64,000 nt of DNA, taken from positions 563,501-627,500 of the forward strand of contig NZ_CP071632.1 of the NCBI RefSeq assembly GCF_017357385.1, in the 5' to 3' direction. The notes beneath the pieces were generated by a model. The model saw only the letters and a list, made by a program, of their open reading frames with translations. It was not told the origin of the DNA and made no database searches. This document shows, one piece after another, positions 1 to 64,000 of the stretch; position 1 is the stretch's first letter; every line of letters begins with the position of its first letter. The position numbers were made by a program, and so were the translations under genes. The DNA comes from Rhizobium sp. NZLR1. GTDB lineage: Bacteria; Pseudomonadota; Alphaproteobacteria; Rhizobiales; Rhizobiaceae.

Positions 1-402
1 CCGGCCGTCGACCAGCGTGCACTCGATGCCGTATTTCGGCGCCAATGTCTCGACAACCCAGCGGCAGGAACCGAACAGCGCGCGCGCCGCGACGATATGG
101 TCGCCTGATTTGACCTGGCAGAGCACCGCCGCGGTGACGGCCGCCATGCCGGAGGCGGTGGCGCGGGCGTCTTCCGCGCCTTCGAGCATGCACATGCGCT
201 TTTCGAACATGTCGTTGGTCGGGCTGCCGTAGCGGGCGTAGATGTAGCCTTCCGTCTCGCCCTTGAAGCGGGCTTCGGCCGCCTCCGACGTCTCATAGAC
301 GAAACCCTGCGTGAGATAGATTGCTTCGGACGTCTCGCCATATTGCGAACGCAAGGTTCCGCCGTGGACGAGTTGGGTTGCCGGGCGCCAGGTCTTGCTC
401 AT
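1..402 (-). CDS. metZ: O-succinylhomoserine sulfhydrylase, 5' part only (runs off the window)
   Basis: PLP-dependent trans-sulfuration enzyme that makes homocysteine from O-succinylhomoserine and sulfide in methionine synthesis, in the cytoplasm. Only the first 134 codons are present. The translation begins MSKTWRPATQLVHGG and contains the Cys/Met-metabolism signatures YGSPTND and EGAEDARATASGMAA, typical of MetZ and cystathionine gamma-synthase relatives. The PLP lysine lies outside the window. The start is the ATG at 402, placed after GAAGGTG. A SAM-II riboswitch and a terminator lie directly upstream, which fits a methionine gene and favours MetZ over other paralogues. Expression should fall when S-adenosylmethionine is plentiful. 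Confidence 0.93.
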   Translation of the reverse strand, partial: MSKTWRPATQLVHGGTLRSQYGETSEAIYLTQGFVYETSEAAEARFKGETEGYIYARYGSPTNDMFEKRMCMLEGAEDARATASGMAAVTAAVLCQVKSGDHIVAARALFGSCRWVVETLAPKYGIECTLVDGR

Positions 403-421
403 GCCATCACCTTCACATAAC

Positions 422-452
422 AAAAAAACCGGTCGCAAAAGCAGACCGGTTT
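422..452 (-). terminator. Rho-independent terminator in the metZ leader
   Basis: Read on the minus strand, AAACCGGTC and GACCGGTTT form a stem around a short loop and are followed by a run of seven T. It lies between the riboswitch aptamer and the metZ start, so it is a likely transcription-control platform. The upstream arm (444-449) can also pair with GACCGG at 458-463, giving an alternative antiterminator hairpin. Confidence 0.8.
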
Positions 453-458
453 TCAACC

Positions 459-517
459 CGGTCTTTTTAGCCACTTGTTTAACGTGGCTGCAAGCCGACC
501 GGCCAAATCACCACGGG
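459..517 (-). promoter_or_regulatory. SAM-II riboswitch (metA/metZ leader of alphaproteobacteria)
   Basis: The minus strand reads CGTGGTGATTTGG, then GCTTGCAGCCACGTTAAACA, then GTGGCTAAAAAG. This matches the conserved order of the SAM-II pseudoknot: P1 arms CGTGG and CCACG, the GATTT and GCTTGCAGCC core, then the TAAA and GCTAAAAAG strand. This class controls metA, metZ and metX in alphaproteobacteria. It sits about 60 nt upstream of metZ and just before a terminator. Assignment is by recognition of the consensus; no covariance model was run. Confidence 0.9.
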
Positions 518-600
518 ATAATTCTGCAATACTGCTGTTAGCTGCTTGCGTCAATTCCCCGAGTTTGGTTTTGTCGGCGGCAAATGATGGATGAGGCGTG

Positions 601-1692
601 ATGGCTCGTGAAACGGGAATTCTGGCGGACGGAGCGATATCGGCGCTGTTCGAAACGGGTCGTCTGATCTCCGAACGGGAGCTGGACCGCGACCAGATCC
701 AGCCGGCAAGCCTCGACCTGCGCCTGGGCGCCAAGGCTATTCGCGTGCGCGCCAGCTTCATGCCCGGCCCCTCGCATCTGGTGGCCGACAAGCTCGACCG
801 GCTGAGCCTGCATGTGGTCGACCTATCCGAAGGCGCGGTGCTCGAGACCGGCTGCGTCTACATCGTGCCGCTGATGGAGAGCTTAGCGCTGCCGGCCGAC
901 ATGTCGGCTTCGGCCAATCCGAAGAGCTCGACCGGACGGCTCGATATCTTCACCCGCGTCATCACCGATTACGCCCAGGAGTTCGACAAGATCCCGGCCG
1001 GCTATTCCGGCCCGCTCTATCTGGAAATCAGCCCGCGCACCTTCCCGATCGTCGTACGCCGCGGCTCGCGCCTGTCGCAGATCCGCTTCCGCGTCGGCCA
1101 TGCTTTGCTCAGCGAGCCGGAGCTGTTGAAGCTGCATGAAAGCGAGACGCTGGTTGCCAGCAAGCAGCCGAATGTATCCGGCAGCGGCATCGCTCTGTCG
1201 ATCGACCTCGCCGGAGACGAAGACGGCCTGATCGGCTATCGCGGCAAACACCACACCGCCGTCGTCGATGTCGACAAGAAAGCCCAGCACGACATCTACG
1301 ATTTCTGGGAGCCTCTCTATAGCCGCGGCCGCAACGAGTTGATCCTCGATCCGGACGAGTTCTATATCCTCGTCTCGCGCGAGGCCGTGCACGTGCCGCC
1401 GGACTATGCCGCCGAAATGACCCCGTTCGATCCGTTGGTCGGCGAATTCCGCGTCCATTATGCCGGCTTCTTCGATCCGGGCTTCGGCCATGCGCCGGCC
1501 GGCGGCCGCGGCAGCCGCGCCGTGCTCGAAGTGCGCAGCCACGAAGTCCCCTTCATCCTCGAAGACGGCCAGATCGTCGGCCGCCTGGTCTACGAGCACA
1601 TGCAGGAAAAACCGACCAGCCTCTACGGCTCTGGCCTCGGCTCCAACTACCAGGCCCAGGGCCTGAAACTCTCGAAGCACTTCCGCATCTGA
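601..1692 (+). CDS. dcd: dCTP deaminase family protein, double-length form
   Basis: 363-aa protein of the Dcd/dUTPase fold family, which deaminates dCTP to dUTP for thymidylate synthesis. The N-terminal half has IQPASLDLRLG, the usual Dcd substrate-site signature (residues 35-45). The C-terminal half repeats the fold with LILDPDEFYIL, HYAGFFDPGFG and EVRSHEVPFILEDGQ. Ordinary dCTP deaminases are about 190 aa, so this looks like a tandem or fused two-domain form seen in rhizobia. A GTG three bases upstream (598) could also start it. I prefer the ATG at 601 after GATGAGG. The gene is divergent from metZ. Activity of both halves is not established. Confidence 0.85.
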   Translation: MARETGILADGAISALFETGRLISERELDRDQIQPASLDLRLGAKAIRVRASFMPGPSHLVADKLDRLSLHVVDLSEGAVLETGCVYIVPLMESLALPADMSASANPKSSTGRLDIFTRVITDYAQEFDKIPAGYSGPLYLEISPRTFPIVVRRGSRLSQIRFRVGHALLSEPELLKLHESETLVASKQPNVSGSGIALSIDLAGDEDGLIGYRGKHHTAVVDVDKKAQHDIYDFWEPLYSRGRNELILDPDEFYILVSREAVHVPPDYAAEMTPFDPLVGEFRVHYAGFFDPGFGHAPAGGRGSRAVLEVRSHEVPFILEDGQIVGRLVYEHMQEKPTSLYGSGLGSNYQAQGLKLSKHFRI

Positions 1693-1749
1693 CAGGTTGC
1701 GTCGACGCGACTTGACAGCGGCCCCCATCTGTTGGAAATCTCAGCTATC

Positions 1750-1823
1750 GCGGGTGTAGCTCAATGGTAGAGCAGCAGCTTCCCAAGCTGAATACGAGGG
1801 TTCGATTCCCTTCACCCGCTCCA
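1750..1823 (+). tRNA. tRNA-Gly (anticodon CCC), CCA encoded
   Basis: A 74-nt cloverleaf begins GCGGGTG and ends CACCCGCTCCA, so the acceptor stem pairs. The anticodon loop TTCCCAA gives CCC, reading GGG codons. The T arm contains GGTTCGATTCC. It is very close in sequence to enterobacterial glyU. The last 23 nt are repeated perfectly at 31469-31491, so this tRNA is the integration site of the island; the tRNA itself stays intact. Confidence 0.97.
1801..1823 (+). repeat. attL: tRNA 3'-end half of the island's direct repeat
   Basis: A 23-bp segment from the T-arm TTCGATTCC to the encoded CCA, identical to 31469-31491. It is the left junction, next to the integrase. Confidence 0.93.
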
Positions 1824-2010
1824 TTCACTTAAAAACACTTTGTTCAATGACGTCCATCGACGTTCAATAAACGTATTGTAATCAGTGAGATAATTCGGGC
1901 CAGCGCCTCGCGCGCGCGTAACGACGTGCAGCGGAGTGCAGTGACATCCAGCAAATTTTTCGGTACAAAACCACGGTACAAAGCTGCTAGCCTCGAGGCC
2001 GATACCGTAA

Positions 2011-3207
2011 ATGGCGCTGACAGACGTTCAGATTCGAAATGCCAAAAAGTCCGAAAAGCCCTACAAACTGCCGGACGGTAAGGGCCTTTATCTGTATGTT
2101 TCGAAGGCCGGCGGGAAATCATGGAGGCAGGATTATGCCTACTTTGGCAAGAGAAAGACGCTCACGCTCGGCGCCTATCCTGCCCTTGGGCTGGCTGAAG
2201 CCCGTGTCCGGCGAGATGAAGCAAAGAAGAAGCTGTCGGAGGGATTAGACCCGTCGCTGGCGAAAAAGCGCGAGCAATTGGCCTCCAAGGCGGCGGCCGG
2301 GAACACCTTCGGACTAATTGCTGATGAATTCATCGCGAAGCTGCGTCGTGACAAGCGAGCTGAGCCGACCATCGATAAGAACACTTGGATGCTAAAGGTG
2401 CTTGCGAAGAGGCTTTCGCCATATCCGATAACGCAAATCTCCGCGAAAGACGTTTTAGACGTGCTCAACGTGATCGAAAAAAGTGGACGCGTTGAGAGTG
2501 CACTCGCCACGCGTTCAGCAATAGGGCGCGTTTTTCGATTTGCCATCGCAACCGCAAGAGCGGAAAGCGATCCGACCTCGGCATTGCGAGGCGCCCTCCA
2601 GCGCCATGTTCCCGTCAGTCACCCAGCGCTCACGACCCGCAAAGACCTTGGTGGCCTTATGAGGGCGATCTATGGTTATAATGGCTGGGTTTCGCTTGTT
2701 GCGGCGTTGAAGATTCAAGCTCTTTGCTTCGCTCGACCCGGGGAAACCCGTTCAATGGAATGGTCGGAGCTTGACCTCGCAAAAGCGGTTTGGACCATCC
2801 CTGCCGCAAAGACAAAGATGCGCCGCGAGCATCATGTTCCCCTTTCTCGTCAAGCCATCGAGGTCATCAAACTGATGAAGGACCTGTTCGGGGACAAGCC
2901 ACAGGTTTTTCCATCGATGATGTCTGGCAAGACGTTGCTTTCGGAGAATTCAATGAATTCTGCCCTGCGCCGTATGGGAGTAGGGGAGGAGGAGCATACC
3001 GCACATGGCTTTCGCTCGTCCGCAAGTAGCATCTTGAACGAGTCGGGCGCATTTAGCGCCGATGCGATTGAGGCCCAACTGGCGCATTTAGATACGAGGG
3101 AGGTGCGCCGGATCTATAATCGCGCGACCTATTGGGATGAGCGGGTGAAAATGATGCAGTGGTGGGCAGACATGCTTGATGAGGAGCGAATGCGAAGGTC
3201 GGCCTAA
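2011..3207 (+). CDS. P4-type tyrosine integrase
   Basis: 398-aa site-specific recombinase that should integrate and excise the island at tRNA-Gly. The N-terminus (about 1-90) is the DUF4102 arm-binding domain with LPDGKGLYLYVSKAGGKSW and LGAYPALGLAEAR. A core-binding SAM-like segment follows (about 100-200), then the catalytic domain. Visible active-site residues are the Arg in ARPGETRSMEW, HGFR (H-x-x-R), the His in QLAHLD and the nucleophilic Tyr in RRIYNRATYW. Length is normal for the family. The gene lies 188 bp downstream of the tRNA and points into the island, as usual for such elements. Confidence 0.96.
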   Translation: MALTDVQIRNAKKSEKPYKLPDGKGLYLYVSKAGGKSWRQDYAYFGKRKTLTLGAYPALGLAEARVRRDEAKKKLSEGLDPSLAKKREQLASKAAAGNTFGLIADEFIAKLRRDKRAEPTIDKNTWMLKVLAKRLSPYPITQISAKDVLDVLNVIEKSGRVESALATRSAIGRVFRFAIATARAESDPTSALRGALQRHVPVSHPALTTRKDLGGLMRAIYGYNGWVSLVAALKIQALCFARPGETRSMEWSELDLAKAVWTIPAAKTKMRREHHVPLSRQAIEVIKLMKDLFGDKPQVFPSMMSGKTLLSENSMNSALRRMGVGEEEHTAHGFRSSASSILNESGAFSADAIEAQLAHLDTREVRRIYNRATYWDERVKMMQWWADMLDEERMRRSA

Positions 3208-3292
3208 CGCACGTGTCAGCGGCGGCTACCTCCGGCAGGGAAGTTGCGATACTTCCGATTTAGATGTTTTGAAAGGTTTAAATTCCCTAAAC

Positions 3293-4516
3293 CTATTCTG
3301 CCGCCTCTGCGAAGGCTCGCCGATTGGACATCGCAATGTGTAAAGCGACACGTTCGCCAATCGCGCGTGCTAAGGGCGCGGGAACAGCGTTCCCCACTTG
3401 CTCGTACTGTAAGCCCAGTTTGTCGCCGGCGAAGCGGAATGTGTCGGGAAAGCCCTGTAACCTAGCGGCTTCCCGTACGGTGATCGTTCGATCTTGATGC
3501 GGGTGGACATAAGCTCCCCAATGGGGGTCACATTTAGTCAGGAGTGTCGACGCTAACCCCGTGCTGGCCAGTCTTCCGTACCGTTTCGTATGATCGGAGG
3601 GGTGCGCTCTCTGCATTCCGGCAGTCAGCAATTCACGCGGTATATTTCGCCAATTACCTCCCTCCGGAACGTGCTTCATTCGGTTCAAATTCACATCGGT
3701 CAGCCGATGACAAACATGATTGAATAACTCTGCGCTTCCCTCTCGGGCCTGGATTTGGAACTCGCTGCTGGGCTCAACGGCACTATAAGCAGATACCTGG
3801 AAATTGCAGCCATTTTCTACTGCAGGCAGGTCCCCGATTGCCTCGCCGACCGTGATTGGATTTGGCAACCACATATCGCCTTGAGCTGTACTCTTAGCTG
3901 CGCGATGAGTGGCGATTGGAATCAGTTCGGCGGCCTGACCAATTCGGGACGCCAAAATAAATACTCTTTTTCGAACTTGCGGAGTTCCGAATTCTTCGGC
4001 TGAAAGGGTTACTACCTCGCAATCGTATTTCATTTTTAAGAGTGTTGAGCGGATTTCTTTAACGACCTTCCCGCCCCCGATTGTCAAAATGCCGGGCACA
4101 TTCTCCATTACAAGGCATTTTGGCTTTATCTTTGAAACGATCTTCAGGTAGCAACTGAACAGCCGCGCTCGATCGTCCTCGGCATTTCGCTGATGGTTAT
4201 TATAGCTGAAGGACTGGCACGGCGGTCCCCCGATTATCGCATCGACTTGCGCCGATTCGGCTTCGCGACCGACCATAAGCTGGGCGGCCGTGACCTTCGA
4301 TACTGGGCCTTGAAGAAATGTGCTTTCGGGAAAATTAAGCCGAAATGTTTCGCCGGCTGCTGCGTCAAAGTCGTTGGCAGCCAGAATGGCCCACCCCGCC
4401 TGTTTAAAGCCTATCGCGAGGCCGCCAGCACCTGAGAACAAATCGATGCAGCGGGGACCAGAGGGGAGGGGGGCAGATGGCTGATATACAGCTAATTTCT
4501 GGTCTTCCTTTCCCAT
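3293..4516 (-). CDS. DNA cytosine-5 methyltransferase
   Basis: 407-aa enzyme that methylates C5 of cytosine in DNA using S-adenosylmethionine. Motifs appear in order: I DLFSGAGGLAIGF, IV GGPPCQSFS with the catalytic Cys, VI ENVPG, VIII QVRKRVF, and IX/X REAARLQGFP with QVGNAV. The stretch between VIII and IX should hold the target-recognition region, so the target site cannot be read. It is divergent from the ParB/SNF2/Vsr operon and part of a five-gene cassette at 3293-8772. It probably protects host DNA from a partner nuclease, most likely the HNH protein at 7828-8772, but that pairing is inferred. Confidence 0.95.
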   Translation of the reverse strand: MGKEDQKLAVYQPSAPLPSGPRCIDLFSGAGGLAIGFKQAGWAILAANDFDAAAGETFRLNFPESTFLQGPVSKVTAAQLMVGREAESAQVDAIIGGPPCQSFSYNNHQRNAEDDRARLFSCYLKIVSKIKPKCLVMENVPGILTIGGGKVVKEIRSTLLKMKYDCEVVTLSAEEFGTPQVRKRVFILASRIGQAAELIPIATHRAAKSTAQGDMWLPNPITVGEAIGDLPAVENGCNFQVSAYSAVEPSSEFQIQAREGSAELFNHVCHRLTDVNLNRMKHVPEGGNWRNIPRELLTAGMQRAHPSDHTKRYGRLASTGLASTLLTKCDPHWGAYVHPHQDRTITVREAARLQGFPDTFRFAGDKLGLQYEQVGNAVPAPLARAIGERVALHIAMSNRRAFAEAAE

Positions 4517-4647
4517 TCAGTCCTCAAAATCCAATTCGCCTGACTGTGGGCGTCCAAAATCATTGTGAGTCGCGTAACTTTACCACATCCGCAACGGCAG
4601 GTGAATCGAGCGCTTCAAAAGACGTGTAAAATTCGTTACATCCTCTC

Positions 4648-4692
4648 TTGATACGATGCACTATCCTTGCTACATCTTGCTCAGGCAAGATG
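4648..4692 (+). promoter_or_regulatory. Candidate promoter with overlapping inverted repeat upstream of the ParB-like gene
   Basis: TTGATA (4648-4653) and TACATC (4671-4676) are 17 bp apart and resemble sigma70 boxes. The perfect inverted repeat CATCTTGC-TCAG-GCAAGATG (4673-4692) overlaps the -10 and lies about 18 bp before the start codon. It could be an operator for self-control of the cassette, or an RNA hairpin near the ribosome-binding site. Confidence 0.45.
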
Positions 4693-4710
4693 TGAAAGTA
4701 AGGAAAAGCG

Positions 4711-5958
4711 ATGATGGATGCTGTAGCAAAATTAGAAGTTCCGCCCGCCCAAGCCGAGCGGGTCCTTTATGAAAAGATCGGTAATACAGAGTGGGAACTG
4801 CGCGAAACGCGCCTCGACGTCCAGCAAGACGTTGCGCTGTGGGCAGATAACCCCCGTCTTCAAACGACGGCAATGGAGGGCTTTTCTTCGGAAGCCGACC
4901 TGGAAGAGGGTCTACGATTGACTCCTGGCTACGATGGCTTGCGCAAATCCATTCAAGAGATTGGTCAGATGCAGTCCATTTACGTGCAGCGAACCACAAC
5001 CGGAAAATACCTAGTCCTAGAGGGGGCGACACGGGTCACTATTTTACGGGAGTTGGACCGCAAGTTCACGAGTGGCAAGAACCTCGGCGTCTTTCGTTAT
5101 GTCCAGGCGAAAGTCCTTCCTCAGAATTTTGGTGAGCGAGATGTTGCTATCCTCCTAGCCGGTATTCACGTGCGCGGATCCGGCGTTCGCGATTGGGGAA
5201 GGTACATCGAAGCTAAATTCATTTATGAGACGGTGGTGGGACGCCCGGGTCACCCCCCGCTGATGAATCAGGCCACGTTGGCGGATAACATGGGGAAGTC
5301 TGAGTCCTGGGTTGCTCGGCTTAAAAGCGCTTACGAATTCGCTCTCAAATTTGTTGAACACGTGGATGATGAACCTAATCCGAAGAAGCTTGCCGCCGAA
5401 AAATTCAGCGTTCTTGAAGAAATCAGCAAGGCTCGTGTGATTGGCTCGCAACTCCGAGATTTCGAAAACACGGCATACGACGAACTGCGAAAAGAAGTTT
5501 TCGACATGGTCCGCGATGACGTTTTCAAGGAGTACCGTGACGCTAGGTTCTTAAAAGAATTCCACGACGATGAAGACGCTTGGTCGCAGCTGAAATCAGG
5601 CGAAAAACACGTTGCAAACAAGCTCGCGCAGCAGACGCAGGATAAGAGCAGCAGTCCTAAAGCAAAGATCTCTGCAATTCCACAGATAGTTCGCCGGGCG
5701 ATCGACAGGGGAGAAGACGGCTTCGATGACGATGACATCGCAAGCCTCCAGCAGACTATCGACCTCATTGAAGACAAAGTTCACGATGGCGTTCATCCCT
5801 ATCGTCTCGCACTCAAGAAGGCGACGAGAACACTCAACAAGGCTAGCCGCGCCGACGTAGTCGATCTTCAGCTTTCGGACGTCACAGAATTTCGAGAAGC
5901 CTTTGATTACTTCAATGGACTGATCGGCCAACACCATCAGGCCGGAGGAACGAAATGA
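4711..5958 (+). CDS. ParB-like (ParB/Srx fold) protein in a restriction-like cassette
   Basis: 415-aa protein. Residues about 75-120 have the ParB N-terminal pattern YDGLRKSIQEIGQMQSI followed by YLVLEGATRVTIL, where EGATR takes the place of the usual EG-x-R-R nucleotide-binding box. A helix-turn-helix-like stretch follows (NQATLADNMGKSESWVARL, about 189-207). The remaining C-terminus is charged and helical. No partner ParA is present, so chromosome partition is unlikely. ParB-fold proteins can bind or hydrolyse CTP, and in defence contexts may act as nucleases or DNA-loading factors. The stop overlaps the SNF2 start (ATGA), so the two are translationally coupled. Function is inferred from context only. 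Confidence 0.75.
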   Translation: MMDAVAKLEVPPAQAERVLYEKIGNTEWELRETRLDVQQDVALWADNPRLQTTAMEGFSSEADLEEGLRLTPGYDGLRKSIQEIGQMQSIYVQRTTTGKYLVLEGATRVTILRELDRKFTSGKNLGVFRYVQAKVLPQNFGERDVAILLAGIHVRGSGVRDWGRYIEAKFIYETVVGRPGHPPLMNQATLADNMGKSESWVARLKSAYEFALKFVEHVDDEPNPKKLAAEKFSVLEEISKARVIGSQLRDFENTAYDELRKEVFDMVRDDVFKEYRDARFLKEFHDDEDAWSQLKSGEKHVANKLAQQTQDKSSSPKAKISAIPQIVRRAIDRGEDGFDDDDIASLQQTIDLIEDKVHDGVHPYRLALKKATRTLNKASRADVVDLQLSDVTEFREAFDYFNGLIGQHHQAGGTK

Positions 5959-7355
5959 CATTCCAGCTGCTTAGACATCAGCACGAAGGTGTCGGCTTCT
6001 TGATAGAACGAGGGGTTGGGCTCCTTGCTTTCGAGCAGGGGCTTGGCAAGACATTCGTCGCGATTGAAGCATTTCGCAGACTTCATGATGAAGGTCGTGC
6101 CGATAAGTTGCTCGTTATCTGTCCAAATTCGCTTAAGCGCAACTGGGTCGCAGAACTCGCGAAATTTGCCCCTGTATTGTCTGTCGCAGTGGCAGAGGGT
6201 ACACCCAAGCAGAGACGTTCCACGTTTCAGCAATCACGTGCTCGGGTGATCGTAACGAGCTATGAAACGTCTCGCTCTGAAACCACTGCACTTCTCGCTT
6301 TGGCACAGCGACAACGCACTGTGCTGGTTCTCGATGAGTCCCATGCTGCCAAAAATTGGCGCTCTCTCACCTCGACTGCCGCTCGGACCATCGCGCCTTT
6401 TTGCGAGTTCAGGTGGCTGCTGTCTGGCACTCCAGTGACGAACACGGCAACAGACCTGTTCACACAGGTTGAGATAATTGAGCCGGGGCGCGGCCTGCTC
6501 GGCTCTCTCGAGTCCTTCACCGCCCAACTTGAGGAGGACCCTGCGGCTTCGTTCGCAAAAGATGTTATAGATCGACTCGTCTTGCGCCGGACAAAAGACC
6601 AGTGTCTCGATCTCCCGCAGAAATCATTCGTTGACATCCGTATCGAGATGCAGCCGTGGCAGAGGCGTCTGTACGACGAAATGCGTGACGAAATGGTTTG
6701 TGAAATTGAGGCCATGAGCGGTGAGCAGTATCGTGCGTTTGCTCCCACGGCTTTGGCGAAACTCACGCGGCTCATTCAACTTGCGTCAAATCCATGCCTC
6801 GTTTTTCCTGAACTGGAGCGTTCTCCAGCAAAATTCGAGGCTCTCGATGGTATTATCGCGGATATAATGTCTGTACCGAACAGGAAGGTAATTCTGTGGT
6901 CCAATTACATCCGTTCGATCGAGAGCCTGTTAGCTCGAATTCAAGGTTCAGTGGCTATCTACGGTGGGACGCCGCCTTCAGAACGCCAGGAAATTGCCGC
7001 TCGGTTTCAGAATGATCCAAACGTTCGCGTGCTCATTGCAAATCCAGCTGCGGCCGGAACCGGTTTCACGCTGACCGCGGCGAACTATACGATTTACGAG
7101 TCACTGTCATGGCGTTACGACCACTATGCTCAAAGCCAAGATAGAAACCACAGGATTGGCCAAACTCAACCGGTCACCTATCTACGGCTCCTGGCTTCAG
7201 ACACGATTGAGGAGGCTATCGTTTCAGCATTAGAGCGAAAGTCGGCGCTGGCGCGAAGCCTCCTCGGTGATGAGGGTACGGGCGATGCTATCGCTCAGCT
7301 CACAAAAGCGGAAATGTGTCTGCTTTTGAAGACCAATCGTCTTCCTGAAAAATGA
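5955..7355 (+). CDS. SNF2-family DEAD/DEAH helicase-like ATPase
   Basis: 466-aa double-stranded DNA translocase of the SNF2 family. Walker A is EQGLGKT (about 29-35), the Walker B variant is VLDESHAAKN, and motif III is LLSGTPV. The C-terminal RecA lobe has VILWSNYIRSIE, NPAAAGTGFTL and the SNF2 signature QDRNHRIGQ. It is short, with no added specificity domain, so it probably works through partners: the overlapping ParB-like protein upstream and Vsr 16 bp downstream. In restriction systems such ATPases move along DNA to bring nucleases to targets. That role is inferred. Confidence 0.9.
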   Translation: MTFQLLRHQHEGVGFLIERGVGLLAFEQGLGKTFVAIEAFRRLHDEGRADKLLVICPNSLKRNWVAELAKFAPVLSVAVAEGTPKQRRSTFQQSRARVIVTSYETSRSETTALLALAQRQRTVLVLDESHAAKNWRSLTSTAARTIAPFCEFRWLLSGTPVTNTATDLFTQVEIIEPGRGLLGSLESFTAQLEEDPAASFAKDVIDRLVLRRTKDQCLDLPQKSFVDIRIEMQPWQRRLYDEMRDEMVCEIEAMSGEQYRAFAPTALAKLTRLIQLASNPCLVFPELERSPAKFEALDGIIADIMSVPNRKVILWSNYIRSIESLLARIQGSVAIYGGTPPSERQEIAARFQNDPNVRVLIANPAAAGTGFTLTAANYTIYESLSWRYDHYAQSQDRNHRIGQTQPVTYLRLLASDTIEEAIVSALERKSALARSLLGDEGTGDAIAQLTKAEMCLLLKTNRLPEK

Positions 7356-7370
7356 AACAAGAGGGGCAGA

Positions 7371-7814
7371 ATGGCCGATCGGATTAGTCCCGAGCAGCGA
7401 TCGAGGAATATGTCGAGGATCAAGGGACGGGATACCAAACTGGAAAGAAAGCTTCGATCTTGTTTGCATAAAGCGGGGCTTCGCTTCCGCGTCTGCCGAA
7501 CGGATCTTCCTGGACGACCTGACATAGTGTTTCCACGTCAGAAATTGGCAATACAGGTCCGGGGATGTTTTTGGCATCAGCATCACAACTGTAGCGGCGG
7601 TCGAACGCCAGGAAGCAACCAAAGCTACTGGGCGCCAAAGCTGCAGCGGAACGCTCAACGTGACGCGGAGAAGGATGTCGAGCTAATCGGTCTCGGCTGG
7701 CAAGTGTTAGTCATTTGGGAATGTGAGATGCGCGCGCCTTCGGACGTCGAGAAAATCACTGGGAAAGTCGCAAGTAGAATCGGGAAGAAGGTTGAAATTC
7801 CAGAATCTTCTTAA
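7371..7814 (+). CDS. vsr: Very-short-patch mismatch endonuclease (Vsr)
   Basis: 147-aa nuclease that nicks next to T:G mismatches left by deamination of 5-methylcytosine. Family features are SPEQRSRNMSRIKGRDTKLE near the N-terminus, PGRPDIVFPRQKLAIQVRG with the metal-binding Asp, CFWHQHHNC, YWAPKLQRNAQRD, and LGWQVLVIWECEM. Length is normal. Start at ATG 7371. It lies 15 bp after the SNF2 gene, probably in one operon with ParB-like and SNF2. The cytosine-5 methyltransferase across the divergent promoter supplies the modification whose decay Vsr would repair. Its N-terminal Vsr fold could alternatively serve as the cassette's restriction nuclease. Confidence 0.95.
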   Translation: MADRISPEQRSRNMSRIKGRDTKLERKLRSCLHKAGLRFRVCRTDLPGRPDIVFPRQKLAIQVRGCFWHQHHNCSGGRTPGSNQSYWAPKLQRNAQRDAEKDVELIGLGWQVLVIWECEMRAPSDVEKITGKVASRIGKKVEIPESS

Positions 7815-7827
7815 TGCTGGCAATGAG

Positions 7828-8772
7828 TTAAGGCAAAAAGACGTTCTCTCGATGAAACGACAAATAGCTGGCCTGATCACCGGTGAATTCGCCACAATTT
7901 TTGGCGCATGCGTCAACTAAGCCGAGCCTGTGGAGATCGAGCGGGTTGAGACGAGGCGACACAAGCACTTCGCCATCCGCTTTGAAGCTGATGAGGCCAC
8001 GATCAAACAAGCGATCTACATGTGGAGCAAGTAACAGGCCATTCGCGCCGTCAAGACGCTCGGCCGCGCTAGCACATGTACGCCAAGGTTTGATATGACT
8101 TGCTACAAGCAGGCGCGGACTTTCAACACCAGTCAGCCGACAGCCTCTTTCATGCTCCAACACGCGCATACGAAATAGCCCCTGTCCCCGGCGGGCTAGT
8201 ACGAGTTGCTGTTTGGTCGTCGCGTCGAGAGCAGAATTTTCGCTTAGCGCTATCTGCGCCAAATCATCCAAATATTGGAGCCGCAGATCGGCATCGCTGC
8301 CATCTATTTCTATTTGTACAGCTGGAGATGGAACGCCGATAAGGAGTTCAACAACATCCGCATTTATCTCCGCGAGATATGCTTTTTGATGCCCGTAGCC
8401 TGTCACCGGATTGATCGGGGAGTATTTCAACGGCAATAGGGGCCTCAGTTCCCCGATTCGATCCTTTGGGCGTATGGGACGGGCGAGCTGTGTCCAAGCC
8501 ATCGGGAGCAGCCAACCATCACTGCTCCAATTGTCACCGGTAGCTCCAAAGCTAGACGGTTTCGATACAGCGCTGGCGAAATCCAGAACGAGCCCCACGT
8601 GGCCGATAGCAGAGTTCGAAAACGACAATACTGTATCCCCCGGCTCAGCTACCCTCATATTTTCATAAAACTGACTGCGTGCGCCATTCGCTTCGCGCTT
8701 TGGCGACCATAAATAACCATCACTAATCTCTTGTCGCGCCGTCTGCCTATGGTTGACCCACCAATACCGCAT
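7828..8772 (-). CDS. EVE/PUA-like plus HNH endonuclease, putative modification-sensing restriction enzyme
   Basis: 314-aa protein. The N-terminus (MRYWWVNHRQT, GYLWSPKREANGARSQFYENM, PGDTVLSFSNSAIGHVGLV) resembles the EVE/PUA domain that reads modified bases. The C-terminus is an HNH nuclease with GCRLTGVESPRLLVASHIKPW and NGLLLAPHVDRLFDRGLISF, carrying the His, Asn and His of the motif. The same architecture occurs in modification-dependent enzymes such as the EVE-HNH group. The ATG at 8772 follows CGGAGAG; a GTG at 8781 is possible. It faces Vsr with a 13-bp gap, so it closes the cassette. Cutting modified DNA beside a 5mC methyltransferase would be self-harming unless the EVE domain reads another mark. 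Confidence 0.85.
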   Translation of the reverse strand: MRYWWVNHRQTARQEISDGYLWSPKREANGARSQFYENMRVAEPGDTVLSFSNSAIGHVGLVLDFASAVSKPSSFGATGDNWSSDGWLLPMAWTQLARPIRPKDRIGELRPLLPLKYSPINPVTGYGHQKAYLAEINADVVELLIGVPSPAVQIEIDGSDADLRLQYLDDLAQIALSENSALDATTKQQLVLARRGQGLFRMRVLEHERGCRLTGVESPRLLVASHIKPWRTCASAAERLDGANGLLLAPHVDRLFDRGLISFKADGEVLVSPRLNPLDLHRLGLVDACAKNCGEFTGDQASYLSFHRENVFLP

Positions 8773-9038
8773 TGCTGCCACTCTCCGGATTATCCATAGA
8801 TCCCGCGTCCTCGTTTCCCGGTTAAAACGCGGGACAGACGCTACTATTATTATTCGCCCTCCCTCATCGTAGGGAAGGTCGGGCGCCGGTGTCCTTGGAC
8901 TCTTTTTCTATCAGAAACGAACGAAATTATAGTCAGTTAAGTGCTGTCGGGCTCAACGCAATTGATCGCCTGCTGACAACTGCATATTGATCGGTGCAAA
9001 GCAGGTTGTAGATGATTCTCTGAAAGGCATACTAAAAG

Positions 9039-11033
9039 ATGGCGACTCCAGGCATACATCCCAATTTTGCCTATGACATTTACAGCGGCGAAGAGCAGAA
9101 GATTATCAAGAGGTTCTCGACGGAGTGGTTCATTACGTCCGGGATCCAGCCGCTAACGCTTTCGGAGAAAAGCACCTATCGCGCATTCCTGGGGAAGCCC
9201 TGTGATCCCTCGGCCAATATGTTCAACTTGGAGCGGGAGATAATTGCAGTTTTCAGTAACTATGACGAATTTGAAGTGCGAACTATTGATGCGTTTGAGG
9301 CGGCCGCGGCTCGCTTCAATTCGCTAAGGACAGACCCAATCTGCCGTGTCCTCATCAGTCGTGATCCGAAAATAGTAGAGCGGATAAAGGACGTATTAAA
9401 GAATGACCCTGAGTTACCCGTAATCATACCATTCACTTACGATGAACTTATCAATAACAGGCAAGATACTCTAATTATAAACCGGTTTAGGAGCCATTTT
9501 TTCTCCCGAGACTTGTTTGCATTCGAAAGTCCTCTGAAAAGGGATACTTATTTTTTCGGCCGAACCGACTTAATAAATAAAATCCTGTCTAGGAATAGGT
9601 CAAATGAGAATTCTGCGCTCTTCGGCCTCAGGCGCAGTGGTAAGACGTCGATCGTATTCGGCATGGAACGGGCAAGTAAGCTTAATGGGCAGGCATTCGT
9701 CACGATCGATTGCCAAAATCCCTCCGTTCACCAAAGAAGGTGGTTCCAGCTTCTGCCGTACTTGTTGACACAGGCGGCAAGTAAATACAATTTGAAAAAG
9801 AGTATAATAGACATTGAGAAATATACTGAGTTAAATGCTGCTGATCAATTTTTTGACGACGTGAAGGCGGTTTACAGCGGCCTGAAGAAGCAACCAATTG
9901 TCATAGCGTTTGATGAGATTGAGAGAATTTCTCCGAAAACTGGCTCATCCCTACATTGGGCAGACGGGCAAGACTTTGTTTTCTTTTGGCAGGCGGTGAG
10001 ATCTGCCTTTCAGCGCCACACCGGTGTATTTTCGTTCTTTTTAATTGGTACCAACCCGCAGTGTATTGAGACGCCTTTCATCCATGGACACGATAACCCG
10101 ATTTTCAACGGGGTGCCCATTGAGTATATTCCAGGGTTCGATCTTCAGCAGACATCAGAAATGGTAAAGAAGCTTGGTCTTTATATGGGCCTCAAGTTTT
10201 CAGATGCTATTTGCGCAAAGCTGCACGAGGATTTTGGGGGGCATCCATATCTAGTTAGGCACATTTGTTCAATTATTAATAAAAACTCTCCCAATAGCCG
10301 ACCGATAGATGTAGACAGAACTATTTATGCGAAGTCGAAATCGGAGTTCGATGTAAATTACGCGAATTACACGGACATGATACTTGATGTATTGGTCAGG
10401 GATTTCCCGGATGAATATGTTATGCTTAACGCGCTGGCAAACGAGGATTTGGAGTTGTTCAATTCGTTTGCCGAAGAAAGCGCTCTCATCAGCCATCTCG
10501 TCGGGTATGGTTTGATTGCCAAAGGGCTAAATGGTCATTATTTCAAGATCGAGTCAGTGCGCGAGCATTTGAAAAAGAAGACAAAATTTACAAAACTCGT
10601 CAAAACAAATGAAGAGCGCTTGGTCGAGGTGGCGGCCAGACGAGCAGTGCTCGAACCAGCGATGCGTCGCCTGATCCTGGCGATATTTACGGCGAACTAT
10701 GGCGGGAGAGCACAGCAAGAATCAGCGTCAATCATAGGCGGCATTAGCCTAAAGCGGATGACTGAGCGCGGGTTTTCTCGTGCTCTTCAACCTACCTCAA
10801 TTGATCTAAATCTCAGCGATCTCGCAAAACTTATTTCGGAGCGATGGGCTGTGTTTGAAAAATTGTTCACAATCAAAAAAGTCGAGTTCGATTTCTATAT
10901 CGAGGCAATTCGTATCGTTCGTACGGAAGAGGCCCATTCGGGAGAAGTGACAAACGATCAGTTTATTCAAGCTAGGATAGCGTTCTCAAAAATTGAAGAT
11001 GAGCTTCGTACGATAGGATTTCTATCGGCTTAG
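9039..11033 (+). CDS. AAA/STAND-type ATPase with putative C-terminal HEPN RNase domain
   Basis: 664-aa cytoplasmic protein. Residues 1-150 form an uncharacterised alpha/beta region. Walker A is LFGLRRSGKTS (about 195-205) and Walker B is PIVIAFDEIERI, followed by a winged-helix-like segment (GHPYLVRHICSIINKN and after). The last about 120 residues are helical and contain R-T-E-E-A-H (R628, H633), matching the R-x4-6-H catalytic motif of HEPN RNases, as in Swt1-like domains. This pairing is typical of abortive-infection proteins in which an ATPase sensor controls an RNA-cutting toxin. It stands alone between the restriction cassette and a resolvase, and is more A+T rich than its neighbours. 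Defence role inferred. Confidence 0.75.
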   Translation: MATPGIHPNFAYDIYSGEEQKIIKRFSTEWFITSGIQPLTLSEKSTYRAFLGKPCDPSANMFNLEREIIAVFSNYDEFEVRTIDAFEAAAARFNSLRTDPICRVLISRDPKIVERIKDVLKNDPELPVIIPFTYDELINNRQDTLIINRFRSHFFSRDLFAFESPLKRDTYFFGRTDLINKILSRNRSNENSALFGLRRSGKTSIVFGMERASKLNGQAFVTIDCQNPSVHQRRWFQLLPYLLTQAASKYNLKKSIIDIEKYTELNAADQFFDDVKAVYSGLKKQPIVIAFDEIERISPKTGSSLHWADGQDFVFFWQAVRSAFQRHTGVFSFFLIGTNPQCIETPFIHGHDNPIFNGVPIEYIPGFDLQQTSEMVKKLGLYMGLKFSDAICAKLHEDFGGHPYLVRHICSIINKNSPNSRPIDVDRTIYAKSKSEFDVNYANYTDMILDVLVRDFPDEYVMLNALANEDLELFNSFAEESALISHLVGYGLIAKGLNGHYFKIESVREHLKKKTKFTKLVKTNEERLVEVAARRAVLEPAMRRLILAIFTANYGGRAQQESASIIGGISLKRMTERGFSRALQPTSIDLNLSDLAKLISERWAVFEKLFTIKKVEFDFYIEAIRIVRTEEAHSGEVTNDQFIQARIAFSKIEDELRTIGFLSA

Positions 11034-11070
11034 CTTTGGTCCTGATCTCGCGACTGATCGTTCCATCCCT

Positions 11071-11673
11071 TTAGCTTTCGGTGAAGCTCTGTGAATCCCG
11101 TTTATCATGAATTTCATGGTCCTTCGCCGACATTTTTTCTAAGATTCGATAAACGTGCATTCGAGAGCACCCGATTGCCCGGGCGATCGCTGCTGGGCCG
11201 TGTCCGCGACGTCTTAAGCTCAGGACAGCGTCATAGTCGATACGCACAGCACCCCCCTTATAAACTCCGTCAGCCCTTGCTCGCGCGATTCCTTCCCGCT
11301 GGCGCTCTTTGATGAACCGGCGCTCCATCTCTGAGACCATTCCTAACACCGTCAAAATGACGTGCCCCATTTCCCCTCGGGTCGAGACATGCGGGTCGAG
11401 GACGGTAATGAAAGCCCCCCGCTGCTCACAATCATGGACGATGTTTAAGACGTCGCGGGTGTCGCGGCCGAGACGATCTAATCGCGTCACGACCAGTTCG
11501 TCGCCTTCTCTCAAAAACTCGATGATCGTCGCCAATTCCGTTCGACCCTCACGACTTGCACCAGATACCTTCTCCGCGCGCACGATTACGCAACCCTCAC
11601 CCCTGAGGCGTTGCTGCTGAATCTCAAAATCCTGATCGATCGTGCTTACGCGGGCATAGCCAATTTTTGTCAT
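11071..11673 (-). CDS. Serine recombinase (resolvase/invertase family)
   Basis: 200-aa site-specific recombinase. The catalytic domain begins MTKIGYARVSTIDQDFEIQQ with the nucleophilic Ser in ARVST. The Arg-rich motif is VTRLDRLGRDTRDVL, and the E helix contains GMVSEMERRFIKERQREGI. A C-terminal helix-turn-helix (GHGPAAIARAIGCSRMHVYR) is the DNA-binding domain. I start it at ATG 11673, since an upstream in-frame codon at 11685 gives a non-conserved extension. It resembles Tn3-type resolvases, but no Tn3 transposase is nearby, so it is an orphan or the trace of a lost transposon. Confidence 0.93.
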   Translation of the reverse strand: MTKIGYARVSTIDQDFEIQQQRLRGEGCVIVRAEKVSGASREGRTELATIIEFLREGDELVVTRLDRLGRDTRDVLNIVHDCEQRGAFITVLDPHVSTRGEMGHVILTVLGMVSEMERRFIKERQREGIARARADGVYKGGAVRIDYDAVLSLRRRGHGPAAIARAIGCSRMHVYRILEKMSAKDHEIHDKRDSQSFTES

Positions 11674-12207
11674 GTGTAACCTCAAGCTTTATGCACGAGG
11701 CTACCGTGTCACAAATAGTCGAAGTCAAGACCGATGTGACGGTCGATCGCGTAACGTGGGCATTGTCACTCGCGGGTATACTCAAAAGTTACGATTGGTT
11801 GGCAAAGCGGTTGGCTGCTCGATGTGTCTCGATAGGCACTTCGTGATTCCTGGGGTGACGGGGTCGATGGCGCGAGCTAGACGTATGGATCCTCCCCGCC
11901 TCCGGGGCCACTCGCGAAAGACGGCCACGCAGCTTTGCGTTCTTCCGCTACGAGCGAGTATTGCTCAGACTTCCACTGCATGCCGCCTGCTTGGGTAGTG
12001 GTTTTATTTGCAACTGCGGGCACCAGCTATCAAGCTTCCACTTAGCTCACCGCGTGAATCTTAGAAGTTGCGTGTTCGGTGGCTCAACAGTTGCAAGCGC
12101 TTGAATAGCTGTCTGCGACGTCCTGGTCGCGTTCGCGTGGCCGACGCGAGACGCCAACGAACACCCTTCACTTTCGATAATTTCTCTGGCCCTTGCTATG
12201 CAAACCT
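11674..12207. other. 534-bp stretch without a convincing gene
   Basis: Between the resolvase start and the left end of the IS3 element. Open frames here show no recognisable motif or good ribosome-binding site. It may be the remains of DNA associated with the resolvase. It supplies the left ACCT target copy at 12204-12207. Confidence 0.5.
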
Positions 12208-12270
12208 TGACCTGCCACTGCGAATTTCTTCCAGAATTGATTAGAGTCCGGCCTTACGAAGGACGGACGA

Positions 12271-12537
12271 ATGAAGAAGCAGAGATTTACAGAAGAGCAG
12301 ATCATCGGTGTGCTGCGTGAGCAGGAGGCTGGCGCAAAGGCGGCTGACCTCTGCCGCAGACACGGAATTTCAGAAGCGACGTTTTATAATTGGAAGGCCA
12401 AATACGGCGGCATGGAGGTGTCCGAGGCGAAGCGGCTGAAGGCGCTTGAGGACGAGAACGCCAGGCTGAAGAAGCTACTGGCCGAACAGATGCTTGATGC
12501 AGCCGCGCTCCGCGAGCTTCTTGCAAAAAAATGGTAG
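12271..12537 (+). CDS. IS3-family transposase OrfA (helix-turn-helix subunit)
   Basis: 88-aa N-terminal part of the IS3 transposase, which binds the element's ends. It begins [19 protein letters not shown] and has the insE/tnp_8 helix-turn-helix [19 protein letters not shown], then a leucine-zipper-like helix ([18 protein letters not shown]) for dimer formation. It ends in AAAAAAATGGTAG, so a -1 slip on the A run (12525-12531) would fuse it to OrfB. Length is normal for the IS407 group. Confidence 0.95.
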
Positions 12538-13460
12538 GGCCTGCCGCCAAGCGTGAAGGCGTCATGCATCTGAAGGCCGTCATGGGTCTTTCGGAGCGGC
12601 GGGCCTGCCAGATCATATCCGCCGACCGTAAGTCGGTGCGTTATCGGTCAAGTCGACCGCCGGAGGTAGAATTGCGGGCGAAGCTGCGCGACCTCGCCAA
12701 TGAGCGGCGGCGTTTCGGCTATCGGCGACTGTTCGTCCTGCTTCGGCGGGACGGAGAACCGTCCGGGGTCAATCGCATCTACCGGCTCTACCGCGAGGAA
12801 GGACTTTCCGTTCGCAAGCGCAAAGCCAGGCGGCGTGCTGTCGGCACGCGTGCACCGATCCTGGTCGAAGCGAAGGCCAATGCCCGCTGGTCGCTGGACT
12901 TCGTGCATGACCAGTTTGCTTGCGGCAGACGCTTTCGCATCCTCAATGTCGTCGATGATGTGACGCGCGAATGCCTGGCGGCGATCCCGGACACCTCGAT
13001 CTCCGGTCGTCGCGTCGCTCGCGAACTGACGACCCTCATCGAACGGCGCGGCAAACCGGGAATGATCGTCTCCGACAACGGCACGGAATTCACCTCGAAT
13101 GCCATCCTTGCCTGGTCGAAGGATCACAAGGTCGAGTGGCACTACATCGCGCCGGGAAAGCCAATGCAAAACGGTTATGTCGAGAGCTTCAACGGCCGGA
13201 TGCGCGACGAGCTGCTCAACGAAAGCCTGTTCTTCGGCCTCGATCATGCCCGAAGTGCCATCGCTGAATGGGCCGACGATTACAATCATTTCCGACCACA
13301 CTCATCGCTCGGATACCAGACCCCGGCAAGCTATGCCGAAACCATCGCCGCAACCGGCTCCAACGCTGCGCAAGATGAAAGCTTCGCGTTTCCGCCGGTT
13401 GCTCACACCGCGCCACTTGGCGTATTCAAAACCCCCGAGGCTCTAATCGCAGCTGGATGA
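12531..13460 (+). CDS. IS3-family transposase OrfB (DDE integrase core)
   Basis: 309-aa catalytic part. An HTH_21-like segment ([18 protein letters not shown]) precedes the rve integrase core. The DDE triad is visible: Asp in [11 protein letters not shown], Asp in IVSDNGTEF, and Glu in [17 protein letters not shown]. The end of the fold, [17 protein letters not shown], is also typical. It overlaps OrfA by 7 bp in the -1 frame and is probably made mainly as an OrfAB fusion by frameshifting. No truncation is seen. Confidence 0.96.
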
Positions 13461-13596
13461 AAGTTCAGTGGCAGGTCAACCTCTGATGAGTTGTTCTGCG
13501 ACGCTGGCCCTACGTCATAAGGATTGGTTGCCAGAATATCACTAAATTCTATTATACACCCAATGCGATTGCTTGATGGGAAATTGGAGCCCGGTC

Positions 13597-16347
13597 ATGC
13601 GCACTTTGCTTCTGGGGGTATTGTTATTCACTTCGACTTTCGATGCTACAGCGATAGCCGCTGATCGCGCGACCTCTTCTCAAGTAACCGAACTAGTTAC
13701 AAAAGTGGGCATATCTAGCGTGAACATTTGGCTTAAGGAGCAAAGAGTGGCACTGCCACCATCTACGCTGTCTACGCAAATGCGGAGTGAAATTCTAGAG
13801 CGGACACTTGACCGCTATGCGGCCATTCGGAACGGATACTACGCGACCAGCCAGAATGTAAGTTGGGCTGGCCTTGGAGCGGTAGGGACTTTTGGCGCAA
13901 TTGCTCTCTATGGGGGGCCTCAGGCGGTATTTACGGTCCCAGCGACAGTAATGGCGGCGGTTGCGGGCTCAGTTACAGATAACGTCACTGCCCACCTTGA
14001 GAGCACGGGCGCAGAGGTCAGCAGGCAGTATCTTGCGGCAAATAAGAGCGCGATCCTTCAGCAGCTTGGAGTTAGAAGCTACGCCGAGCTAGGAAACAAT
14101 CCTCAAGATATCAATGATCGCCTGAACAATGCGAGCGACCTGATTGCCGATCTGAGGGATCGTGCTGGCGGTGATCAAATATTGGCTGACCACGCTCGCG
14201 ACTTGCTCTCGGATACGCTTGTATCAACAGCCGGGGCGACGTTAGATACCCTCGATTTGCAAGGAAGAGAGCTTTCGTCGCTAAGTGATGAGTTCTACAA
14301 ATTTGTCGACAAATCGCAAGATTTTGAAACGGAAACGATTGCAGCTCTAGAAAAACACACAAGGGAGATCGGGGCTATAAGCTCTCAAGTCGACGACCTA
14401 ACGGCCGCAGTGGCTGATGTCGATGAACAAATGAAACAGCAAGGAAAGAACCAAGCTTTCATTTCCGACTTTATTTTTGATCAAATGGCTCCGGACCAGA
14501 AAGCCGACGGACTCCAGAGAGGGTTTATGTCGGAGCGCTTTGCTTGCCCAACTGGCGAAAGGGAGTGCGCAGGTTCGAAGATGAAGGCCAGCCTTGTTTC
14601 GCGTTTTAGGGCAGAAGCTCAACTAAAATCATCGATAGCGACGGTAAGTTCAATTGCAGGTGGATTGGCCGACGTCAGCACGATCGCGAGAAATCTCGGC
14701 ATTGATAGCCCGGATCTGAATAGAGCAGTCGAGGTCGGCAACGCTGCAACAAATGCGCTGGCAGCGTATGCGTCAGGAAACCCGATCGGCGCAGTTGCGG
14801 CCATAACAGGCGTATTCGCTCAGAAGCGAGATCCCGACGCCGAACGTTTTCAAGTCATGATGAGAGCCTTAGCCCAAATCGATCATAAGCTGGACATCAT
14901 AATTGAAAATCAAAAGGCGCTTATGGAGGCCGTGAACCAGCTCTCTGTTCAGCTCGCGACGGACTTTCAAGCACTAAACGAACATCTAGCTGCCATTAAG
15001 TGGGAACAAGACCGCATGAGTGAGGCGGTCCGGCAACTGATTTGGAAGGATTGGCGATCCTGCTACGACTTTGTGAAAGAGGCTTCCGAACGTTCGGCTG
15101 ACGGTAAATTTATTCACATCGACGAACGGTCACGTCGATTCAGGACATTCCAAGATATGCAAACCGTGTTTGGAAGAGCTGGAACAAGTTTTAGAGCGTG
15201 CTTGGAAACTGTTAGAGGCGGCCTAGCTAGTCTGGATCGGGTAGCGCAATTTGGCAATTTTATTGATGCTCGTTTGGCTTATAACGATCTTACTGTCATA
15301 GACCCGAGGACACTTGCTTTAGGCGAAGAGAAAGACAAGTGGTCCTCGGCGTTGCAAAGCTATGAAACTGAATTGTTCGGGCCAGCCCATACGCTAACGA
15401 CACTGTATCTCTTTCATGAGGGCGTGGACCCAGCCACCGGCCTTTCACTATTGAGTACGCCCGCGCCGAGCCTAGCTGCTTTAGACGAGCAACTTAAAAC
15501 GTTCAGGTCTAACGCGTTGCAGTGCTATTCAGGGTCGGAGAGGGACAAGCGCTTCTACCCGCTAATCTGCGGCGATCAGAATGCAGCACCGGGAGAGAAG
15601 GCTAATTTTCTCCTTCAGCGGGCCGTACTCGCCGATTTCGCTGATGATATTGCCCAGTGGATCGTACTGATATCGCAGATGGCAGATTTATACGACCAGC
15701 AAGATCAAAGAATATACACATCCATCCCGGACCTGCTCCAGCATAACGGCGGATCAGGCGTTGGCCGTGATCTAGTAGCTAAAGCCGTAGTTATTCTGGA
15801 CCTCGCGATCTCCTCTTACGATCAGACGTACGGTGGGATACCAGCAAAGGGCGCTGTTAAAGTCTTGGATGAGACAACGGTATCGAGTGGTGTCGACGAT
15901 ACTTGGCCGAGCAAAGTCAAAGTGATTAAGCTCCTTTTGCAAAATTCATACCTTGCCCAGAACGTAGCGACGGTCCTTTTAAATAGTCATCGCAAAGACA
16001 AGAACAGTCCCCTTGACGCCAGCATATATCGCCTCGCGTATGAGTATGCCGAGCGGTCTGCGGCACACAATGACTTTCTCCTAACAGGACTGTTCGACAG
16101 CACATTGGTCTTTACCGTCAATGCTGACGGCGTTCCGTGCTTGCATCTTGCAGCTGCGGACGCTTCAATCGATATTCCGCTACCACCGCCTACTCAACTT
16201 GTTGAGGGGCGTTTTGTATTTCCCCAGCGCTTTTTCAAGCTTCTTGCGACACGCGATCTGCTGGTTGATCGACTGTTTGATTATGCCGTCCTCGATGAAA
16301 CTCCCCAAATGCCTGGTGAGGCAGTTGCTGCGGCGCTCGTTCGATAG
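13597..16347 (+). CDS. Exported 916-aa protein with hydrophobic and coiled-coil segments, unknown
   Basis: A signal peptide (MRTLLLGVLLFTSTFD, cleavage near AIAA-DRA) sends it to the periplasm or beyond. The ATG at 13597 follows GGAG at a good distance; upstream in-frame starts (13573 TTG, 13576 ATG) would hide the signal. After the signal lie a glycine-rich hydrophobic stretch (WAGLGAVGTFGAIALYGG, about 85-125), a long heptad-like region, then another weakly hydrophobic stretch (NALAAYASGNPIGAVAAITG) followed by coiled coil with repeated I/L spacing (LDIIIENQKALMEAVNQLS). Hydrophobic hairpins set in coiled coils recall alpha-helical pore-forming toxins, but there is no firm family match. It lies 118 bp after the IS3 element and 12 bp before the next gene. 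Confidence 0.8.
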   Translation: MRTLLLGVLLFTSTFDATAIAADRATSSQVTELVTKVGISSVNIWLKEQRVALPPSTLSTQMRSEILERTLDRYAAIRNGYYATSQNVSWAGLGAVGTFGAIALYGGPQAVFTVPATVMAAVAGSVTDNVTAHLESTGAEVSRQYLAANKSAILQQLGVRSYAELGNNPQDINDRLNNASDLIADLRDRAGGDQILADHARDLLSDTLVSTAGATLDTLDLQGRELSSLSDEFYKFVDKSQDFETETIAALEKHTREIGAISSQVDDLTAAVADVDEQMKQQGKNQAFISDFIFDQMAPDQKADGLQRGFMSERFACPTGERECAGSKMKASLVSRFRAEAQLKSSIATVSSIAGGLADVSTIARNLGIDSPDLNRAVEVGNAATNALAAYASGNPIGAVAAITGVFAQKRDPDAERFQVMMRALAQIDHKLDIIIENQKALMEAVNQLSVQLATDFQALNEHLAAIKWEQDRMSEAVRQLIWKDWRSCYDFVKEASERSADGKFIHIDERSRRFRTFQDMQTVFGRAGTSFRACLETVRGGLASLDRVAQFGNFIDARLAYNDLTVIDPRTLALGEEKDKWSSALQSYETELFGPAHTLTTLYLFHEGVDPATGLSLLSTPAPSLAALDEQLKTFRSNALQCYSGSERDKRFYPLICGDQNAAPGEKANFLLQRAVLADFADDIAQWIVLISQMADLYDQQDQRIYTSIPDLLQHNGGSGVGRDLVAKAVVILDLAISSYDQTYGGIPAKGAVKVLDETTVSSGVDDTWPSKVKVIKLLLQNSYLAQNVATVLLNSHRKDKNSPLDASIYRLAYEYAERSAAHNDFLLTGLFDSTLVFTVNADGVPCLHLAAADASIDIPLPPPTQLVEGRFVFPQRFFKLLATRDLLVDRLFDYAVLDETPQMPGEAVAAALVR

Positions 16348-16359
16348 GAGTGAACCACT

Positions 16360-16989
16360 ATGTGTGCTACAGGAAAAAACACCGCGACGCGAACGGCGGG
16401 CGTCGCCGCAATCATAGTTCTCGCGCTCTTGTCAGCAGCTTATGGCGCTGAGTGTCCTAGAAAAGTTGAAACGCTCGTCGATGCAAAAGAATACGCGGAC
16501 TGTCTGAATGACCGGATCGCAGCGACGAATAATCTCCTGAGTGATAGGATTCAGGCTCTGCTCGCGCAAATAGACGCTCTCAAAGCCGAATTAAACAAGG
16601 AAATAACGGTAGATGACCTTCATGTCCGCAATACGCTGACGGTCGATAATGATATTCGGCAAAAGGACATACGTCAGGTTAGCCGCTATTATATCGGCCC
16701 TAGTGGAGGGACCGCCGCCGCCGTCAGTGTCTGGAAGCCCCAAGTTGCCCCGCGATACGGAGCAGAATTCTTCGGATGGGTGGACTATGCATGCCTTTCC
16801 CGTGGAGGGGCACCCTCTAGGGGGACCGGTCTCGTCTCAGGATGGGCGGCCGAAGGAGGCCCGCCGCAATACGTCATCGACCCAGCGTTAGCCAACATCG
16901 TAGCGTGGCGAAGCGGCGAACTGATAATGACAACTAATGCTTACAAAGACTGCATGATTGTGGTGACCCATTCAACACCCCATCCTTGA
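16360..16989 (+). CDS. Exported 209-aa protein partnered with the 916-aa gene, unknown
   Basis: An N-terminal signal (TAGVAAIIVLALLSAAYG, cleavage near YGAEC) is followed by a short coiled coil (LNDRIAATNNLLSDRIQALL, about 50-75) and a Gly/Ser-rich C-terminal domain with several Cys. The C-terminal part looks like a small beta-rich domain. It starts 12 bp after the 916-aa gene on the same strand, so the two are one operon and are probably secreted together. I do not recognise the family. Confidence 0.75.
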   Translation: MCATGKNTATRTAGVAAIIVLALLSAAYGAECPRKVETLVDAKEYADCLNDRIAATNNLLSDRIQALLAQIDALKAELNKEITVDDLHVRNTLTVDNDIRQKDIRQVSRYYIGPSGGTAAAVSVWKPQVAPRYGAEFFGWVDYACLSRGGAPSRGTGLVSGWAAEGGPPQYVIDPALANIVAWRSGELIMTTNAYKDCMIVVTHSTPHP

Positions 16990-17225
16990 AGTAGCTAATT
17001 TGCCGACGAGTTTCGGCGCGGGCATGTCGCTCCGGTTGTTTCGTTCCAAGTAACTGGTGGCACTATCAGGACTTTCGATCTCGATTGACAAAATTGCAAC
17101 TTAGTCTAGGCGTTTGTGGTCATGGAAAAGCTGTGTCTCTGCGCCGTAAAGGCTTCATCCACGGTGACAAAGTCGCGCCGTAAGCATCCGGTGACTACCG
17201 CACCTTGCACTGATGATGTGTAGGT

Positions 17226-17501
17226 TCAGCGGTCTGACTGAAGTGCCTCGACGGCTCTTGCCGCCTTATCGCAGCGCTCTGTAAGTTCTGGGTATGAGAG
17301 CCCCATTTGCTCGGTCGCGATCTTGAAGAGATACTGCGCGATGGCATCAACTGAGGCGGTTTGGTTGGCCAGCATGCCAAAGACGGTATCGGCATAGGCA
17401 TCATATTCGTCTTGCGCTTCAGGAATGTCCGACACCCCGATGGGGTCCCACTCGGTGAGCAATATTTTCCGAATGATAGCTCGGTCGGCTTTGCGATCCA
17501 T
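17226..17501 (-). CDS. Small passenger gene inside the IS66 element, unknown
   Basis: 91-aa acidic helical protein starting MDRKADRAIIRKILLTEWDP, with WDPIGVSDIPEAQDEYDAYA in the N-terminal half. The ATG at 17501 follows AGGA; it lies 8 bp after the tnpC stop and so should be cotranscribed and translationally coupled. It lies inside the element's right-hand inverted repeat, so it moves with it. Proteins with a similar WDP-G-x(4)-P-x(2)-x-DEYD pattern are common small hypotheticals in bacteria. It is not part of the standard IS66 gene set. No function is claimed. Confidence 0.75.
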   Translation of the reverse strand: MDRKADRAIIRKILLTEWDPIGVSDIPEAQDEYDAYADTVFGMLANQTASVDAIAQYLFKIATEQMGLSYPELTERCDKAARAVEALQSDR

Positions 17502-17509
17502 CGTTGATC

Positions 17510-19180
17510 CTATGCCGCAACGGCTGCTGTTTGCGTCGGTTTCCAGTTCCACGGCAGCCATTGCTCCAGCCTGCTGATCGGCGTGTCGGCAATGTTGGCG
17601 AGAACGTCGGCGAGCCAGGCCTGTGGGTCGATGTCATTGAGCTTGGCCGTCATGATCAGCGTGGCCATGAAAGCGGCACGATCAGCACCACGATCCGATC
17701 CGGCGAAGAGCCATGACTTTCTTCCAAGAGCAAAGCCTCTGAGCGCGCGTTCGGCAGCATTGTTCGTCAGGCAAATCCGGCCGTCTTCGAGGAAGGACGT
17801 GAAGCCAACCCAGCGCTTCAGCATGTAGTCAGTGGCCTCTGCGACGGGAGAACTGCGCGACAGCTTTGCCCGCTCGGTTTGGAGCCAGCCATGTAGTTCT
17901 TCGACGAGCGACTGGCTTTCCTTGCGGCGGCGCTCCAAGCGTTGATCGGGGCTAAGACCGTTGATCTCCCGTTCGATATCGAACAGGGCATCGATCCGTT
18001 TGACGGCCTCCAATGCCATCGGCGAGATCGGCGCGGCTTTGCTGCCACGTTTGGCGTTCGTGGCGATGTCGGCCAGCACGAAGAACTTGCGGCGCGAATG
18101 TGCCCAGCAGAGTGCTTGGCGCAGAGGCGTGGGATCGCGGTCTACCTTGAACAGCGGATTGTAGCCGCCATAGGCATCCGCCTGCAAAATGCCGGTGAAG
18201 GTCTTCAGATGTCGCTCTGGATGCTCTTGCCGCCGATCCCGAGAGGAATAGTAGAGGGCGGCGGGCGGTGCCAATTTTTGCTTATCCAGGCCACCGAACG
18301 GCCGGTCATCCCGGACGTAGGTCCAGAAGCGGCCTGTATCGGTCTTTCCCTTTGCCAGGATCGGCACGGTCGTGTCGTCGCCATGCAGTCGCTCGGCGGC
18401 CAGGACATGGGCTTCGATCAACGAATGGATTGGCTTCAGGGCCGCGGCACACGCGCCGACCTGATCGGCCAGCGTCGACAGGTTGAGATCGATCCCCTCT
18501 CTAGCATAGCGCTCGCTCTGGCGATTGAGCGGCTGATGCTGGGCGAACTTCTCGAACAGGATCATCGCCAGAAGGTTCGGGCCGGCAAAGCCGCGGGGTG
18601 TCACATGGAAGGGTGCTGGTGGCTGCGTGATCTTCTCGCATTCGCGGCAGGAGAACTTCTCCCGAACGGTCTGAATGACCTTCCATTGACGCGCGATGAC
18701 CTCCAGGGTCTCGGTGACATCCTCGCCGAGCTTCGACAGCTTGGCGGAGCCGCAGCAGGCGCAGTTTGTCGGGGCAGCGATGACGACGCGCTCGCGCGGG
18801 AGATGCTCGGGAAACGGTTTCCGTGATGGTCGCTTGCGCTCGAAGGCCCTGACGGTCGAAGCATTGGCTGCGATCTCTGCTGCCAGTTCATCTTCGCCAG
18901 CATCGGCCTCCAGCTCCTCGAGCTGCAGTTCCATCTGTTCGAGAAGCCGCGCTTTGCGCTCCGAGCGACTGCCGTAGAGGTCTCGGCGGACCTTCTCGAT
19001 CTCCAGCTTCAACCGCGCGATCAGCGCCTCGGAATGCGATACGAGCGCCTTTGCACTGGCGGCTTCTGCCTTGGCGGTCGCTGCCTCGGCCTCGGCCGTG
19101 ATGCGTCGGGCACGCTCCGCCGCCAGGGCCGCAAGTGCGCTGGCAAGGTCGTCAGGAAGCTGTTCGGCCGCATCGTTCAT
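17510..19180 (-). CDS. tnpC: IS66-family transposase TnpC
   Basis: 556-aa DDE transposase. It has an N-terminal leucine-rich coiled region (about 10-85), a zinc-finger-like CACCGS...CREC segment (about 145-200), and a DDE core with HGDDTTVPILAKGK (first Asp), LQADAYGGYNPLF (second Asp) and LTNNAAERALRGFALGRKSW (Glu). The C-terminal IS66 domain (AAFMATLIMTAKLNDIDPQAW) is present. It starts at ATG 19180, 45 bp after tnpB. Full length and apparently intact. Confidence 0.97.
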   Translation of the reverse strand: MNDAAEQLPDDLASALAALAAERARRITAEAEAATAKAEAASAKALVSHSEALIARLKLEIEKVRRDLYGSRSERKARLLEQMELQLEELEADAGEDELAAEIAANASTVRAFERKRPSRKPFPEHLPRERVVIAAPTNCACCGSAKLSKLGEDVTETLEVIARQWKVIQTVREKFSCRECEKITQPPAPFHVTPRGFAGPNLLAMILFEKFAQHQPLNRQSERYAREGIDLNLSTLADQVGACAAALKPIHSLIEAHVLAAERLHGDDTTVPILAKGKTDTGRFWTYVRDDRPFGGLDKQKLAPPAALYYSSRDRRQEHPERHLKTFTGILQADAYGGYNPLFKVDRDPTPLRQALCWAHSRRKFFVLADIATNAKRGSKAAPISPMALEAVKRIDALFDIEREINGLSPDQRLERRRKESQSLVEELHGWLQTERAKLSRSSPVAEATDYMLKRWVGFTSFLEDGRICLTNNAAERALRGFALGRKSWLFAGSDRGADRAAFMATLIMTAKLNDIDPQAWLADVLANIADTPISRLEQWLPWNWKPTQTAAVAA

Positions 19181-19225
19181 GGACTGATGGAATCATATTT
19201 GACCCCGCCATTCCAGTGTTTTTAC

Positions 19226-19573
19226 TCATCCGGCCGAGGTCGGTCGCCAGGTCTTTTGCGGCATCCGCCAGTCGATACCTTCCAGCAGATACCCGAGCTG
19301 TGCCGGCGTGATCACCACCGAGCCGTCGGCGGCAGACGGCCATATGAAGCGTCCCCGCTCCAGCTTTTTCGTGAACAGGCAGGCTCCCTGGCCATCATGC
19401 CAAATGACCTTGATCAGGCCACCGCCACGACCGCGGAACACGAACAGATGTCCGCACATCGGATCGCGCTTCAGCGTCTCTTGCACCATCAGCGACAGAC
19501 CGGGGAAACCCTTGCGCATGTCCGTATGGCCCGTTGCCAGCCAGACCTTCACACCAGCAGGGACCGGGATCAT
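19226..19573 (-). CDS. tnpB: IS66 Orf2-like protein TnpB
   Basis: 115-aa accessory transposition protein of the IS66 Orf2 family. Typical sequence is MIPVPAGVKVWLATGHTDMR followed by KGFPGLSLMVQ, CGHLFVFRGRGGGLIKVIW and GRFIWP. I use the ATG at 19573, which overlaps the tnpA stop (TGATG), the classic IS66 arrangement. The longer frame beginning at 19591 adds a non-conserved start. Confidence 0.96.
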   Translation of the reverse strand: MIPVPAGVKVWLATGHTDMRKGFPGLSLMVQETLKRDPMCGHLFVFRGRGGGLIKVIWHDGQGACLFTKKLERGRFIWPSAADGSVVITPAQLGYLLEGIDWRMPQKTWRPTSAG

Positions 19574-19980
19574 CGCCGACCCAGCACACAATCGAGAATA
19601 CGGCCAAGCGCCTCCGTGTCGATGTCGCTATTCACGCGGACGCGGCGACCGCGGCCCAGCTCAATCATCACATCGCTACGCTTCCGGCGCGGCTGCGATG
19701 GGGCCGACGCTTCCAAGGCAACGGGCTGGGCTGCCGGCGCGGCCTTCGACACGATCAAGGGCACCAAGGTGTTCGCCGTCTCGGTCCTCGGTTCCTCGAT
19801 TTGGCAAAGCTCCTTGCGCCACCGAAAGAGTTGGCTGACGTGGATGCCGGCCGATCGAGCAATCTCGGAGAGAACCGCACCAGGCTCAAGGCAGGCTGCA
19901 ACCAGCCGCTCCTTATCTTCGCGAGACCAGCGCCAGCGGCGCTCGACAGACGTAATCACTTCAATCGGATGCTTGGTCAT
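19570..19980 (-). CDS. tnpA: IS66 accessory protein TnpA (helix-turn-helix)
   Basis: 136-aa DNA-binding accessory protein. The N-terminal half holds an HTH (RWSREDKERLVAACLEPGAV, then IARSAGIHVSQLFRWRKEL). The C-terminus VMIELGRGRRVRVNSDIDTE is the conserved IS66 TnpA tail. It is first in the tnpA-tnpB-tnpC operon, read from the right end of the element. Confidence 0.95.
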   Translation of the reverse strand: MTKHPIEVITSVERRWRWSREDKERLVAACLEPGAVLSEIARSAGIHVSQLFRWRKELCQIEEPRTETANTLVPLIVSKAAPAAQPVALEASAPSQPRRKRSDVMIELGRGRRVRVNSDIDTEALGRILDCVLGRR

Positions 19981-20182
19981 AGGACTACTCCTAGTGTTTG
20001 CACTAGGACTTCCGATGTTCGCATCAACCTCGCAAGACGGCCTTCACCGTGGGCTTACGTCGCGCCGTGCTTGCTCATAGCTGAGGTCGAACTCGTCATG
20101 CTATCGTTGTGATCGTCTTGCACCAGATTACTATAGCAACCTGCGGGGCGGATTATTCCGAGCCCGCAGTTGCGGCGGTCGG

Positions 20183-21232
20183 TTAGGGTTTGAAGCACGC
20201 CTTGAATTTGGAGACCGGATCGGCTGCCCCACCGAGGTCGATAACGACGCGTTCACCCTTGGCACTCGTCACGGCCAGGTCTTTCCCCTGAGCCACCTGA
20301 TCAAGAATTGCCGGAGGCATCGGACCGAAGCTGTGCCATGTGAAATAATCGTCCTGATCGCCCTCGACGACATACGCCGGACTATCGTCGACATGCCACG
20401 TTGCCTTTGTTTCGCCGCTGAATAGGCTGCTGACAAATCCCACGAGTTCCTTGCCCGGAGAACCGATGAAGCCCACCATCGTTATCCCGCGATGGGTTTG
20501 GACAAAGCATGTCGATCCCCAATCCTCATCACGCGTGTAGAATTCCCAATTGGTGGCAGGCTGAGGCCGGTCAGCACTTGAAGATTGGCCGGAAGGAGTA
20601 ACCGACGAAGACGCGGCGGCAAACGGCGAAGTGTCTGTGTTGCCCTCGGTCGCACTCGCATGCAGTCCTCTCAGATCGACGTCACAGCGGTTGAAAGCCT
20701 CGTTGAACTCGATTGTTTGGAAACGATCCAGCGCCGGCACAACCCACATTGGCTCATTGCCGCCGAATCTGACCGTGAGAGGCGGAGGTTGCCGCGAGCT
20801 GAATACCTGTTGAATGAGAGTGCTGAGGACAACGCTGGTTTGGTCGAAGGACCCTCGAGGAAATGCGTAGTAAAGCTCCTCCGCACTGATCGCCTTCATC
20901 GTGACGTCGGTACCCAATGCAGCCACGGTCATAAAGGCGACTGAGGTTGTCTGATTGAGCGGTAACTTCCAATTGTCCTTGTGAATGCGGATAGCCATCG
21001 TCACCGCGTCTGCAGCTCCGATCTGCGTTTCGATGGATATCGCTCTTGTATCCCAAAGCGACGTGCGAATGGCGCAATATGGGCGTACGCCCTGCGCGTC
21101 CGGCACATGCAGCACGACCGCCCAAGGCTTGCTGTTGTAGTAGTTCGTCTCACTCGCCACGGCACCGCACGCGGCGACAAGTGAAAGCGATAGGCCGAGG
21201 GCAAGGGGCTTTAGCTGATCAGACAGGCGCAT
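20183..21232 (-). CDS. Putative lipoprotein with IalB-like C-terminal part, unknown
   Basis: 349-aa exported protein. The N-terminus ends in a lipobox (LSLVAAC, lipidated Cys at about residue 22). A central Ser/Thr/Pro-rich linker (about 200-225) joins two domains. The second, from NWEFYTRDEDWGSTCFVQTH onward, resembles the beta-rich invasion-associated IalB fold of alphaproteobacteria, and the first half looks similar, so it may be an internal duplication. It overlaps the upstream small membrane protein gene by 14 bp, so they form one operon. Probably acts at the envelope; function unknown. Confidence 0.75.
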   Translation of the reverse strand: MRLSDQLKPLALGLSLSLVAACGAVASETNYYNSKPWAVVLHVPDAQGVRPYCAIRTSLWDTRAISIETQIGAADAVTMAIRIHKDNWKLPLNQTTSVAFMTVAALGTDVTMKAISAEELYYAFPRGSFDQTSVVLSTLIQQVFSSRQPPPLTVRFGGNEPMWVVPALDRFQTIEFNEAFNRCDVDLRGLHASATEGNTDTSPFAAASSSVTPSGQSSSADRPQPATNWEFYTRDEDWGSTCFVQTHRGITMVGFIGSPGKELVGFVSSLFSGETKATWHVDDSPAYVVEGDQDDYFTWHSFGPMPPAILDQVAQGKDLAVTSAKGERVVIDLGGAADPVSKFKACFKP

Positions 21233-21569
21233 TGAGCTTCTTCCGCTTTGCTGAGCGCCACGTGAAGAACGACATCATGGCGAGGATCAAGGCAATGAAG
21301 CCCCAGATCGTAAGGTCTGAAAAGCTTCCCTGTGTCGATGCCAGAAAGGCGAAGGCTGCCGCCAGCCCGAACATGATCGTACCGACGAGCGGCAGGGCGA
21401 ACGAGAATGCCCCTGCGATGAAAAAGAGCAGGCCAACCAGCATGCCGACTGCGCCGGCACCTCCGGTCGCTTTGTCCTGAAGCAAGCCGCTACCGGCCGT
21501 GACGGCGCATGACTGCATCAGCACCAGCAGGCCCAAGAAGATTCCAATAATTCCGACTGCGATTTTCAT
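21219..21569 (-). CDS. Small membrane protein, unknown
   Basis: 116-aa protein with about three to four hydrophobic segments (IAVGIIGIFLGLLVLMQSC, AVGMLVGLLFFIAGAFSFAL, VGTIMFGLAAAFAFL, IWGFIALILAMMSFF) and a basic tail RSAKRKK. I use the ATG at 21569, which places the first segment at the N-terminus; the frame could extend to 21590. It is cotranscribed with the lipoprotein gene that it overlaps by 14 bp, and divergent from the XRE regulator. Confidence 0.75.
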   Translation of the reverse strand: MKIAVGIIGIFLGLLVLMQSCAVTAGSGLLQDKATGGAGAVGMLVGLLFFIAGAFSFALPLVGTIMFGLAAAFAFLASTQGSFSDLTIWGFIALILAMMSFFTWRSAKRKKLNAPV

Positions 21570-21616
21570 AGTTTGTCCCCAGCGGCGCAAACCTCGCGCC
21601 GAAATTGAAATATGTT

Positions 21617-21626
21617 GGATATATCC
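21617..21626. promoter_or_regulatory. Candidate operator between divergent XRE regulator and membrane-protein operon
   Basis: GGATATATCC is a perfect palindrome inside TTGGATATATCCGA, in the 95-bp divergent space. Its place suits a binding site for the XRE protein encoded at 21665. No experimental support. Confidence 0.35.
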
Positions 21627-21664
21627 GATGGATTACGAGCCTTCAAGATGGTCGCCATGCGATC

Positions 21665-21928
21665 ATGGATACACGCGAACGACTTGCTTGGAATCTCCGC
21701 AAGGTGCGTGCCGATAAGAAGGTGACGCAGGAGAACCTTGCCGTAGACGCTGGTGTCGATCGCACGACCATCAGCGGTATCGAGCGCGGCGACTTCAACG
21801 CGTCGATCGATCTCCTCGATCGCATCGCGGCAGCACTTGCTGTCGATATCGCAGAGCTTTTCGAGATACCGGCCGCAGGTGAACCACCGCCAAGTTCGTT
21901 GCCCGCTGGACGAAAACCGGGGCGGTGA
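21665..21928 (+). CDS. XRE-family helix-turn-helix regulator
   Basis: 87-aa DNA-binding protein. The HTH_3 domain is clear: RLAWNLRKVRADKKVTQENL, then AVDAGVDRTTISGIERGDFN and LLDRIAAALAVDIAELF. The start ATG at 21665 gives MDTRERLAWN, the usual position relative to the HTH. It probably represses itself or the divergent operon at 21569-20183. Similar short Cro/CI-like regulators are common on islands and plasmids. Confidence 0.92.
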   Translation: MDTRERLAWNLRKVRADKKVTQENLAVDAGVDRTTISGIERGDFNASIDLLDRIAAALAVDIAELFEIPAAGEPPPSSLPAGRKPGR

Positions 21929-21954
21929 TGCCGGGTTTGAATTGATCGCAAGCA

Positions 21955-22311
21955 TCAGTATTCGTCCGCCCGCATGATGGTCAGCACACGGCGGGTGATG
22001 TGCGGATTGGCGGGATCGGGCGAGCCCATGTCATAGTCCTGGTCGAAGTAGTCAATCTTCCAGAAGTAGCTGACGCCATCCAGTTCGATCGCCCCGAAGT
22101 CGTGCTCGTTGTAGGGATCATTGCCGGCATCAAAGGCCGAGAACCCGACGACGGCCCTCAAGAGGGCCAATCGCTGATCGTGGGGCAGAGAGTTCACCCC
22201 TTGGGTCATAACGGCCCTGCCGGCCGTCGGATTGCGCCTGAAGGCATCGTTGAGGCTGCGAATGGTGGCCGTCCTTTCGACGGCCGCCGGTTGATGGGGT
22301 GACGCAGTCAT
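21955..22311 (-). CDS. DUF3768 family protein
   Basis: 118-aa protein. The core SLNDAFRRNPTAGRAVMTQG, GVNSLPHDQRLALLRAV, FDAGNDPYNEHDFG and the C-terminal WKIDYFDQDYDMGSPDPANP match the DUF3768 family, common on alphaproteobacterial plasmids and islands. Function is unknown. Start chosen at ATG 22311 (MTASPHQPA). Last gene of a three-gene minus-strand operon that appears to be driven from the promoter at 22992-23020. Confidence 0.85.
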   Translation of the reverse strand: MTASPHQPAAVERTATIRSLNDAFRRNPTAGRAVMTQGVNSLPHDQRLALLRAVVGFSAFDAGNDPYNEHDFGAIELDGVSYFWKIDYFDQDYDMGSPDPANPHITRRVLTIMRADEY

Positions 22312-22336
22312 CGAGAGGCTCCGCATAGGCCGGCCC

Positions 22337-22540
22337 TCACAGCTTCATCGAGGGATGCAGCAGCGCCACGTCTTCAAGCCGGCGGTTGAACGGCGGCAGG
22401 TCGAGGTAATGCCGCCACTGGAGCCGCAGAACATTGTCCGGCTTGAGTTCGACGACCGTGGCTTCGAACCATCCCTCAAGCGGATCTTCAGTCACGAGAA
22501 CCAAGCTGCCGACGACGACCTTATCCCAGCTATCCGGCAC
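22337..22540 (-). CDS. Small conserved-type hypothetical protein
   Basis: 67-aa protein (starts MPDSWDKVVVGSLVLVTEDP, includes WFEATVVELKPDNVLRLQWR). The pattern looks like a small beta-barrel (SH3/Tudor-like), and it lies between two plasmid-type genes in the same operon. The start overlaps the end of the upstream gene by 49 bp. I do not know its function. Confidence 0.65.
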   Translation of the reverse strand: MPDSWDKVVVGSLVLVTEDPLEGWFEATVVELKPDNVLRLQWRHYLDLPPFNRRLEDVALLHPSMKL

Positions 22541-22911
22541 ATTGCTCGGCGTCGCGGAATGTCCCTGTTGCGAAACATCGGCAGGGGCGCCCGCACTTCT
22601 TCCGCCTTCGCCCGGTCGGCCTCGGGCAGGTGCGCGGCAATCTGTTTGTAGAGGTCCTGCTTGACGAAGGGCACGAAGGCTTTGCCGCTGTCGAAGAGCT
22701 TTCCCTTCGGTAGCTTCGGCAGCAGCGATCGCACGGCGTCGTTGTCCGCAGGGAGCGCAAGCATTCCCATTAGACTGGCGGCGCGTGAGGCCGGCTGAGC
22801 ATCGGTGGCGGGAAAGAACGAGGCGTGGGCTTTGCCATTGTCGTCACGGCCGAGGACGATGACGGGGTGGGGCAGGCTGATACCGTTTGCGGCAGTTGCA
22901 GTCGCGGTCAT
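22492..22911 (-). CDS. Hypothetical protein, first gene of the DUF3768 operon
   Basis: 139-aa protein starting MTATATAANGISLPHPVIVL. It reads HPVIVLGRDDNGKAHASFFP, then DAVRSLLPKLPKGKLFDSGK and FVPFVKQDLYKQIAAHLPEA. ATG 22911 follows TCGGAG. Beyond about residue 120 the sequence becomes Arg/Ser rich and overlaps the next gene by 49 bp, so a small frameshift near the 3' end is possible; a neighbouring frame would end earlier (about 22530). Function unknown. Confidence 0.65.
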   Translation of the reverse strand: MTATATAANGISLPHPVIVLGRDDNGKAHASFFPATDAQPASRAASLMGMLALPADNDAVRSLLPKLPKGKLFDSGKAFVPFVKQDLYKQIAAHLPEADRAKAEEVRAPLPMFRNRDIPRRRAMCRIAGIRSSSAAWFS

Positions 22912-23325
22912 ATCGATCTCCGAAATGAAAGAAGGCCCCGAGGGGCCCAGCATGATTATGGCTGCAAGCCAAAGCTGGCCTGCGCCGTCATGTTATATCA
23001 GAACAGTGGCGAGATGTCAATTGTAGGTTGCTGTTGTCTCCGCTAGATGCGCCTCGTGATTGCAGGCTGTATTGCACGAGGAATGAGATCCAGACTCGGT
23101 TCCTTGCCCTATCCAGAGCTCGCTTGCGGCGGCGGTAAAGCACACAGGCAATAAGCCAATTGCATACGACAATCGATGGTTATGACAGGCGGGGAAGCGC
23201 CACGTCTGCTCGGACCTTCGTACATTTGAAAACGCAATGTCCTGATCGATGGATCAGGCATATGGCAGCGCATTGCCTGAAAGACACATCAGGGCAGCAG
23301 CCTGTATGACGACAGGAGATATTAC
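22912..23325. other. 414-bp divergent intergenic region
   Basis: It holds the minus-strand promoter (22992-23020) and its leader hairpin, and on the plus strand the leader of the gene at 23326 (AGGAG at 23312-23316). No further gene is convincing between 23021 and 23310. Confidence 0.5.
22992..23020 (-). promoter_or_regulatory. Strong sigma70-type promoter for the DUF3768 operon
   Basis: On the minus strand TTGACA (23015-23020) and TATAAC (22992-22997) are exactly 17 bp apart. The leader to the start at 22911 contains a GC-rich hairpin (GGCCCC-GA-GGGGCC on the plus strand, about 22934-22947) followed by a pyrimidine stretch, which could act as an attenuator. Confidence 0.7.
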
Positions 23326-23880
23326 ATGAGCGACAAGCAGAAGATCATCGACGCATACAAGAGCATGATACAGGAACGAATTGATGAAGGTTTCGAAGGA
23401 TCACTGCTCACATTTATGTTCAAGGAATTGAAAGGTTCGGAAGAGACCCGCAAGGCTCGGATGGAGGATGAGGTTGAGCGGATCTATGCAACGCTATTGA
23501 CGAGATTCCTCAAGGATCAGTCTAAGGTGCCGATCGACAATTGGCCGTTCTTCTTGGGTTGCGTGGATTGGCCGGTACACAAGAAGATCAAGAAAGCGCT
23601 TCACGGAATTGCGAACAATGACGGAATGCATCTCGGTGGAATTTATCTTGTGCCGCCGAAAACCCGAACCGCGATGAACTTGGAGGATATCGTTGATCGG
23701 GCGAGACCTCAGATTATGCGCAGCGGGATGTTGACGAATGTCCACGTCAAGCCGATCAAAGACACACCCACAAAAGCCACAGGATACGTCTTGAAATCGT
23801 TTGACAAGCTTCGGATCGGAAGTGACGGGATTTTCATACTGCCAAGGCATCCTTCGGAGATGAGCAAAAAGGGCGCCTAA
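23326..23880 (+). CDS. Hypothetical 184-aa protein, possibly plasmid/phage type
   Basis: Starts MSDKQKIIDAYKSMIQERID after a good AGGAG site. The N-terminal half is charged and helical. The C-terminal half contains VDWPVHKKIKKALHGIA, HVKPIKDTPTKATGYVLKSF and DGIFILPRHP. The H-V-K-x-I/Y-V-x-K spacing vaguely recalls small replication-protein C-termini, but no catalytic motif can be assigned. It is convergent with the 241-aa gene. I do not recognise the family. Confidence 0.65.
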   Translation: MSDKQKIIDAYKSMIQERIDEGFEGSLLTFMFKELKGSEETRKARMEDEVERIYATLLTRFLKDQSKVPIDNWPFFLGCVDWPVHKKIKKALHGIANNDGMHLGGIYLVPPKTRTAMNLEDIVDRARPQIMRSGMLTNVHVKPIKDTPTKATGYVLKSFDKLRIGSDGIFILPRHPSEMSKKGA

Positions 23881-23933
23881 AGCGCCCTCTGGCTTTCAGG
23901 TCTCAGGACTGTACAGACCGTTCGCTTTGATGC

Positions 23934-24659
23934 CTACGAAAAGTCTTGAGTTTTTTTGAATCTCCAGCCGAGCACCTTCATGCGTTTGCCCGCTGTTTCT
24001 AAAACGCGGCCTGTCATTTCGAATCCAATCTGGCCGGTTAATCCGATCAGGTCGTGCGGATGGATATCAAACTCCACGTCCATGGTAACGCACCACCGCT
24101 TGTTCTTTTCGACAGGTTTCATGTAGTCAAATTTTGGCTTTTTCTGCTTTGACGCGGCATGCTGGTCCGCAAGTTTTCGTAGGCCAGTGTAGTGAATTTT
24201 CATCCTGATCGAGTGAGCTGTTAGATCACTCTCAAATAGCGGGCCTAACGCGCGATTATAGAAGCTTGCTTTCTTCTGGCCGTCTTTGGTCGGGCCACAC
24301 AGCCAGCGAAGGACGTGCTTAAGCGCATTCTTCTTTTGCTCTTGGACTTTAGGTTTCCGAAGGTCACCCCAGTCGCCTGCTAGAAAATCGGACCACGCAA
24401 AAAAATCCCGTTCGAGCCGTTTTGCTACGTTGTAAGCGGACGCGAGATTTCGAGCCAATGACACTCGGCGTTTTAGCTCCATGTCAGCGAGGCCCGTCCG
24501 GATGCTCTTCAATTCTTCCATGAAATTCGGATAATCCGAATTTTGAATCAGCTTGATTTCATGATCACTTGGTCTCACTTTCGAAGGAATCATGTCGGAC
24601 CACGAGAACTTTTCCGGGTGGTTTATTCGCTTGGAAGCAACTTTCCGCGAGTTCTTCAT
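23934..24659 (-). CDS. Hypothetical 241-aa protein in an AlpA-linked operon
   Basis: Basic soluble protein (MKNSRKVASKRINHPEKFSW). The central region has many Lys/Arg (LRKPKVQEQKKNALKHVLRW). The C-terminal region has a beta-like part (KRWCVTMDVEFDIHPHDLIG). Its start overlaps the stop of the upstream gene (ATGA, 24656-24659), so they are translationally coupled. No domain recognised. Island cargo controlled with the AlpA-like protein. Confidence 0.7.
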   Translation of the reverse strand: MKNSRKVASKRINHPEKFSWSDMIPSKVRPSDHEIKLIQNSDYPNFMEELKSIRTGLADMELKRRVSLARNLASAYNVAKRLERDFFAWSDFLAGDWGDLRKPKVQEQKKNALKHVLRWLCGPTKDGQKKASFYNRALGPLFESDLTAHSIRMKIHYTGLRKLADQHAASKQKKPKFDYMKPVEKNKRWCVTMDVEFDIHPHDLIGLTGQIGFEMTGRVLETAGKRMKVLGWRFKKTQDFS

Positions 24660-25072
24660 TCATCGTCTCCAAGCATGGTGACTAGGCTTGCGAAGAAGGA
24701 TTCGACCGCAAAGGCTTCCAGTCTAACGTGAGCAAGCATCGAATTTATTTCCGCCACCACCGTCTTTCTGGGCCGCGCCAAAGAGGGAAGTGCACTTTCG
24801 ATTACAGAGAGCCCCGATATGAGACGCTCTCGAAATTCAGTCACCACGTAGTCGTTCTCATCTAGCGCTGCCGGCGTTGCTGATATCAAGCTACGCACCG
24901 CCTGCAGGTCACCTTCGAAATTACCTCCCGACAAGTGATCGGTCATCTCGCCCAAAGCGATCAGGCGCTGTGTGATTGAAGCGAAGTACGATGCGCATAT
25001 CTCCGCTTCTTCAAAAAGATGCCATCTGCGAGCGAACGCCGAGAATTTATCTGAGCCCCGATTTTTAGACAT
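24656..25072 (-). CDS. Hypothetical 138-aa helical protein
   Basis: Begins MSKNRGSDKFSAFARRWHLF at ATG 25072. It is predicted to be almost entirely helical (AEICASYFASITQRLIALGE, RERLISGLSVIESALPSLAR). It overlaps the AlpA-like gene by 8 bp and the 241-aa gene by 4 bp: the middle gene of a tight three-gene operon. No known family. Confidence 0.7.
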   Translation of the reverse strand: MSKNRGSDKFSAFARRWHLFEEAEICASYFASITQRLIALGEMTDHLSGGNFEGDLQAVRSLISATPAALDENDYVVTEFRERLISGLSVIESALPSLARPRKTVVAEINSMLAHVRLEAFAVESFFASLVTMLGDDE

Positions 25073-25310
25073 GCCGACTCTCCAGCCGTTCAATGAGGTC
25101 GAGGATGTCAGCTACTCGCCAAGCAGTCGTTCGGGGCCCAAGCTTGACCGGTTGAGGATATTCGCCAGTACGCACCTTACTCCACCAGCTTGACTTGCTG
25201 ATAGGTAGCGGCCCCAGAGGTGCCAAAATCATGTCGAGGCGAAGAAAGCCTTGCCGCTTCGCGAACGCGTCAGGCGTGCTATTTGTGGGTTTTCGAATGT
25301 ACGACTTCAT
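25065..25310 (-). CDS. AlpA-like helix-turn-helix regulator (possible excisionase)
   Basis: 81-aa protein with the AlpA/MerR-like winged-helix pattern: GFLRLDMILAPLGPLPISKS, SSWWSKVRTGEYPQPVKLGP, then TTAWRVADILDLIERLE. Proteins of this type regulate P4-type integrases or act as directionality factors for them, so it may control excision of this island even though it lies 22 kb from the integrase. First gene of a three-gene operon. Its ribosome-binding site (AAGGAG) is paired in a leader hairpin at 25314-25349. Confidence 0.85.
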   Translation of the reverse strand: MKSYIRKPTNSTPDAFAKRQGFLRLDMILAPLGPLPISKSSWWSKVRTGEYPQPVKLGPRTTAWRVADILDLIERLESRHV

Positions 25311-25313
25311 ATT

Positions 25314-25349
25314 TTTCTCCTTCGTTCCGATTTGTGGGAACGGGAGAAA
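25314..25349 (-). promoter_or_regulatory. Leader hairpin covering the ribosome-binding site of the AlpA-like gene
   Basis: On the minus strand TTTCTCC-CGTTCC pairs with GGAACG-AA-GGAGAAA around an 8-nt loop: 13 pairs with a 2-nt bulge. The GGAG of the ribosome-binding site is inside the 3' arm, 4-10 nt before the ATG at 25310. This suggests translational control, or an operator for a dimeric repressor. Confidence 0.55.
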
Positions 25350-25442
25350 TTTAGCCTTCTCGATCAGCTGCTTAAATTCTCCTACCAGTGGTCGGAGAGG
25401 CAGTCCTATTGTTCTTAGGAGAGTTGTAATTGCGTTAAAGCG

Positions 25443-26387
25443 TCACCGTGACGCGTTATTGATTTCATCTAGCTCTCTGCCGGAGAACTCAGCGTGAGGG
25501 AAAGGCTCGCTATCAATATTCAAGAGAAGCGCAATGTTGGACTCATAGAGATCCAGGTCAGGCATCTTGGATAGTATCGTGTCGCACACGTAGCGTGCTC
25601 GCCGCATCCAGCGATCGAATACCGGATAGTGTCGGTCAAAGTCGATACTACCTTGCTTAAAGCTCTCGAGAAGTGACAGACCCTCATCGACTTCAACGGA
25701 GTTTGCCGCATAAATTAGAGCGATATTGCCTTTCACTTCCGCCCATGCGTCGTAGATTCCAGACCTTGTAACGGTCCTCCGGTCGGGAAATCGTTCGACT
25801 ACATCAATAGCCCGATTGACGCTTGGTCCGAAGTCGGAAGCGTAAATGCCGGAAGAGGACCAGTAGTGGCAAAGGTCCATCATTCGCAAGAGAGTGTAGA
25901 ACCGCCTTTCTTTAGCCTTCACGTCTTTTTTGCTCGCCTCCGACACCACAGTTTCGGCAAGTAGATGCATTCCCGTGAAAGGAAAGTAGAGATTTTCAAT
26001 GAATTGCGGACCCGCGATTGCATAGCGGGCAATCATGTCCACTTCAACCGCCGATAGATCTTCACAAGTTTCTTGTGCGAGCTCCTCAGATTTTTTAATA
26101 GAATTTTTTATCGAGGTCGCCACGAACTCAAACTGCATCTGTTCGTCTTCAGGGGCGATTACCCAGCTGGAGAAGGCAGCGAGCATTGCCTCCTTGTGTC
26201 CGAAATAGGAAGGCTGGGGGTCAAGCAAAAGTGTTACTGCCTTGTGCGGGTTGAACGCGCCGCCTTCAGCAAACATTTCTGCCAAAAATCCTTCGTCATC
26301 GGGACGTTGGACCTTTGGCTGAGCGTAGATTGCATCAGCAGTTGTTGTTAAAGTCTCAATGAGCTTCTTGTCCAAAGGCTTGCCCAT
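25443..26387 (-). CDS. Hypothetical 314-aa cytoplasmic protein
   Basis: Starts MGKPLDKKLIETLTTTADAI if the ATG at 26387 is used. Largely helical, without signal peptide or membrane segment (examples: FFGH-like PSYFGHKEAMLAAFSSWVIA, RFYTLLRMMDLCHYWSSSGI, DRWMRRARYVCDTIL). The same frame stays open upstream to about 26643 with a Cys-rich segment and a possible TTG start at 26585, so the true N-terminus is unclear. It lies after the six-gene exported operon on the same strand and could be its cytoplasmic member. No family recognised. Confidence 0.6.
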   Translation of the reverse strand: MGKPLDKKLIETLTTTADAIYAQPKVQRPDDEGFLAEMFAEGGAFNPHKAVTLLLDPQPSYFGHKEAMLAAFSSWVIAPEDEQMQFEFVATSIKNSIKKSEELAQETCEDLSAVEVDMIARYAIAGPQFIENLYFPFTGMHLLAETVVSEASKKDVKAKERRFYTLLRMMDLCHYWSSSGIYASDFGPSVNRAIDVVERFPDRRTVTRSGIYDAWAEVKGNIALIYAANSVEVDEGLSLLESFKQGSIDFDRHYPVFDRWMRRARYVCDTILSKMPDLDLYESNIALLLNIDSEPFPHAEFSGRELDEINNASR

Positions 26388-26649
26388 TTTCTCAACATTT
26401 CCTATCTGATTCCGCAGAGGATCGCACGGCGACGGTACGCAGGTTCTATTTTGATTCAATCGTACGATAAGCAGCAACGAGTCTTCCATGCCGGTTACGA
26501 TCACCGCAGCTCGAAACGGTGATTTATCTTTGTATCCTTCGCACCCACTCAGCGTGCAGTTGAGGTACTCGCAATCTTCCTGCAAGCGATCACGGCAACA
26601 ACCGCCGGGCTCAGCAGATGGAAGTTCCAGCCTTACAACGAAGCTCTAA

Positions 26650-27072
26650 TTACCATTGTTGGGGGAGGCCATACTCTCCTCGGCAGACAGCGATCCAGAG
26701 CGCTTCTCGAATTTCAAACGCCGAGTCGTCGTTACTTGGCAAATCCGACCAGTCTCCTCTCGGTCGTGGAGGCTCGTCAGGTGCCTGTGTATATGGACTT
26801 TCCGATCCACAATGGACAACATCATTATGATCACTCACTTGATCGTATTGAGGTTCCATTTCTTGCGCAGGCGCTCGATAGCTCGCATTCCTCACAGTCA
26901 CACGATAAGTGTCCATTTCGACGGTTGTCTTTACGATAATCCACTCGCGTTCACAGTCGTCCTGTCGACACGTGTCCACGAACAAGCCGTCGGACCCGGA
27001 ACTGATCGCTTGAGTTGAAAAAATAACAGCGTTGAACAAAGCCAACAAGATAATGCATCCACCTTTGGTCAT
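26650..27072 (-). CDS. Exported hypothetical protein, last gene of the caspase/metallopeptidase operon
   Basis: 140 aa with a signal peptide (GGCIILLALFNAVIFSTQAI). The mature part is acidic and has four Cys (DTCRQDDCERE, VVHCGSE, WIAVCRGE), suggesting disulfides in the periplasm. It lies 62 bp after the 194-aa gene. Its distal end is close to a long open frame in the next gene, so a frame change near 26650 that truncated it cannot be excluded. No family recognised. Confidence 0.65.
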   Translation of the reverse strand: MTKGGCIILLALFNAVIFSTQAISSGSDGLFVDTCRQDDCEREWIIVKTTVEMDTYRVTVRNASYRAPAQEMEPQYDQVSDHNDVVHCGSESPYTQAPDEPPRPRGDWSDLPSNDDSAFEIREALWIAVCRGEYGLPQQW

Positions 27073-27134
27073 ATGATGATCCTACTGCTCAAGTAGCAAG
27101 AATCTGCGCTTGCGCCGGTGCTCCGCGCCCACAT

Positions 27135-27719
27135 CTAGAATTTCTCAAGTTGCCATTGGAAGCCGACATAGTAACGCCCAGTTGTGCTCACGCCGGAATA
27201 TAGCCAAACGTAGAAATCGCCTTTGTTAAAACTGTAATTTTGCCTCATACCTATATTGCCTGGAGCAACTCCTGGAGTGGCACCAGTAAACTCCTTATAA
27301 CCATGTCGCCGTGCGCATGACCTCATGTCATTTAGATATGATCGGTAGATATCGGCCAATTCCTCTCGAGTATCTGATGTTTGTGTGCAATACGCAGCAA
27401 AATAGCCTTTGGATCTAATCTTGGCGAGCCGACATGGCACCCTCGCGCCGTTTGACATCTCAAGCCTGTCCGCAAGGCGTCCCGCTCGAAAATTATTTAA
27501 GTCGACCGGGTCACCATCGTCGTAGCTTAGATTATTTGGAGGAGTTTCAGTGAGCAAGATCAATGATTCGCAGAAGTTCGTCGGTTGCTGCGAATGGCTA
27601 TGTGGGCTAGCGTCCACGCACGTCGATTTGTCGGAAAATGGACAATCGTAACCGTGCGCCACGTTAACCGAGCCAAGAGCCACAATAGTCCCTACCGCCA
27701 AGTACAGTTCTCGTAGCAT
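27135..27719 (-). CDS. Exported hypothetical 194-aa protein
   Basis: Signal peptide ELYLAVGTIVALGSVNVAHG, cleavage before YDCPFSDK. The mature part has several Cys (DCPFSDKSTC, NFCESLILL, PCRLAK, AYCTQTS, SCARRHG) and a C-terminal aromatic-rich strand pattern (GDFYVWLYSGVSTTGRYYVG, then FQW) suggestive of beta structure. It is 30 bp downstream of the zinc-peptidase gene in the same operon. Function unknown. Confidence 0.7.
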   Translation of the reverse strand: MLRELYLAVGTIVALGSVNVAHGYDCPFSDKSTCVDASPHSHSQQPTNFCESLILLTETPPNNLSYDDGDPVDLNNFRAGRLADRLEMSNGARVPCRLAKIRSKGYFAAYCTQTSDTREELADIYRSYLNDMRSCARRHGYKEFTGATPGVAPGNIGMRQNYSFNKGDFYVWLYSGVSTTGRYYVGFQWQLEKF

Positions 27720-27749
27720 ACATTACTCCACTGAGTGCGAGAAAATATT

Positions 27750-28643
27750 CTATTTCGGCATACAACTATTGCCCGCGCTTTTCGCATGTGGTTGAGTGCT
27801 GATCCGAAGAACTGCGACGGCGCCTGACATAACCATAGCGTCCAAATCATCATCGGTAACATCATCAAGACTGCGGACGCCGACCTTTTCGGCGTCCAAT
27901 GCGCCAAGCACGAATGCGTCATGGCGCTGTCGATAGTCGCCGTGAATAGATCTTGCTGCCTGATAGCAGCCGAAGTATCGAAACGTAAACCGAAAGTTGT
28001 CAAAGCTGGCGAGGTTCACGAGCAGGTCGTGATAGAGCGGATTTTTGATGTTTAAATGGTCTTCGACATAACGTCGCCAAAATAGAAACATGAACCCAGC
28101 AAAATAATCGCTAAACAATTCAATGCCTTGATCGGATTTTGCATATAGGTAGTCTTCAATAGAGCCGTCTCCCATGGATTTTGGCGCCTTGCGTTGCTGA
28201 AACGCGTGGCCGAGCTCGTGAAATGTAACCCCAATGGCCGACGCGCTACGTTCTGGACGAGCTTGCAAGAAGGCGAACTCAAGCAGACCTTCCGCAAGCA
28301 TCACGTAGTTTTTCGACCTGGAGAAACAGCCGGGGTTGCGAAGTGCTCCCGGCGTGTCATCGAAGGGCATGCGGGTTGCAATCACGAGACTTGCGCCGGA
28401 ATGTATGCGATCTTCTATCAAGTGGAATGACACGTTCAAGAACTCGTCCCAACCCGGTTGCAAGCCGTCGGAGCTTAAGCTGGTGGACGACAGACTGGTA
28501 ATCGTAGCGCTCGTCCCCGGCACTGGAGCTGCCATTGCCTCTCCACACACAAGCGTATCGTCAAACTGGACTTCTTCCGCGAGTACTTCGGCCTCGGGAA
28601 GGGCGATGGAGACGAGTAAAAAAATTGCGGAGAATTTTACCAC
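27750..28643 (-). CDS. Exported HELGH zinc metallopeptidase-like protein
   Basis: 297-aa protein with a signal peptide (FSAIFLLVSIALPEAEVLAE). It contains IGVTFHELGHAFQQRK: the H142-E-L-G-H146 zinc site. Downstream is ELFSDYFAG (E175-x3-D179), matching the third-ligand pattern of gluzincin-type peptidases. Length before the motif suggests a substrate-binding N-domain. It overlaps the caspase-like gene by 7 bp, so the two peptidases are made together. It presumably acts in the periplasm or outside; the substrate is unknown. No lipobox is seen. Confidence 0.78.
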   Translation of the reverse strand: MVKFSAIFLLVSIALPEAEVLAEEVQFDDTLVCGEAMAAPVPGTSATITSLSSTSLSSDGLQPGWDEFLNVSFHLIEDRIHSGASLVIATRMPFDDTPGALRNPGCFSRSKNYVMLAEGLLEFAFLQARPERSASAIGVTFHELGHAFQQRKAPKSMGDGSIEDYLYAKSDQGIELFSDYFAGFMFLFWRRYVEDHLNIKNPLYHDLLVNLASFDNFRFTFRYFGCYQAARSIHGDYRQRHDAFVLGALDAEKVGVRSLDDVTDDDLDAMVMSGAVAVLRISTQPHAKSAGNSCMPK

Positions 28644-29401
28644 AATCTCCTCGCTGTGGGATGTTGTTCCGGCTGAAGCGGCGCCCCTGTGCCGAGCGGT
28701 TGGGACATAAACGACTGAAAGGCAGTTGCGGAAGCAAGAGAGCCCTGTGTTTTTGAAAAGAAGCTGAGGAGCCTATTCGAAGAAACTCCTCCTCCTTTCC
28801 CGACATAACTGTACTCGCCCTCGCGGGTAGAAGCGATTGCGAGACCAAAGTGCGCATCAAGAAGCGCTTTGATACGTCGAGGGTCCGGTGTTTCTTCAGC
28901 TGCTGCTGACGTCGAGGCTTGGCGCTCTACGTTGCATGCCTCAAACAATAAGATCAGTGTTCCTGGCGTTCTTGAGGACAACGCATCTATGATCCGTTGC
29001 GCAGGCAGACTATCCTTGTCGTTCCTCTGGTCGCGGATGTTAAGCATTTGGAACGGCGACAGAGGATCGTCGAAGCCGTGCCCGATATAAACTAAAATCA
29101 CTGAGTCGTCGGCGCCGAGGGCAGGTAGCGGATTCACTACAGCACGCAAACTATCGACTGAGAAGTCAGCACCATCCAATACGAACTGGCTTACCTGCCG
29201 TTGCTCCCCCAGCGCATCGGATGCCGCGTCAAAGAAAGCATTCACACGTTGTGATGCGCGCTTGATTAGCACCCCCGCTGTAGGATCGGCCGTGTCATAT
29301 AAGCCGATCAATATCAACCGTCCCGACGCATTGGCTTGTAAAGTGCCCTGGACGGAAAACAGAACCATCAATGCGGCAAGCGTCCGAGCATTCGCATACA
29401 T
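28637..29401 (-). CDS. Exported caspase-like (C14/metacaspase) peptidase
   Basis: 254-aa protein starting MYANARTLAALMVLFSVQGT, a clear signal peptide. The caspase fold shows LILIGLYD, SVILVYIGHGFDD with the catalytic His (about H108), and GTLILLFEACNVER with the catalytic Cys (about C156). Bacterial caspase-like peptidases usually cut after Arg or Lys. Some are exported, and many are effectors or act in cell-death systems. It overlaps the zinc-peptidase gene and lies 10 bp after the 229-aa gene. Start ATG 29401 is chosen because it begins the signal; the frame is open to 29476. Confidence 0.82.
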   Translation of the reverse strand: MYANARTLAALMVLFSVQGTLQANASGRLILIGLYDTADPTAGVLIKRASQRVNAFFDAASDALGEQRQVSQFVLDGADFSVDSLRAVVNPLPALGADDSVILVYIGHGFDDPLSPFQMLNIRDQRNDKDSLPAQRIIDALSSRTPGTLILLFEACNVERQASTSAAAEETPDPRRIKALLDAHFGLAIASTREGEYSYVGKGGGVSSNRLLSFFSKTQGSLASATAFQSFMSQPLGTGAPLQPEQHPTARRLW

Positions 29402-29411
29402 CGCATCGACC

Positions 29412-30101
29412 TCAGTGGTTGAGATTATCAATTGCGGCTTTCGTGGTCGGTCCGATTCCCCCCACCACAGTGTCAATTACCAGCCCACGATCATTCCACC
29501 ATCCAAACAACGCGTTTGGACATTCCCGAGACGCCAAAAGAAATATGCCGCTGTTTTTGACGTTTGACTTAGCACTCAAGACTAGTGTTGGAACGAAGTG
29601 ACAAAGCGCGGCGGCGTTTTTGTCAACGGTCATATCTAGCGGCGCCGGTGTCTTCACATCCCCCACGTCCAGTAGACGGTAAAGTTCCTGAGGCTCAATT
29701 TCCTGTAAGTTGATTGCCCGAACTGTCCAATCCATTACCTTCTCGGGTCGCCATTGTTGATCGCCAAGAGGGGTGCTTTCTGCAAGTATCAAGAGACCGC
29801 CTCTTTTCTTTGGCGACGCTTTCGAAGCAATGGCTATGCCGCGGCTCGCCACTGAGAGAATGCTCTCATCCACATTGTCGTTGAGCCATGTCAGCTTCGG
29901 ATCGGCCATCTTTAGCACCATTGCGGAGATTTCTGGAGGATAGCCGATCGAGAGCCAACCCAATCTCAAATTGGGTTCTATAGCGCAGCCGCGATCCTGG
30001 CCTGCTCCGCATTCTGCAATCATCTCCGCGCACGACATCTCCCCGTACCCGCCGGCGATGCCGAGTGCCAATAAGCATGGCAGCATTCGATACTTGAACA
30101 T
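29412..30101 (-). CDS. Exported hypothetical 229-aa protein
   Basis: Signal peptide (MLPCLLALGIAGGYGEMSCA) and a mature part with several Cys (IAECGAGQDRGC, AALCHFVP, RECPNALFG). The middle has SVASRGIAIASKASPKKRGG and LAESTPLGDQQW; the end has GWWNDRGLVIDTVVGGIG. No domain recognised. It is immediately upstream of the caspase-like gene (10 bp), so a partner, inhibitor or substrate-presenting role is possible but not shown. Confidence 0.7.
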   Translation of the reverse strand: MFKYRMLPCLLALGIAGGYGEMSCAEMIAECGAGQDRGCAIEPNLRLGWLSIGYPPEISAMVLKMADPKLTWLNDNVDESILSVASRGIAIASKASPKKRGGLLILAESTPLGDQQWRPEKVMDWTVRAINLQEIEPQELYRLLDVGDVKTPAPLDMTVDKNAAALCHFVPTLVLSAKSNVKNSGIFLLASRECPNALFGWWNDRGLVIDTVVGGIGPTTKAAIDNLNH

Positions 30102-30143
30102 GGTGTTTCCAAGATTTCAGCCCGAAGTCACTACGAAAGGAAA

Positions 30144-30743
30144 TCAAGGCGCGGCGTATTGTCGGCTAAGTTTGCCGTCTACCCCGTCACCCCATACGCG
30201 GACGTAGCCGGGCGCTTGTTCGAGAAATTTGAAACTTTGCGGAGACGCGAAGCTGCCGGGCGAGAGCGACGATCCCTCGACCCAATAGGTTATCTTGCCT
30301 TCAGCGCACTCACAGTCATGGCTGCCTTTCGAGGGCAGAGGAGCGGCCATCAGGTTGATGAGGTCCCCAGATTTCCGGTAATTAGTGGTCTCAACTTTGA
30401 TGCCAATATCGTTAGCTTCCTCGGTAATGTTAACTGCTACGTGCGATATACTTTTCTTTCCTTTAGGAAATTCTATTTGAAAGTGACCCCATTCCTGCAC
30501 CGTTCTCCCATCGTCGTACTCAAGGGTCGAAACGTACTTTCCATTTGGTTTCAACAGAGTGAAGGCGGTCAAAGGCTTTCCGCCTCCGTCTTGCATTCTC
30601 GTGGCCCACGCGCCGTTCCACCAAGCGGAATTCGCGACTGGCGGACACGGAATTGGCCCCGCCATTAGGCATCCGCTTTTGGCTTCAACGATCACTGTTG
30701 AAAAAAGAAGAACGCAAAAAACTACAGAAAAACCGATTTTCAT
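30144..30743 (-). CDS. Exported hypothetical 199-aa protein, first gene of the operon
   Basis: Signal peptide (MKIGFSVVFCVLLFSTVIVE). The mature part is beta-rich: NSAWWNGAWATRMQDGGGKP, LLKPNGKYVSTLEYDDGRTV, QEWGHFQIEFPKGKKS. The W-NG-W...G-Y pattern resembles small lipocalin-like or glycoside-binding folds but is not diagnostic. ATG 30743 follows GGAGGGCGAGCG, a strong ribosome-binding site. It heads a run of six same-strand exported genes with gaps of -7 to 62 bp. Confidence 0.7.
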   Translation of the reverse strand: MKIGFSVVFCVLLFSTVIVEAKSGCLMAGPIPCPPVANSAWWNGAWATRMQDGGGKPLTAFTLLKPNGKYVSTLEYDDGRTVQEWGHFQIEFPKGKKSISHVAVNITEEANDIGIKVETTNYRKSGDLINLMAAPLPSKGSHDCECAEGKITYWVEGSSLSPGSFASPQSFKFLEQAPGYVRVWGDGVDGKLSRQYAAP

Positions 30744-31468
30744 CGCTCGCCCTCCAACATAACGTATAGTTGTATACCAACCCTAGGTACAGAATGCCAA
30801 AGTAATACACTTGTCAATATATCCAATTGAATTAACCCAGAGCTGCACCGCCGAAGTATGCTTCTCTCAGCGTCTTCAGAAATTTGATCACGGCGGCCGG
30901 CGGTGCAATCTGTGGGTCTAGGCGCCCTGTGCCGAGCTTTTTCGCTGCCCACGGGCGGGCAATTGCTCGTAACCGGACAAATGCTCTGCAAACTGCGCAG
31001 AGGATTTGTCCCGTAGCGCGCTGCTAGGTTGGCGCACTAAGTGCGCCCGAACTAATTTATATACGCCTTTCGGGCGCGCGCCCCAAGGCAGCTTGTAGGG
31101 TCGGGTCGGCATGCTGAGACGATCACATGTGTTTCCTCCATAGAAAATGCCGTCATACGCGGTCGCTAAGGATAGAATGACCTCCGTCCACATTGAGGGC
31201 GATCACTCAACTAGCAAGCGAACGTCGTCTTGTTTCGCCAAATAACATGGAGGGGAATGCTGCAAAAGTGCACGCCATCCTTTGGATGGTTCTGCCATTA
31301 TTCTGTACGTACAATCGCTCGGTTGACCCCCTCTGGTCTGATTTTCAAGGTTGTCTGATAAGCTCGCTGTGGTCTGCTTTAATCTCAATGGGTTTTCCGG
31401 TACTATTCGCGGTATTGTAAGATCAAATGATAGAAATAGTGATGTTAATCATTGTGTTAGATAGCATA
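30744..31468. other. 725-bp intergenic end of the island
   Basis: No convincing gene. On the minus strand a TTGACA-like box lies at 30812-30817, but the -10 expected near 30789-30795 is poor (TTCTGT). A small palindrome GTATA-GTTG-TATAC occurs near 30759-30776. The rest, up to the right junction, may be the decayed distal end of the element or hold its right-end integrase arm sites. Confidence 0.4.
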
Positions 31469-31491
31469 TTCGATTCCCTTCACCCGCTCCA
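31469..31491 (+). repeat. attR: second copy of the 23-bp tRNA-Gly 3'-end repeat
   Basis: Identical to 1801-1823. The sequence before it no longer resembles tRNA, while the chromosome resumes after it. It marks the right junction of the island. Confidence 0.93.
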
Positions 31492-31519
31492 GCTTCCCGC
31501 ACGCGAAGCCGACCAACAT

Positions 31520-31798
31520 CTAATCCCCAAAGAACCGGATCGGCTTGTATCGGCGGTGCGCGATGATCAGGCTCCGATCGGGCTGGATGATGTAGGTTTC
31601 CTCCACCTGCTGGCCATACTGGTCGATGAAATCATGCGGAAAGGCCGAGCCGACCGGCGATTTGGTGAGCTTGGTGCGCGGCTGGCCGTTATAGGTGATG
31701 CTTCCGGGGATTGGCTCGAGGCCGGGGCCGCTATAGGTAACGGTATTGCAACCGGCAATGAGGAGGGTGCCGATGAGGCCGATGAGTGCGGGTTTCAT
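31520..31798 (-). CDS. Small lipoprotein, unknown
   Basis: 92-aa protein. The ATG at 31798 follows GGAAGGG; starts further upstream lack conservation. The N-terminus MKPALIGLIGTLLIAGC is a lipoprotein signal with lipobox LIAGC. The mature part has SYGPGL-like NTVTYSGPGLEPIPGSITYN and KSPVGSAFPHDFIDQYGQQV. Rhizobial outer-membrane or periplasmic lipoproteins of this size are common. First core gene after the island junction. No function known. Confidence 0.75.
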   Translation of the reverse strand: MKPALIGLIGTLLIAGCNTVTYSGPGLEPIPGSITYNGQPRTKLTKSPVGSAFPHDFIDQYGQQVEETYIIQPDRSLIIAHRRYKPIRFFGD

Positions 31799-32158
31799 GT
31801 CCATCCCTTCCGATGCCGCCGACGAAGCGATCTTACTCTCTATTGGCGCCGGCGCATCACGCAAACGGCATGGGCAGTTTCAATCCTTCGAGAAGCACCG
31901 CTTGGAACGCCGTGATCGTTCAGTGCTAATCCATTGCCGAAACCGGCGCCGTCTGCTAGATCGGCAGCGTCGAAAAAGGCAGGATCGGTTGAGGTAAGCC
32001 CGATCCCTTCCGCTGGAGCGTCAAGAGCGCTCCGGCGAAGCTCTGCTCCGTGGCCCATGGCACGAGAACCCGCGACGTGATCCGCACCAGATGCGGGATC
32101 CCGGCGGCGTGCGGAGACGGCAAAAGGCAGTCCCGGGATTTTTTGAACGGAGACTGTC
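31799..32158. other. 360-bp intergenic region
   Basis: No convincing gene. It separates the small lipoprotein (minus) from the VOC gene (plus) and should hold divergent promoters, but no clear boxes are visible. Confidence 0.4.
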
Positions 32159-32539
32159 ATGCGCCTGAACCATCTCGATTTTCACGTACCCGATATCACT
32201 GCGACGGCGGATTTTTTCATCCGCCATTTCGGCCTGACGCTTAAGGATATGCGCGGCCAGAACGGCTTGGCGATCCTTGCGGACGATGCCGGTCTCGAAA
32301 TCGTCCTCAGTCACGCCATTGCCAAATTCGGCACCGCCGACCAGGTTGAACTGCAGCGCCAGACCTATCATATCGGCTTCATCCTGCCCGAAAGGGCAGA
32401 TGTCGATAGGGTGCATGCCGGGCTTTTTGCCGCCGGCGCGGCGCTCTCCGGTCCGCCAGCTGCCATGCGCGGCGGCTGGCTGTTTTATTGCACGGCGCCT
32501 GGGAATATCCTCGTCGAGGTCGGCTGGCGGCCGGGTTAG
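32159..32539 (+). CDS. VOC/glyoxalase-like protein
   Basis: 126-aa vicinal-oxygen-chelate fold protein: MRLNHLDFHVPDITATADFF, RHFGLTLKDMRGQNGLAILA, YHIGFILPERADVDRVHAGL, and the end FYCTAPGNILVEVGW. The His (residue 5) and the distal Glu of VLVEV-type metal sites are present. Length is standard for a single paired beta-alpha-beta3 unit. Substrate unknown; members include glyoxalase I, extradiol dioxygenases and resistance proteins. Confidence 0.9.
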   Translation: MRLNHLDFHVPDITATADFFIRHFGLTLKDMRGQNGLAILADDAGLEIVLSHAIAKFGTADQVELQRQTYHIGFILPERADVDRVHAGLFAAGAALSGPPAAMRGGWLFYCTAPGNILVEVGWRPG

Positions 32540-32546
32540 CGAGATC

Positions 32547-32705
32547 CCAAAAGACCTTCTCCCCGCTAGCGGGGCGAAGGGGAAGAGCTGCAACCTCTCC
32601 GTTCCTCGCTAGGCTCGCGCCTGGCACGTCCCTCGCCCCGTTTACGGGGGTCCGAAGGACGGGTCGAGACCAGCGGCTCGACCCCGGTTGAGTTAGGGTG
32701 ACGGG
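32547..32705. repeat. Rhizobial intergenic mosaic-type repeat
   Basis: Palindrome-rich segment with CTTCTCCCCGCTAGCGGGGC, CGCCCCGTTTACGGGGGTCC and GAAGGACGGGTCGAGACC. Close relatives appear at 35004-35165 (GGGGTCCGAAGGACGGG in common) and, more distantly, at 63249-63410. It resembles the RIME-type elements scattered between rhizobial genes. It could form strong hairpins at the ends of the VOC and chemoreceptor transcripts. Confidence 0.75.
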
Positions 32706-32737
32706 CAGGCTTCGGGCGTGAACTGGACAGCCGTGGC

Positions 32738-34732
32738 TCAGAACTCCGTCCAGTCGCCATCCTGGCTTTTCGGTGCGCTGTTGCCGGCGTTAAAGGCGTT
32801 GGCGATTTTTTGGCCGAGGGCGCGGGCTGGCGAGGCGGCCGGGCGGGCTGTGCCTTCGCGAGCGACGCGGATCGGGGCTGTTCTGACGGCCGGGCGCGGG
32901 GTAGCGCGTGGGGCTGCGGCGGCAATCGGCGCACTGGCGGCAAAGCCGCCGGTGCCCGTCAGCCTGAACTGGCCGAGCAGGTTGTTCAGCGCTGTCGCTT
33001 CCGTGGCGAGGCTGTGGCTGGCGGCCGTCGACTGCTCGACCATCGCCGCATTCTGCTGCGTGCCCTGATCCATGGTGTTGACGGCGGTGTTGATCTCCTG
33101 CAGCCCGATCGACTGTTCGCGCGAGGCTTCGGCGATGGCGTGGACGTGCTGGTTGATTTCCTGCACCTCCTGGACGATCGAATCGAGCGCCTTGCCGGTT
33201 TCGCCGACCAGCGAAACGCCGGTCTGCACATGCGTGCCGGAGTTGGTGATCAAGCCCTTGATTTCCTTTGCCGCCTTGGCGGAACGTTGGGCGAGTTCGC
33301 GCACCTCCTGGGCGACGACGGCAAAACCCTTGCCGGCGTCGCCGGCACGCGCAGCTTCGACGCCGGCGTTCAAGGCCAGAAGGTTAGTCTGGAAGGCGAT
33401 GTCGTCGATGACGCCGATGATGTTGGAGATTTCGCCCGAGGATTTTTCGATCTGCTGCATGGCGGAGACCGCCTTGCGGACGATGTCGCCGGATTTTTCG
33501 GCCCCGAGGCGGGTGCGGGCGACGAGCTGGCTCGCCTCCTCGGCACGCTTGGCGGCGTCGCGCACCGTCGTGGTGATCTCCTCCAGCGCCGCCGCCGTCT
33601 CTTCGACGGAGGCCGACTGTTGTTCCGTCCGCCTGGAAAGCTCGTCTGCGGAAGACCGGATCTCGTTGGCGCCGGCGCCGATCGCCCGGGCGTTGGCGCC
33701 GACCGTATGCAGAGTTTCGTTGAGCTTCTCGACCGAGTTGTTGAAATCCTCGCGCAGCGCATCGAGATGCGCGACGAAGGGCTGGTCGATATGCGAGGCG
33801 AGATCGCCGGCGGCAAGACGGCGCAGGCCGTCGCCGAGCGCGGTAACTGCGCCTTCGAGTTCGGATGCTTCACGGGTTTTCTGCGCGTCGCGTTCACGCC
33901 GCTCGCCGTCACTGAGGTTACGGTCAGCTTCGGCCCGCGCCTCGATCCGCCCGCGCTCGATCGCATTGTCGCGGAAGATCGACACGGCCTTTGCCATCTG
34001 GCCGACTTCGTCGCCGCGGTCGAGCCCGCTGACCTCGCTTGTGGTATCGCCTTCGGCAAGCCGAGTCATGCGCAGGCGCAACTGCGTCATCGGGCCGGCA
34101 ATGCCCATCTGGGCGACGACGACGCTGAAGCCGACGGCGAGCAGCACGGCAATGCCGATCAGAACGAGACAGAAGACGATCCGCCCGTTGACCGAGGCCG
34201 AAAGCGCGTCGCCGCCGTCCTTGAGCATCGCCATCATCGCATCATTGTTGGCGATCATCTTCGGGGTCAGCGCATTGAGCTTGGCATTGATCAGGGCAAC
34301 ATTCGCCAGCGCCCCGGCGCTGTCCTTGGCTTTGCTCTGTTCGATGATCTTGTTCGCCAGCGTTTCGATCTCATCGATGCCGGCCTGGATGTCATCGATC
34401 GCCGCTTTGCGGCTGGGAACCAGCGCCAGCGCATCTTTCATCCGGTCACGGGCCTGCGGCAGCTTGCTCGGTGTGGCGAGCGCTGTGGCGAATGCCGGCG
34501 TATCGGGCTTCATCTCGGCCAGCAGGGTTACCTGCAGCACCGAGGCCACCACCGAGGCGCTGGCGCGCGCGCTCTGCATCGAGGCCAGCGCTTCATGATC
34601 GATGAAGGCGCTGTAGGCGGCATCCGCACGGCGGAACTCGGCAATGACATAGATCAGCCCGGCCATCGTGATCAGCCCCAAGAGCGCCACGACCGATATG
34701 ATTTTCGTGCGGATTTTCAGATGCTTCAACAT
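32738..34732 (-). CDS. Methyl-accepting chemotaxis receptor
   Basis: 664-aa transmembrane chemoreceptor. TM1 is about 11-32 (IISVVALLGLITMAGLIYVI). A helical periplasmic sensor domain spans about 35-180, and TM2 is about 186-207 (VFCLVLIGIAVLLAVGFSVV). HAMP follows (LRLRMTRLAEGDTTSEVSGL). The signalling domain tip has IIGVIDDIAFQTNLLALNAG followed by VEAARAGDAGKGFAVVA-type sequence. The protein ends DGDWTEF, close to the NWETF-type pentapeptide used by CheR. The ligand cannot be read; no chemotaxis operon is near. Confidence 0.95.
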   Translation of the reverse strand: MLKHLKIRTKIISVVALLGLITMAGLIYVIAEFRRADAAYSAFIDHEALASMQSARASASVVASVLQVTLLAEMKPDTPAFATALATPSKLPQARDRMKDALALVPSRKAAIDDIQAGIDEIETLANKIIEQSKAKDSAGALANVALINAKLNALTPKMIANNDAMMAMLKDGGDALSASVNGRIVFCLVLIGIAVLLAVGFSVVVAQMGIAGPMTQLRLRMTRLAEGDTTSEVSGLDRGDEVGQMAKAVSIFRDNAIERGRIEARAEADRNLSDGERRERDAQKTREASELEGAVTALGDGLRRLAAGDLASHIDQPFVAHLDALREDFNNSVEKLNETLHTVGANARAIGAGANEIRSSADELSRRTEQQSASVEETAAALEEITTTVRDAAKRAEEASQLVARTRLGAEKSGDIVRKAVSAMQQIEKSSGEISNIIGVIDDIAFQTNLLALNAGVEAARAGDAGKGFAVVAQEVRELAQRSAKAAKEIKGLITNSGTHVQTGVSLVGETGKALDSIVQEVQEINQHVHAIAEASREQSIGLQEINTAVNTMDQGTQQNAAMVEQSTAASHSLATEATALNNLLGQFRLTGTGGFAASAPIAAAAPRATPRPAVRTAPIRVAREGTARPAASPARALGQKIANAFNAGNSAPKSQDGDWTEF

Positions 34733-35271
34733 GGAAATGTCACCCGGTTGACCGGGCGTCGCACGCCCGGTGCTTTGAAATCAATTGTTGCAAACGGAGC
34801 GCCGCGTAAGTGCCGCGGCTCAGGGATTATGGCGGGGTTGACGCATGCATCATGCAATCGGTCGGCGGGTCCGTGTCGTCGCCACAAATAGAGGCGATAT
34901 TCTTTAATTCCGCGCTAACGGCGGGGCGGCATACCCACGATTTTTAGCGCCCGAATTATCGTCTTCAATGCGTTGCCATGGCTGCCCGATCTGCGCTGAT
35001 GGCTGCCCCTCACCCTAACCCTCTCCCCGTAAACGGGGCGAGGGGACATCCCACGCGAGGCGTCGGCGAGGTCGCGGCATATCCCCTTCGCCCCGCAAAC
35101 GGGGGTCCGAAGGACGGGCCGAGACCCGTGGCTCGACCCCGGTCGGTGCCGGCAGGCGGATGAGGGGCGGATGCGGCACGATCCGTCGCATGCATATTCC
35201 CCGTCCCGCATGACTCTGCTACATCTCGCCGACACCGCACGCTTCGCGCTTAACCCGAGACCAAGATCACG
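34733..35271. other. 539-bp intergenic region with a mosaic repeat
   Basis: It contains the repeat at 35004-35165. The rest is divergent upstream sequence of the chemoreceptor (minus) and the binding-protein gene (plus). No gene is convincing. Confidence 0.5.
35004..35165. repeat. Rhizobial intergenic mosaic-type repeat, second copy
   Basis: CCTCACCCTAACCCTCTCCC, CGTAAACGGGGCGAGGGGAC and GGGGGTCCGAAGGACGGGCC are related in part to 32547-32705, in the opposite overall arrangement. Nested inverted repeats are evident (CTCCCCGTAAACGGGGCGAG). Confidence 0.75.
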
Positions 35272-36147
35272 ATGATGCAATCCAAGTTGGCATCCCTGGC
35301 TGTGAAGGGTTTTCTCGTATTCGGGCTGTTTCTGCGCGTGCTGTTTTCGGGTTTTGCCGCATCCGCTCAGCAGGCTGCACCCTCGCTGCCGCTGCTTTTC
35401 GATGCCCGCGAACGTCTGGCGAGGCCCGATCTCTCCTCGCTGGTCCGCTTGCGTTTCCTGACCTCGGTCGATTTCCCGCCGTTCAATTTTACCGATCAGA
35501 ACGGCAAGCTTTCCGGTTTCAACGTCGATCTCGCCCGCGAGATCTGCAGCGAGCTGGAGATTTCAGACAAGTGCCAGATCCAGGCGATCCCTTTCGCCGA
35601 TCTGAAGGATGCGCTCGCCGCCTCGCAGGGCGATGCCGTCATCGCCGGTCTTGCCGTGACGCCTGAATTGCGCCGGCAATTCGTCTTCTCCCGGCCCTAT
35701 CTGATGCTGCCGGCGCGCTTCGTGCACAATCTCGCCGTTCCGCTCGACGGCAAAACGGCGGCCGCGCTTTCGGCTCACCCGGTCGGTGTGGTCAAGGGCA
35801 CGGTGCACGAGGCGATGCTGGCCGCCTTCTTTCCCGCGATCAAGGCGCAGACCTTCGACACCAAGGACGCCCTGCTTGCTGCGCTTAGGGAGCGCAAGGT
35901 CGATGCCGCCTTCGCCGATGCGCTGCAGCTTTCCTTCTGGGTCTCCTCGCCGGCCTCGGCCAAATGCTGCGCACTGTTCGACGGCCCCTATCTCTCCGAG
36001 CATTTCCTCGGCGAGGGCATGACGATCATGCTGCGGCAGAAGGACAGCGTGCTGACGTCAGCCATCGACCACGCGCTCGCCACGCTGTCGCGCAACGGCC
36101 GTCTGCAGGAAATCTATCTGCGCTATTTTCCCTACGGGCTCTACTGA
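35272..36147 (+). CDS. Periplasmic solute-binding protein of an amino-acid-type ABC transporter
   Basis: 291-aa protein of the SBP_bac_3 family. The signal segment (about 10-32) ends near ASAQQAA. The family core is RFLTSVDFPPFNFTDQNGKL, SGFNVDLAREICSEL, GDAVIAGLAVTPELRRQFVF and SRPYLMLPARFV, with the C-terminal DSVLTSAIDHALATLSRNG, LQEIYLRYF. Start is 35272 or the next codon (ATGATG). No permease or ATPase gene lies beside it, so it is an orphan here, possibly acting with permeases elsewhere or as a sensor. Confidence 0.9.
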   Translation: MMQSKLASLAVKGFLVFGLFLRVLFSGFAASAQQAAPSLPLLFDARERLARPDLSSLVRLRFLTSVDFPPFNFTDQNGKLSGFNVDLAREICSELEISDKCQIQAIPFADLKDALAASQGDAVIAGLAVTPELRRQFVFSRPYLMLPARFVHNLAVPLDGKTAAALSAHPVGVVKGTVHEAMLAAFFPAIKAQTFDTKDALLAALRERKVDAAFADALQLSFWVSSPASAKCCALFDGPYLSEHFLGEGMTIMLRQKDSVLTSAIDHALATLSRNGRLQEIYLRYFPYGLY

Positions 36148-36173
36148 CATGCATAAAAACAAAGACTTAAGGA

Positions 36174-36587
36174 TCAGCTCTTGCGGAAACGGGCTATCGC
36201 ACTGCGCTCGATCGCCGCGCAGGTCAGCTTGTCGAGGCCGAGCCGGTCGCGCAGCAGGCTGAGCAACCGCAGTTCTTCCGCCTTGACCGAAAGATCGGCG
36301 GAAGCCACCTCGACGGCCAGCGCATAGGCGGTGTCGTAGAGCTTGACGGGCAGGGTGTCGCGCACGGTTTCGAGAACGACGTCGAGGCCCTCAGGTCCGG
36401 AAAGCAGCGAGGCGCAGTCGCGCGCCACCGAAATCAGCTTGTCGTCATCGAAATCCCGGAAAACCGGCAGAAATCCGATCAGTTGGCCGATCCTTTCCAG
36501 CTCCCTGTCGTTCATCGTGCTGTCGACGGCAGAGGCCATCACCATCACGTAGATCAGCGCATCATGGGCGGAAAGCGGCTTGTTCAT
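36174..36587 (-). CDS. TerB-family (tellurite-resistance-like) protein
   Basis: 137-aa helical protein: HDALIYVMVMASAVDSTMND, RELERIGQLIGFLPVFRDFD, and VASADLSVKAEELRLLSLLR. The acidic D-x(3)-N-D-x-E motif (VDSTMNDRELE) is the TerB metal-site pattern. TerB proteins link to tellurite and stress responses; the exact role is unknown. It is convergent with the binding-protein gene and 81 bp from the nuclease-like gene. Confidence 0.82.
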   Translation of the reverse strand: MNKPLSAHDALIYVMVMASAVDSTMNDRELERIGQLIGFLPVFRDFDDDKLISVARDCASLLSGPEGLDVVLETVRDTLPVKLYDTAYALAVEVASADLSVKAEELRLLSLLRDRLGLDKLTCAAIERSAIARFRKS

Positions 36588-36668
36588 CTCTGATTCCTTT
36601 TTCGATCAGCGGAGATTAGGAATTGGCAGCCGCCATTACAAGGGATCGGTCCCCGTCATGACCGCCAG

Positions 36669-37376
36669 TTATCTCCGGCGCGGATCGTCGCCGTAAAGCC
36701 CTTTTCCAGCCTGCCTGGCTTTCTCGGCGGCCGATGCAAGCGGCGAACCCGCCGCGACTTCAGCCCAGCCGTTTTCGGCAAGCCATGCGCCGAGATCCTG
36801 CGTGCCGAGCCGGCATGCGGTCGTCGCCATTTCCTTCCATTCGGCCGGATCGATATCGCAGGCGATGCTGCGATTGCGCAAAAGTTGGCGCAGCGCCGTC
36901 TTCGCCATCATGCCGCAGGGCCATTGCCGGCCCGCCGGCCCGCATATCCTGTCGGCCGGCGTCGGCACGACGCCGGCGAGCTGAAGCCTGCGCTCGCCGA
37001 AGGACAGCATGCCGGCATTTTCGACCGCCGGCCGCGTCAGCTCCATCGGCTTTTTCGCGGAAGGATTTGCGGCTTGCCCGGCGGCGGTCTCAGCTGGTGG
37101 TGCGATATCGGCGGGTTTGGGCGCCGTGCCGTCGGCTGGCCGAGGGGAGGGAGGAGCCGGCGGTTGCGCCGAACGGGCGATCACTTCGGCCCGGTCGTCC
37201 GACATCGCAGCCGGTTCGCCGGCTTGCGCGGCGGGATCCACCGAAGTCGCCGTCTCCTCTGCCGACACGCTCTCTTCCCCGGCCGTGCCGCCGCGCAGCC
37301 TTGTTTCGCCCGCCATCAGCAGGCCGGCCACCACCGCCATTCCCGTAAGACCTGTGAACAAGGCGGCAAGGCGCAT
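36669..37376 (-). CDS. Thermonuclease-like (SNase-fold) exported protein
   Basis: 235-aa protein. An N-terminal hydrophobic segment (LFTGLTGMAVVAGLLMAG) precedes a long Ala/Pro-rich linker (about 30-120). The C-terminal domain has RRLQLAGVVPTPADRICG, LRQLLRNRSIACDID and GTQDLGAWLAENGWAEVA, ending in AEKARQAGKGLYGDD. This resembles staphylococcal-nuclease-like domains, but the catalytic Arg/Glu set is incomplete, so activity is doubtful. It starts 11 bp after the S24 regulator, so the two form an operon. Confidence 0.72.
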   Translation of the reverse strand: MRLAALFTGLTGMAVVAGLLMAGETRLRGGTAGEESVSAEETATSVDPAAQAGEPAAMSDDRAEVIARSAQPPAPPSPRPADGTAPKPADIAPPAETAAGQAANPSAKKPMELTRPAVENAGMLSFGERRLQLAGVVPTPADRICGPAGRQWPCGMMAKTALRQLLRNRSIACDIDPAEWKEMATTACRLGTQDLGAWLAENGWAEVAAGSPLASAAEKARQAGKGLYGDDPRRR

Positions 37377-37387
37377 GGAATATCTTC

Positions 37388-38077
37388 CTATTGACTGGCC
37401 CAGATGATGCGGGCGATCCAATCGACGTCGGAAAGCTCGAGTGTTCGGTTGGCATGTTCGGGATTGAGCGACATCAGCTCGATCGATCGCGGGCTCTGGC
37501 GCAGCAGCACCTTGGCCATCACCTCGCCCGCGCATGTGCGCACCACGACGCGGTCGTTGCGGCGCACCTGCGCACCCGGCGCGACGATCAGCACGTCGCC
37601 GTCGCGGTAGAGCGGCATCATGCTTTCGCCCTGCACCTCCAACGCATAGACGCCGGATTTCTGTGTCGGGGCCGCCGGAAATTCCACCACATCCCAGCCA
37701 TGGCCGGCCGGAAAACCGCCATCGTCGAAAAAGCCGCCGGCGCCGGCCTGGGCGAAGCCGAGCAGCGGAATCGAGCTTCCCTGCGGCGGAAAGGCGTCGT
37801 CAGGCTCTCCGGCAAGCTCTCCGGCCAACTGCTTGGAAAGACCGGCATCCGGCCGCAGGAAGACAAGGAACTGTTCCATGCTCGCCCCGGTCGCACCGAG
37901 CACCTTGGCGATCGATTCCGTCGAGGGCCAGCGCAGCCGCCCATCGGCGGAAAGCCGTTTCGACTTGTTGAAGGAGGTGGGGTCGAGCCCGGCGCGGCGC
38001 GCAAGACCGGATGGCGTCAGGTCATGCCGTTCGGCAAGCCTGTCGATCGCTCCCCAGATCTGGTCGTGTGACAGCAT
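37388..38077 (-). CDS. LexA-like (HTH plus S24 peptidase) repressor
   Basis: 229-aa regulator. The N-terminal HTH (SGLARRAGLDPTSFNKSKRL) is followed by PSTESIAKVLGATG. The S24 peptidase has catalytic Ser in VQGESMMPLYRDGD and the Lys in EVMAKVLLRQ. An Ala-Gly cleavage site is plausible in GFAQAGAGG. Such proteins are inactivated by RecA-stimulated self-cleavage, so the operon with the nuclease-like protein may be DNA-damage or stress controlled. It is not LexA itself: the HTH is XRE/Cro-like, as in phage repressors. Confidence 0.88.
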   Translation of the reverse strand: MLSHDQIWGAIDRLAERHDLTPSGLARRAGLDPTSFNKSKRLSADGRLRWPSTESIAKVLGATGASMEQFLVFLRPDAGLSKQLAGELAGEPDDAFPPQGSSIPLLGFAQAGAGGFFDDGGFPAGHGWDVVEFPAAPTQKSGVYALEVQGESMMPLYRDGDVLIVAPGAQVRRNDRVVVRTCAGEVMAKVLLRQSPRSIELMSLNPEHANRTLELSDVDWIARIIWASQ

Positions 38078-38192
38078 ATGCGCCCGATTCCGTGCGGCTC
38101 GTGCCTGCCGCGCTTAAACCAGGCCGAATATTAACCGACCGTGCCGCCTGAGTAAAGGTAAATGAGGAATAAAATCCTGTTATTGAAAGTGC

Positions 38193-38840
38193 TTAGGCGA
38201 CCATCGCCATATTGATCTTGCCGAGCTGGATGACCGCTTGGGTGCGGCTGTCGACATCGAGTTTCAGCAGGATCGCCGAGACATGCGCCTTGATCGTCGC
38301 CTCGGAGACGCCGAGTTCATAGGCGATCTGCTTGTTCAGCAGCCCTTCGGCCAGCATGGTCAGCACCCGGCTCTGCTGCGGCGTCAGCGTATGCAGGCGG
38401 TGGATCAGGTCGGCGACATCGGGATCCTGCTCCTGGCCGTCGCGATAGTTTTCCGGCGTGGCGATATCGCCGGCAAGCACCGTCTGGATGCTGCGGCGAA
38501 TGCCCTCGATGCCGGAGGATTTGGAGATGAAGCCGGAAGCGCCAAGTTCCAGCGCCCGGCGGATCGTCGTCGCATCGTCGCTTGCCGAGACGATGATGAT
38601 CGGCAGGCTGGCGAATTCGGAGCGCAGCGCCATCAGGCCGGAAAAGCCGCTGACCCCGGGCATGGCGAGGTCGAGCAGCATTAGGTCGGCGTCCGCATGG
38701 GCGCCTGCGGCCGTGCGCGCAGCGGCGAAATCGCCGGCCTCGACGATCGCCTGCCGGCCTTCCATGCCGATCACCGCCTGACGCAGCGCATCCCGGAAAA
38801 GCGGATGGTCGTCCGCAATGATGATGGTCTGTTCGTGCAT
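38193..38840 (-). CDS. LuxR/NarL-type response regulator
   Basis: 215-aa regulator. The receiver domain has ADDHPLFRDAL, the phosphorylation Asp in LMLLDLAMPGVSG, IIIVSASDD and the Lys in GFISKSS. The C-terminal HTH has LTPQQSRVLTMLAEGLLNKQ followed by IAYELGVSEATIKAHV. Start ATG 38840; an in-frame codon at 38903 would add a non-conserved head. No histidine kinase lies nearby, so it is an orphan by position. Confidence 0.95.
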   Translation of the reverse strand: MHEQTIIIADDHPLFRDALRQAVIGMEGRQAIVEAGDFAAARTAAGAHADADLMLLDLAMPGVSGFSGLMALRSEFASLPIIIVSASDDATTIRRALELGASGFISKSSGIEGIRRSIQTVLAGDIATPENYRDGQEQDPDVADLIHRLHTLTPQQSRVLTMLAEGLLNKQIAYELGVSEATIKAHVSAILLKLDVDSRTQAVIQLGKINMAMVA

Positions 38841-38931
38841 CGAAAACTCCCTCCCAAGAGCCCGATCATTGCCGGCGCGCGAACGCCATCCCTCCGCGTT
38901 CATGCCGGCTTTCTCATGGGATTATATCAGA

Positions 38932-39330
38932 TCAGGTCTTCTGCGGAAGGGGATTGGCGTTTTCATCAGCCTGGAACTCCTTCACCATCCCCATGAAACT
39001 CTTCATCATCTTCTCCATGATGCTGATCGAGCGGTCGACTTCGGCATCGCTCGGCAGCGCGCGCTGGATGGAGCCGCCTTGCTCCAGCTTCGTCACCCGC
39101 TCGGAAAGCCGGTCGAGTTCGTCCTCATAGGCCGCCCGTTCGTCGGCCGCCATCCGGCAGACGAGGGCGCCGTCCTTGTCCTGGCAGATCGACATTGCCC
39201 CGGTCTGCCGGTCGAGCCGCACGAAATGGTCGCCGCTCTTTTCCAGCTGGAACCGGCTTGCATCGGGTTCGGCCGCCGCGGCGCCAAGCGGCAGGAGAAG
39301 AACGCTAAGCGTGAGAACCAAAATCTTCAT
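38932..39330 (-). CDS. Exported hypothetical protein with coiled coil
   Basis: 132-aa protein. The signal peptide is MKILVLTLSVLLLPLGAAAA at ATG 39330. The mature part has RFQLEKSGDHFVRLDRQTGA followed by MSICQDKDGALVCRM, then a helical coil (DELDRLSERVTKLEQGG). It resembles small periplasmic proteins widespread in Rhizobiales. It is divergent from DUF952-pyrD. Function unknown. Confidence 0.8.
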   Translation of the reverse strand: MKILVLTLSVLLLPLGAAAAEPDASRFQLEKSGDHFVRLDRQTGAMSICQDKDGALVCRMAADERAAYEDELDRLSERVTKLEQGGSIQRALPSDAEVDRSISIMEKMMKSFMGMVKEFQADENANPLPQKT

Positions 39331-39445
39331 CGTCTCATCCTCCGGAATTTGTTTCTGCCGGTCCCGTTTTTGAGTGCTGGGGCGTGGACATCGCCGCCTC
39401 TTTCCGGCAAAGCGCTGGTGATCGAGGACCAGCAATCGCGAGGCC

Positions 39446-39802
39446 ATGATGAGCGTGACACCGACCCTTTACAAGATCGTGACGGAAACGCTCTGGCAGC
39501 AAGCCAGACAAACCGGCATTTTTCATGGCGCCGGCATCGATCTGAAGGATGGCTTCATCCATTTCTCGACCGCCGATCAGGTGAAGCAGACCGCGGCGCT
39601 GCATTTTGCCGGCCACTCCGGGCTGCTGCTGATTGCCGTCGATGGAGGGGGTTTTGGCGACAAGCTGGTGTTCGAACCCTCGCGCGGCGGCGATCTCTTC
39701 CCGCATCTCTTTGCCGACCTGCCGCTGGCCGCCGTGCTCTCAGAAGTACCGCTGCCGCTCGACGAGACCGGCGCCCATGTCTTCCCGGAGCTGCAGCCAT
39801 GA
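39446..39802 (+). CDS. DUF952 family protein
   Basis: 118-aa protein: YKIVTETLWQQARQTGIFHG, DGFIHFSTADQVKQTAALHF, LVFEPSRGGDLFPHLFADLP. DUF952 proteins are related to a glutathione S-transferase-like fold; activity is unknown. The stop overlaps the pyrD start (ATGA at 39799-39802), so the two are translationally coupled. Start at 39446 or the adjacent ATG 39449. Confidence 0.9.
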   Translation: MMSVTPTLYKIVTETLWQQARQTGIFHGAGIDLKDGFIHFSTADQVKQTAALHFAGHSGLLLIAVDGGGFGDKLVFEPSRGGDLFPHLFADLPLAAVLSEVPLPLDETGAHVFPELQP

Positions 39803-40887
39803 TCGATCCTTTCAAGCGTGTCGCCCGCAAGGGTCTCTTCCTGTTCGATCCGGAAACGGCGCACGGCATGTCGATCGCCGCGCTGAAATCCGGCCTGGTG
39901 CCCGCTTGCCAGCTCACCCCCGATCCACGCCTGCGCCAGACGGTTGCCGGCCTCGTCTTCGACAATCCGCTCGGCATGGCCGCCGGCTACGACAAGAATG
40001 CCGAGGTGCCGGAGGCGCTCTTGAAGCTTGGTTTCGGCTTTACCGAAATCGGCACGGTGACGCCGAAGCCGCAATCCGGCAATCCGCGGCCGCGCATCTT
40101 CCGCCTGGTCGAGGATGAAGCCGTCATCAACCGCCTCGGCTTCAACAATGAAGGCCATGAGGCAGCTTTCGGACGCCTTGCCGCGCTGAGCGGCAAGGGC
40201 ATGGTCGGCGTCAATATCGGCGCCAACAAGGACAGCGACGACCGCATCGCCGATTACGTCGCCGGCATTCGCCGCTTCCATTCCGTCGCACGTTATTTCA
40301 CCGCCAACATCTCTTCGCCGAACACGCCGGGCCTGCGCGACTTGCAGGGCCGTGAAAGCCTCGCCGCACTGCTGTCTGCCGTGCTTGCGGCGCGCGACGA
40401 GGCAGCAGTGACATCCGGCCGCAAGGTCCCGGTCTTTCTGAAGATCGCTCCTGATCTGACCGAGGAAGGCATGGACGATATCGCGGCGGAAGCGCTCGCG
40501 CATGCGCTGGATGGTCTGATCGTCTCCAACACCACGCTGTCGCGCGACGGTCTCAAGGATCAGCGCCAGGCGAAAGAGACAGGCGGCCTCTCCGGCGTGC
40601 CGCTGTTCGAAAAATCGACGGCCGTGCTCGCCAGGATGCGCAAGCGCGTCGGCCAGGCTTTGCCGATCATCGGCGTCGGTGGTGTCTCCTCGGCCGAAAC
40701 CGCGCTGGAAAAGATCAGGGCGGGCGCCGATCTCGTCCAGCTCTATTCCTGCATGGTCTACGAAGGGCCTGGTCTGGCCGGCGATATCGTCCGCGGCCTC
40801 ACCAAACTCCTGGATCGCGAAAAGGCCAACTCGATCCGCGACTTGCGCGACACCAGGCTGGATTACTGGGCGGCCCGAAATGCCTGA
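39799..40887 (+). CDS. pyrD: Dihydroorotate dehydrogenase, class 2 (quinone-linked)
   Basis: 362-aa FMN enzyme that oxidises dihydroorotate to orotate in pyrimidine synthesis, at the inner membrane with quinone as acceptor. The N-terminal amphipathic helix of class 2 (KRVARKGLFLFDPETAHGMS) is present. FMN/substrate motifs are NPLGMAAGYDKNAEV, FNNEGHEA, ANISSPNTPGLRDLQ with the catalytic Ser, KIAPDLTEEG and IIGVGGVSSAETALEKIRAG. It is translationally coupled to DUF952. Its 3' end overlaps the convergent MATE gene by 25 bp. Confidence 0.97.
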   Translation: MIDPFKRVARKGLFLFDPETAHGMSIAALKSGLVPACQLTPDPRLRQTVAGLVFDNPLGMAAGYDKNAEVPEALLKLGFGFTEIGTVTPKPQSGNPRPRIFRLVEDEAVINRLGFNNEGHEAAFGRLAALSGKGMVGVNIGANKDSDDRIADYVAGIRRFHSVARYFTANISSPNTPGLRDLQGRESLAALLSAVLAARDEAAVTSGRKVPVFLKIAPDLTEEGMDDIAAEALAHALDGLIVSNTTLSRDGLKDQRQAKETGGLSGVPLFEKSTAVLARMRKRVGQALPIIGVGGVSSAETALEKIRAGADLVQLYSCMVYEGPGLAGDIVRGLTKLLDREKANSIRDLRDTRLDYWAARNA

Positions 40888-42209
40888 TCGGCCCGCGGCT
40901 TGACCAGTATTGCCAGGAAAAAGCCGCGGAAGAGCAGGAAGGCGTTCATTGCCAGCCAGAGGCCGTGATTGCCAAAGAGCGGGACGAAGACGGCGAGCAT
41001 CAGGAGATAGCCAGCAAAGGACATCAGCATCCGGTTGCGCATCTCGGCCGACCATGTGGCGCCGATGAAGACCCCGTCCATCAGGAAGGCGAGCGCGCCC
41101 GTCAGCCCGGTCACCGCCGCCCAGGGCAGATAGGTCTCAGCCGCCTGTCGCACCTCCGGTGAGGTCGTCAGCACCGAGATCAGCCAGGGACCGGCGAGGA
41201 AGAAGAAAGCCGAAACGATCGCCGCCAACCCGAAGGACCACAAGGTCGTCAGCTTCAGCCCGCGGTCGAACGCCGGCCGGTAGCGCGCGCCGATCGCCCG
41301 GCCGGTGATCTGCTCGGCGGCATTGGCGAGCCCGTCGAGATAATAACTGGAGAGCAGAACGAAATTCATCAAAACGGCATTGGCGGCAAGCGTCACCGCG
41401 CCGAAACCGGTGCCGATCCGCGTCATGATGGTGAAGGCGCCGATCAGCACGAAGGTGCGGATCAGGATGTCGCGGTTGAGCGCGAAAAGCTCAGCCAGCC
41501 GGCGCCGGGAAAAAACCTCGGACCATGCTGGCCGCTCCGCCTTGGCAAAGCCGCTGAGCACGATGAAAAGCCCGGCGAACGCGCCGGCCGTCTCGCCGGC
41601 CATCGTACCCCAGGCGACCCCCGCCACGCCCCAATCGAGCGTCAGGCCGAGATAGATGGACAGCAGGATGTTGATGCCGTTGATGATCGCCTGCAGCAGC
41701 AGCCCGATCTTGCCCTGTCCGCGCCCGAGCACGAAGCCAAGGATGGCGTAATTCGCCAGTGCTGCCGGTGCGGCGAGGATGCGGATCGAAAAATAGCTGC
41801 TGGTCGCCTCGGCGATCGCTCCGTGCGCGCCCATCAGCCTCAACCCGGCCGCGATCAGCAGCGGCGAAAGAAAAAGCAGCGCCAATCCGCAGCCGAGCGC
41901 CGAAATCATCGCCCGGGAGAAGATCGCCTGCTGCTCGTGCCCATCCCGCCGGCCATAGGCCTGCGCCGTCAGACCGGTCGTCGAGGCGCGCAGAAAGTTG
42001 AAGCTGCCCATGATCAGATCGAACAGCATCGCGCCGATCGCCAGCCCCGCAAGTGCTTCCGGGTCACCCATACGGCCGACGACGGCGGTATTCGTCAGCC
42101 CGAGCATCGGCGTCGTCATGAAGCCGAGCGTCATCGGAATGGCGATCGACAGCACCAGCCGGTGCGTCACATCGAAAGCGAACCTGTTGTCGTTGCTGCG
42201 CGTATCCAT
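40863..42209 (-). CDS. MATE-family multidrug/toxin exporter (DinF-like)
   Basis: 448-aa inner-membrane exporter with about 12 transmembrane segments. It starts MDTRSNDNRFAFDVTHRLVL, then IAIPMTLGFMTTPMLGLTNT and AVVGRMGDPEAL, the MATE signature. Two repeated halves are visible, the second with LMNFVLLSSYYLDGLANAAE, QITGRAIGARYRPAFDRG. It is DinF-like by sequence flavour. Start at ATG 42209; longer frames add an unlikely head. It overlaps pyrD 3' to 3'. Confidence 0.93.
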   Translation of the reverse strand: MDTRSNDNRFAFDVTHRLVLSIAIPMTLGFMTTPMLGLTNTAVVGRMGDPEALAGLAIGAMLFDLIMGSFNFLRASTTGLTAQAYGRRDGHEQQAIFSRAMISALGCGLALLFLSPLLIAAGLRLMGAHGAIAEATSSYFSIRILAAPAALANYAILGFVLGRGQGKIGLLLQAIINGINILLSIYLGLTLDWGVAGVAWGTMAGETAGAFAGLFIVLSGFAKAERPAWSEVFSRRRLAELFALNRDILIRTFVLIGAFTIMTRIGTGFGAVTLAANAVLMNFVLLSSYYLDGLANAAEQITGRAIGARYRPAFDRGLKLTTLWSFGLAAIVSAFFFLAGPWLISVLTTSPEVRQAAETYLPWAAVTGLTGALAFLMDGVFIGATWSAEMRNRMLMSFAGYLLMLAVFVPLFGNHGLWLAMNAFLLFRGFFLAILVKPRADQAFRAAQ

Positions 42210-42237
42210 GATGGCCTTATCTCGAGGCCGAATCGCC

Positions 42238-42735
42238 TCAGCTGGACAACACCATGGCCCAATAGGGCAGGTTCCTGGAAGATACATTATGGGCGACGGC
42301 GACGCCGAGGCCGTCATAGCGCCCGAGCATGTTTTCCAGATGATGCGGCGAGTTGATCCAGGCCGTCACCACGGCATCGACGCTCTGCTGGCCGGCGGCG
42401 ATATTTTCAGCCGCCGGCAGCTGGACGCCGCTCGCCTTGACCCGCGCCCCGAAACTGTCGGTTAGCCCCATCAGATGCGCCATCTTGCCGGCACTCGCCA
42501 TGCGTTTGGCCTGGAAGAGAGCAGCCGTGCTCGCCGCCGGATCGGGGCTAAGCGGCGGCAGACCGTTCTTCGCCCTCAACTGGTTGACGAGCGGCAGCAC
42601 GCTCGCCGTTTCGTCCTCGCCGTTGGACGGCGTGCCGGCAAGGTGCGGGGTCGTGGTGCAGCCGGCGATGCCGGCGGCAAACGTGAGTCCGGAAAGGATG
42701 AGCAGGCTGCGCCTGGAAAGGTCGATCGATGTCAT
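42238..42735 (-). CDS. CAP/SCP-domain lipoprotein
   Basis: 165-aa lipoprotein. The signal RRSLLILSGLTFAAGIAGC carries the lipobox GIAGC. The CAP domain shows VLPLVNQLRAKNGLPPLSPD, AQAKRM-like ALFQAKRMASAGKMAHLMG, AAENIAAGQQSVDAVVTAWI and SPHHLENMLGRYDGLGVAVA, with the usual His and Glu positions. Bacterial YkwD-type CAP proteins are periplasmic or cell-surface; function unknown. Its start lies 2 bp after the end of the DUF6460 gene. Confidence 0.9.
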   Translation of the reverse strand: MTSIDLSRRSLLILSGLTFAAGIAGCTTTPHLAGTPSNGEDETASVLPLVNQLRAKNGLPPLSPDPAASTAALFQAKRMASAGKMAHLMGLTDSFGARVKASGVQLPAAENIAAGQQSVDAVVTAWINSPHHLENMLGRYDGLGVAVAHNVSSRNLPYWAMVLSS

Positions 42736-42736
42736 G

Positions 42737-43003
42737 TTACCGGCGATAGCTGAAAAGGCGAAGGATGACGAAGAGCGGGATGACGATCGTCGCCCCGAGG
42801 AGGAGATAGTCGCCGACGCGCCCGAGCGCCGAGAAACCCCGATGCCAGATTTCCAGGATGAAATCCCGGAACCCATAGATGATGTTCCACGGCGTCAGGC
42901 CGAAGACTGTCATGACGAAACCGACGATCAGCGACACGACGATAAGCTTTATCAATGTGCGGGCGAAGGAATCGCCGAGGAACTTGTTCACCTGATCGGA
43001 CAT
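42737..43003 (-). CDS. DUF6460-like small membrane protein
   Basis: 88-aa protein starting MSDQVNKFLGDSFARTLIKL with two hydrophobic segments (IVVSLIVGFVMTVFGLTPW and GDYLLLGATIVIPLFVILRL). This is a widespread alphaproteobacterial integral-membrane protein of unknown role. The ATG at 43003 follows an AGGAGATG site. It lies directly before the CAP lipoprotein gene (1-bp gap), so they form one operon. Confidence 0.82.
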   Translation of the reverse strand: MSDQVNKFLGDSFARTLIKLIVVSLIVGFVMTVFGLTPWNIIYGFRDFILEIWHRGFSALGRVGDYLLLGATIVIPLFVILRLFSYRR

Positions 43004-43103
43004 GCGCCATCTCCTGTTTGCCCTTGGAATAAGGTTGCGGCGTACCGCCCGCAAGCCCTTTCCGGGATTGGCCGCTTCGCCTGTGAAATAGGACTTGAGT
43101 TTT

Positions 43104-43290
43104 TTTGTGGCCGCAGCCAAATGCGGGCTGGCGCATCGGCCCGAAAATCGGAATCGATTTTCGGAAAGCACGATGCGCGGATTGAAAGTGTTACAGCGTC
43201 CTTTGCGCGTCTTAAAAGACGCGCGGCGCTGTAACGCATGTCGCGCAAAAGTGTGGAGCGGTTTTGCGATAACGACATGCGTAAAAGTCA
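43104..43290. repeat. Rhizobial palindromic repeat mosaic
   Basis: It holds several nested palindromes: CCGAAAATCGGAATCGATTTTCGG near 43139-43163, TGCGCGTCTTAAAAGACGCGC near 43205-43226, and the segment CGCAAAAGTGTGGAGCGG-TTTTGCG near 43243-43269. The core AAAGTGTG-AGCGGTTTT recurs at 59559-59577. Such units are frequent between rhizobial genes. Confidence 0.7.
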
Positions 43291-43302
43291 ACAGGTCTAA
43301 TT

Positions 43303-44235
43303 ATGCAGCCCCACCAGCTTTCCTCAGGCGATGTCATCGCCGACCGCCGTGCCGATTACGCCCGCATGCTCGACGAAGGCGGTGAGCCCGAGGCGGCGGC
43401 CGAGCTGATGGAGCAGGCGCTCGAACTCGTGCCCGGCTGGGCCGCCGGCTGGTATCGCCTCGCCACCTATCGCGAAAAGGCGGGCAAGGGGGAAGCCGCG
43501 ATCGGGGCCTATCGCAGCACGCTTGCCCTCGATCCCGAAGACATTTTCGGCGCCGCACTCAAGCTCGCCCTGCTCGGCGATAGCGCCACACCCGACCGGC
43601 CGCCGAGCCGCTATGTCGAGCGCCTGTTCGACGACTATGCCGACCGTTTCGAATCGGCACTGGTCGAAAAACTCGATTACAGCGTCCCGCAGAAGCTCGC
43701 AGCCCTCGTTAACTCCACCGGCAGGCATTACCAATTGGCCGTCGATCTTGGCTGCGGCACCGGTCTGCTCGGCTCGGAAATCCATGGCCGTGTCACCCGT
43801 CTCGAAGGCTTCGACCTCTCGCAGAACATGCTGGCCAAGGCCGCCGAGAAACACGTCTATGACAGTCTCGCCCAGGCCGATCTGTCGCTCGCGCCCGATC
43901 TCTCCGGCCTGTTTACCGATGCGGCGCGACATCGCGCCGACCTGGTGACGGCAGCCGATGTGCTGATGTATCTCGGCAATCTCGAAAGCGTCTTTGCCAT
44001 CGTCGAAGACCTCGCCGCCGCCGGCGCCGACATCGCCTTTTCCGTCGAGGATGCGGGGGAGGGCGACGGCTTTCATCTCGCGCCATCGCTGCGTTACGCC
44101 CATTCGGAAGCCTATGTGCGGAAGCTGCTCGCCCGTCACGGCCTCGAAATCCTCAAAATCACCAAGACGGTCATTCGCAAAGATGGCGGCAAACCAGTTG
44201 CCGGCATTCTGTTTCTTACGCGCAAGCCGGCGTGA
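43303..44235 (+). CDS. TPR-containing class I methyltransferase
   Basis: 310-aa protein. The N-terminus (about 15-95) holds two tetratricopeptide-like repeats (AAAELMEQALELVPGWAAGW, YREKAGKGEAAIGAYRSTLA). A Rossmann methyltransferase follows: motif I is LAVDLGCGTGLLGSE (about 145-158), motif II VTRLEGFDLSQNMLAKA, motif IV LVTAADVLMYLGN. Substrate unknown. This two-domain form is common in Rhizobiales. It starts 12 bp after a repeat-rich region. Confidence 0.9.
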   Translation: MQPHQLSSGDVIADRRADYARMLDEGGEPEAAAELMEQALELVPGWAAGWYRLATYREKAGKGEAAIGAYRSTLALDPEDIFGAALKLALLGDSATPDRPPSRYVERLFDDYADRFESALVEKLDYSVPQKLAALVNSTGRHYQLAVDLGCGTGLLGSEIHGRVTRLEGFDLSQNMLAKAAEKHVYDSLAQADLSLAPDLSGLFTDAARHRADLVTAADVLMYLGNLESVFAIVEDLAAAGADIAFSVEDAGEGDGFHLAPSLRYAHSEAYVRKLLARHGLEILKITKTVIRKDGGKPVAGILFLTRKPA

Positions 44236-44444
44236 GCGAACATTTCTTGCGATGTTTTTATAGGTCAGTATTGCTTACCTATTTCGCTTGATCGGCTCAC
44301 TGAAAAACCCGATACTGCACCGCATCGGCAGCGAGCCCAGCGATAAACGCCAAGGCGCTCAAGCTCATTTCATTACGCAAAATTTCGCCGCGCCCGGTGT
44401 TCTCCGGCGTGTTCTTGAACTCGTCTGCCGTGGAGACTGGCGAC

Positions 44445-45083
44445 ATGACACAGCTCATCAATGCCCTTGGCGGCTTCTGGAATGCCAGCGCCACGCGCCA
44501 TGCCCCGATCGAAGACGTGCAGGGCATATTCTCCGGCAGCCTCGTCGCCGCCCTCGGCCTCTACGTGCTCGCCAGCGCCGGGCTTCTTACCGGCAGCACG
44601 GCCGGCGTGGCCTTCCTTTTGCATTATGCCTTCGGCGTCAATTTCGGCCTTGCTTTCTTCCTGCTCAACCTGCCGTTCTTCTGGCTGTCGTGGAAGCGTC
44701 TCGGCATGGGTTTCACGATCAAGACCTTCATCGCCATCGGCCTGACTTCGGTGCTTGCCGACGTGCAGTCGCGCTTCTTCTCCATTTCCAGCATCCATCC
44801 GGCCTGGGCGGCCCTTCTCGGCGGCCTGCTGCTCGGCTTCGGCGTACTGGCGCTCTATCGCCACCGCGCCAGCCTCGGCGGCGTCGGCATTCTCGGTATC
44901 TACGTTCAGGAGCGTTTCGGCATCCGCGCCGGCCTCGTCCAGCTCGCCATCGACCTCTGCGTGCTCGCCGCCGCCTTCCTCGTCACCACGCCGCCGGTCG
45001 TCTTCTATTCCGTGCTCGGCGCCGTCGTCCTCAACCTTTTCGTCGCCATCAACCACCGTGCCGACCGCTACATCGCACTCTAA
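44445..45083 (+). CDS. YitT/DUF161-family membrane protein, copy 1
   Basis: 212-aa integral membrane protein with about five segments. Typical motifs are FSGSLVAALGLYVLASAGLL, TGSTAGVAFLLHYAFGVNFG, LLNLPFFWLSWKRLGMGFTI, KTFIAIGLTSVL and LGFGVLALYRHRASLGGVGI. It resembles the paralogue at 46521-47153 along its whole length. YitT proteins are of unknown transport role. The ATG at 44445 begins MTQLINALGGFWNASATRHA. Confidence 0.9.
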   Translation: MTQLINALGGFWNASATRHAPIEDVQGIFSGSLVAALGLYVLASAGLLTGSTAGVAFLLHYAFGVNFGLAFFLLNLPFFWLSWKRLGMGFTIKTFIAIGLTSVLADVQSRFFSISSIHPAWAALLGGLLLGFGVLALYRHRASLGGVGILGIYVQERFGIRAGLVQLAIDLCVLAAAFLVTTPPVVFYSVLGAVVLNLFVAINHRADRYIAL

Positions 45084-45181
45084 CATTACAAATCGGTAAG
45101 CCATTCTAAACAAAACGTAACTTGCCTCTGCTCAGCCATGACGCGACACTTCTTCCCGCGCCGGATTTGATGAGGTGAGTT

Positions 45182-45349
45182 ATGTCAGATTTGGAAAAGC
45201 TTGTAAGACGCCGCATGCAGGAAGAATACGCCAAGGGCGCTTCCGCAGAGGAAATCGCGAAAGTTGTCCGCGACCTCTTCAATAGCATCGACCTCTCAGG
45301 CCCATCGCCTGATGCCGTTGCCGTGCGGGCCACTCCGAATTACGAGTGA
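45182..45349 (+). CDS. Small 55-aa protein, unknown
   Basis: Short open frame starting MSDLEKLVRRRMQEEYAKGA and ending AVRATPNYE, after GATGAGGTGAGTT. Amphipathic helix pattern (EEYAKGASAEEIAKVVRDLF). A hairpin at 45361-45385 follows 12 bp later. Codon use and the flanking hairpin suggest it is real. Small proteins of this type are common in rhizobia, but no function is known. Confidence 0.65.
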   Translation: MSDLEKLVRRRMQEEYAKGASAEEIAKVVRDLFNSIDLSGPSPDAVAVRATPNYE

Positions 45350-45360
45350 CCTTATATTCA

Positions 45361-45385
45361 ACCGACCCGAGATTTTCGGGTCGGT
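45361..45385. terminator. Perfect 10-bp hairpin between convergent genes
   Basis: ACCGACCCGA-GATTT-TCGGGTCGGT forms a 10-bp stem with a 5-nt loop between the 55-aa gene (plus) and the AhpD-like gene (minus). There is no T run, so it may act as a bidirectional or Rho-assisted terminator. Confidence 0.55.
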
Positions 45386-45416
45386 CGCCGGGATGGTTCC
45401 CTTAAGCAGAAATTGA

Positions 45417-45878
45417 TCACGCTGCCTTGACTGCGGCATCGATCGGATGCTGCGAGCGGAAGCCGACGGCAAGTCGGTTCCAGATATTGATCGCGCCGAT
45501 CGCCACGGTGATCTTCGTCATTTCCTCCTCGGAAAAATGCGCCTTCAGCGTCTCGTAATCGGCATCCGGTGCACCGGTTTTAGCAATGTTGGTCACGGCG
45601 TCGACCCAGCCGAGCAGCGCCCGTTCGCGGGTGTCATAAACTGGTGATTCCCGCCAGACACACATCAGGTTGATCCATTGCTCGCTGAGCCCATCATGGC
45701 GGGCTTCCTTCACATGCATGTCGACGCAATAGGCGCAGCCGTTGATCTGCGAAGCGCGCAGCTTGATCAGGTGGATGAAGCGGCGCTCGAGCCCGGAGGA
45801 CTGGACGTACTGCTCGAGCGCGACGATCGCCTTGTAGGCATCGGGGGCGGCTTTTGCGAAGTTGAAACGCGGTTGCAT
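45417..45878 (-). CDS. AhpD/carboxymuconolactone-decarboxylase-like protein
   Basis: 153-aa AhpD-fold protein with the redox pair in SQINGCAYCVDMHVKEAR (C-x-x-C, His). Further family sequence: RLIHLIKLRAS-type segment ERRFIHLIKLRASQINGC and ALLGWVDAVTNIAKTGAP, IWNRLAVGFRSQH. Such proteins reduce peroxides or act as thiol oxidoreductases. It lies 21 bp downstream of the Rrf2 regulator and so is probably under its control; the partner is unknown. Confidence 0.92.
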   Translation of the reverse strand: MQPRFNFAKAAPDAYKAIVALEQYVQSSGLERRFIHLIKLRASQINGCAYCVDMHVKEARHDGLSEQWINLMCVWRESPVYDTRERALLGWVDAVTNIAKTGAPDADYETLKAHFSEEEMTKITVAIGAINIWNRLAVGFRSQHPIDAAVKAA

Positions 45879-45899
45879 GATCTTCTCCTTGGTTATGGC

Positions 45900-46400
45900 T
45901 CAGCGAGCCGTCTTGCGTTCATGGATTTCAAGGAAGGCGCAGCCTCGGGCTGCGATCGATCCGTCGTCGAGGGCCGTCAGTTCGATGCCGAGGTCGGCAA
46001 TGCTGGTCTTGGCGAGTTCGGTCCGATAGACCCGTTCGGCCCGGAGCATCGCCGCGCTGATGTTGCAGGGCTTGGCGAAGAAGCGATCGGCGACCGGGTT
46101 CGGCCCGCGCTGGCGGATTTCGGCGCAGCGGAAAGCCGGCGCCTGTCCCTCGACCGCAAGCAGGATGTCGAGCAGCGAGATCTCCTCGGCCGCCTTCGCC
46201 AGCCGGTATCCGCCTTTCGGCCCCGGCACGGTATCGAGGATGCCGGCGCCTGACAGCGCCTGCAGATGTTTCAGCAGATAGCTCGTCGAGACGCCGTGGA
46301 ACTCCGCCAGTGCTGCGGCCGAAAGCACGCCGCCTTCGGAGAGGCCGGCAAGCATCGCGACGCTGTGAATGGCCTGCTCGACTCCATCGCTCATCTTCAT
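45900..46400 (-). CDS. Rrf2-family transcription regulator
   Basis: 166-aa winged-HTH regulator: MKMSDGVEQAIHSVAMLAGL, VLSAAALAEFHGVSTSYLLK, then HLQALSGAGILDTVPGPKGG, YRLAKAAEEISLLDILLAVE. The C-terminal half has only two clearly placed Cys (RCAE and PCN), fewer than the three that hold an Fe-S cluster in IscR or NsrR. It may therefore sense redox without a cluster. It is divergent from YitT copy 2 and has a palindrome in the shared space. Confidence 0.92.
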   Translation of the reverse strand: MKMSDGVEQAIHSVAMLAGLSEGGVLSAAALAEFHGVSTSYLLKHLQALSGAGILDTVPGPKGGYRLAKAAEEISLLDILLAVEGQAPAFRCAEIRQRGPNPVADRFFAKPCNISAAMLRAERVYRTELAKTSIADLGIELTALDDGSIAARGCAFLEIHERKTAR

Positions 46401-46420
46401 CGAAGCATCTCTCCAATTCG

Positions 46421-46437
46421 TGGATAAAAAATATCCA
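46421..46437. promoter_or_regulatory. Perfect inverted repeat in the Rrf2/YitT divergent promoter
   Basis: TGGATA-AAAAA-TATCCA is a 6+5+6 inverted repeat centred 30 bp before the Rrf2 start. Size and position fit the operator of an Rrf2 dimer. It could coordinate the Rrf2-AhpD pair with the YitT paralogue at 46521. Confidence 0.55.
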
Positions 46438-46520
46438 TGATTATACCGGTTGTCAACAGGGCGCTGTTTGCCTTTCTCCCGGCGCCGGATAGAAACGGAG
46501 AAAGCCGACAGGGGAACATC

Positions 46521-47153
46521 ATGGCATCCAACGCCTTCGCAGGCCTTCTGAATACCAGCGCCGATCGCCACTCGCCGTTCGACGACGCCCAGGGCATCGT
46601 CGCCGGTAGCATGCTCGCCGTGCTTGGCGTCTCGCTTCTCTCCGGCGCGGGGCTGCTCGCCGGCGGCACGGCGGGTCTTGCCTTCCTCGCGCATTATGCG
46701 ACCGGGATCAGCTTCGGCCTTTGTTTCTTCGCGGTGAACCTGCCCTTCTATTATCTCGCCTTTCGCCGCTTGGGTCTTGCCTTCACCATCAAGACCTTCG
46801 CCGCCATCGCCCTGACATCGGTCCTGTCCGAATTCGTCCCGGAATTCATCGGCATCGCCCATGTCAATCCTTTCGCCGGGGCGCTCTTTGGCGGTCTTGT
46901 CATCGGCGCCGGCATGCTGGCGCTCTTTCGCCACCGCGCCAGCCTCGGCGGCATCGGCATTCTCGCCCTCTATATTCAGGATCGTTTCGGCTGGCGCGCC
47001 GGTTTCGTCCAGCTCGGCTTCGACGGCATCATCCTGGCGCTCTCCTTCTTCGTCGCCAGCCCCTTCATCATTGCCTGCTCCGTGCTCGGCGCGGTCGTGC
47101 TCAACCTCACGATTGCCATCAACCATCGCAAAGACCGCTATATCGCCATGTGA
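46521..47153 (+). CDS. YitT/DUF161-family membrane protein, copy 2
   Basis: 210-aa integral membrane protein, the paralogue of 44445-45083. Shared sequence includes MASNAFAGLLNTSADRHSPF, GTAGLAFLAHYATGISFGLC, FAVNLPFYYLAFRRLGLAFT, LALFRHRASLGGIGILALYI and AVVLNLTIAINHRKDRYIAM. The ATG at 46521 follows AGGGGAACATC. It is divergent from the Rrf2 gene across a palindrome. The two YitT copies lie only 1.4 kb apart, suggesting a tandem duplication with later genes between. Confidence 0.9.
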   Translation: MASNAFAGLLNTSADRHSPFDDAQGIVAGSMLAVLGVSLLSGAGLLAGGTAGLAFLAHYATGISFGLCFFAVNLPFYYLAFRRLGLAFTIKTFAAIALTSVLSEFVPEFIGIAHVNPFAGALFGGLVIGAGMLALFRHRASLGGIGILALYIQDRFGWRAGFVQLGFDGIILALSFFVASPFIIACSVLGAVVLNLTIAINHRKDRYIAM

Positions 47154-47200
47154 AAAGCTGCCGCTCTTCTTTTTCCTTAGGATTTCACTAGTTTCAGGGC

Positions 47201-49726
47201 GTGGACCAGATCGATGCCGAAGCCCGCGCTTTGTTGCCTGCCGCCTTTACCCGCTGGTTTGCGGAAAAGGGCTGGCGGCCGCGCGCCCATCAGCTGGAAT
47301 TGCTCGCCCGCGCCGAGGCCGGTGAAAGCACGCTGCTGATTGCGCCCACCGGCGCCGGCAAGACGCTCGCCGGTTTTCTGCCGTCGCTTACCGATCTCAC
47401 CCGCCGCGGCCGGATTCCGCCAGGCTCCGTCTTCACCGGCATCCATACGCTCTATGTCTCGCCGCTGAAGGCGCTTGCCATCGATATCGAGCGCAACCTG
47501 ATGAAGCCGGTCGAGGAGATGGGCCTGCCGGTTACCGTCGAAAACCGCACCGGCGACACGCCGAACGCCAAGCGCCAGCGTCAGAAGCTCAACCCGCCGG
47601 ATATTCTTCTGACGACACCGGAACAGGTCGCGCTGCTTCTCGCCAACCGCGAGGCCGAGCGCTTCTTCAAGGACCTGAAATATGTCGTGCTCGACGAGTT
47701 GCATTCGCTCGTCACCTCCAAACGCGGCCATATGCTGTCGCTCGGCCTTGCCCGCCTGCGCCGCCTTGCCCCCGGCCTCCAGACCATCGGCCTGTCGGCG
47801 ACCGTCGCCGAGTCGATGGATCTGCAGAAATGGCTGGTCGCCCAACAGGAGGGCAGCGGGCAGGAGGGCAGTGAGCATCATGCCGGTCTCGTCGTCGTCG
47901 AGGGTGGCGCCAAACCGGATATCTCGATCCTGTCGACCGAAGAGCGCATTCCCTGGGCCGGCCATTCCGCTCGCTATGCCATTCCCGACGTCTACAACAA
48001 GCTTGTCGAACACAAAACGACACTGCTGTTCGTCAACACCCGCAGCCAGGCGGAAATGCTGTTCCAGGCGCTCTGGACGATCAATGACGACAATCTGCCG
48101 ATCGCCCTCCATCACGGCTCGCTCGATGTCGCCCAGCGCCGCAAGGTCGAGGCGGCGATGGCCGAAAACCGGCTGCGCGCCGTCGTTGCCACCTCCACCC
48201 TCGATCTCGGCATCGACTGGGGCGACGTTGATCTCGTCATCCATGTCGGCGCGCCGAAGGGCGCCTCGCGGCTTGCCCAGCGCATCGGCCGCGCCAATCA
48301 CCGCATGGACGAGCCGTCGAAGGCGATCCTCGTGCCGGCCAACCGCTTCGAGGTGATGGAGTGTCAGGCGGCCCTCGACGCCAATTATGTCGGTGCCCAG
48401 GACACCCCGCCGGTCGGCCGCGGCGCGCTCGACGTGCTCGCCCAGCACGTGCTCGGCATGGCCTGCGCCGAACCTTTCGACATGCTGGAACTCTACGATG
48501 AAATCATCAGCGCTTCGCCCTATGCCGATCTGACCTGGGAAACCTTCGAGCGCATCGTCGATTTCGTCGCGACCGGCGGTTATGCGCTCCGCACCTACGA
48601 GCGTTATGCCCGCATCCGCAAGACCAAGGAGGGCCGCTGGCGCGTCTCCAATCCCGCCGTCGCCCAGCAATACCGCCTCAATCTCGGCACCATCGTCGAA
48701 AGCCCGATGCTGAACATCCGCATGGTCAAGCGCGGCGAGGGCGGCAGGATCGGCCGCGGCGGCGCCACGCTTGGAAAGGTCGAGGAATATTTCCTCGAGC
48801 AATTGTCGCCGGGCGATACTTTCGTCTTCTCCGGCAAGGTGCTGCGCTTCGAGGGCATCCGCGAAAACGAGTGCCTGGCATCGCAGGCCTTTTCGCTCGA
48901 TCCGAAGATCCCCTCCTACAATGGCGGCAAGTTCCCGCTGTCGACCTATCTCGCCGAGCAGGTGCGCGCGATGATCGCCGACCCCCACCGCTGGCGCCAA
49001 CTGCCGGATCAAGTGCGCGACTGGCTGTCGCTGCAGAAAGACAAGTCGATGCTGCCGAAGCGCGACGAGTTCCTGATCGAAACCTTCCCGCGCGGCAGCC
49101 GCGGCTATATGGTCGCCTATCCCTTTGAAGGCCGTCTCGCCCACCAGACGCTCGGCATGCTGCTCACCCGCCGGCTGGAGCGGGCCGGCGCCAAGCCGCT
49201 CGGCTTCGTCGCCACCGATTATTCGCTGGCCGTCTGGGGGCTCGAGGATATGGGGCTGATGATCGGCAATGGCAGGCTCAGCCTCTCCGACCTCTTCGAC
49301 GAGGATATGCTTGGCGACGATCTCGAAGCCTGGCTCGACGAATCCTTCCTGTTGAAGCGCACCTTCCGCAATTGCGCCGTGATTGCAGGCTTGATCGAGC
49401 GCCGTCATCCTGGCAAGGAAAAGAGCGGCCGCCAGATCACCGTCTCGGCCGATCTGATCTACGACGTGCTGCGCAGCCACGAGCCGGATCACATCCTGCT
49501 GCAGGCGACGCGGCAGGATGCGGCGACGGGACTTTTGGATATTGGCCGTCTTGGCGATATGCTGAGGCGAATCAGGGGCCACATCACCCACCGCGCTCTC
49601 GACCATATTTCCCCGCTCGCCGTGCCGGTGATGCTGGAAATCGGCCGTGAAGCGGTGCCGGGCGAGGCGCATGATGCGCTGCTCGCCGAAGCGGCCGACG
49701 ATCTGATCGCCGAGGCGCTCGCTTGA
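47201..49726 (+). CDS. Ligase-associated DEXH helicase (Lhr-like)
   Basis: 841-aa 3'-5' helicase of the Lhr superfamily-2 group. The GTG start at 47201 gives MDQIDAEARALLPAAFTRWF. Walker A is APTGAGKTLAGFLP (about 48-61), Walker B is VVLDELHSLV, motif III SATVAES, and motif VI LAQRIGRANHR. The C-terminal part has the Lhr-type winged-helix and DNA-binding regions. The next gene is the phosphoesterase of the same set, so this belongs to the DNA-repair group that also includes an ATP-dependent ligase and an exonuclease, which are not in this window. Confidence 0.95.
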   Translation: MDQIDAEARALLPAAFTRWFAEKGWRPRAHQLELLARAEAGESTLLIAPTGAGKTLAGFLPSLTDLTRRGRIPPGSVFTGIHTLYVSPLKALAIDIERNLMKPVEEMGLPVTVENRTGDTPNAKRQRQKLNPPDILLTTPEQVALLLANREAERFFKDLKYVVLDELHSLVTSKRGHMLSLGLARLRRLAPGLQTIGLSATVAESMDLQKWLVAQQEGSGQEGSEHHAGLVVVEGGAKPDISILSTEERIPWAGHSARYAIPDVYNKLVEHKTTLLFVNTRSQAEMLFQALWTINDDNLPIALHHGSLDVAQRRKVEAAMAENRLRAVVATSTLDLGIDWGDVDLVIHVGAPKGASRLAQRIGRANHRMDEPSKAILVPANRFEVMECQAALDANYVGAQDTPPVGRGALDVLAQHVLGMACAEPFDMLELYDEIISASPYADLTWETFERIVDFVATGGYALRTYERYARIRKTKEGRWRVSNPAVAQQYRLNLGTIVESPMLNIRMVKRGEGGRIGRGGATLGKVEEYFLEQLSPGDTFVFSGKVLRFEGIRENECLASQAFSLDPKIPSYNGGKFPLSTYLAEQVRAMIADPHRWRQLPDQVRDWLSLQKDKSMLPKRDEFLIETFPRGSRGYMVAYPFEGRLAHQTLGMLLTRRLERAGAKPLGFVATDYSLAVWGLEDMGLMIGNGRLSLSDLFDEDMLGDDLEAWLDESFLLKRTFRNCAVIAGLIERRHPGKEKSGRQITVSADLIYDVLRSHEPDHILLQATRQDAATGLLDIGRLGDMLRRIRGHITHRALDHISPLAVPVMLEIGREAVPGEAHDALLAEAADDLIAEALA

Positions 49727-49748
49727 GACTTGTTTGGGAATATTGACC

Positions 49749-50477
49749 GTGATCAACCGCCTGGCGCTTGCGCGCGACATATCGGGACAGACCGCGATGC
49801 CGGGGATCGAGACATCGGTCCATGGCATTGCCGCCGTCTGCGACCCCCTCGGCGCGCTTTATCTGCCGGATGCCGGCCTGCTCGTCGTCTCCGACCTGCA
49901 TCTGGAAAAAGGCGCGGCCTTCGCCCGCCGCGGCATGATGCTGCCGCCTTATGATACGTTGGCGACGCTGACCGTGCTTGCCGCCGTCATTTCTCGTTAT
50001 GATCCGAAGCTCGTCGTCTCGCTCGGCGACAATTTCCACGACCGCATCGGTTCTGCGCATCTGCCGGAGAATTTCCGGGCGCTAATCGTCGCCATGGCCC
50101 GCGGCCGCGAATGGATCTGGGTCAATGGCAATCACGATCCCGACGGCGTCGTGGATCTGCCCGGCGCCTCGGTCGACGAGATGCATTATGCCGGACTGAC
50201 CTTTCGCCACGAGCCGCGGAGCGGTTTGCAGAGAGGCGAAATCGCCGGCCACCTGCACCCCTCCGCGACCGTGCGCCGCCGCGAAAAATCCGTCCGCCGT
50301 CCGTGTTTCGCCACCGATGGCGCCCGCCTCCTGATGCCGGCCTTCGGCGTCATGAGCGGCGGCCTGGATCTCGCCCATCAGGCGATGAAGGGCCTGTTCG
50401 ACACATCTTCGCTGATGGCGCATCTGCTGGGCCGGGATCGGATCTATTCGGTCAGATACGGGAATTTGCGGGGGTAG
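49749..50477 (+). CDS. pdeM: Ligase-associated metallophosphoesterase (PdeM)
   Basis: 242-aa calcineurin-like phosphoesterase: LLVVSDLHLEKGAAFARRG (D-x-H), VVSLGDNFHDRIGS (GDN), WVNGNHDPDGV (GNH), AGHLHPSATV (GH-x-H). It acts with the helicase above in DNA repair and probably removes 3' blocking groups or nicks DNA. The start is uncertain: candidates are TTG 49734, GTG 49749 and ATG 49797; the conserved part begins near MPGIETSVHG. It is 22 bp after the helicase, so one operon. Confidence 0.92.
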   Translation: MINRLALARDISGQTAMPGIETSVHGIAAVCDPLGALYLPDAGLLVVSDLHLEKGAAFARRGMMLPPYDTLATLTVLAAVISRYDPKLVVSLGDNFHDRIGSAHLPENFRALIVAMARGREWIWVNGNHDPDGVVDLPGASVDEMHYAGLTFRHEPRSGLQRGEIAGHLHPSATVRRREKSVRRPCFATDGARLLMPAFGVMSGGLDLAHQAMKGLFDTSSLMAHLLGRDRIYSVRYGNLRG

Positions 50478-50521
50478 CGATTGCTATCTCGGATACGGGA
50501 CTTACACGGCACACCCTGAAA

Positions 50522-51103
50522 TCAATCACACTTCTGCAATTGCTGCTGATACGTCCCGGCCATCCGCGCAAATTTCTGCGCCGTCTGCTGCAATTGTCCG
50601 TTCGAGCGCCAGTCGCCGCGTTTGTATCCTGTCGGGCCGGAATAATAGGCGAGATAGAGATTATAAGCGTCGTTCAGCGGAATGCCGGTCTCCGCGCTGT
50701 TCTGGGCGTGATACCAGCCGATGAAATCGATGGCGTCGGCGAAGTTTGCCCGCCGCGCTGTCCAGTTCCCGGTCTGCGACTGATAGTGATCCCATGTCCC
50801 GTCGAGCGCCTGCGAATAACCATAGGCGGTTGAGGGCCGGGTCCAGGGAATGAAGCCGAACAGCTTGGTGCGCGGCGGCCGCGCATAGGGCTGGAAGCCG
50901 GATTCGGTATACATCGTCGCCATCAGGATTGGCACCGGCACGCCGTATTTCTTCTCCGTCCGCTCGGCTGCACGCTGCCAGCTGGAGAAGAGCCCGTCGC
51001 GCTCATCGAAGACGGCACAGATGTTCCTCGTCTGCTTCGGCGCCGTCGCGCAGCCGGCAAGCAGCGCGAGACCCACGGCGGTCAGAACGATACGAGTACG
51101 CAT
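50522..51103 (-). CDS. Lytic transglycosylase-like lipoprotein
   Basis: 193-aa lipoprotein. Signal VLTAVGLALLAGC has lipobox LLAGC. The SLT-like domain has the catalytic Glu in ATMYTESGFQPYA, then PSTAYGYSQALDGTWDHYQ, FIGWYHAQN and YLAYYSGPTGYKRG. This is the order of transglycosylase SLT motifs (E-S, GxxQ-like, YxxxxNG-like). It would cut murein in the outer membrane or periplasm. It is convergent with pdeM, 44 bp apart. Confidence 0.85.
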   Translation of the reverse strand: MRTRIVLTAVGLALLAGCATAPKQTRNICAVFDERDGLFSSWQRAAERTEKKYGVPVPILMATMYTESGFQPYARPPRTKLFGFIPWTRPSTAYGYSQALDGTWDHYQSQTGNWTARRANFADAIDFIGWYHAQNSAETGIPLNDAYNLYLAYYSGPTGYKRGDWRSNGQLQQTAQKFARMAGTYQQQLQKCD

Positions 51104-51131
51104 GATAAAACCTCTCGTTTCCGAGAGATTA

Positions 51132-52118
51132 CTAACTCGTAAATGTTAAAAACCGGTTTTTAGTCGAATACGAACTTCTCTGGATTGCTGCCTGCGCCGG
51201 CCAGGGATGGATGCCGTCGCGCAGCCAGAGGACGCTGTCGCGCCAGAAGCCCTCGGAATGGCGTGCATGGAACAGGCCGAAATGGCCGATCGCCTCGAAG
51301 CCGAGATCGGCGGGCTGCAATAGCACTTCGCCAATCTCGGCGTTGCGGTAATAGGCAAGCGTGCGGCGGATCGCCGGCACGGTCCCGAGTTCGTCGTCCG
51401 ACATGGCGACGGCAAGAATAGGTGCGGTCACCGCGGCAAAACGTTTGAGCACCTCGTCCCGCTCCGCGGCCGGGTGGCTCCACTCCATGCGCGCCCGGCG
51501 AAAGCTCCATTCATGGGCGACGCCCGCCGGCAGATCCTCGAGCCAGCCGAGCCGTTTGCCGGGAAAATAGCCGAAGAGCGCCGTCAGCATAGGCATGACG
51601 ACGTGCCATTTGATCAGCAGCCGCATCCGGCGCGCTGCCGCATAATCGCGCCAATAGGCATATTGCGCGCCCATCGTCAGCATGCGGTCGATCCGGCCGG
51701 CATGTTTCGAAAGGCCCGGCAGAAAACCGCCGATGCTGTGGCCGACGACATAGAGAGGCTGGTCTGCCCGTCTGTCCATGAAGCACAGCGCCGCGTCGAA
51801 ATCCTGTTCGCCCCACTCCCGCCAGCGATAATCGCAGCCGCGGAGCCTCGCCGGCCGCGAAAGCCCGATGCCGCGGTAGTCATAGGTCAGGACGTCGAAA
51901 CCGTGAGCGGCGAGAAAGTGGCCGTAACGATGATAATAACGCGCAAGCACGCCAGTCGCCGGATTGATAATGACGCTGGCGCGAGCCTTCGCTTCGCCCG
52001 AGGTCCAGAGATGGCCGCCGAGCATCACGCCGTCGCTGCATCGGATCTCCACCGGTGCACCCACCGCCGGCCGTTCATCTTGTTCTTCCGCAAACGGTGG
52101 GTCTGCGCCTTTTGTCAT
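51132..52118 (-). CDS. Alpha/beta hydrolase
   Basis: 328-aa hydrolase with the nucleophile elbow in LYVVGHSIGGFLPG (G-x-S-x-G). The oxyanion segment is SVIINPATGVLARYYHRYG followed by DVLTYDYRGIGLSRPARLRG. The acid and His are likely in VAMSDDELGTVPAI and the C-terminal IGHFGLFH. Length is normal. Substrate unknown. The start ATG at 52118 gives MTKGADPPFAEEQ. Confidence 0.9.
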   Translation of the reverse strand: MTKGADPPFAEEQDERPAVGAPVEIRCSDGVMLGGHLWTSGEAKARASVIINPATGVLARYYHRYGHFLAAHGFDVLTYDYRGIGLSRPARLRGCDYRWREWGEQDFDAALCFMDRRADQPLYVVGHSIGGFLPGLSKHAGRIDRMLTMGAQYAYWRDYAAARRMRLLIKWHVVMPMLTALFGYFPGKRLGWLEDLPAGVAHEWSFRRARMEWSHPAAERDEVLKRFAAVTAPILAVAMSDDELGTVPAIRRTLAYYRNAEIGEVLLQPADLGFEAIGHFGLFHARHSEGFWRDSVLWLRDGIHPWPAQAAIQRSSYSTKNRFLTFTS

Positions 52119-52225
52119 GCTCCGTCGCCCTCTGTTCGGCGACGATGATAGAGGCGGGATTTGAGGAGGAAAAGCCGAATGCGGCCATAGATTGGACCGC
52201 CGTCGTCATCAGATAGTCTAACCCG

Positions 52226-52783
52226 CTACGCTTTGACGGGCTCGTAGCGCAAGATCACTGCGCCACTTTCCGTCGTTGAGGATTGGATGAGCTTTAGCGC
52301 GACCTGCTCCCCTGCAGGCTTGAAAAGCGGGTTGCCGCCGCCGAGAATGAGGGGCACGACGCAAATCCTGACTTCATCGATGAGGCCGGCTTTCAGCAGG
52401 CTGTCGGCAAGCGCGGCACTGCCGAAGATGAAGATCGTCTTGCCGTCCTCTTGTTTCAGCCTCGTCAATTCGGGGATCGGATCGCTGACGATGCGGGCAT
52501 TGTTCCAGCCGGGCTCGGTCATCGTCCGCGACACGGCGATCTTAGCGATGCCGTTCATATAGGCCTTGATCTTGTCTTCGCTTTCGGCGGTCGGCCAGTA
52601 GGAGGCCATGCCCTCATAGGTCTTGCGGCCAAAGACCAGCAGATCGCCTTCTTCACCAAATTGCTCGGCCAGGCGCTGCAGCTCGGGTCCCCAGGCGAGA
52701 TTGTGGAAGTCGATATCCCACGGCTTCGTGCCTTCGAAATAACCGTCGAGGGTCATCAGGTTCCAGACGACAAGCTTTCTCAT
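52226..52783 (-). CDS. Dihydrofolate-reductase-family (RibD C-terminal-like) protein
   Basis: 185-aa reductase-fold protein: MRKLVVWNLMTLDGYFEGTK, LLVFGRKTYEGMASYWPTAE, IFIFGSAALADSLLKAGLID, EVRICVVPLILGGGNPLF. This is the YyaP/YwjB type of the RibD/DHFR fold, which is distinct from the folate enzyme FolA. NADPH-dependent reduction is likely; the substrate is unknown. Monocistronic. Confidence 0.92.
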   Translation of the reverse strand: MRKLVVWNLMTLDGYFEGTKPWDIDFHNLAWGPELQRLAEQFGEEGDLLVFGRKTYEGMASYWPTAESEDKIKAYMNGIAKIAVSRTMTEPGWNNARIVSDPIPELTRLKQEDGKTIFIFGSAALADSLLKAGLIDEVRICVVPLILGGGNPLFKPAGEQVALKLIQSSTTESGAVILRYEPVKA

Positions 52784-52977
52784 TCCATCCTCCTTCTGGA
52801 TTTGCCAGCCACGATCAAAACCGATTGCATATTACAACTGGTTGAAACCTAATGCAACTGATAGCAAAATGCAAGCGGTGTTCAGCGGTGAGAATGACCG
52901 CATCGGCGCGACGCGGCCGCTTGACCGCCCGCCGTTACAAGGAAGAAATTCGCGTGAATGCCGCGTCTTATCGCAGA

Positions 52978-53778
52978 TCAGTCCTTGCGGAAGATCAGGC
53001 TGGCGCCCCAGCCGGTGATGACGGCAAGAGCCACGGACGCGAAGCCATAGAGGATCGGCTGGCCATGCGCGGCGTCGGTGATCGTCTGCTCGATGCCGGT
53101 TTTGATGACGCGCAGCGGCAGCGATTCCTGGGTGATAAGATTGCCGCTCTTGAACAGATAGGCGCGGACCGTGTGGACGCCGTTCGGAATGTTTGCCGGC
53201 AGGCGCAGGCTCGCCTTGAAGAGGTTGGAGGAAACGAAGCGCACGCCGCTCGGGTTGCGGTCGTAGAACCCGCCGCCCTGCTGCAGCCGCCGGAAGGCAT
53301 CGCGGAATTCGCCGAGATTGCTGCCATCGCCGACGAAGCCGACCGGCGTCAGCGGAATGTGATCGATGCCGATCCCCTGATCGGTCAGCTCGAGCGGCGT
53401 CGTCAGGTCGTCGATCATCCGCGAACTCGACATCGAGTAGGAGTGCGGCACCGCCTCGAAGGTCATCGAGCGTGTATTGACCCAGATGCCGAAGACGCGC
53501 TCCTTCTTGCGCACCGTCGCATCCTGGCGCGGGCCTTCCAGCACCACGACCACGTCATATTGGCCGATGGCGAGCAGCAGCTGGTCGGTGTTCGAGAGCG
53601 CCCCGAAGATCGTCAGGTCGGCGCCGTGGAAATCCGAGGTGATGGCGATTTCGCTGGTCGACGTGCCGATTTCCAGCCCTTCACGCACCGCTTCGGTTGC
53701 CTGCCCAGGCAGCCATTGCGCTCCGGCAGCCGCCGGCAGCAGACAAAGAAGCGCGATGGCGGCGGCAAGCAGGCGCAT
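52978..53778 (-). CDS. TIGR02186-family periplasmic/membrane protein
   Basis: 266-aa protein with a signal peptide (MRLLAAAIALLCLLPAAAGA), a beta-rich exported domain (SEIAITSDFHGADLTIFGAL, VVVVLEGPRQDATVRKKERV, FGIWVNTRSMTFEAVPHSYS) and a C-terminal TM helix (ILYGFASVALAVITGWGASL). This alphaproteobacterial family occurs next to TauE/SafE transporters. It starts inside the transporter's stop (TGATG at 53776-53780), so the two are coupled. It may be an accessory factor for sulfur-compound export. Confidence 0.9.
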   Translation of the reverse strand: MRLLAAAIALLCLLPAAAGAQWLPGQATEAVREGLEIGTSTSEIAITSDFHGADLTIFGALSNTDQLLLAIGQYDVVVVLEGPRQDATVRKKERVFGIWVNTRSMTFEAVPHSYSMSSSRMIDDLTTPLELTDQGIGIDHIPLTPVGFVGDGSNLGEFRDAFRRLQQGGGFYDRNPSGVRFVSSNLFKASLRLPANIPNGVHTVRAYLFKSGNLITQESLPLRVIKTGIEQTITDAAHGQPILYGFASVALAVITGWGASLIFRKD

Positions 53779-54701
53779 CAATTGCCCGCTCCCATCACCA
53801 CCGAATAGATGTCGGCCGGCGTCACCACCAGCGCGATCGCCAGACGCACGCCGACGGCGAGTACCAGCAGGCCGAGCAGGGCGCGCAGCTGCTCGCCGCG
53901 CAGCTTCTGGCCGACGCGCACGCCGTATTGCGCGCCGATGACACCTGCGACCATCAGGATGAAGGCGAGCACGATATCGACGGAAAAGTTCGTCGCCGCC
54001 TGCACGATCGTCGTATAGGCGGTCACGAAAATGATCTGAAACAACGAGGTGCCGACAACGACATTGGTCGGGATGCGCAACAGATAGATCATTGCCGGCA
54101 CCATGATGAAGCCGCCGCCGACACCCATGATCGAGGTGAGGATGCCGATCGCAAAGCCGAGCGCAACGATCGGAATGACGCTGAGAAAGACCTTCGATTT
54201 CTTGAAACGCACCTTCAGCGGCAGTCTGTGCACCCAGTGCTGGTGGCCGGGCTTGCGTGGTGCCGGCGGCTCGTTGCCCGCCGCCCGCCGCATGGCATTG
54301 ATGCTTTCGAGCAGCATCAGTCCGCCGACCGTGCCGAGGAAGATCACATACATCAGCGAAATGATCAGATCGAGCTGGCCGATGGCGCGCAGCAGCGAGA
54401 AGATCCAGATGCCGACCGTCGCCCCCGAGAGACCGCCGACCAAAAGCACCGTGCCGAGCTTGACGTCGAGCGTGCCGCGCCGGAAATGCGTGATCGCACC
54501 CGAGATCGACGACGCCACCACCTGGTTGGCGCCGGTTGCGACCGCAACGATTGGGGGGATATTGTAGAAGATCAGCAGCGGCGTGATCAGAAAGCCGCCA
54601 CCGACGCCGAACATTCCAGACAGGAATCCGACGGCCGCCCCCATGCCGAGAATGATGAAGATGTTCACCGACAATTCTGCGATGGGCAGATAGATTGTCA
54701 C
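53778..54701 (-). CDS. TauE/SafE-family sulfite/sulfoacetate-type exporter
   Basis: 307-aa membrane protein with about eight segments. The two repeats carry the family pattern: GMGAAVGFLSGMFGVGGGFL, ITPLLIFYNIPPIVAVATGA and, in the second half, GILTSIMGVGGGFIMVPAMI, YLLRIPTNVVVGTSLFQIIF. Substrates in this family are sulfonates or sulfite; not certain here. It is translationally coupled to the TIGR02186 gene. Confidence 0.93.
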   Translation of the reverse strand: MTIYLPIAELSVNIFIILGMGAAVGFLSGMFGVGGGFLITPLLIFYNIPPIVAVATGANQVVASSISGAITHFRRGTLDVKLGTVLLVGGLSGATVGIWIFSLLRAIGQLDLIISLMYVIFLGTVGGLMLLESINAMRRAAGNEPPAPRKPGHQHWVHRLPLKVRFKKSKVFLSVIPIVALGFAIGILTSIMGVGGGFIMVPAMIYLLRIPTNVVVGTSLFQIIFVTAYTTIVQAATNFSVDIVLAFILMVAGVIGAQYGVRVGQKLRGEQLRALLGLLVLAVGVRLAIALVVTPADIYSVVMGAGN

Positions 54702-55036
54702 AGCCGACCCCGAATGATGACCGCCCCTGCCGGGCGGTTTCTGTCACGACCCCGTTCGAATGCGCACCATACTGTGAAATCGTTGCCAGAGGCTTTCGAT
54801 CGGCCCCTGTGGCGACGGAGATCGAAAGCGGACGATTCGGCAGGTGCGACGATCGATCTGTCCCGCATAATCCGGCTTTTTTCAGATTGCGTGACAGGCG
54901 GCGGAAAAAACGAAAAATGTTTGAGGCCGCCAAGCCTTTTGTAGGGCAATTACAGCAAAAGGGCCGTGCGGTTTGCGCCCGGGCTGGCGCAAACGAGACA
55001 TAGGCCATTTCCGCACCCGAAAAGAGCGGAAAGGTT
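54702..55036. other. 335-bp intergenic region
   Basis: Between podJ (minus, ends 55037) and the TauE gene (minus, starts 54701). A GC-rich hairpin TTCCGC-N11-GCGGAA lies near 55009-55031 but lacks a T run. A 28-codon frame near 54917-55003 was not accepted as a gene. Confidence 0.45.
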
Positions 55037-58000
55037 CTAGATGGCCTTGCTGCCCTGCTTGTTGCGTTCGAGCAGCGCCTTGACGGTTGCGTCGGTCACT
55101 TTGCCGTCCGGCTCCTGGCCGACCGACTTCTGGAAGCTTTTGATCGCGGTCACGGTCTTTGCGCCCATTTCGCCATCCGGTGAGCCGGCGTCGAAACCGT
55201 TATTGTTGAGGATCGCCTGGATATTGCGGATCGCCTTCTTCATGTCGACCGTCGCCGTCTTGAGGCCAGTGCCGGCCCATTCGTCGGGAATGTCGATAGC
55301 GTTGGTGCGGTGGTCGACCGGCTCCGGCTTCCAGAGATCGGCCTTAGTGCGGGCCCGCTCGAGCTGGTCCGGCTTCATGGCTTTGGCCACTTCGTCGCGT
55401 TTCTGCGCCGCGTCCTTGTCGCCGGCCTTGGCGGCGATCGAAAACCATTTGTAGGATTCTTCGATATCCGCCGGAACCCCGTTGCCCCTCGCGCAAAGGA
55501 TCGCCAGGTTGAACTGGCTGTCGGTGATGCCGAGGTTGGCGGCCTTGGTGAACCATGAGGCGGCCGTGGCATAGTCCTGCTGGCCGAGCGCGCCGGAAGC
55601 GTAGAGCACGGCGAGATTATGCATGGCGCTGGCATTGCCCTGGTTTGCCGCCTGCTCGTAGAAGCTCTTCGCCTTCGCGATGTCGCGTTCGACGCCATTG
55701 CCCTTCTCGTACATGCTGCCGAGCCGGTACTGCGCCGGTGCAAAGCCCTTGTCGGCCGAAAGCTGGTACCAGCCTGCCGCCTGCTTCTGATCGACGGTGA
55801 TGCCGTTGCGGCCGTCCGAATAACGCGCGCCGATCTCGAACAGCGCCAGCACATCGCCGCTGCGCGCCGCATCGGCAAGCGATTTCGGCTGGACGGTATC
55901 GGGAATGGTGATGGCGGCCTGCGGTGCGGATGCCGCCGCCGGCGTGTTCGCAACAAAGCCCGATGTCTCCTGCGCTGCGCCGGATGGGGCGGCAGGGGCA
56001 AATGTCGCGGCCCCTTCGCCGTCGAACGGCGCGGCATCGGTCAGATGATCGCCGACAACCGGCGGGGTTGCTTCCGGCTCAGCCTGTTCGGCGGCGGGGG
56101 ACGTCGTCTGCGCTGTTGGGGCGGCCGTTTCTGCCGTGCCGGTGTCCGGCTGGGCGGGTGTTGCTTCAGGCAAGGCTAGCTGCGGATTTTCCGTCGCGCC
56201 GGTCAGCGCCGAGACTTCGGCTGGCGCCTGCGGGGCGCTCTCGCCGCTCGTCAACGTCCGGGCAAGCGGAAAGGCCATGATCGCCAGCAGCACGGCCCCG
56301 ACGGCCAGCAGGATCGGCCGCCGGTAGCGCGAAAAGGCGCTGGTCTTGCCCGTCTTGTCAGAAGTCTTGTCGACGCTTGCGCCCTTCTTCTCGGCCTTGA
56401 CGGCTGCCTGTTTCGGATTGGCGTCCACTTCCATCGCGGCTGCCTGCGCTGCACGACGCGCGGCGGCGATATAATCGGCGCGATCGGTTTCGGCGGCGGG
56501 TTTGCCGCGTGCGGCACTCTGGCTGGCGCGGACCCGTTCAAGGATCTTCTTCACGTCGGGCGCGCCCGAGCCCGGTTCGAGCAGTTCGTTTGCCGCATCC
56601 GTCGGCACCACGTCGGTCGGATCGATCGATGGCGCGGGGTCGATCATCGGGCGTTCGGTTGCCCGGCTCTCGGCTTTCCTGCCGGGCAGCAGCCGCTTGC
56701 CGAGGCTGGCAAGCAGGCTGGCCTTTGCCGGTGCCTGTGCCCGTATTGGCGTCACGTTCTCAGTCGTCCTGGTCGCGGCTTCGATGGCGATCGCGCTCGT
56801 TCCGCTCATGGCATTGGCTTGCACCGGGGCGGCAGGTTCGGCTGCAACCTCGGCCGTGCGGATAACAGGAGAGGCCTTCGCTGTGAGGACAGCGGCCGGC
56901 GTCCTGTCCATCTCGGCCTCGGCCACCATCAGCGCGTAGGGATCGACATCGAAATCGACCTCGGCCACCGGCATCTGGGCACTCACCCGCCCGCCGCGCT
57001 CTTCCATGCCGTCGAGGCGGTCGGCGATATGCACCAGCGTCTCGTGCAGCGCCTTGAAAGTCTTGTGCGTGCGCTCCTCGCTGTCGCGGCTGATTTCCTC
57101 GAGGTGACGCAGATCCTCGGCCAGCGCCGTCAGCGCCGACATATCGGCAGCAGCCACGGCGCCCTGCGGGCCGCCATGGCGCGAATAGGCGTCGACGACG
57201 GCTTCTGCCGCCTGGCGCGCCGCCTCGATGATATATTCGTCGCTCGTCGCCATATAGTCTTCGATCGCGCCCATCCGCCGGTCGAATTCGGCTGGGATCG
57301 CGGCGCTTTCGCGTGGCGTGTTCATCAGTGCCGAAAGATTGGCGATCTGGTCTTCGAGGTTCTTCAGCGCATGTGGATCGGTCGGCGCTGCCGATGTGCT
57401 CTCTTCCAGCCGGGCGGCGATGTCGCTCAGCCGCCCTTCGAGACGCCGGAAGGCGCCGTCGTCAACCGCGGCGGCCGGTGCCGGTTGCTGGTAGGCCATC
57501 TCGTCGATGCGCCGGGCGAGACCGTCGAGCCGCTGCGCCAGCACGTCGTTGACCGCGCCGTTCTCAAGCGCGTCGATCTTGCGGGAAATGTCGGAAAGCG
57601 TGCCGGTGAGGTCGGGCTGCGCCGTCGTTTGCGTGCGCTCCAGGAGATAGGAAAGATGCTCCAGCCGTTCGTCGAGCCGTGACGTCGCTTCCGCCTTCGT
57701 CAACTCCTCGACGCGAGATGTCAGCGCTTCGAGCCGCATCGCCAGCTCGTCGGCCGGCGTTGCGCGGTTGGCCGCATCATGGCTCATCAGATCGATCTGA
57801 TCGGCCAGCGCCGAAAGCCGGCCTTCCAGCCGCTGCATCAGCGCCGGATCGTTGGTGGCAGCCGCGCGCCCGCTTGCCGCGATCGCCCGGCTGATCTCGT
57901 CAAGCCGCGTGTCCATGGCGGCGAACTGCTCCGACATGACCCGGTCGTGCGGCTGGATCATGTTGCCGAACTGCTCCATCGCCGTGGCGATGGCGATGAG

Positions 58001-58837
58001 CTTGTCCTCAAGTGCCCGGACCGCCGGGCTTTCGCCCATGCCGCCGATATGGCGCTTGATGTCGTCGAGCCTATAGGCGAGCGAAACCAGCTCTTCCTGC
58101 AGCCCCTCGGTATCGAGCGCCGCAAGCCGGCTCTCGAAGCCGTCCCAGCGGTTTTCCATATGGCGCAGCGAATCCTCGCGCGCCAGCCCGTCCATCAGCG
58201 AGCGCAGCTCCTCGAAGTCCTCGCGCAGGCCGGTCGCCTCCGGACCGCTCGAGCGGCCGGTCAACTGAGTAATGCTCTGGGCAAGGCGGCCCATATCGGC
58301 GCGCATATCATCGGCGAAACCGCCATCGCCGGCATTCGCCTTGATCTCGCGCAGCTCGGCGCGCAGCGCGTTCATCTCGCGGGTGACGCCCTCGGAAATA
58401 TCGCGCTTCAGATCATGCCTGAGATTGACGAGCGCCTGGGCGATCTCGGTCATCGTGTCGTCGCCCGCACGGAGGGCGGGTGCCGGTTGTGGTGTGGCGA
58501 CGCGCGACGCGGGTTCGCGCAACTGTGGGGCTGGTTCGCGCAACTGCGGGGCCGGCTCGCGTGTGTAGGGTCGCTCGCGGCCCGCTTCAAGCGCGCGCTG
58601 GCGCTGGCGGATTTCGGCGAGCGGATCCGGCCGCGGCTCGAGCGGCGCCCTTGCGGGGCGCGGAGCATTGGAGGCCGGGTAGGGTTCGCGCTCGGCTGTT
58701 GCCGTGCGCGGCCGCTGTTCGCGCCCGCTGCCTATCAGCCCTTCGATGCGTGCCTCCAGCCCTTCGATCGTGCGGTTCAGCGCATCGAGCGAGGTCCTGT
58801 CGGACTGTCGGGAAGGATTTGATCGCGATCCGTTCAT
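55037..58837 (-). CDS. podJ: PodJ-like polar localisation factor
   Basis: About 1266 aa. A long N-terminal coiled coil (about 30-620) is built of repeats such as LEARIEGLIGSGREQ and MRLEALTSRVEELTKAEA. A Pro/Ala-rich stretch follows. One TM helix is near residue 835-858 (ILLAVGAVLLAIMAFPLART). The periplasmic part has Sel1-like repeats (about 990-1140: AADARSGDVLALFEIGARYS, YRLGSMYEKGNGVERDIA). The C-terminus is a peptidoglycan-binding domain (GFDAGSPDGEMGAKTVTAIK). This is the layout of PodJ, which organises cell poles in alphaproteobacteria. The ATG at 58837 gives MNGSRSNPSRQ; a GTG at 58915 is possible. Confidence 0.88.
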   Translation of the reverse strand: MNGSRSNPSRQSDRTSLDALNRTIEGLEARIEGLIGSGREQRPRTATAEREPYPASNAPRPARAPLEPRPDPLAEIRQRQRALEAGRERPYTREPAPQLREPAPQLREPASRVATPQPAPALRAGDDTMTEIAQALVNLRHDLKRDISEGVTREMNALRAELREIKANAGDGGFADDMRADMGRLAQSITQLTGRSSGPEATGLREDFEELRSLMDGLAREDSLRHMENRWDGFESRLAALDTEGLQEELVSLAYRLDDIKRHIGGMGESPAVRALEDKLIAIATAMEQFGNMIQPHDRVMSEQFAAMDTRLDEISRAIAASGRAAATNDPALMQRLEGRLSALADQIDLMSHDAANRATPADELAMRLEALTSRVEELTKAEATSRLDERLEHLSYLLERTQTTAQPDLTGTLSDISRKIDALENGAVNDVLAQRLDGLARRIDEMAYQQPAPAAAVDDGAFRRLEGRLSDIAARLEESTSAAPTDPHALKNLEDQIANLSALMNTPRESAAIPAEFDRRMGAIEDYMATSDEYIIEAARQAAEAVVDAYSRHGGPQGAVAAADMSALTALAEDLRHLEEISRDSEERTHKTFKALHETLVHIADRLDGMEERGGRVSAQMPVAEVDFDVDPYALMVAEAEMDRTPAAVLTAKASPVIRTAEVAAEPAAPVQANAMSGTSAIAIEAATRTTENVTPIRAQAPAKASLLASLGKRLLPGRKAESRATERPMIDPAPSIDPTDVVPTDAANELLEPGSGAPDVKKILERVRASQSAARGKPAAETDRADYIAAARRAAQAAAMEVDANPKQAAVKAEKKGASVDKTSDKTGKTSAFSRYRRPILLAVGAVLLAIMAFPLARTLTSGESAPQAPAEVSALTGATENPQLALPEATPAQPDTGTAETAAPTAQTTSPAAEQAEPEATPPVVGDHLTDAAPFDGEGAATFAPAAPSGAAQETSGFVANTPAAASAPQAAITIPDTVQPKSLADAARSGDVLALFEIGARYSDGRNGITVDQKQAAGWYQLSADKGFAPAQYRLGSMYEKGNGVERDIAKAKSFYEQAANQGNASAMHNLAVLYASGALGQQDYATAASWFTKAANLGITDSQFNLAILCARGNGVPADIEESYKWFSIAAKAGDKDAAQKRDEVAKAMKPDQLERARTKADLWKPEPVDHRTNAIDIPDEWAGTGLKTATVDMKKAIRNIQAILNNNGFDAGSPDGEMGAKTVTAIKSFQKSVGQEPDGKVTDATVKALLERNKQGSKAI

Positions 58838-59167
58838 CTTCTTGCTCGCTTCGACTGCTCGACCCCTCGTCAGAGCTCGATCATTGGCTTTTCCGTCTGT
58901 GGCCAGCGTCTTCACGCCGACCGGAGCACATCATTCATAAGAGGTTAGTCAATTAGACTTTCCTCAAGCTGGACGATGTAGCGGCATCCCTGGGAAACGC
59001 GACACTGGGAAAAGGAATGCGGATTGCTACTGCTCAATCCGCACCTTTCACGAAACGTGGTAAACAAGCCGTTAATGTCGATGAGAATTTTTTAACGTTT
59101 GTGTTCCAAACGCCGTTTTAGGCGGCAATTGCCCCTGAATTCGTCACATCGAATGGCGGTGGGGCGC
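58838..59167. other. 330-bp upstream region of podJ
   Basis: Leader of the podJ gene and downstream end of the VOC gene. A/T-rich run GAGAATTTTTTAACG near 59082-59096. No gene and no clear promoter boxes. Confidence 0.4.
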
Positions 59168-59533
59168 TTAGGTCGGCCGCTTATATTGCAGCTCAATCTT
59201 CACGCCTTCGGGGCCATAGACGAAGATCTGGCCGAGATCGGTGTCGGGAATATCGTAATATTCATAGCGATAGCCGCTCGCCTTGATGCGCTCCAGCGCC
59301 GCGCCGAATTCGTAGAGGCTGAAGGCGACATGATTGAAGATGCCGGGCGGAAAATCGGTGCTGCGTGACGTCAGGCTGAGATGGATGACCGGGCGTTCGT
59401 CCAGATAGAGCCAGTGGCCGGGCGAGTCGAAGGGTGGCCTATAGCCTTCCTCGACGCCGAGCACGGCGTTGAGGAAGCCGATCATACGAGAGGCATCGCG
59501 GGTATCGATCGTGACATGGTCCAGGCGCTGCAT
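59168..59533 (-). CDS. VOC/glyoxalase-like protein
   Basis: 121-aa single VOC unit: MQRLDHVTIDTRDASRMIGF, LNAVLGVEEGYRPPFDSPGH, WLYLDERPVIHLSLTSRST, IFNHVAFSLYEFGAALERIK, QIFVYGPEGVKIELQYKRP. The His (RLDHVTI), the His in IFNHVAF and the terminal Glu in KIELQY suit a metal site. Start at ATG 59533. Substrate unknown. It is followed upstream by palindromic repeats. Confidence 0.9.
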   Translation of the reverse strand: MQRLDHVTIDTRDASRMIGFLNAVLGVEEGYRPPFDSPGHWLYLDERPVIHLSLTSRSTDFPPGIFNHVAFSLYEFGAALERIKASGYRYEYYDIPDTDLGQIFVYGPEGVKIELQYKRPT

Positions 59534-59545
59534 CGGTGTCCTCCG

Positions 59546-59651
59546 AGAGCATGATGCCGAAAAGTGTGAGCGGTTTTCGGACGGCATCATGCTCTAACCA
59601 TTGAATCTGGACCAGGATGATTTTAGGCCATCCGGCCTAAAATCATCCTGG
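59546..59651. repeat. Two palindromic repeat units upstream of the VOC gene
   Basis: The first unit (59546-59595) is a 14-bp inverted repeat, AGAGCATGATGCCG and CGGCATCATGCTCT, with the rhizobial core AAAGTGTGAGCGGTTTT between. The second (59612-59651) has an 18-bp perfect stem, CCAGGATGATTTTAGGCC and its complement, with a 4-nt loop. Both look like mobile rhizobial intergenic palindromes. Confidence 0.75.
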
Positions 59652-59720
59652 TCAGCTCCGGCGACGAAACATAGTCTGTCCATCGTCGCCGCGATAGCTG
59701 CCTTCTCCGCCGATGGCAGC

Positions 59721-60422
59721 TCAGAAATTCTCCGTCCAGGGCCGGACTTCGACCTCCAGCGACCATGCGCTGCGGTGCTGGCGAAGCACGTCGATATAGG
59801 TCTGGGCGATCGCCTCCGGCGAAAGCGTGCCATCCGGCTTCTCCGCCCGGTCCGGCCGCATCTGCGAGCGCACCGCGCCGTCGATGACGAAATGCGCGAC
59901 GTGGATGCCCATCGGCCCAAGTTCACGAGCCGCACTCTGGGCAAGGCCGCGCAGCGCAAACTTGCCCATCGCGAAGGGGGCCGATTGCGCATAACCCTTG
60001 ACGCTCGCCGAAGCGCCGGTGAACAGGATGGCGCCGCGGCCGCGCGGTATCATCCGCTGCGCCGCCTGCTGCGCCACCAGAAAACCGCCGAAAGCGGTGG
60101 TCGCGATCGCCTTTTCGACATCGGCGGGATCGAGTTCGGCCAGCGGTCCGCGCAGGCGGGCGCCGGCGTTGAAGATCACCACGTCAGGTCCGCCGATCGC
60201 GCCGGCAGCCTCTTCGAACAGCGCTGCAACGCTTTGCGGCTGCGAGACGTCGGCGGTAAAGGCGCTGGCGCCGGTCTGCTCGATGAGCAGCTGGAGCTTT
60301 TCGACATTGCGGGCGGCAAGCCCGACCTTGACGCCGAGCGCCGACAATTGCCGTGCAAGCGACGCACTGATGCCGGAGCCCGCGCCGACGATGAGGGCGC
60401 TCTCATAGGGAAAGTCGGTCAT
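59721..60422 (-). CDS. Short-chain dehydrogenase/reductase-like protein with altered active site
   Basis: 233-aa Rossmann protein: cofactor motif SALIVGAGSGISASLARQLS, NAG in VIFNAGARLRGPL, the Ser in GAILFTGASASVKGY. The usual Y-x-x-x-K appears as F-A-M-G-K (SAPFAMGKFALRGLAQSAAR), so the catalytic Tyr is replaced by Phe. The protein may be a weak or non-catalytic SDR, or use another residue. It is one of the extended alphaproteobacterial SDRs with this change. Monocistronic, 54 bp from the glycosylase. Confidence 0.88.
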   Translation of the reverse strand: MTDFPYESALIVGAGSGISASLARQLSALGVKVGLAARNVEKLQLLIEQTGASAFTADVSQPQSVAALFEEAAGAIGGPDVVIFNAGARLRGPLAELDPADVEKAIATTAFGGFLVAQQAAQRMIPRGRGAILFTGASASVKGYAQSAPFAMGKFALRGLAQSAARELGPMGIHVAHFVIDGAVRSQMRPDRAEKPDGTLSPEAIAQTYIDVLRQHRSAWSLEVEVRPWTENF

Positions 60423-60476
60423 GATATCCTCCTCGATGAATCGTCCGGAAGACGTAGGAACTCCGAGCGGCCTGCG

Positions 60477-61184
60477 CTACTGCCCGTGCGAATTTCCGTG
60501 CGTGTGCGCCGCATCGATCGAATAGGCGCTGATGCGCGACAGGAGGATGAAGGAAAGGCCAGTCTCCTCCGCCCAGTCGTTGAAGGCCTGCTGGATCAGC
60601 GGCTGGTCCTTCTTCGCCATGCCGGAGGAGGAGAGCGGCACACCGGCCGATCTCAGGCAGGCGAGCACGTCGATCGTGCTGACGAAGCTGTCACGGCCGA
60701 TGCCCCGCAGGAAATATTGCCCGGTCATGCCGCCGAGCCGGCTGCCGCGTTTCCCCAACAGGTCGAGAAGGCCGATCTGGTTCTCCCGCGGCCAGTCGGC
60801 CAAGAAGACGCCGGCACTGCCGTGTTCCCGTGCCAGTTCGCGGATGAAGGCGGCATTGGCGCGAACCGACATGATCTTCGCACCGTTGCGGATGATCCGT
60901 TCGTCCGAAGTCAGGTCATGCCAATAATCGTCGGGCGCGATATTCAGCATAGCCGCCTCGAAGCCGGAAAACGCCGCCTCGAAACCCGGCCACTTCGCAT
61001 CGATCACCTTCTGGACGAAGCCGCTGTAGAAGATGCGCCGGGTCATGTCTGCGAGGATGCGGTCGTCGGGCATGGTGCGCAGCCGGTTGTGATCCGGCCT
61101 ATGCTTCTCCAGCAAGGCCTGCAAAGCGGCGGCTCCGCCCTTCCGCTGCTCCGCACGCTGCCTTATCGCCTCGAAACTGATCAT
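60477..61184 (-). CDS. DNA-3-methyladenine glycosylase I-like protein
   Basis: 235-aa protein related to the Tag/HhH glycosylase group: MPDDRILADMTRRIFYSGFV, QKVIDAKWPGFEAAFSGFEA, DERIIRNGAKIMSVRANAAF, IRELAREHGSAGVFLADWP, GMTGQYFLRGIGRDSFVST. It should remove 3-methyladenine from DNA in base-excision repair. The start at ATG 61184 has GGGGAGG at a good 9-nt spacing; an ATG at 61193 is too close to that site. The tail AAHTHGNSHGQ is His-rich, an unusual end. Confidence 0.82.
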   Translation of the reverse strand: MISFEAIRQRAEQRKGGAAALQALLEKHRPDHNRLRTMPDDRILADMTRRIFYSGFVQKVIDAKWPGFEAAFSGFEAAMLNIAPDDYWHDLTSDERIIRNGAKIMSVRANAAFIRELAREHGSAGVFLADWPRENQIGLLDLLGKRGSRLGGMTGQYFLRGIGRDSFVSTIDVLACLRSAGVPLSSSGMAKKDQPLIQQAFNDWAEETGLSFILLSRISAYSIDAAHTHGNSHGQ

Positions 61185-61359
61185 CCCGACCATCCTCCCC
61201 TGGCATTCCCGAATTGCGGGTTGAAAGACGCTTGCGTTTATACGCCGTTCCACGATGGACAAGGAAGGGGAGACGACGTCTCGTGCCTTTCGGGCCCTTC
61301 ATCGCCCGCAGACTCGTCATGACAAATTTTTTCATGAAAGGCGGCGAAGCGGCAGAATT

Positions 61360-61381
61360 TGACGTTTACGCAAACGTCAAT
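61360..61381. promoter_or_regulatory. Perfect inverted repeat upstream of the acyl-CoA dehydrogenase
   Basis: TTGACGTTT-ACGC-AAACGTCAA is a 9+4+9 inverted repeat 63 bp before the start. It resembles operators of TetR or MerR-type regulators of fatty-acid or branched-chain acyl-CoA catabolism, and its TTGACG could also serve as a -35 box. Candidate regulator site for the fatty-acid operon. Confidence 0.6.
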
Positions 61382-61444
61382 ATTTTGTAAGACAGTCCCC
61401 GAGGCCGTCGCGACCCGCGCAGTCGAATGGGAGGAAATCCAGAG

Positions 61445-63241
61445 ATGCCAGTCTACAAGGCCCCGGTGACCGATACGCTCTTCGTCCTGAACGACGTGCT
61501 GGGCCTCGAACGCTACAACAATCTTCCCGGTTTTGCCGACGCGACGCCTGACATGATCGAGGCGATCCTCGGCGAGGCTGGAAAGGTTGCAGAGGAGGCT
61601 CTCTTCCCGGTGAATTATTCCGGCGATCAGGAAGGCTGCCATCGCCACGACGATGCCAGCGTCTCGACGCCGAAGGGCTTCAAGGAGGCTTACAAGGCCT
61701 ATCGCGAAGGCGGCTGGATCGGCCTTGCCGTGCCCGAGGAATTCGGCGGGCAGGGGCTTCCCTATACGCTGCATACCGCCGTCGGCGAATATACCTCCGC
61801 CGCCAACATGTCGCTGATGATGTATCCGGGCCTGACGCAAGGCGCGATCGCCGCGATCCTCGTCCATGGTTCGTCCGAGCAGAAGAGCACCTATCTGCCG
61901 AAGATGGTGGACGGCTCCTGGACCGGCACCATGAACCTCACCGAGCCGCATTGCGGCACCGATCTCGGCATGCTGCGCACCAAGGCGGTGCCGCAGGCCG
62001 ACGGCAGCTACAGGATCTCCGGCCAGAAGATCTTCATCTCTGCCGGTGAGCATGATCTCGCCGACAATATCGTCCACCTGGTGCTTGCCCGCATCGAAGG
62101 CGCGCCCGAGGGCACCAAGGGCATCTCGCTGTTCATTGTTCCGAAATTCCTCGTCGGCAAGGACGGCGCCCTCGGCGCCCGCAATGCTGTCTCCTGCGGC
62201 GCGATCGAGCACAAGATGGGCATCCACGCCAACGCCACCTGCGTCATGAATTACGACGAGGCGACGGGTTTCCTGATCGGCGCCGAAAACCGCGGCCTCA
62301 ACGCCATGTTCGTGATGATGAACGAGGCCCGACTGATGGTCGGCCTGCAGGGCATCGCCATTTCCGAGATCGCCTATCAGAACGCCGCCAACTATGCCCG
62401 CGACCGTATCCAGGGCCGCTCGCTGTCCGGTCCCAAGGCGCCGGATAAGAAGGCCGATCCGATCATCGTTCATCCCGATATTCGTCGCACCTTGATGACC
62501 ATCCGCGCTTTCAACGAGGGTGGCCGGGCCTTTCTGCTGTGGACCGCGCTCAAGTCGGACATTGCTCACCGTGCCACTGACGAGAAGGAGCGCCAGACGG
62601 CTGACGATATTCTCGGCCTCGTCACCCCGATCCTCAAGGGCGTGATGACCGATAAGGGCTTCGATCATGCTGTCATGGCCCAGCAGGTTTTCGGCGGCCA
62701 CGGCTATATCGAAGAACACGGTATGAGCCAGTATGTGCGCGATGCCCGCATCGCCATGATCTATGAAGGCGCCAACGGCATTCAGGCGCTCGATCTCGTC
62801 GGCCGCAAGCTCGCCTTGAACGGCGGCCGTGCCGCCATGGCGCTGTTCAAGGAGATCGGCGATTTCTGCGAAGAGAATCGGGACAATGAAAAACTGTCCT
62901 TCTTCACCAAGCATCTGAAGAAGGGCTTGAACGACGCCCAGGGCGCGACCATGTGGTTCATGCAGAACGCCATGGCCAAGCCCGACAATGCCGGCGCCGG
63001 CTCGACTGATTACATGCACCTCTTCGGCCTTGTCGTTCTCGGCTATATGTGGGCAAAGATGGCGAAAGCCGCCGAGGACGGCCTTGCATCCGGCGATGGA
63101 ACCCGTGAGGATTTCCTGAGGAATAAGCTGGTGACCGCCCGCTTCTTCATGGAACGCATCATGCCAGAAACCGCGCTTCGCAAGACCCGTATCGAAGCCG
63201 GTGCAGACACGATGATGGAACTTGCCGCCGAAGCGTTTTGA
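61445..63241 (+). CDS. Acyl-CoA dehydrogenase (FadE-like, long form)
   Basis: 598-aa FAD enzyme of fatty-acid beta-oxidation. Start ATG 61445 (MPVYKAPVTDTLFVLNDVLG) after GGAGG; the frame is open further up. Motifs: YTLHTAVGEYTSAANMSLMM, GTMNLTEPHCGTDLGMLRTK, QKIFISAGEHDLADN, NEARLMVGLQGIAISEIAYQ, AQQVFGGHGYIEEHGMSQY and the catalytic region ARIAMIYEGANGIQALDLVG. Long-form acyl-CoA dehydrogenases of this size occur next to thiolase genes in rhizobia, as here. It is the first gene of the operon with an operator-like repeat upstream. Confidence 0.95.
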   Translation: MPVYKAPVTDTLFVLNDVLGLERYNNLPGFADATPDMIEAILGEAGKVAEEALFPVNYSGDQEGCHRHDDASVSTPKGFKEAYKAYREGGWIGLAVPEEFGGQGLPYTLHTAVGEYTSAANMSLMMYPGLTQGAIAAILVHGSSEQKSTYLPKMVDGSWTGTMNLTEPHCGTDLGMLRTKAVPQADGSYRISGQKIFISAGEHDLADNIVHLVLARIEGAPEGTKGISLFIVPKFLVGKDGALGARNAVSCGAIEHKMGIHANATCVMNYDEATGFLIGAENRGLNAMFVMMNEARLMVGLQGIAISEIAYQNAANYARDRIQGRSLSGPKAPDKKADPIIVHPDIRRTLMTIRAFNEGGRAFLLWTALKSDIAHRATDEKERQTADDILGLVTPILKGVMTDKGFDHAVMAQQVFGGHGYIEEHGMSQYVRDARIAMIYEGANGIQALDLVGRKLALNGGRAAMALFKEIGDFCEENRDNEKLSFFTKHLKKGLNDAQGATMWFMQNAMAKPDNAGAGSTDYMHLFGLVVLGYMWAKMAKAAEDGLASGDGTREDFLRNKLVTARFFMERIMPETALRKTRIEAGADTMMELAAEAF

Positions 63242-63248
63242 CGAATTC

Positions 63249-63410
63249 CCCCTTCTCCCCTGCGTGGAGAAGATGTCCGAAGGACAGATGAGGGGGTGAG
63301 CGACGAAGGAGCGAACGGCCGCGCGCAAGCAAGGTCGAGTTTGCCGCGAGCGCCCTCTCATCCGACCTTCGGCCACCTTCTCCCCGAGGGGAGAAGGGGA
63401 GTTGAAATTC
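63249..63410. repeat. Rhizobial intergenic mosaic-type repeat, third copy
   Basis: It holds CCTTCTCCCCTGCGTGGAGA, GTCCGAAGGACAGATGAGGG and CACCTTCTCCCCGAGGGGAG. The layout of nested inverted repeats is like 32547-32705 and 35004-35165. It lies between the acyl-CoA dehydrogenase and thiolase genes without a clear end to the operon. Confidence 0.75.
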
Positions 63411-63440
63411 ACCGGCCTCGCCGCCGATAGGGAGCAGAAC

Positions 63441-64000
63441 ATGACCGAGGTTTTTATTTACGACCACGTCCGCACGCCGCGCGGCCGCGGCAAGAAGGAC
63501 GGCGCCCTGCATGAGGTGCCTTCCGTGCGCTTGGCGGCCAAGACGCTGGAAGCGATCCGCGACCGCAACGGGCTCGATACCACGACCGTCGACGACATCA
63601 TCATGGGCTGTGTCGATCCGGTCATGGATGCCGGTGCCGTCATCCCCAAGGCAGCCGCCTTCGAAGCCGGTTATTCCACCAGGGCGCCCGGCATGCAGAT
63701 CTCCAGATTCTGCGCCTCCGGCCTCGATGCCGTCAATTTCGGCGCCGGCAAGATTGCCCAAGGGGCCGACGACATCGTCATCGCGGGCGGCGTCGAAAGC
63801 ATGTCCCGCGTCGGCCTCGGCATGTCCGGCGGCGCCTGGTTCATGGATCCCTCGGTGAATTTCCCGGCCTATTTCATGCCGCAGGGCGTCTCCGCCGATC
63901 TGATCGCCACCAAATATGGTTTCAGCAGAACCGATGTCGACGCCTACGCCGTCGGGAGCCAGAAGCGCGCTGGACATGCCTGGCAGCAGGGTTGGTTCGA
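63441..64000 (+). CDS. Acetyl-CoA acyltransferase/thiolase, 5' part only
   Basis: Thiolase of fatty-acid oxidation, incomplete at the window's right edge (186 codons seen). It starts MTEVFIYDHVRTPRGRGKKD at ATG 63441 after GGGAGC. The nucleophilic Cys lies in ISRFCASGLDAVNFGAGK, and further on comes VIAGGVESMSRVGLG. The C-terminal His/Cys catalytic residues lie outside. It follows the acyl-CoA dehydrogenase on the same strand, as in fad operons, so it is FadA-like. A bifunctional FadB-type gene would be expected next. Confidence 0.93.
   Translation, partial: MTEVFIYDHVRTPRGRGKKDGALHEVPSVRLAAKTLEAIRDRNGLDTTTVDDIIMGCVDPVMDAGAVIPKAAAFEAGYSTRAPGMQISRFCASGLDAVNFGAGKIAQGADDIVIAGGVESMSRVGLGMSGGAWFMDPSVNFPAYFMPQGVSADLIATKYGFSRTDVDAYAVGSQKRAGHAWQQGWF

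Follow-up and report, generated by a model that had tools for sequence, protein, structure and literature searches.

A mobile-island cassette of a NotI-neighbour-type methyltransferase, a ParB-fold protein, an SNF2 ATPase and often Vsr, with a varying further nuclease

The window analysed here is a 64,000-nucleotide stretch of Rhizobium sp. NZLR1 (contig NZ_CP071632.1, positions 563,501 to 627,500), in which a 5.5-kb segment (positions 3293-8772) carries five genes, borne out by open reading frames and by Pfam, PADLOC and NCBIfam matches. These are a C5-cytosine DNA methyltransferase (MTase) on the reverse strand (3293..4516; PF00145, E 6.6e-67); on the forward strand a ParB-like protein of 415 aa (4711..5958), a minimal SNF2 ATPase of 466 aa (5955..7355; PF00176, E 1.3e-35) and a Vsr-family endonuclease of 147 aa (7371..7814; TIGR00632, E 5.3e-43; PF03852, E 9.2e-26); and, again on the reverse strand, an EVE-HNH endonuclease (7828..8772). 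An earlier note, made from the letters alone, had named these five families at these places, and its assignments were borne out by the same searches together with sequence motifs and, for the ParB-like protein, a fold search. Its spacing was also right: an ATGA overlap of 4 bp between the ParB-like and SNF2 genes, a gap of 15 bp before Vsr, a convergent gap of 13 bp before EVE-HNH, and one divergent pair, MTase and ParB-like, whose gap is 194 bp. The 6.86-Mb genome holds a single PF00145 gene, a single Vsr gene and a single match to the window SNF2 protein (E ≤ 0.001), and since all three sit within the same 5.5 kb, their grouping is not due to chance. That note did not mention the link to NotI systems, the changing nuclease, the palindrome or the tRNA-Gly island, all of which are described below.

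The cassette is part of a mobile DNA island of ~29.7 kb (about 1824-31491) at a tRNA-Gly (CCC) gene (1750..1823, forward strand; ARAGORN), which is the insertion site. The 23-bp 3' end of this gene is the left attachment repeat (1801..1823) and recurs as an exact direct repeat at 31469..31491, the right attachment repeat (both forward strand); the tyrosine integrase of the island lies at 2011..3207 (forward strand; PF13356, PF22022 and PF00589). GC content per kb is 0.45-0.63 within the island, mostly 0.50-0.58, and 0.60-0.62 in the flank before it and 0.57-0.68 in the flank after it.

To compare gene neighbourhoods, we used 19 loci found from the ParB-like protein alone (the window, 17 genome contigs and 1 viral contig). 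A C5 MTase lies near the ParB-like gene in 18 of the 19, head-to-head with it in 14; SNF2 is present in 17 (the contig of L018 stops before SNF2, and L015 is without it), Vsr in 12, and EVE-HNH in only 2. The proposal of the earlier note that the five genes form one defence system is partly supported: its expectation that they would be neighbours in related genomes held for a four-gene module and failed for EVE-HNH, which is not part of the core. The records carry mostly alphaproteobacterial names, with additional MAG contigs labelled Thermoanaerobaculia, Bacillota and Bryobacterales. Protein distances, calculated with L016 and L018 left out (short contigs) and with kinship ignored, correlated at r 0.85 between ParB-like and SNF2 (16 loci), r 0.90 between SNF2 and Vsr (11 loci) and r 0.50 between ParB-like and MTase (16 loci). 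Searches of 72,556 plasmid and 50,697 phage records for relatives of the ParB-like protein were empty at E 1e-5, and a search for the cassette in genomes of the family (394), the class (385) and the order (397) gave, beyond the window, four matches, which we took as L006, L007, L012 and L015 again, so that none was counted as additional. Distant relatives of the ParB-like/SNF2 pair occur in rhizobial and Roseomonas plasmid operons that lack the MTase. A set of MTase, ParB-like protein, SNF2 and Vsr was not found described in the open PMC literature (subscription papers are mostly outside it), and the conserved gene set seems to be a so far undescribed variant of a system by which bacteria defend themselves against foreign DNA.

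The window MTase retains the motifs DLFSGAGG, GGPPCQ, MENV, QVRKR and GNAV and is related to the MTases of NotI-type pairs. Its relatives on plasmids are 42-50% identical, and a NotI-family gene adjoins the MTase relative in all 8 plasmid loci inspected (among 15 listed of 1355 records; two of the 8 had a known NotI-family gene beforehand); one plasmid NotI pair (L087) also carries Vsr. The specificity-region core DHTKRYGR...LTKCDPHWG is common to window-type and NotI-pair MTases; the recognition site of NotI is GCGGCCGC. Within the 19 loci, L011 has a NotI-family gene (E 5.7e-97) that separates the MTase from the ParB-like gene, and in L017 one adjoins the MTase (E 1.2e-12). These were the only two found by Pfam on selected neighbours and by BLAST with the two proteins, a search of limited sensitivity because neither protein finds the other; the window genome has no match to PF12183 (NotI-family restriction endonuclease). 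Five further NotI-family loci, with short flanks, have an MTase match in 2 and a ParB-like match in none, and NotI-family proteins are diverse (24-48% identity over aligned parts). In an MTase tree (L016 left out; one outgroup as the sole other MTase type; long branches for that outgroup, L022, and for L087), L011 and L017 cluster with two NotI-plasmid MTases with moderate support (80/91), and one clade (98/99) holds 14 cassettes without NotI. Across 16 loci, which include cassettes with different nucleases, the specificity region is 43-69% similar to that of the window and the rest of the protein 48-73%; the L016 MTase, which is cut short, gives 33% for the specificity region. In several loci the specificity region falls below the rest (e.g. 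L018, 43 vs 59%), and such loci may have a changed DNA target.

The ParB-like protein, for which 450 homologs were collected, was not called by the Pfam scan (ParB_N at E 0.2, below the cut-off), and a PDB sequence search with it gave nothing convincing beyond one chance-level row (E 0.92). An AlphaFold2 model (pLDDT 84.6, pTM 0.69) was compared with known structures by Foldseek, in which the best 24 rows were all ParB/Noc/KorB/Spo0J (E 3.6e-5 to 1.4e-3); the match to KorB 8qa9 (TM 0.62 by target length) covers the N-terminal part including the helix-turn-helix region, and a helical C-terminal part of ~150-200 residues lies outside the matches. On this predicted structure the protein is of the ParB/Noc/KorB fold. 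Its GxxR arginine is invariant across 32 aligned proteins. In a low-probability profile alignment of 34 columns (against 11 chromosomal ParB proteins; L050, L051 and L054, three of eleven extra ParB genes chosen, and L069 gave no ORF that passed the motif filter), EGATR falls on AGERR, so that Gly and Arg are kept and Glu is lost, and the ENxxR region reads IHVxG by eye. CTP-clamp behaviour is doubtful because neither the P-motif 2 Glu, whose role in ParB we take from PMC8367383, nor ENxxR appears to be kept. Weak PADLOC matches were PD-Lambda-5_A and PDC-M38A; the open PMC literature yielded nothing on PD-lambda-5.

Directly upstream of the ParB-like gene lies a palindrome, ACATCTTGC-TCAG-GCAAGATGT (4672..4693, forward strand), a putative operator or parS-like site. 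The pattern TTGC-N4-GCAA, with half-sites 10 bp apart, occurs at this place in 15 of the 19 loci, and CTTGC-N4-GCAAG with at most one mismatch in 14 (L006 has 2 mismatches), the pattern being derived from the same sequences on which it was scored. No clear palindrome lies within 120 bp before the ParB-like gene in L015-L018, nor was one found in L021, and the genome-wide count is near that of the control (16 vs 13). In 12 of the 15 loci a further TTGC precedes that of the palindrome by exactly 10 bp, as in the window (4667..4670, forward strand), and in 4 one stands 20 bp upstream. A script placed a sigma70-like sequence, TTGATA-17-TACATC with a weak -10, at 4648..4676 (forward strand), as a putative promoter of the operon of ParB-like, SNF2 and Vsr genes. 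The palindrome is likely the operator of the KorB/Noc-fold ParB-like protein; it could alternatively be the target of a host protein or function at the RNA level.

The SNF2 ATPase has the motifs GLGKT, DESH and QSQDRNHRIGQ; its phage and plasmid matches are generic (≤36% identical) and were used solely as a route to the cousin operon. Vsr, aligned with 1cw0, keeps RPD and GCFWH and reads V-R at the residues aligned with T63-H64 of E. coli Vsr.

The EVE-HNH gene starts with ATG at 8772 or GTG at 8781, and its product matches VcaM4I over the full length (6yex, E 4.5e-79), which confirms the EVE label of the earlier note and places it in the VcaM4I family of modification-dependent (Type IV) endonucleases. 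The pocket residues T11, E15, W22, P24, W82 and Y130, listed for VcaM4I in a passage of PMC7897488, are kept in the window protein, as are the HNH residues H224, N241 and D250 (6yex alignment). Among 23 aligned relatives, E15, W22, P24, W82 and the equivalent Tyr are invariant and T11 is kept in at least 90%; the HNH equivalents are invariant in alignment A3. The same source describes VcaM4I as a Type IV enzyme that cuts DNA with 5mC/5hmC. This activity of the nearest solved relative is the opposite of what would be expected of a cutter restrained by 5mC self-marking. Eleven other EVE-HNH loci (L022-L027 and L041-L045) have a ParB-like or SNF2 match in none, a Vsr match in 4 and an MTase match in 1, and from these neighbourhoods the EVE-HNH gene appears clearly independent of the cassette core.

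A nuclease-like gene other than Vsr is present in 13 of the 19 loci: GIY-YIG in 7, NotI-family in 2, EVE-HNH in 2 and other nuclease-like genes in 2, several of these calls being below curated cut-offs or based on motifs only. The remaining 6 (L002, L005, L008, L010, L013 and L015) have none recognised among the genes read or scanned, and L005, L008, L013 and the solo L015 also lack Vsr, so that restriction in such loci would depend on a nuclease that has escaped notice. Among their neighbours are a DUF3800 gene in L008 and, in L010, a gene that is DUF262/GmrSD-like by eye. Genes lie between MTase and ParB-like gene in four loci (L011, L016, L017 and L018), one of them nuclease-like in each. 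The GIY-YIG match of L016 (E 0.0015) is below the cut-off, and that of L018, which has no Pfam match, was read by eye from the motif GVYLL...VFYAGRSERLKRRLGEH. A ~283-aa protein follows Vsr in L003, L004, L007, L014 and L034. Among the three members scanned, only the MUG113 score of L003 exceeds its curated cut-off; the T5orf172 score of L003 falls below its own, as does each of the four scores for L007 and L014. The copies in L004 and L034 were placed in the family through BLAST matches to that of L003 (76% and 69%). We considered this protein as an EVE-GIY-YIG fusion and rejected it (EVE-HNH profile probability 0.1, thin alignment); as the EVE part has no profile support, we claim only the C-terminal GIY-YIG-type part. 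A 234-aa gene shared by L003, L004 and L009 gave no Pfam match in the two copies scanned (those of L003 and L009) and is, by our own reading of CxxC...RDH, HNH-like. L012 has a DUF4365 match below the cut-off and an Mrr-type gene above it, and the DUF2130/PDDEXK-like scores of L017 were too weak for use.

The core is a NotI-neighbour-type C5 MTase, mostly head-to-head with an operon of ParB-fold protein, SNF2 and often Vsr, beside which the further nuclease varies (NotI-family, GIY-YIG, EVE-HNH, HNH-like, DUF4365 or none recognised). We give about an even chance to the reading of it as a mobile defence cassette, modular in build and of restriction-modification origin: a NotI-type system that took up a ParB-like/SNF2 module and exchanges its nuclease. 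This reading draws on the co-occurrence and distance correlations, the NotI genes in L011 and L017, the NotI neighbours on plasmids, the MTase tree, specificity regions that are similar across nucleases, the palindrome in 15 of 19 loci, the ParB/Noc/KorB fold and the single genome copies. The MTase would mark self DNA at a NotI-like site, and the ParB-like protein, using its KorB-like helix-turn-helix to bind the palindrome, would repress the operon until self is methylated, a timing role by analogy with controller proteins elsewhere. It may also be a DNA-loading factor for the SNF2 motor, which would scan or move on unmethylated DNA and recruit Vsr, the further nuclease or both. The convergent EVE-HNH would be a separate Type IV enzyme giving extra cover against phages with 5hmC-type DNA. 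A more specific version, that the ParB-fold/SNF2 platform displaced the sequence-reading nuclease of the NotI-type system, falls somewhat short of even: the MTase would set self, ParB-like protein and SNF2 would sense unmarked DNA and travel on it, a plug-in nuclease of unrelated fold would cut, and the ParB-like protein would double as controller through its own operator.

We consider it unlikely, if worth weighing, that the ParB-like protein and SNF2 instead serve the MTase as a regulation or methylation-maintenance module, controlling expression or removing DNA-bound proteins to open new sites to methylation, with restriction left to an independent neighbouring nuclease or to none. The triad (MTase 18/19, SNF2 17/19) is indeed far steadier than any nuclease type (at most 7/19), it stands without Vsr or recognised nuclease in L005, L008 and L013, and the palindrome is conserved at the start region of the operon. 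However, the 13 loci with a nuclease besides Vsr and the nuclease-like genes inserted in L011, L016 (below cut-off), L017 and L018 (motif) argue otherwise, and plasmid NotI pairs manage with just MTase and nuclease. More doubtful still is a defence island of independent genes, in which a restriction-system remnant of C5 MTase and Vsr has come to lie beside a ParB-like/SNF2 pair unrelated to it and the Type IV enzyme EVE-HNH: the tRNA-Gly, integrase and attachment repeats, the scatter of EVE-HNH (2/19 loci, and 11 others without ParB-like or SNF2 match) and the plasmid operons without MTase would suit it, but MTase accompanies the ParB-like gene in 18 of 19 loci under several phylum labels (head-to-head in 14), the distance matrices correlate, and MTase, Vsr and SNF2 match are each single in the genome. 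That the ParB-like protein and palindrome are a plasmid or ICE partition remnant is very improbable despite the ParB/KorB fold, the upstream palindromic site and the mobile-island location, given that the seven proteins of 2011-11033 include none with a ParA-type match, that the plasmid and phage searches were empty, and that MTase and SNF2 are the constant partners.

If the defence-cassette reading is true, stages from a two-gene restriction system to a multi-component one are visible, from plasmid NotI pairs, through NotI with ParB-like/SNF2 (L011 and L017), to other nucleases where no NotI was seen. A ParB-fold protein would gain a likely defence role and, as a candidate, a specific site on DNA; the reading further predicts a motif carrying 5mC, an operator of 14 bp and an exchangeable nuclease.

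With NotI-type restriction-modification the cassette shares a related MTase and the specificity-region core, and in L011 and L017 a NotI-family gene; it differs in adding ParB-like protein and SNF2 to what works on plasmids as MTase and nuclease alone, and in the lack of PF12183 from the window genome. The likeness to VcaM4I-type Type IV enzymes, full-length and with pocket and catalytic residues kept, covers the accessory gene only. DISARM is defined by DrmA helicase, DrmB (DUF1998) and DrmC (PLD). Among PADLOC models, SNF2 matches ZorD (E 2.3e-60), DpdE (1.2e-52), DrmD (2.9e-27) and BrxHII, and the MTase matches a generic Type II MTase (2.1e-111) ahead of DruM2 (1.1e-100) and DrmMII (6.7e-60); DISARM, Zorya I, Dpd, BREX type 3 and Druantia are thus alike in that SNF2 and/or MTase match their models, whereas the cassette has a bare SNF2 of 466 aa together with ParB-like protein and Vsr. 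For the seven proteins scanned, DrmA/B/C, ZorA/B/C, DpdA and PglZ are not among the PADLOC matches listed (best 25 of 64 rows for the MTase, best 25 of 41 for SNF2), nor DrmA, DrmB or DrmC among the Pfam matches, and SNF2 fits ZorD and DpdE better than DrmD, so the view of the earlier note that this is not DISARM holds. KorB/Noc/ParB clamps are alike in N-terminal fold including the helix-turn-helix, the GxxR arginine and a palindromic site near the promoter, and unlike in P-motif 2 (Glu of GERR apparently replaced in the ParB-like protein), the unrecognisable ENxxR and the absence of a ParA among the proteins seen. MORC/paraMORC restriction-modification operons, as passages of Iyer et al. 2008 (PMC2292703) describe them, combine a C5 methylase, a superfamily-II helicase (SWI2/SNF2 in one group) and Vsr, in some with HNH or EcoRII-like nucleases, around a GHKL protein as the constant ATPase. 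The seven proteins of 2011-11033 have no HATPase/GHKL match in Pfam, and the cassette instead carries a ParB-fold protein, a term ('ParB') absent from the main text of that paper. If the displaced-nuclease version is true, the cassette would represent a ParB-based counterpart to the restriction systems built on GHKL (MORC) proteins.

Open reading frames, domain matches and gaps confirmed the five genes at 3293-8781 that the earlier note had assigned to one restriction-like defence system: a C5-cytosine methyltransferase gene (MTase; 3293-4516, minus strand); a ParB-like gene (4711-5958, plus strand), divergent from it across a 194-bp gap; an SNF2 gene (5955-7355, plus strand), overlapping the ParB-like gene by ATGA; a Vsr gene (7371-7814, plus strand), 15 bp further on; and an EVE-HNH gene (start ATG at 8772 or GTG at 8781), convergent with Vsr across 13 bp. 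The expected motifs were present in MTase, SNF2 and Vsr. Because the single PF00145 gene and single Vsr gene of the 6.86-Mb genome, and its one match to the SNF2 protein (E ≤ 0.001), all lie inside this cassette, the grouping of these three is not due to chance.

Conservation was assessed by searching with no query but the ParB-like protein, which found 450 relatives (alignment A1: 32 proteins). This gave 17 loci from genome contigs (54 stretches matched a pattern) and one from viral contigs (83 stretches) in addition to the window. MTase was present in 18 of the 19 loci (exception: L015), SNF2 in 17 (absent in L015; L018 ends ahead of its position; L016 is cut short), Vsr in 12 and EVE-HNH in two, the window and L006. 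MTase stands head-to-head with the ParB-like gene in 14 loci with nothing recognised in the gap; a nuclease-like gene lies between them in L011, L016, L017 and L018. Two loci have a strong 9-10 bp inverted repeat in this gap (L003, 9639-9667; L004, 9663-9689), possibly a terminator or small RNA. Most records are labelled alphaproteobacterial, and three MAG contigs carry the labels Thermoanaerobaculia (L016), Bacillota (L017) and Bryobacterales (L018). The cassette is rare (2 of 394 family, 2 of 397 order and 3 of 385 class genomes, window included each time).

A nuclease-like gene besides Vsr was found in 13 of the 19 loci, the folds being unrelated and some calls weak (below cut-off or motif only). 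A 283-aa GIY-YIG-type family follows Vsr in L003, L004, L007, L014 and L034 (of three members scanned, only that of L003 passes the curated cut-off); L016 has a GIY-YIG match (PF01541, E 0.0015, below cut-off) and L018 a GIY-YIG assigned by motif only. NotI-family genes occur in L011 (E 5.7e-97) and L017 (E 1.2e-12), and L009 has a 234-aa protein, HNH-like by motif only, that L003 and L004 carry alongside GIY-YIG. L012 carries DUF4365 after SNF2 (E 6.6e-4, below cut-off) and an Mrr-type gene on the MTase side (E 6.9e-15). No further nuclease was recognised in L002, L005, L008, L010, L013 or L015. Taken together, the sequence data show a constant MTase/ParB-like/SNF2 core, a frequent Vsr, a variable nuclease, a NotI-related MTase and a conserved upstream site.

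Vsr may serve the complex as a cutter or the MTase as a repair partner. In protein distances Vsr tracks SNF2 (r 0.90) more than MTase (r 0.58; 11 loci), which linkage alone could explain because Vsr lies mostly within the SNF2 operon. The window Vsr reads QVRGCFWH, with V-R aligned with T63-H64 of E. coli Vsr; the same pair stands in the Vsr proteins of L002, L003, L004, L006, L007, L010 and L014 and is possibly a subfamily mark.

All eight inspected plasmid relatives of the MTase (42-50% identity) adjoin an annotated NotI-family endonuclease; a related MTase occurs in 1355 plasmid records, of which 15 were listed and supplied these eight, and for two, L085 and L087, the endonuclease was known beforehand. 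The L087 pair also carries Vsr. Cassettes and NotI pairs share a specificity-region core (GG.W..IP..LL..GM..A...DHTKRYGR...T.LTKCD.HWG), slightly off in L018 (HTTRYGR) and different in the single outgroup MTase. In a midpoint-rooted tree (L016 omitted; L022, a plasmid EVE-HNH locus, and L087 on long branches), L011 and L017 group with two NotI-plasmid MTases (support 80/91), and 14 NotI-less cassettes form one clade (98/99) sister to L018 (98/97). Identity to the window MTase was 43-69% in the specificity region and 48-73% in the remainder (16 loci); the specificity region of the cut-short L016 MTase is 33% identical. The near-equal identity and shared core suggest that the methylation target probably stayed largely unchanged while the nuclease switched. 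NotI-family proteins are diverse (24-48% identity over aligned parts), which makes GCGGCCGC an initial guess at the methylation site rather than a result.

The one-system reading stood in outline for MTase, ParB-like, SNF2 and Vsr, but not for EVE-HNH as a core part. By phmmer against PDB, the window EVE-HNH protein matched VcaM4I (6yex) over its full length (E 4.5e-79). The part of PMC7897488 consulted gives P24, W82 and Y130 as the VcaM4I base pocket, Q10, T11, E15 and W22 as contacts and H224, N241 and D250 as HNH residues; E15, W22, P24, W82 and the equivalent Tyr, His, Asn and Asp are invariant in 23 aligned relatives, window included. In 11 other EVE-HNH loci (L022-L027 from plasmids, L041-L045 from genomes), ParB-like and SNF2 matches were absent, Vsr matched in L022, L023, L024 and L042, and MTase in L022. 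The best reading of EVE-HNH is that it is a Type IV enzyme in its own right. It could tolerate a neighbouring 5mC methyltransferase because VcaM4I digests 5hmC DNA faster than 5mC DNA (PMC7897488, same part).

The AlphaFold2 model of the ParB-like protein (pLDDT 84.6, pTM 0.69) gave ParB, Noc, KorB and Spo0J as the first 24 Foldseek rows (E 3.6e-5 to 1.4e-3), with TM 0.62 by target length for KorB (8qa9) and 0.18-0.35 by query length, low because matches cover the N-terminal part only. When the protein was aligned by profile with 11 chromosomal ParB proteins (a short match of low probability), EGATR fell on AGERR with Gly and Arg kept and Glu, a P-motif 2 residue (PMC8367383, in part), not kept; at the ENxxR-type position the residues, judged by eye, are IHVxG.

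Upstream of the ParB-like gene, CTTGC-N4-GCAAG was found with no mismatch in seven of the 19 loci, one in seven and two in L006, and was not seen at this position in L015-L018; L016 has a one-mismatch copy farther upstream, in or ahead of its GIY-YIG gene. When these 135 bp were shuffled by mononucleotide, an equally good site arose in 0-0.65% of shuffles for the 14 loci with at most one mismatch and in 2.9% for L006, descriptive figures since the pattern was derived from these sequences before scoring. An extra TTGC lies exactly 10 bp upstream of the palindrome in 12 of 15 loci (20 bp in four, 29 bp in three), GCAA lies 9 bp downstream in six of 15, and in nine of 15 the hexamer most like TTGACA starts the series 28 or 36 bp ahead of the site (uncontrolled scan). 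The pattern occurs 16 times genome-wide versus 13 for a reversed control; the cassette copy thus does not belong to a large family of sites. This putative site has the appearance expected of an autoregulatory operator.

Plasmids of Bradyrhizobium, Mesorhizobium, Rhizobium and Roseomonas (L021, L093-L096) hold a different operon that encodes an SNF2 ATPase (29-36%) and ParB-like proteins, whose matches to that of the window show 22-31% identity (L095 gave none); the ParB-like/SNF2 pair is thus a recurring unit. These operons also hold a DGQHR protein (DpdB-related in L093), radical SAM-annotated genes in four of five and an ATPase, of GHKL type in the two scanned (L021, L093); an MTase match was seen in none of the five. 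Gene order in L093, L094 and L096 is ParB-like, small protein, SNF2, ParB-like, DGQHR, radical SAM, ATPase, with variants in L021 and L095. Both ParB-like groups match the PADLOC candidate PDC-M38A.

The left end has a tRNA-Gly (1750-1823) and then a tyrosine integrase (2011-3207); the final 23 bp of the tRNA are repeated exactly at 31469-31491. The first 2 kb have a GC content per kb of 0.60-0.62; inside the island the values are 0.45-0.63 (mostly 0.50-0.58), directly past 32000 the value is 0.65, and further on the range is 0.57-0.68. This makes the cassette the first cargo carried by an integrative island of ~29.7 kb. The adjoining gene (9039-11033; GC 0.45, lower) matches AAA_35 (E 6e-6), nSTAND6 (E 5e-5) and HEPN_Swt1 (E 0.007) weakly, all below cut-offs, and is a possible STAND- or Abi-like defence gene. 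A resolvase gene and IS3-type (rve) and IS66 transposase genes lie inside the island (11071-11685, 12271-13460 and 17510-19180), as do long genes at 13573-16347, 20183-21232 and 25443-29476; five long proteins scanned (924, 349, 380, 297 and 279 aa) had no Pfam match at E 0.001. The gene at 28637-29476 has a GHG...EAC pattern, read by eye, that could be caspase-like.

We read the cassette as a variant of restriction-modification, with a well-supported architecture and a proposed mechanism in which the MTase would mark self DNA, the ParB-like protein would act as controller and SNF2 as motor, and a nuclease would be recruited. The MTase/ParB-like/SNF2/Vsr set is not described in the consulted parts of papers on EVE proteins (PMC7641849, which names EVE-HNH and EVE-GIY-YIG), Dnd (PMC10853773), BREX (PMC12839542), polyvalent proteins (PMC5512222), HEPN (PMC3710099), RR-like/paraMORC (PMC8011034) or shared defence domains (PMC10952713). 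In the part of PMC2292703 consulted, MORC/paraMORC restriction operons share with it a methylase, an SNF2-type helicase (one group), Vsr and HNH/EcoRII-like nucleases, but have a GHKL ATPase in place of the ParB-fold protein of this cassette.
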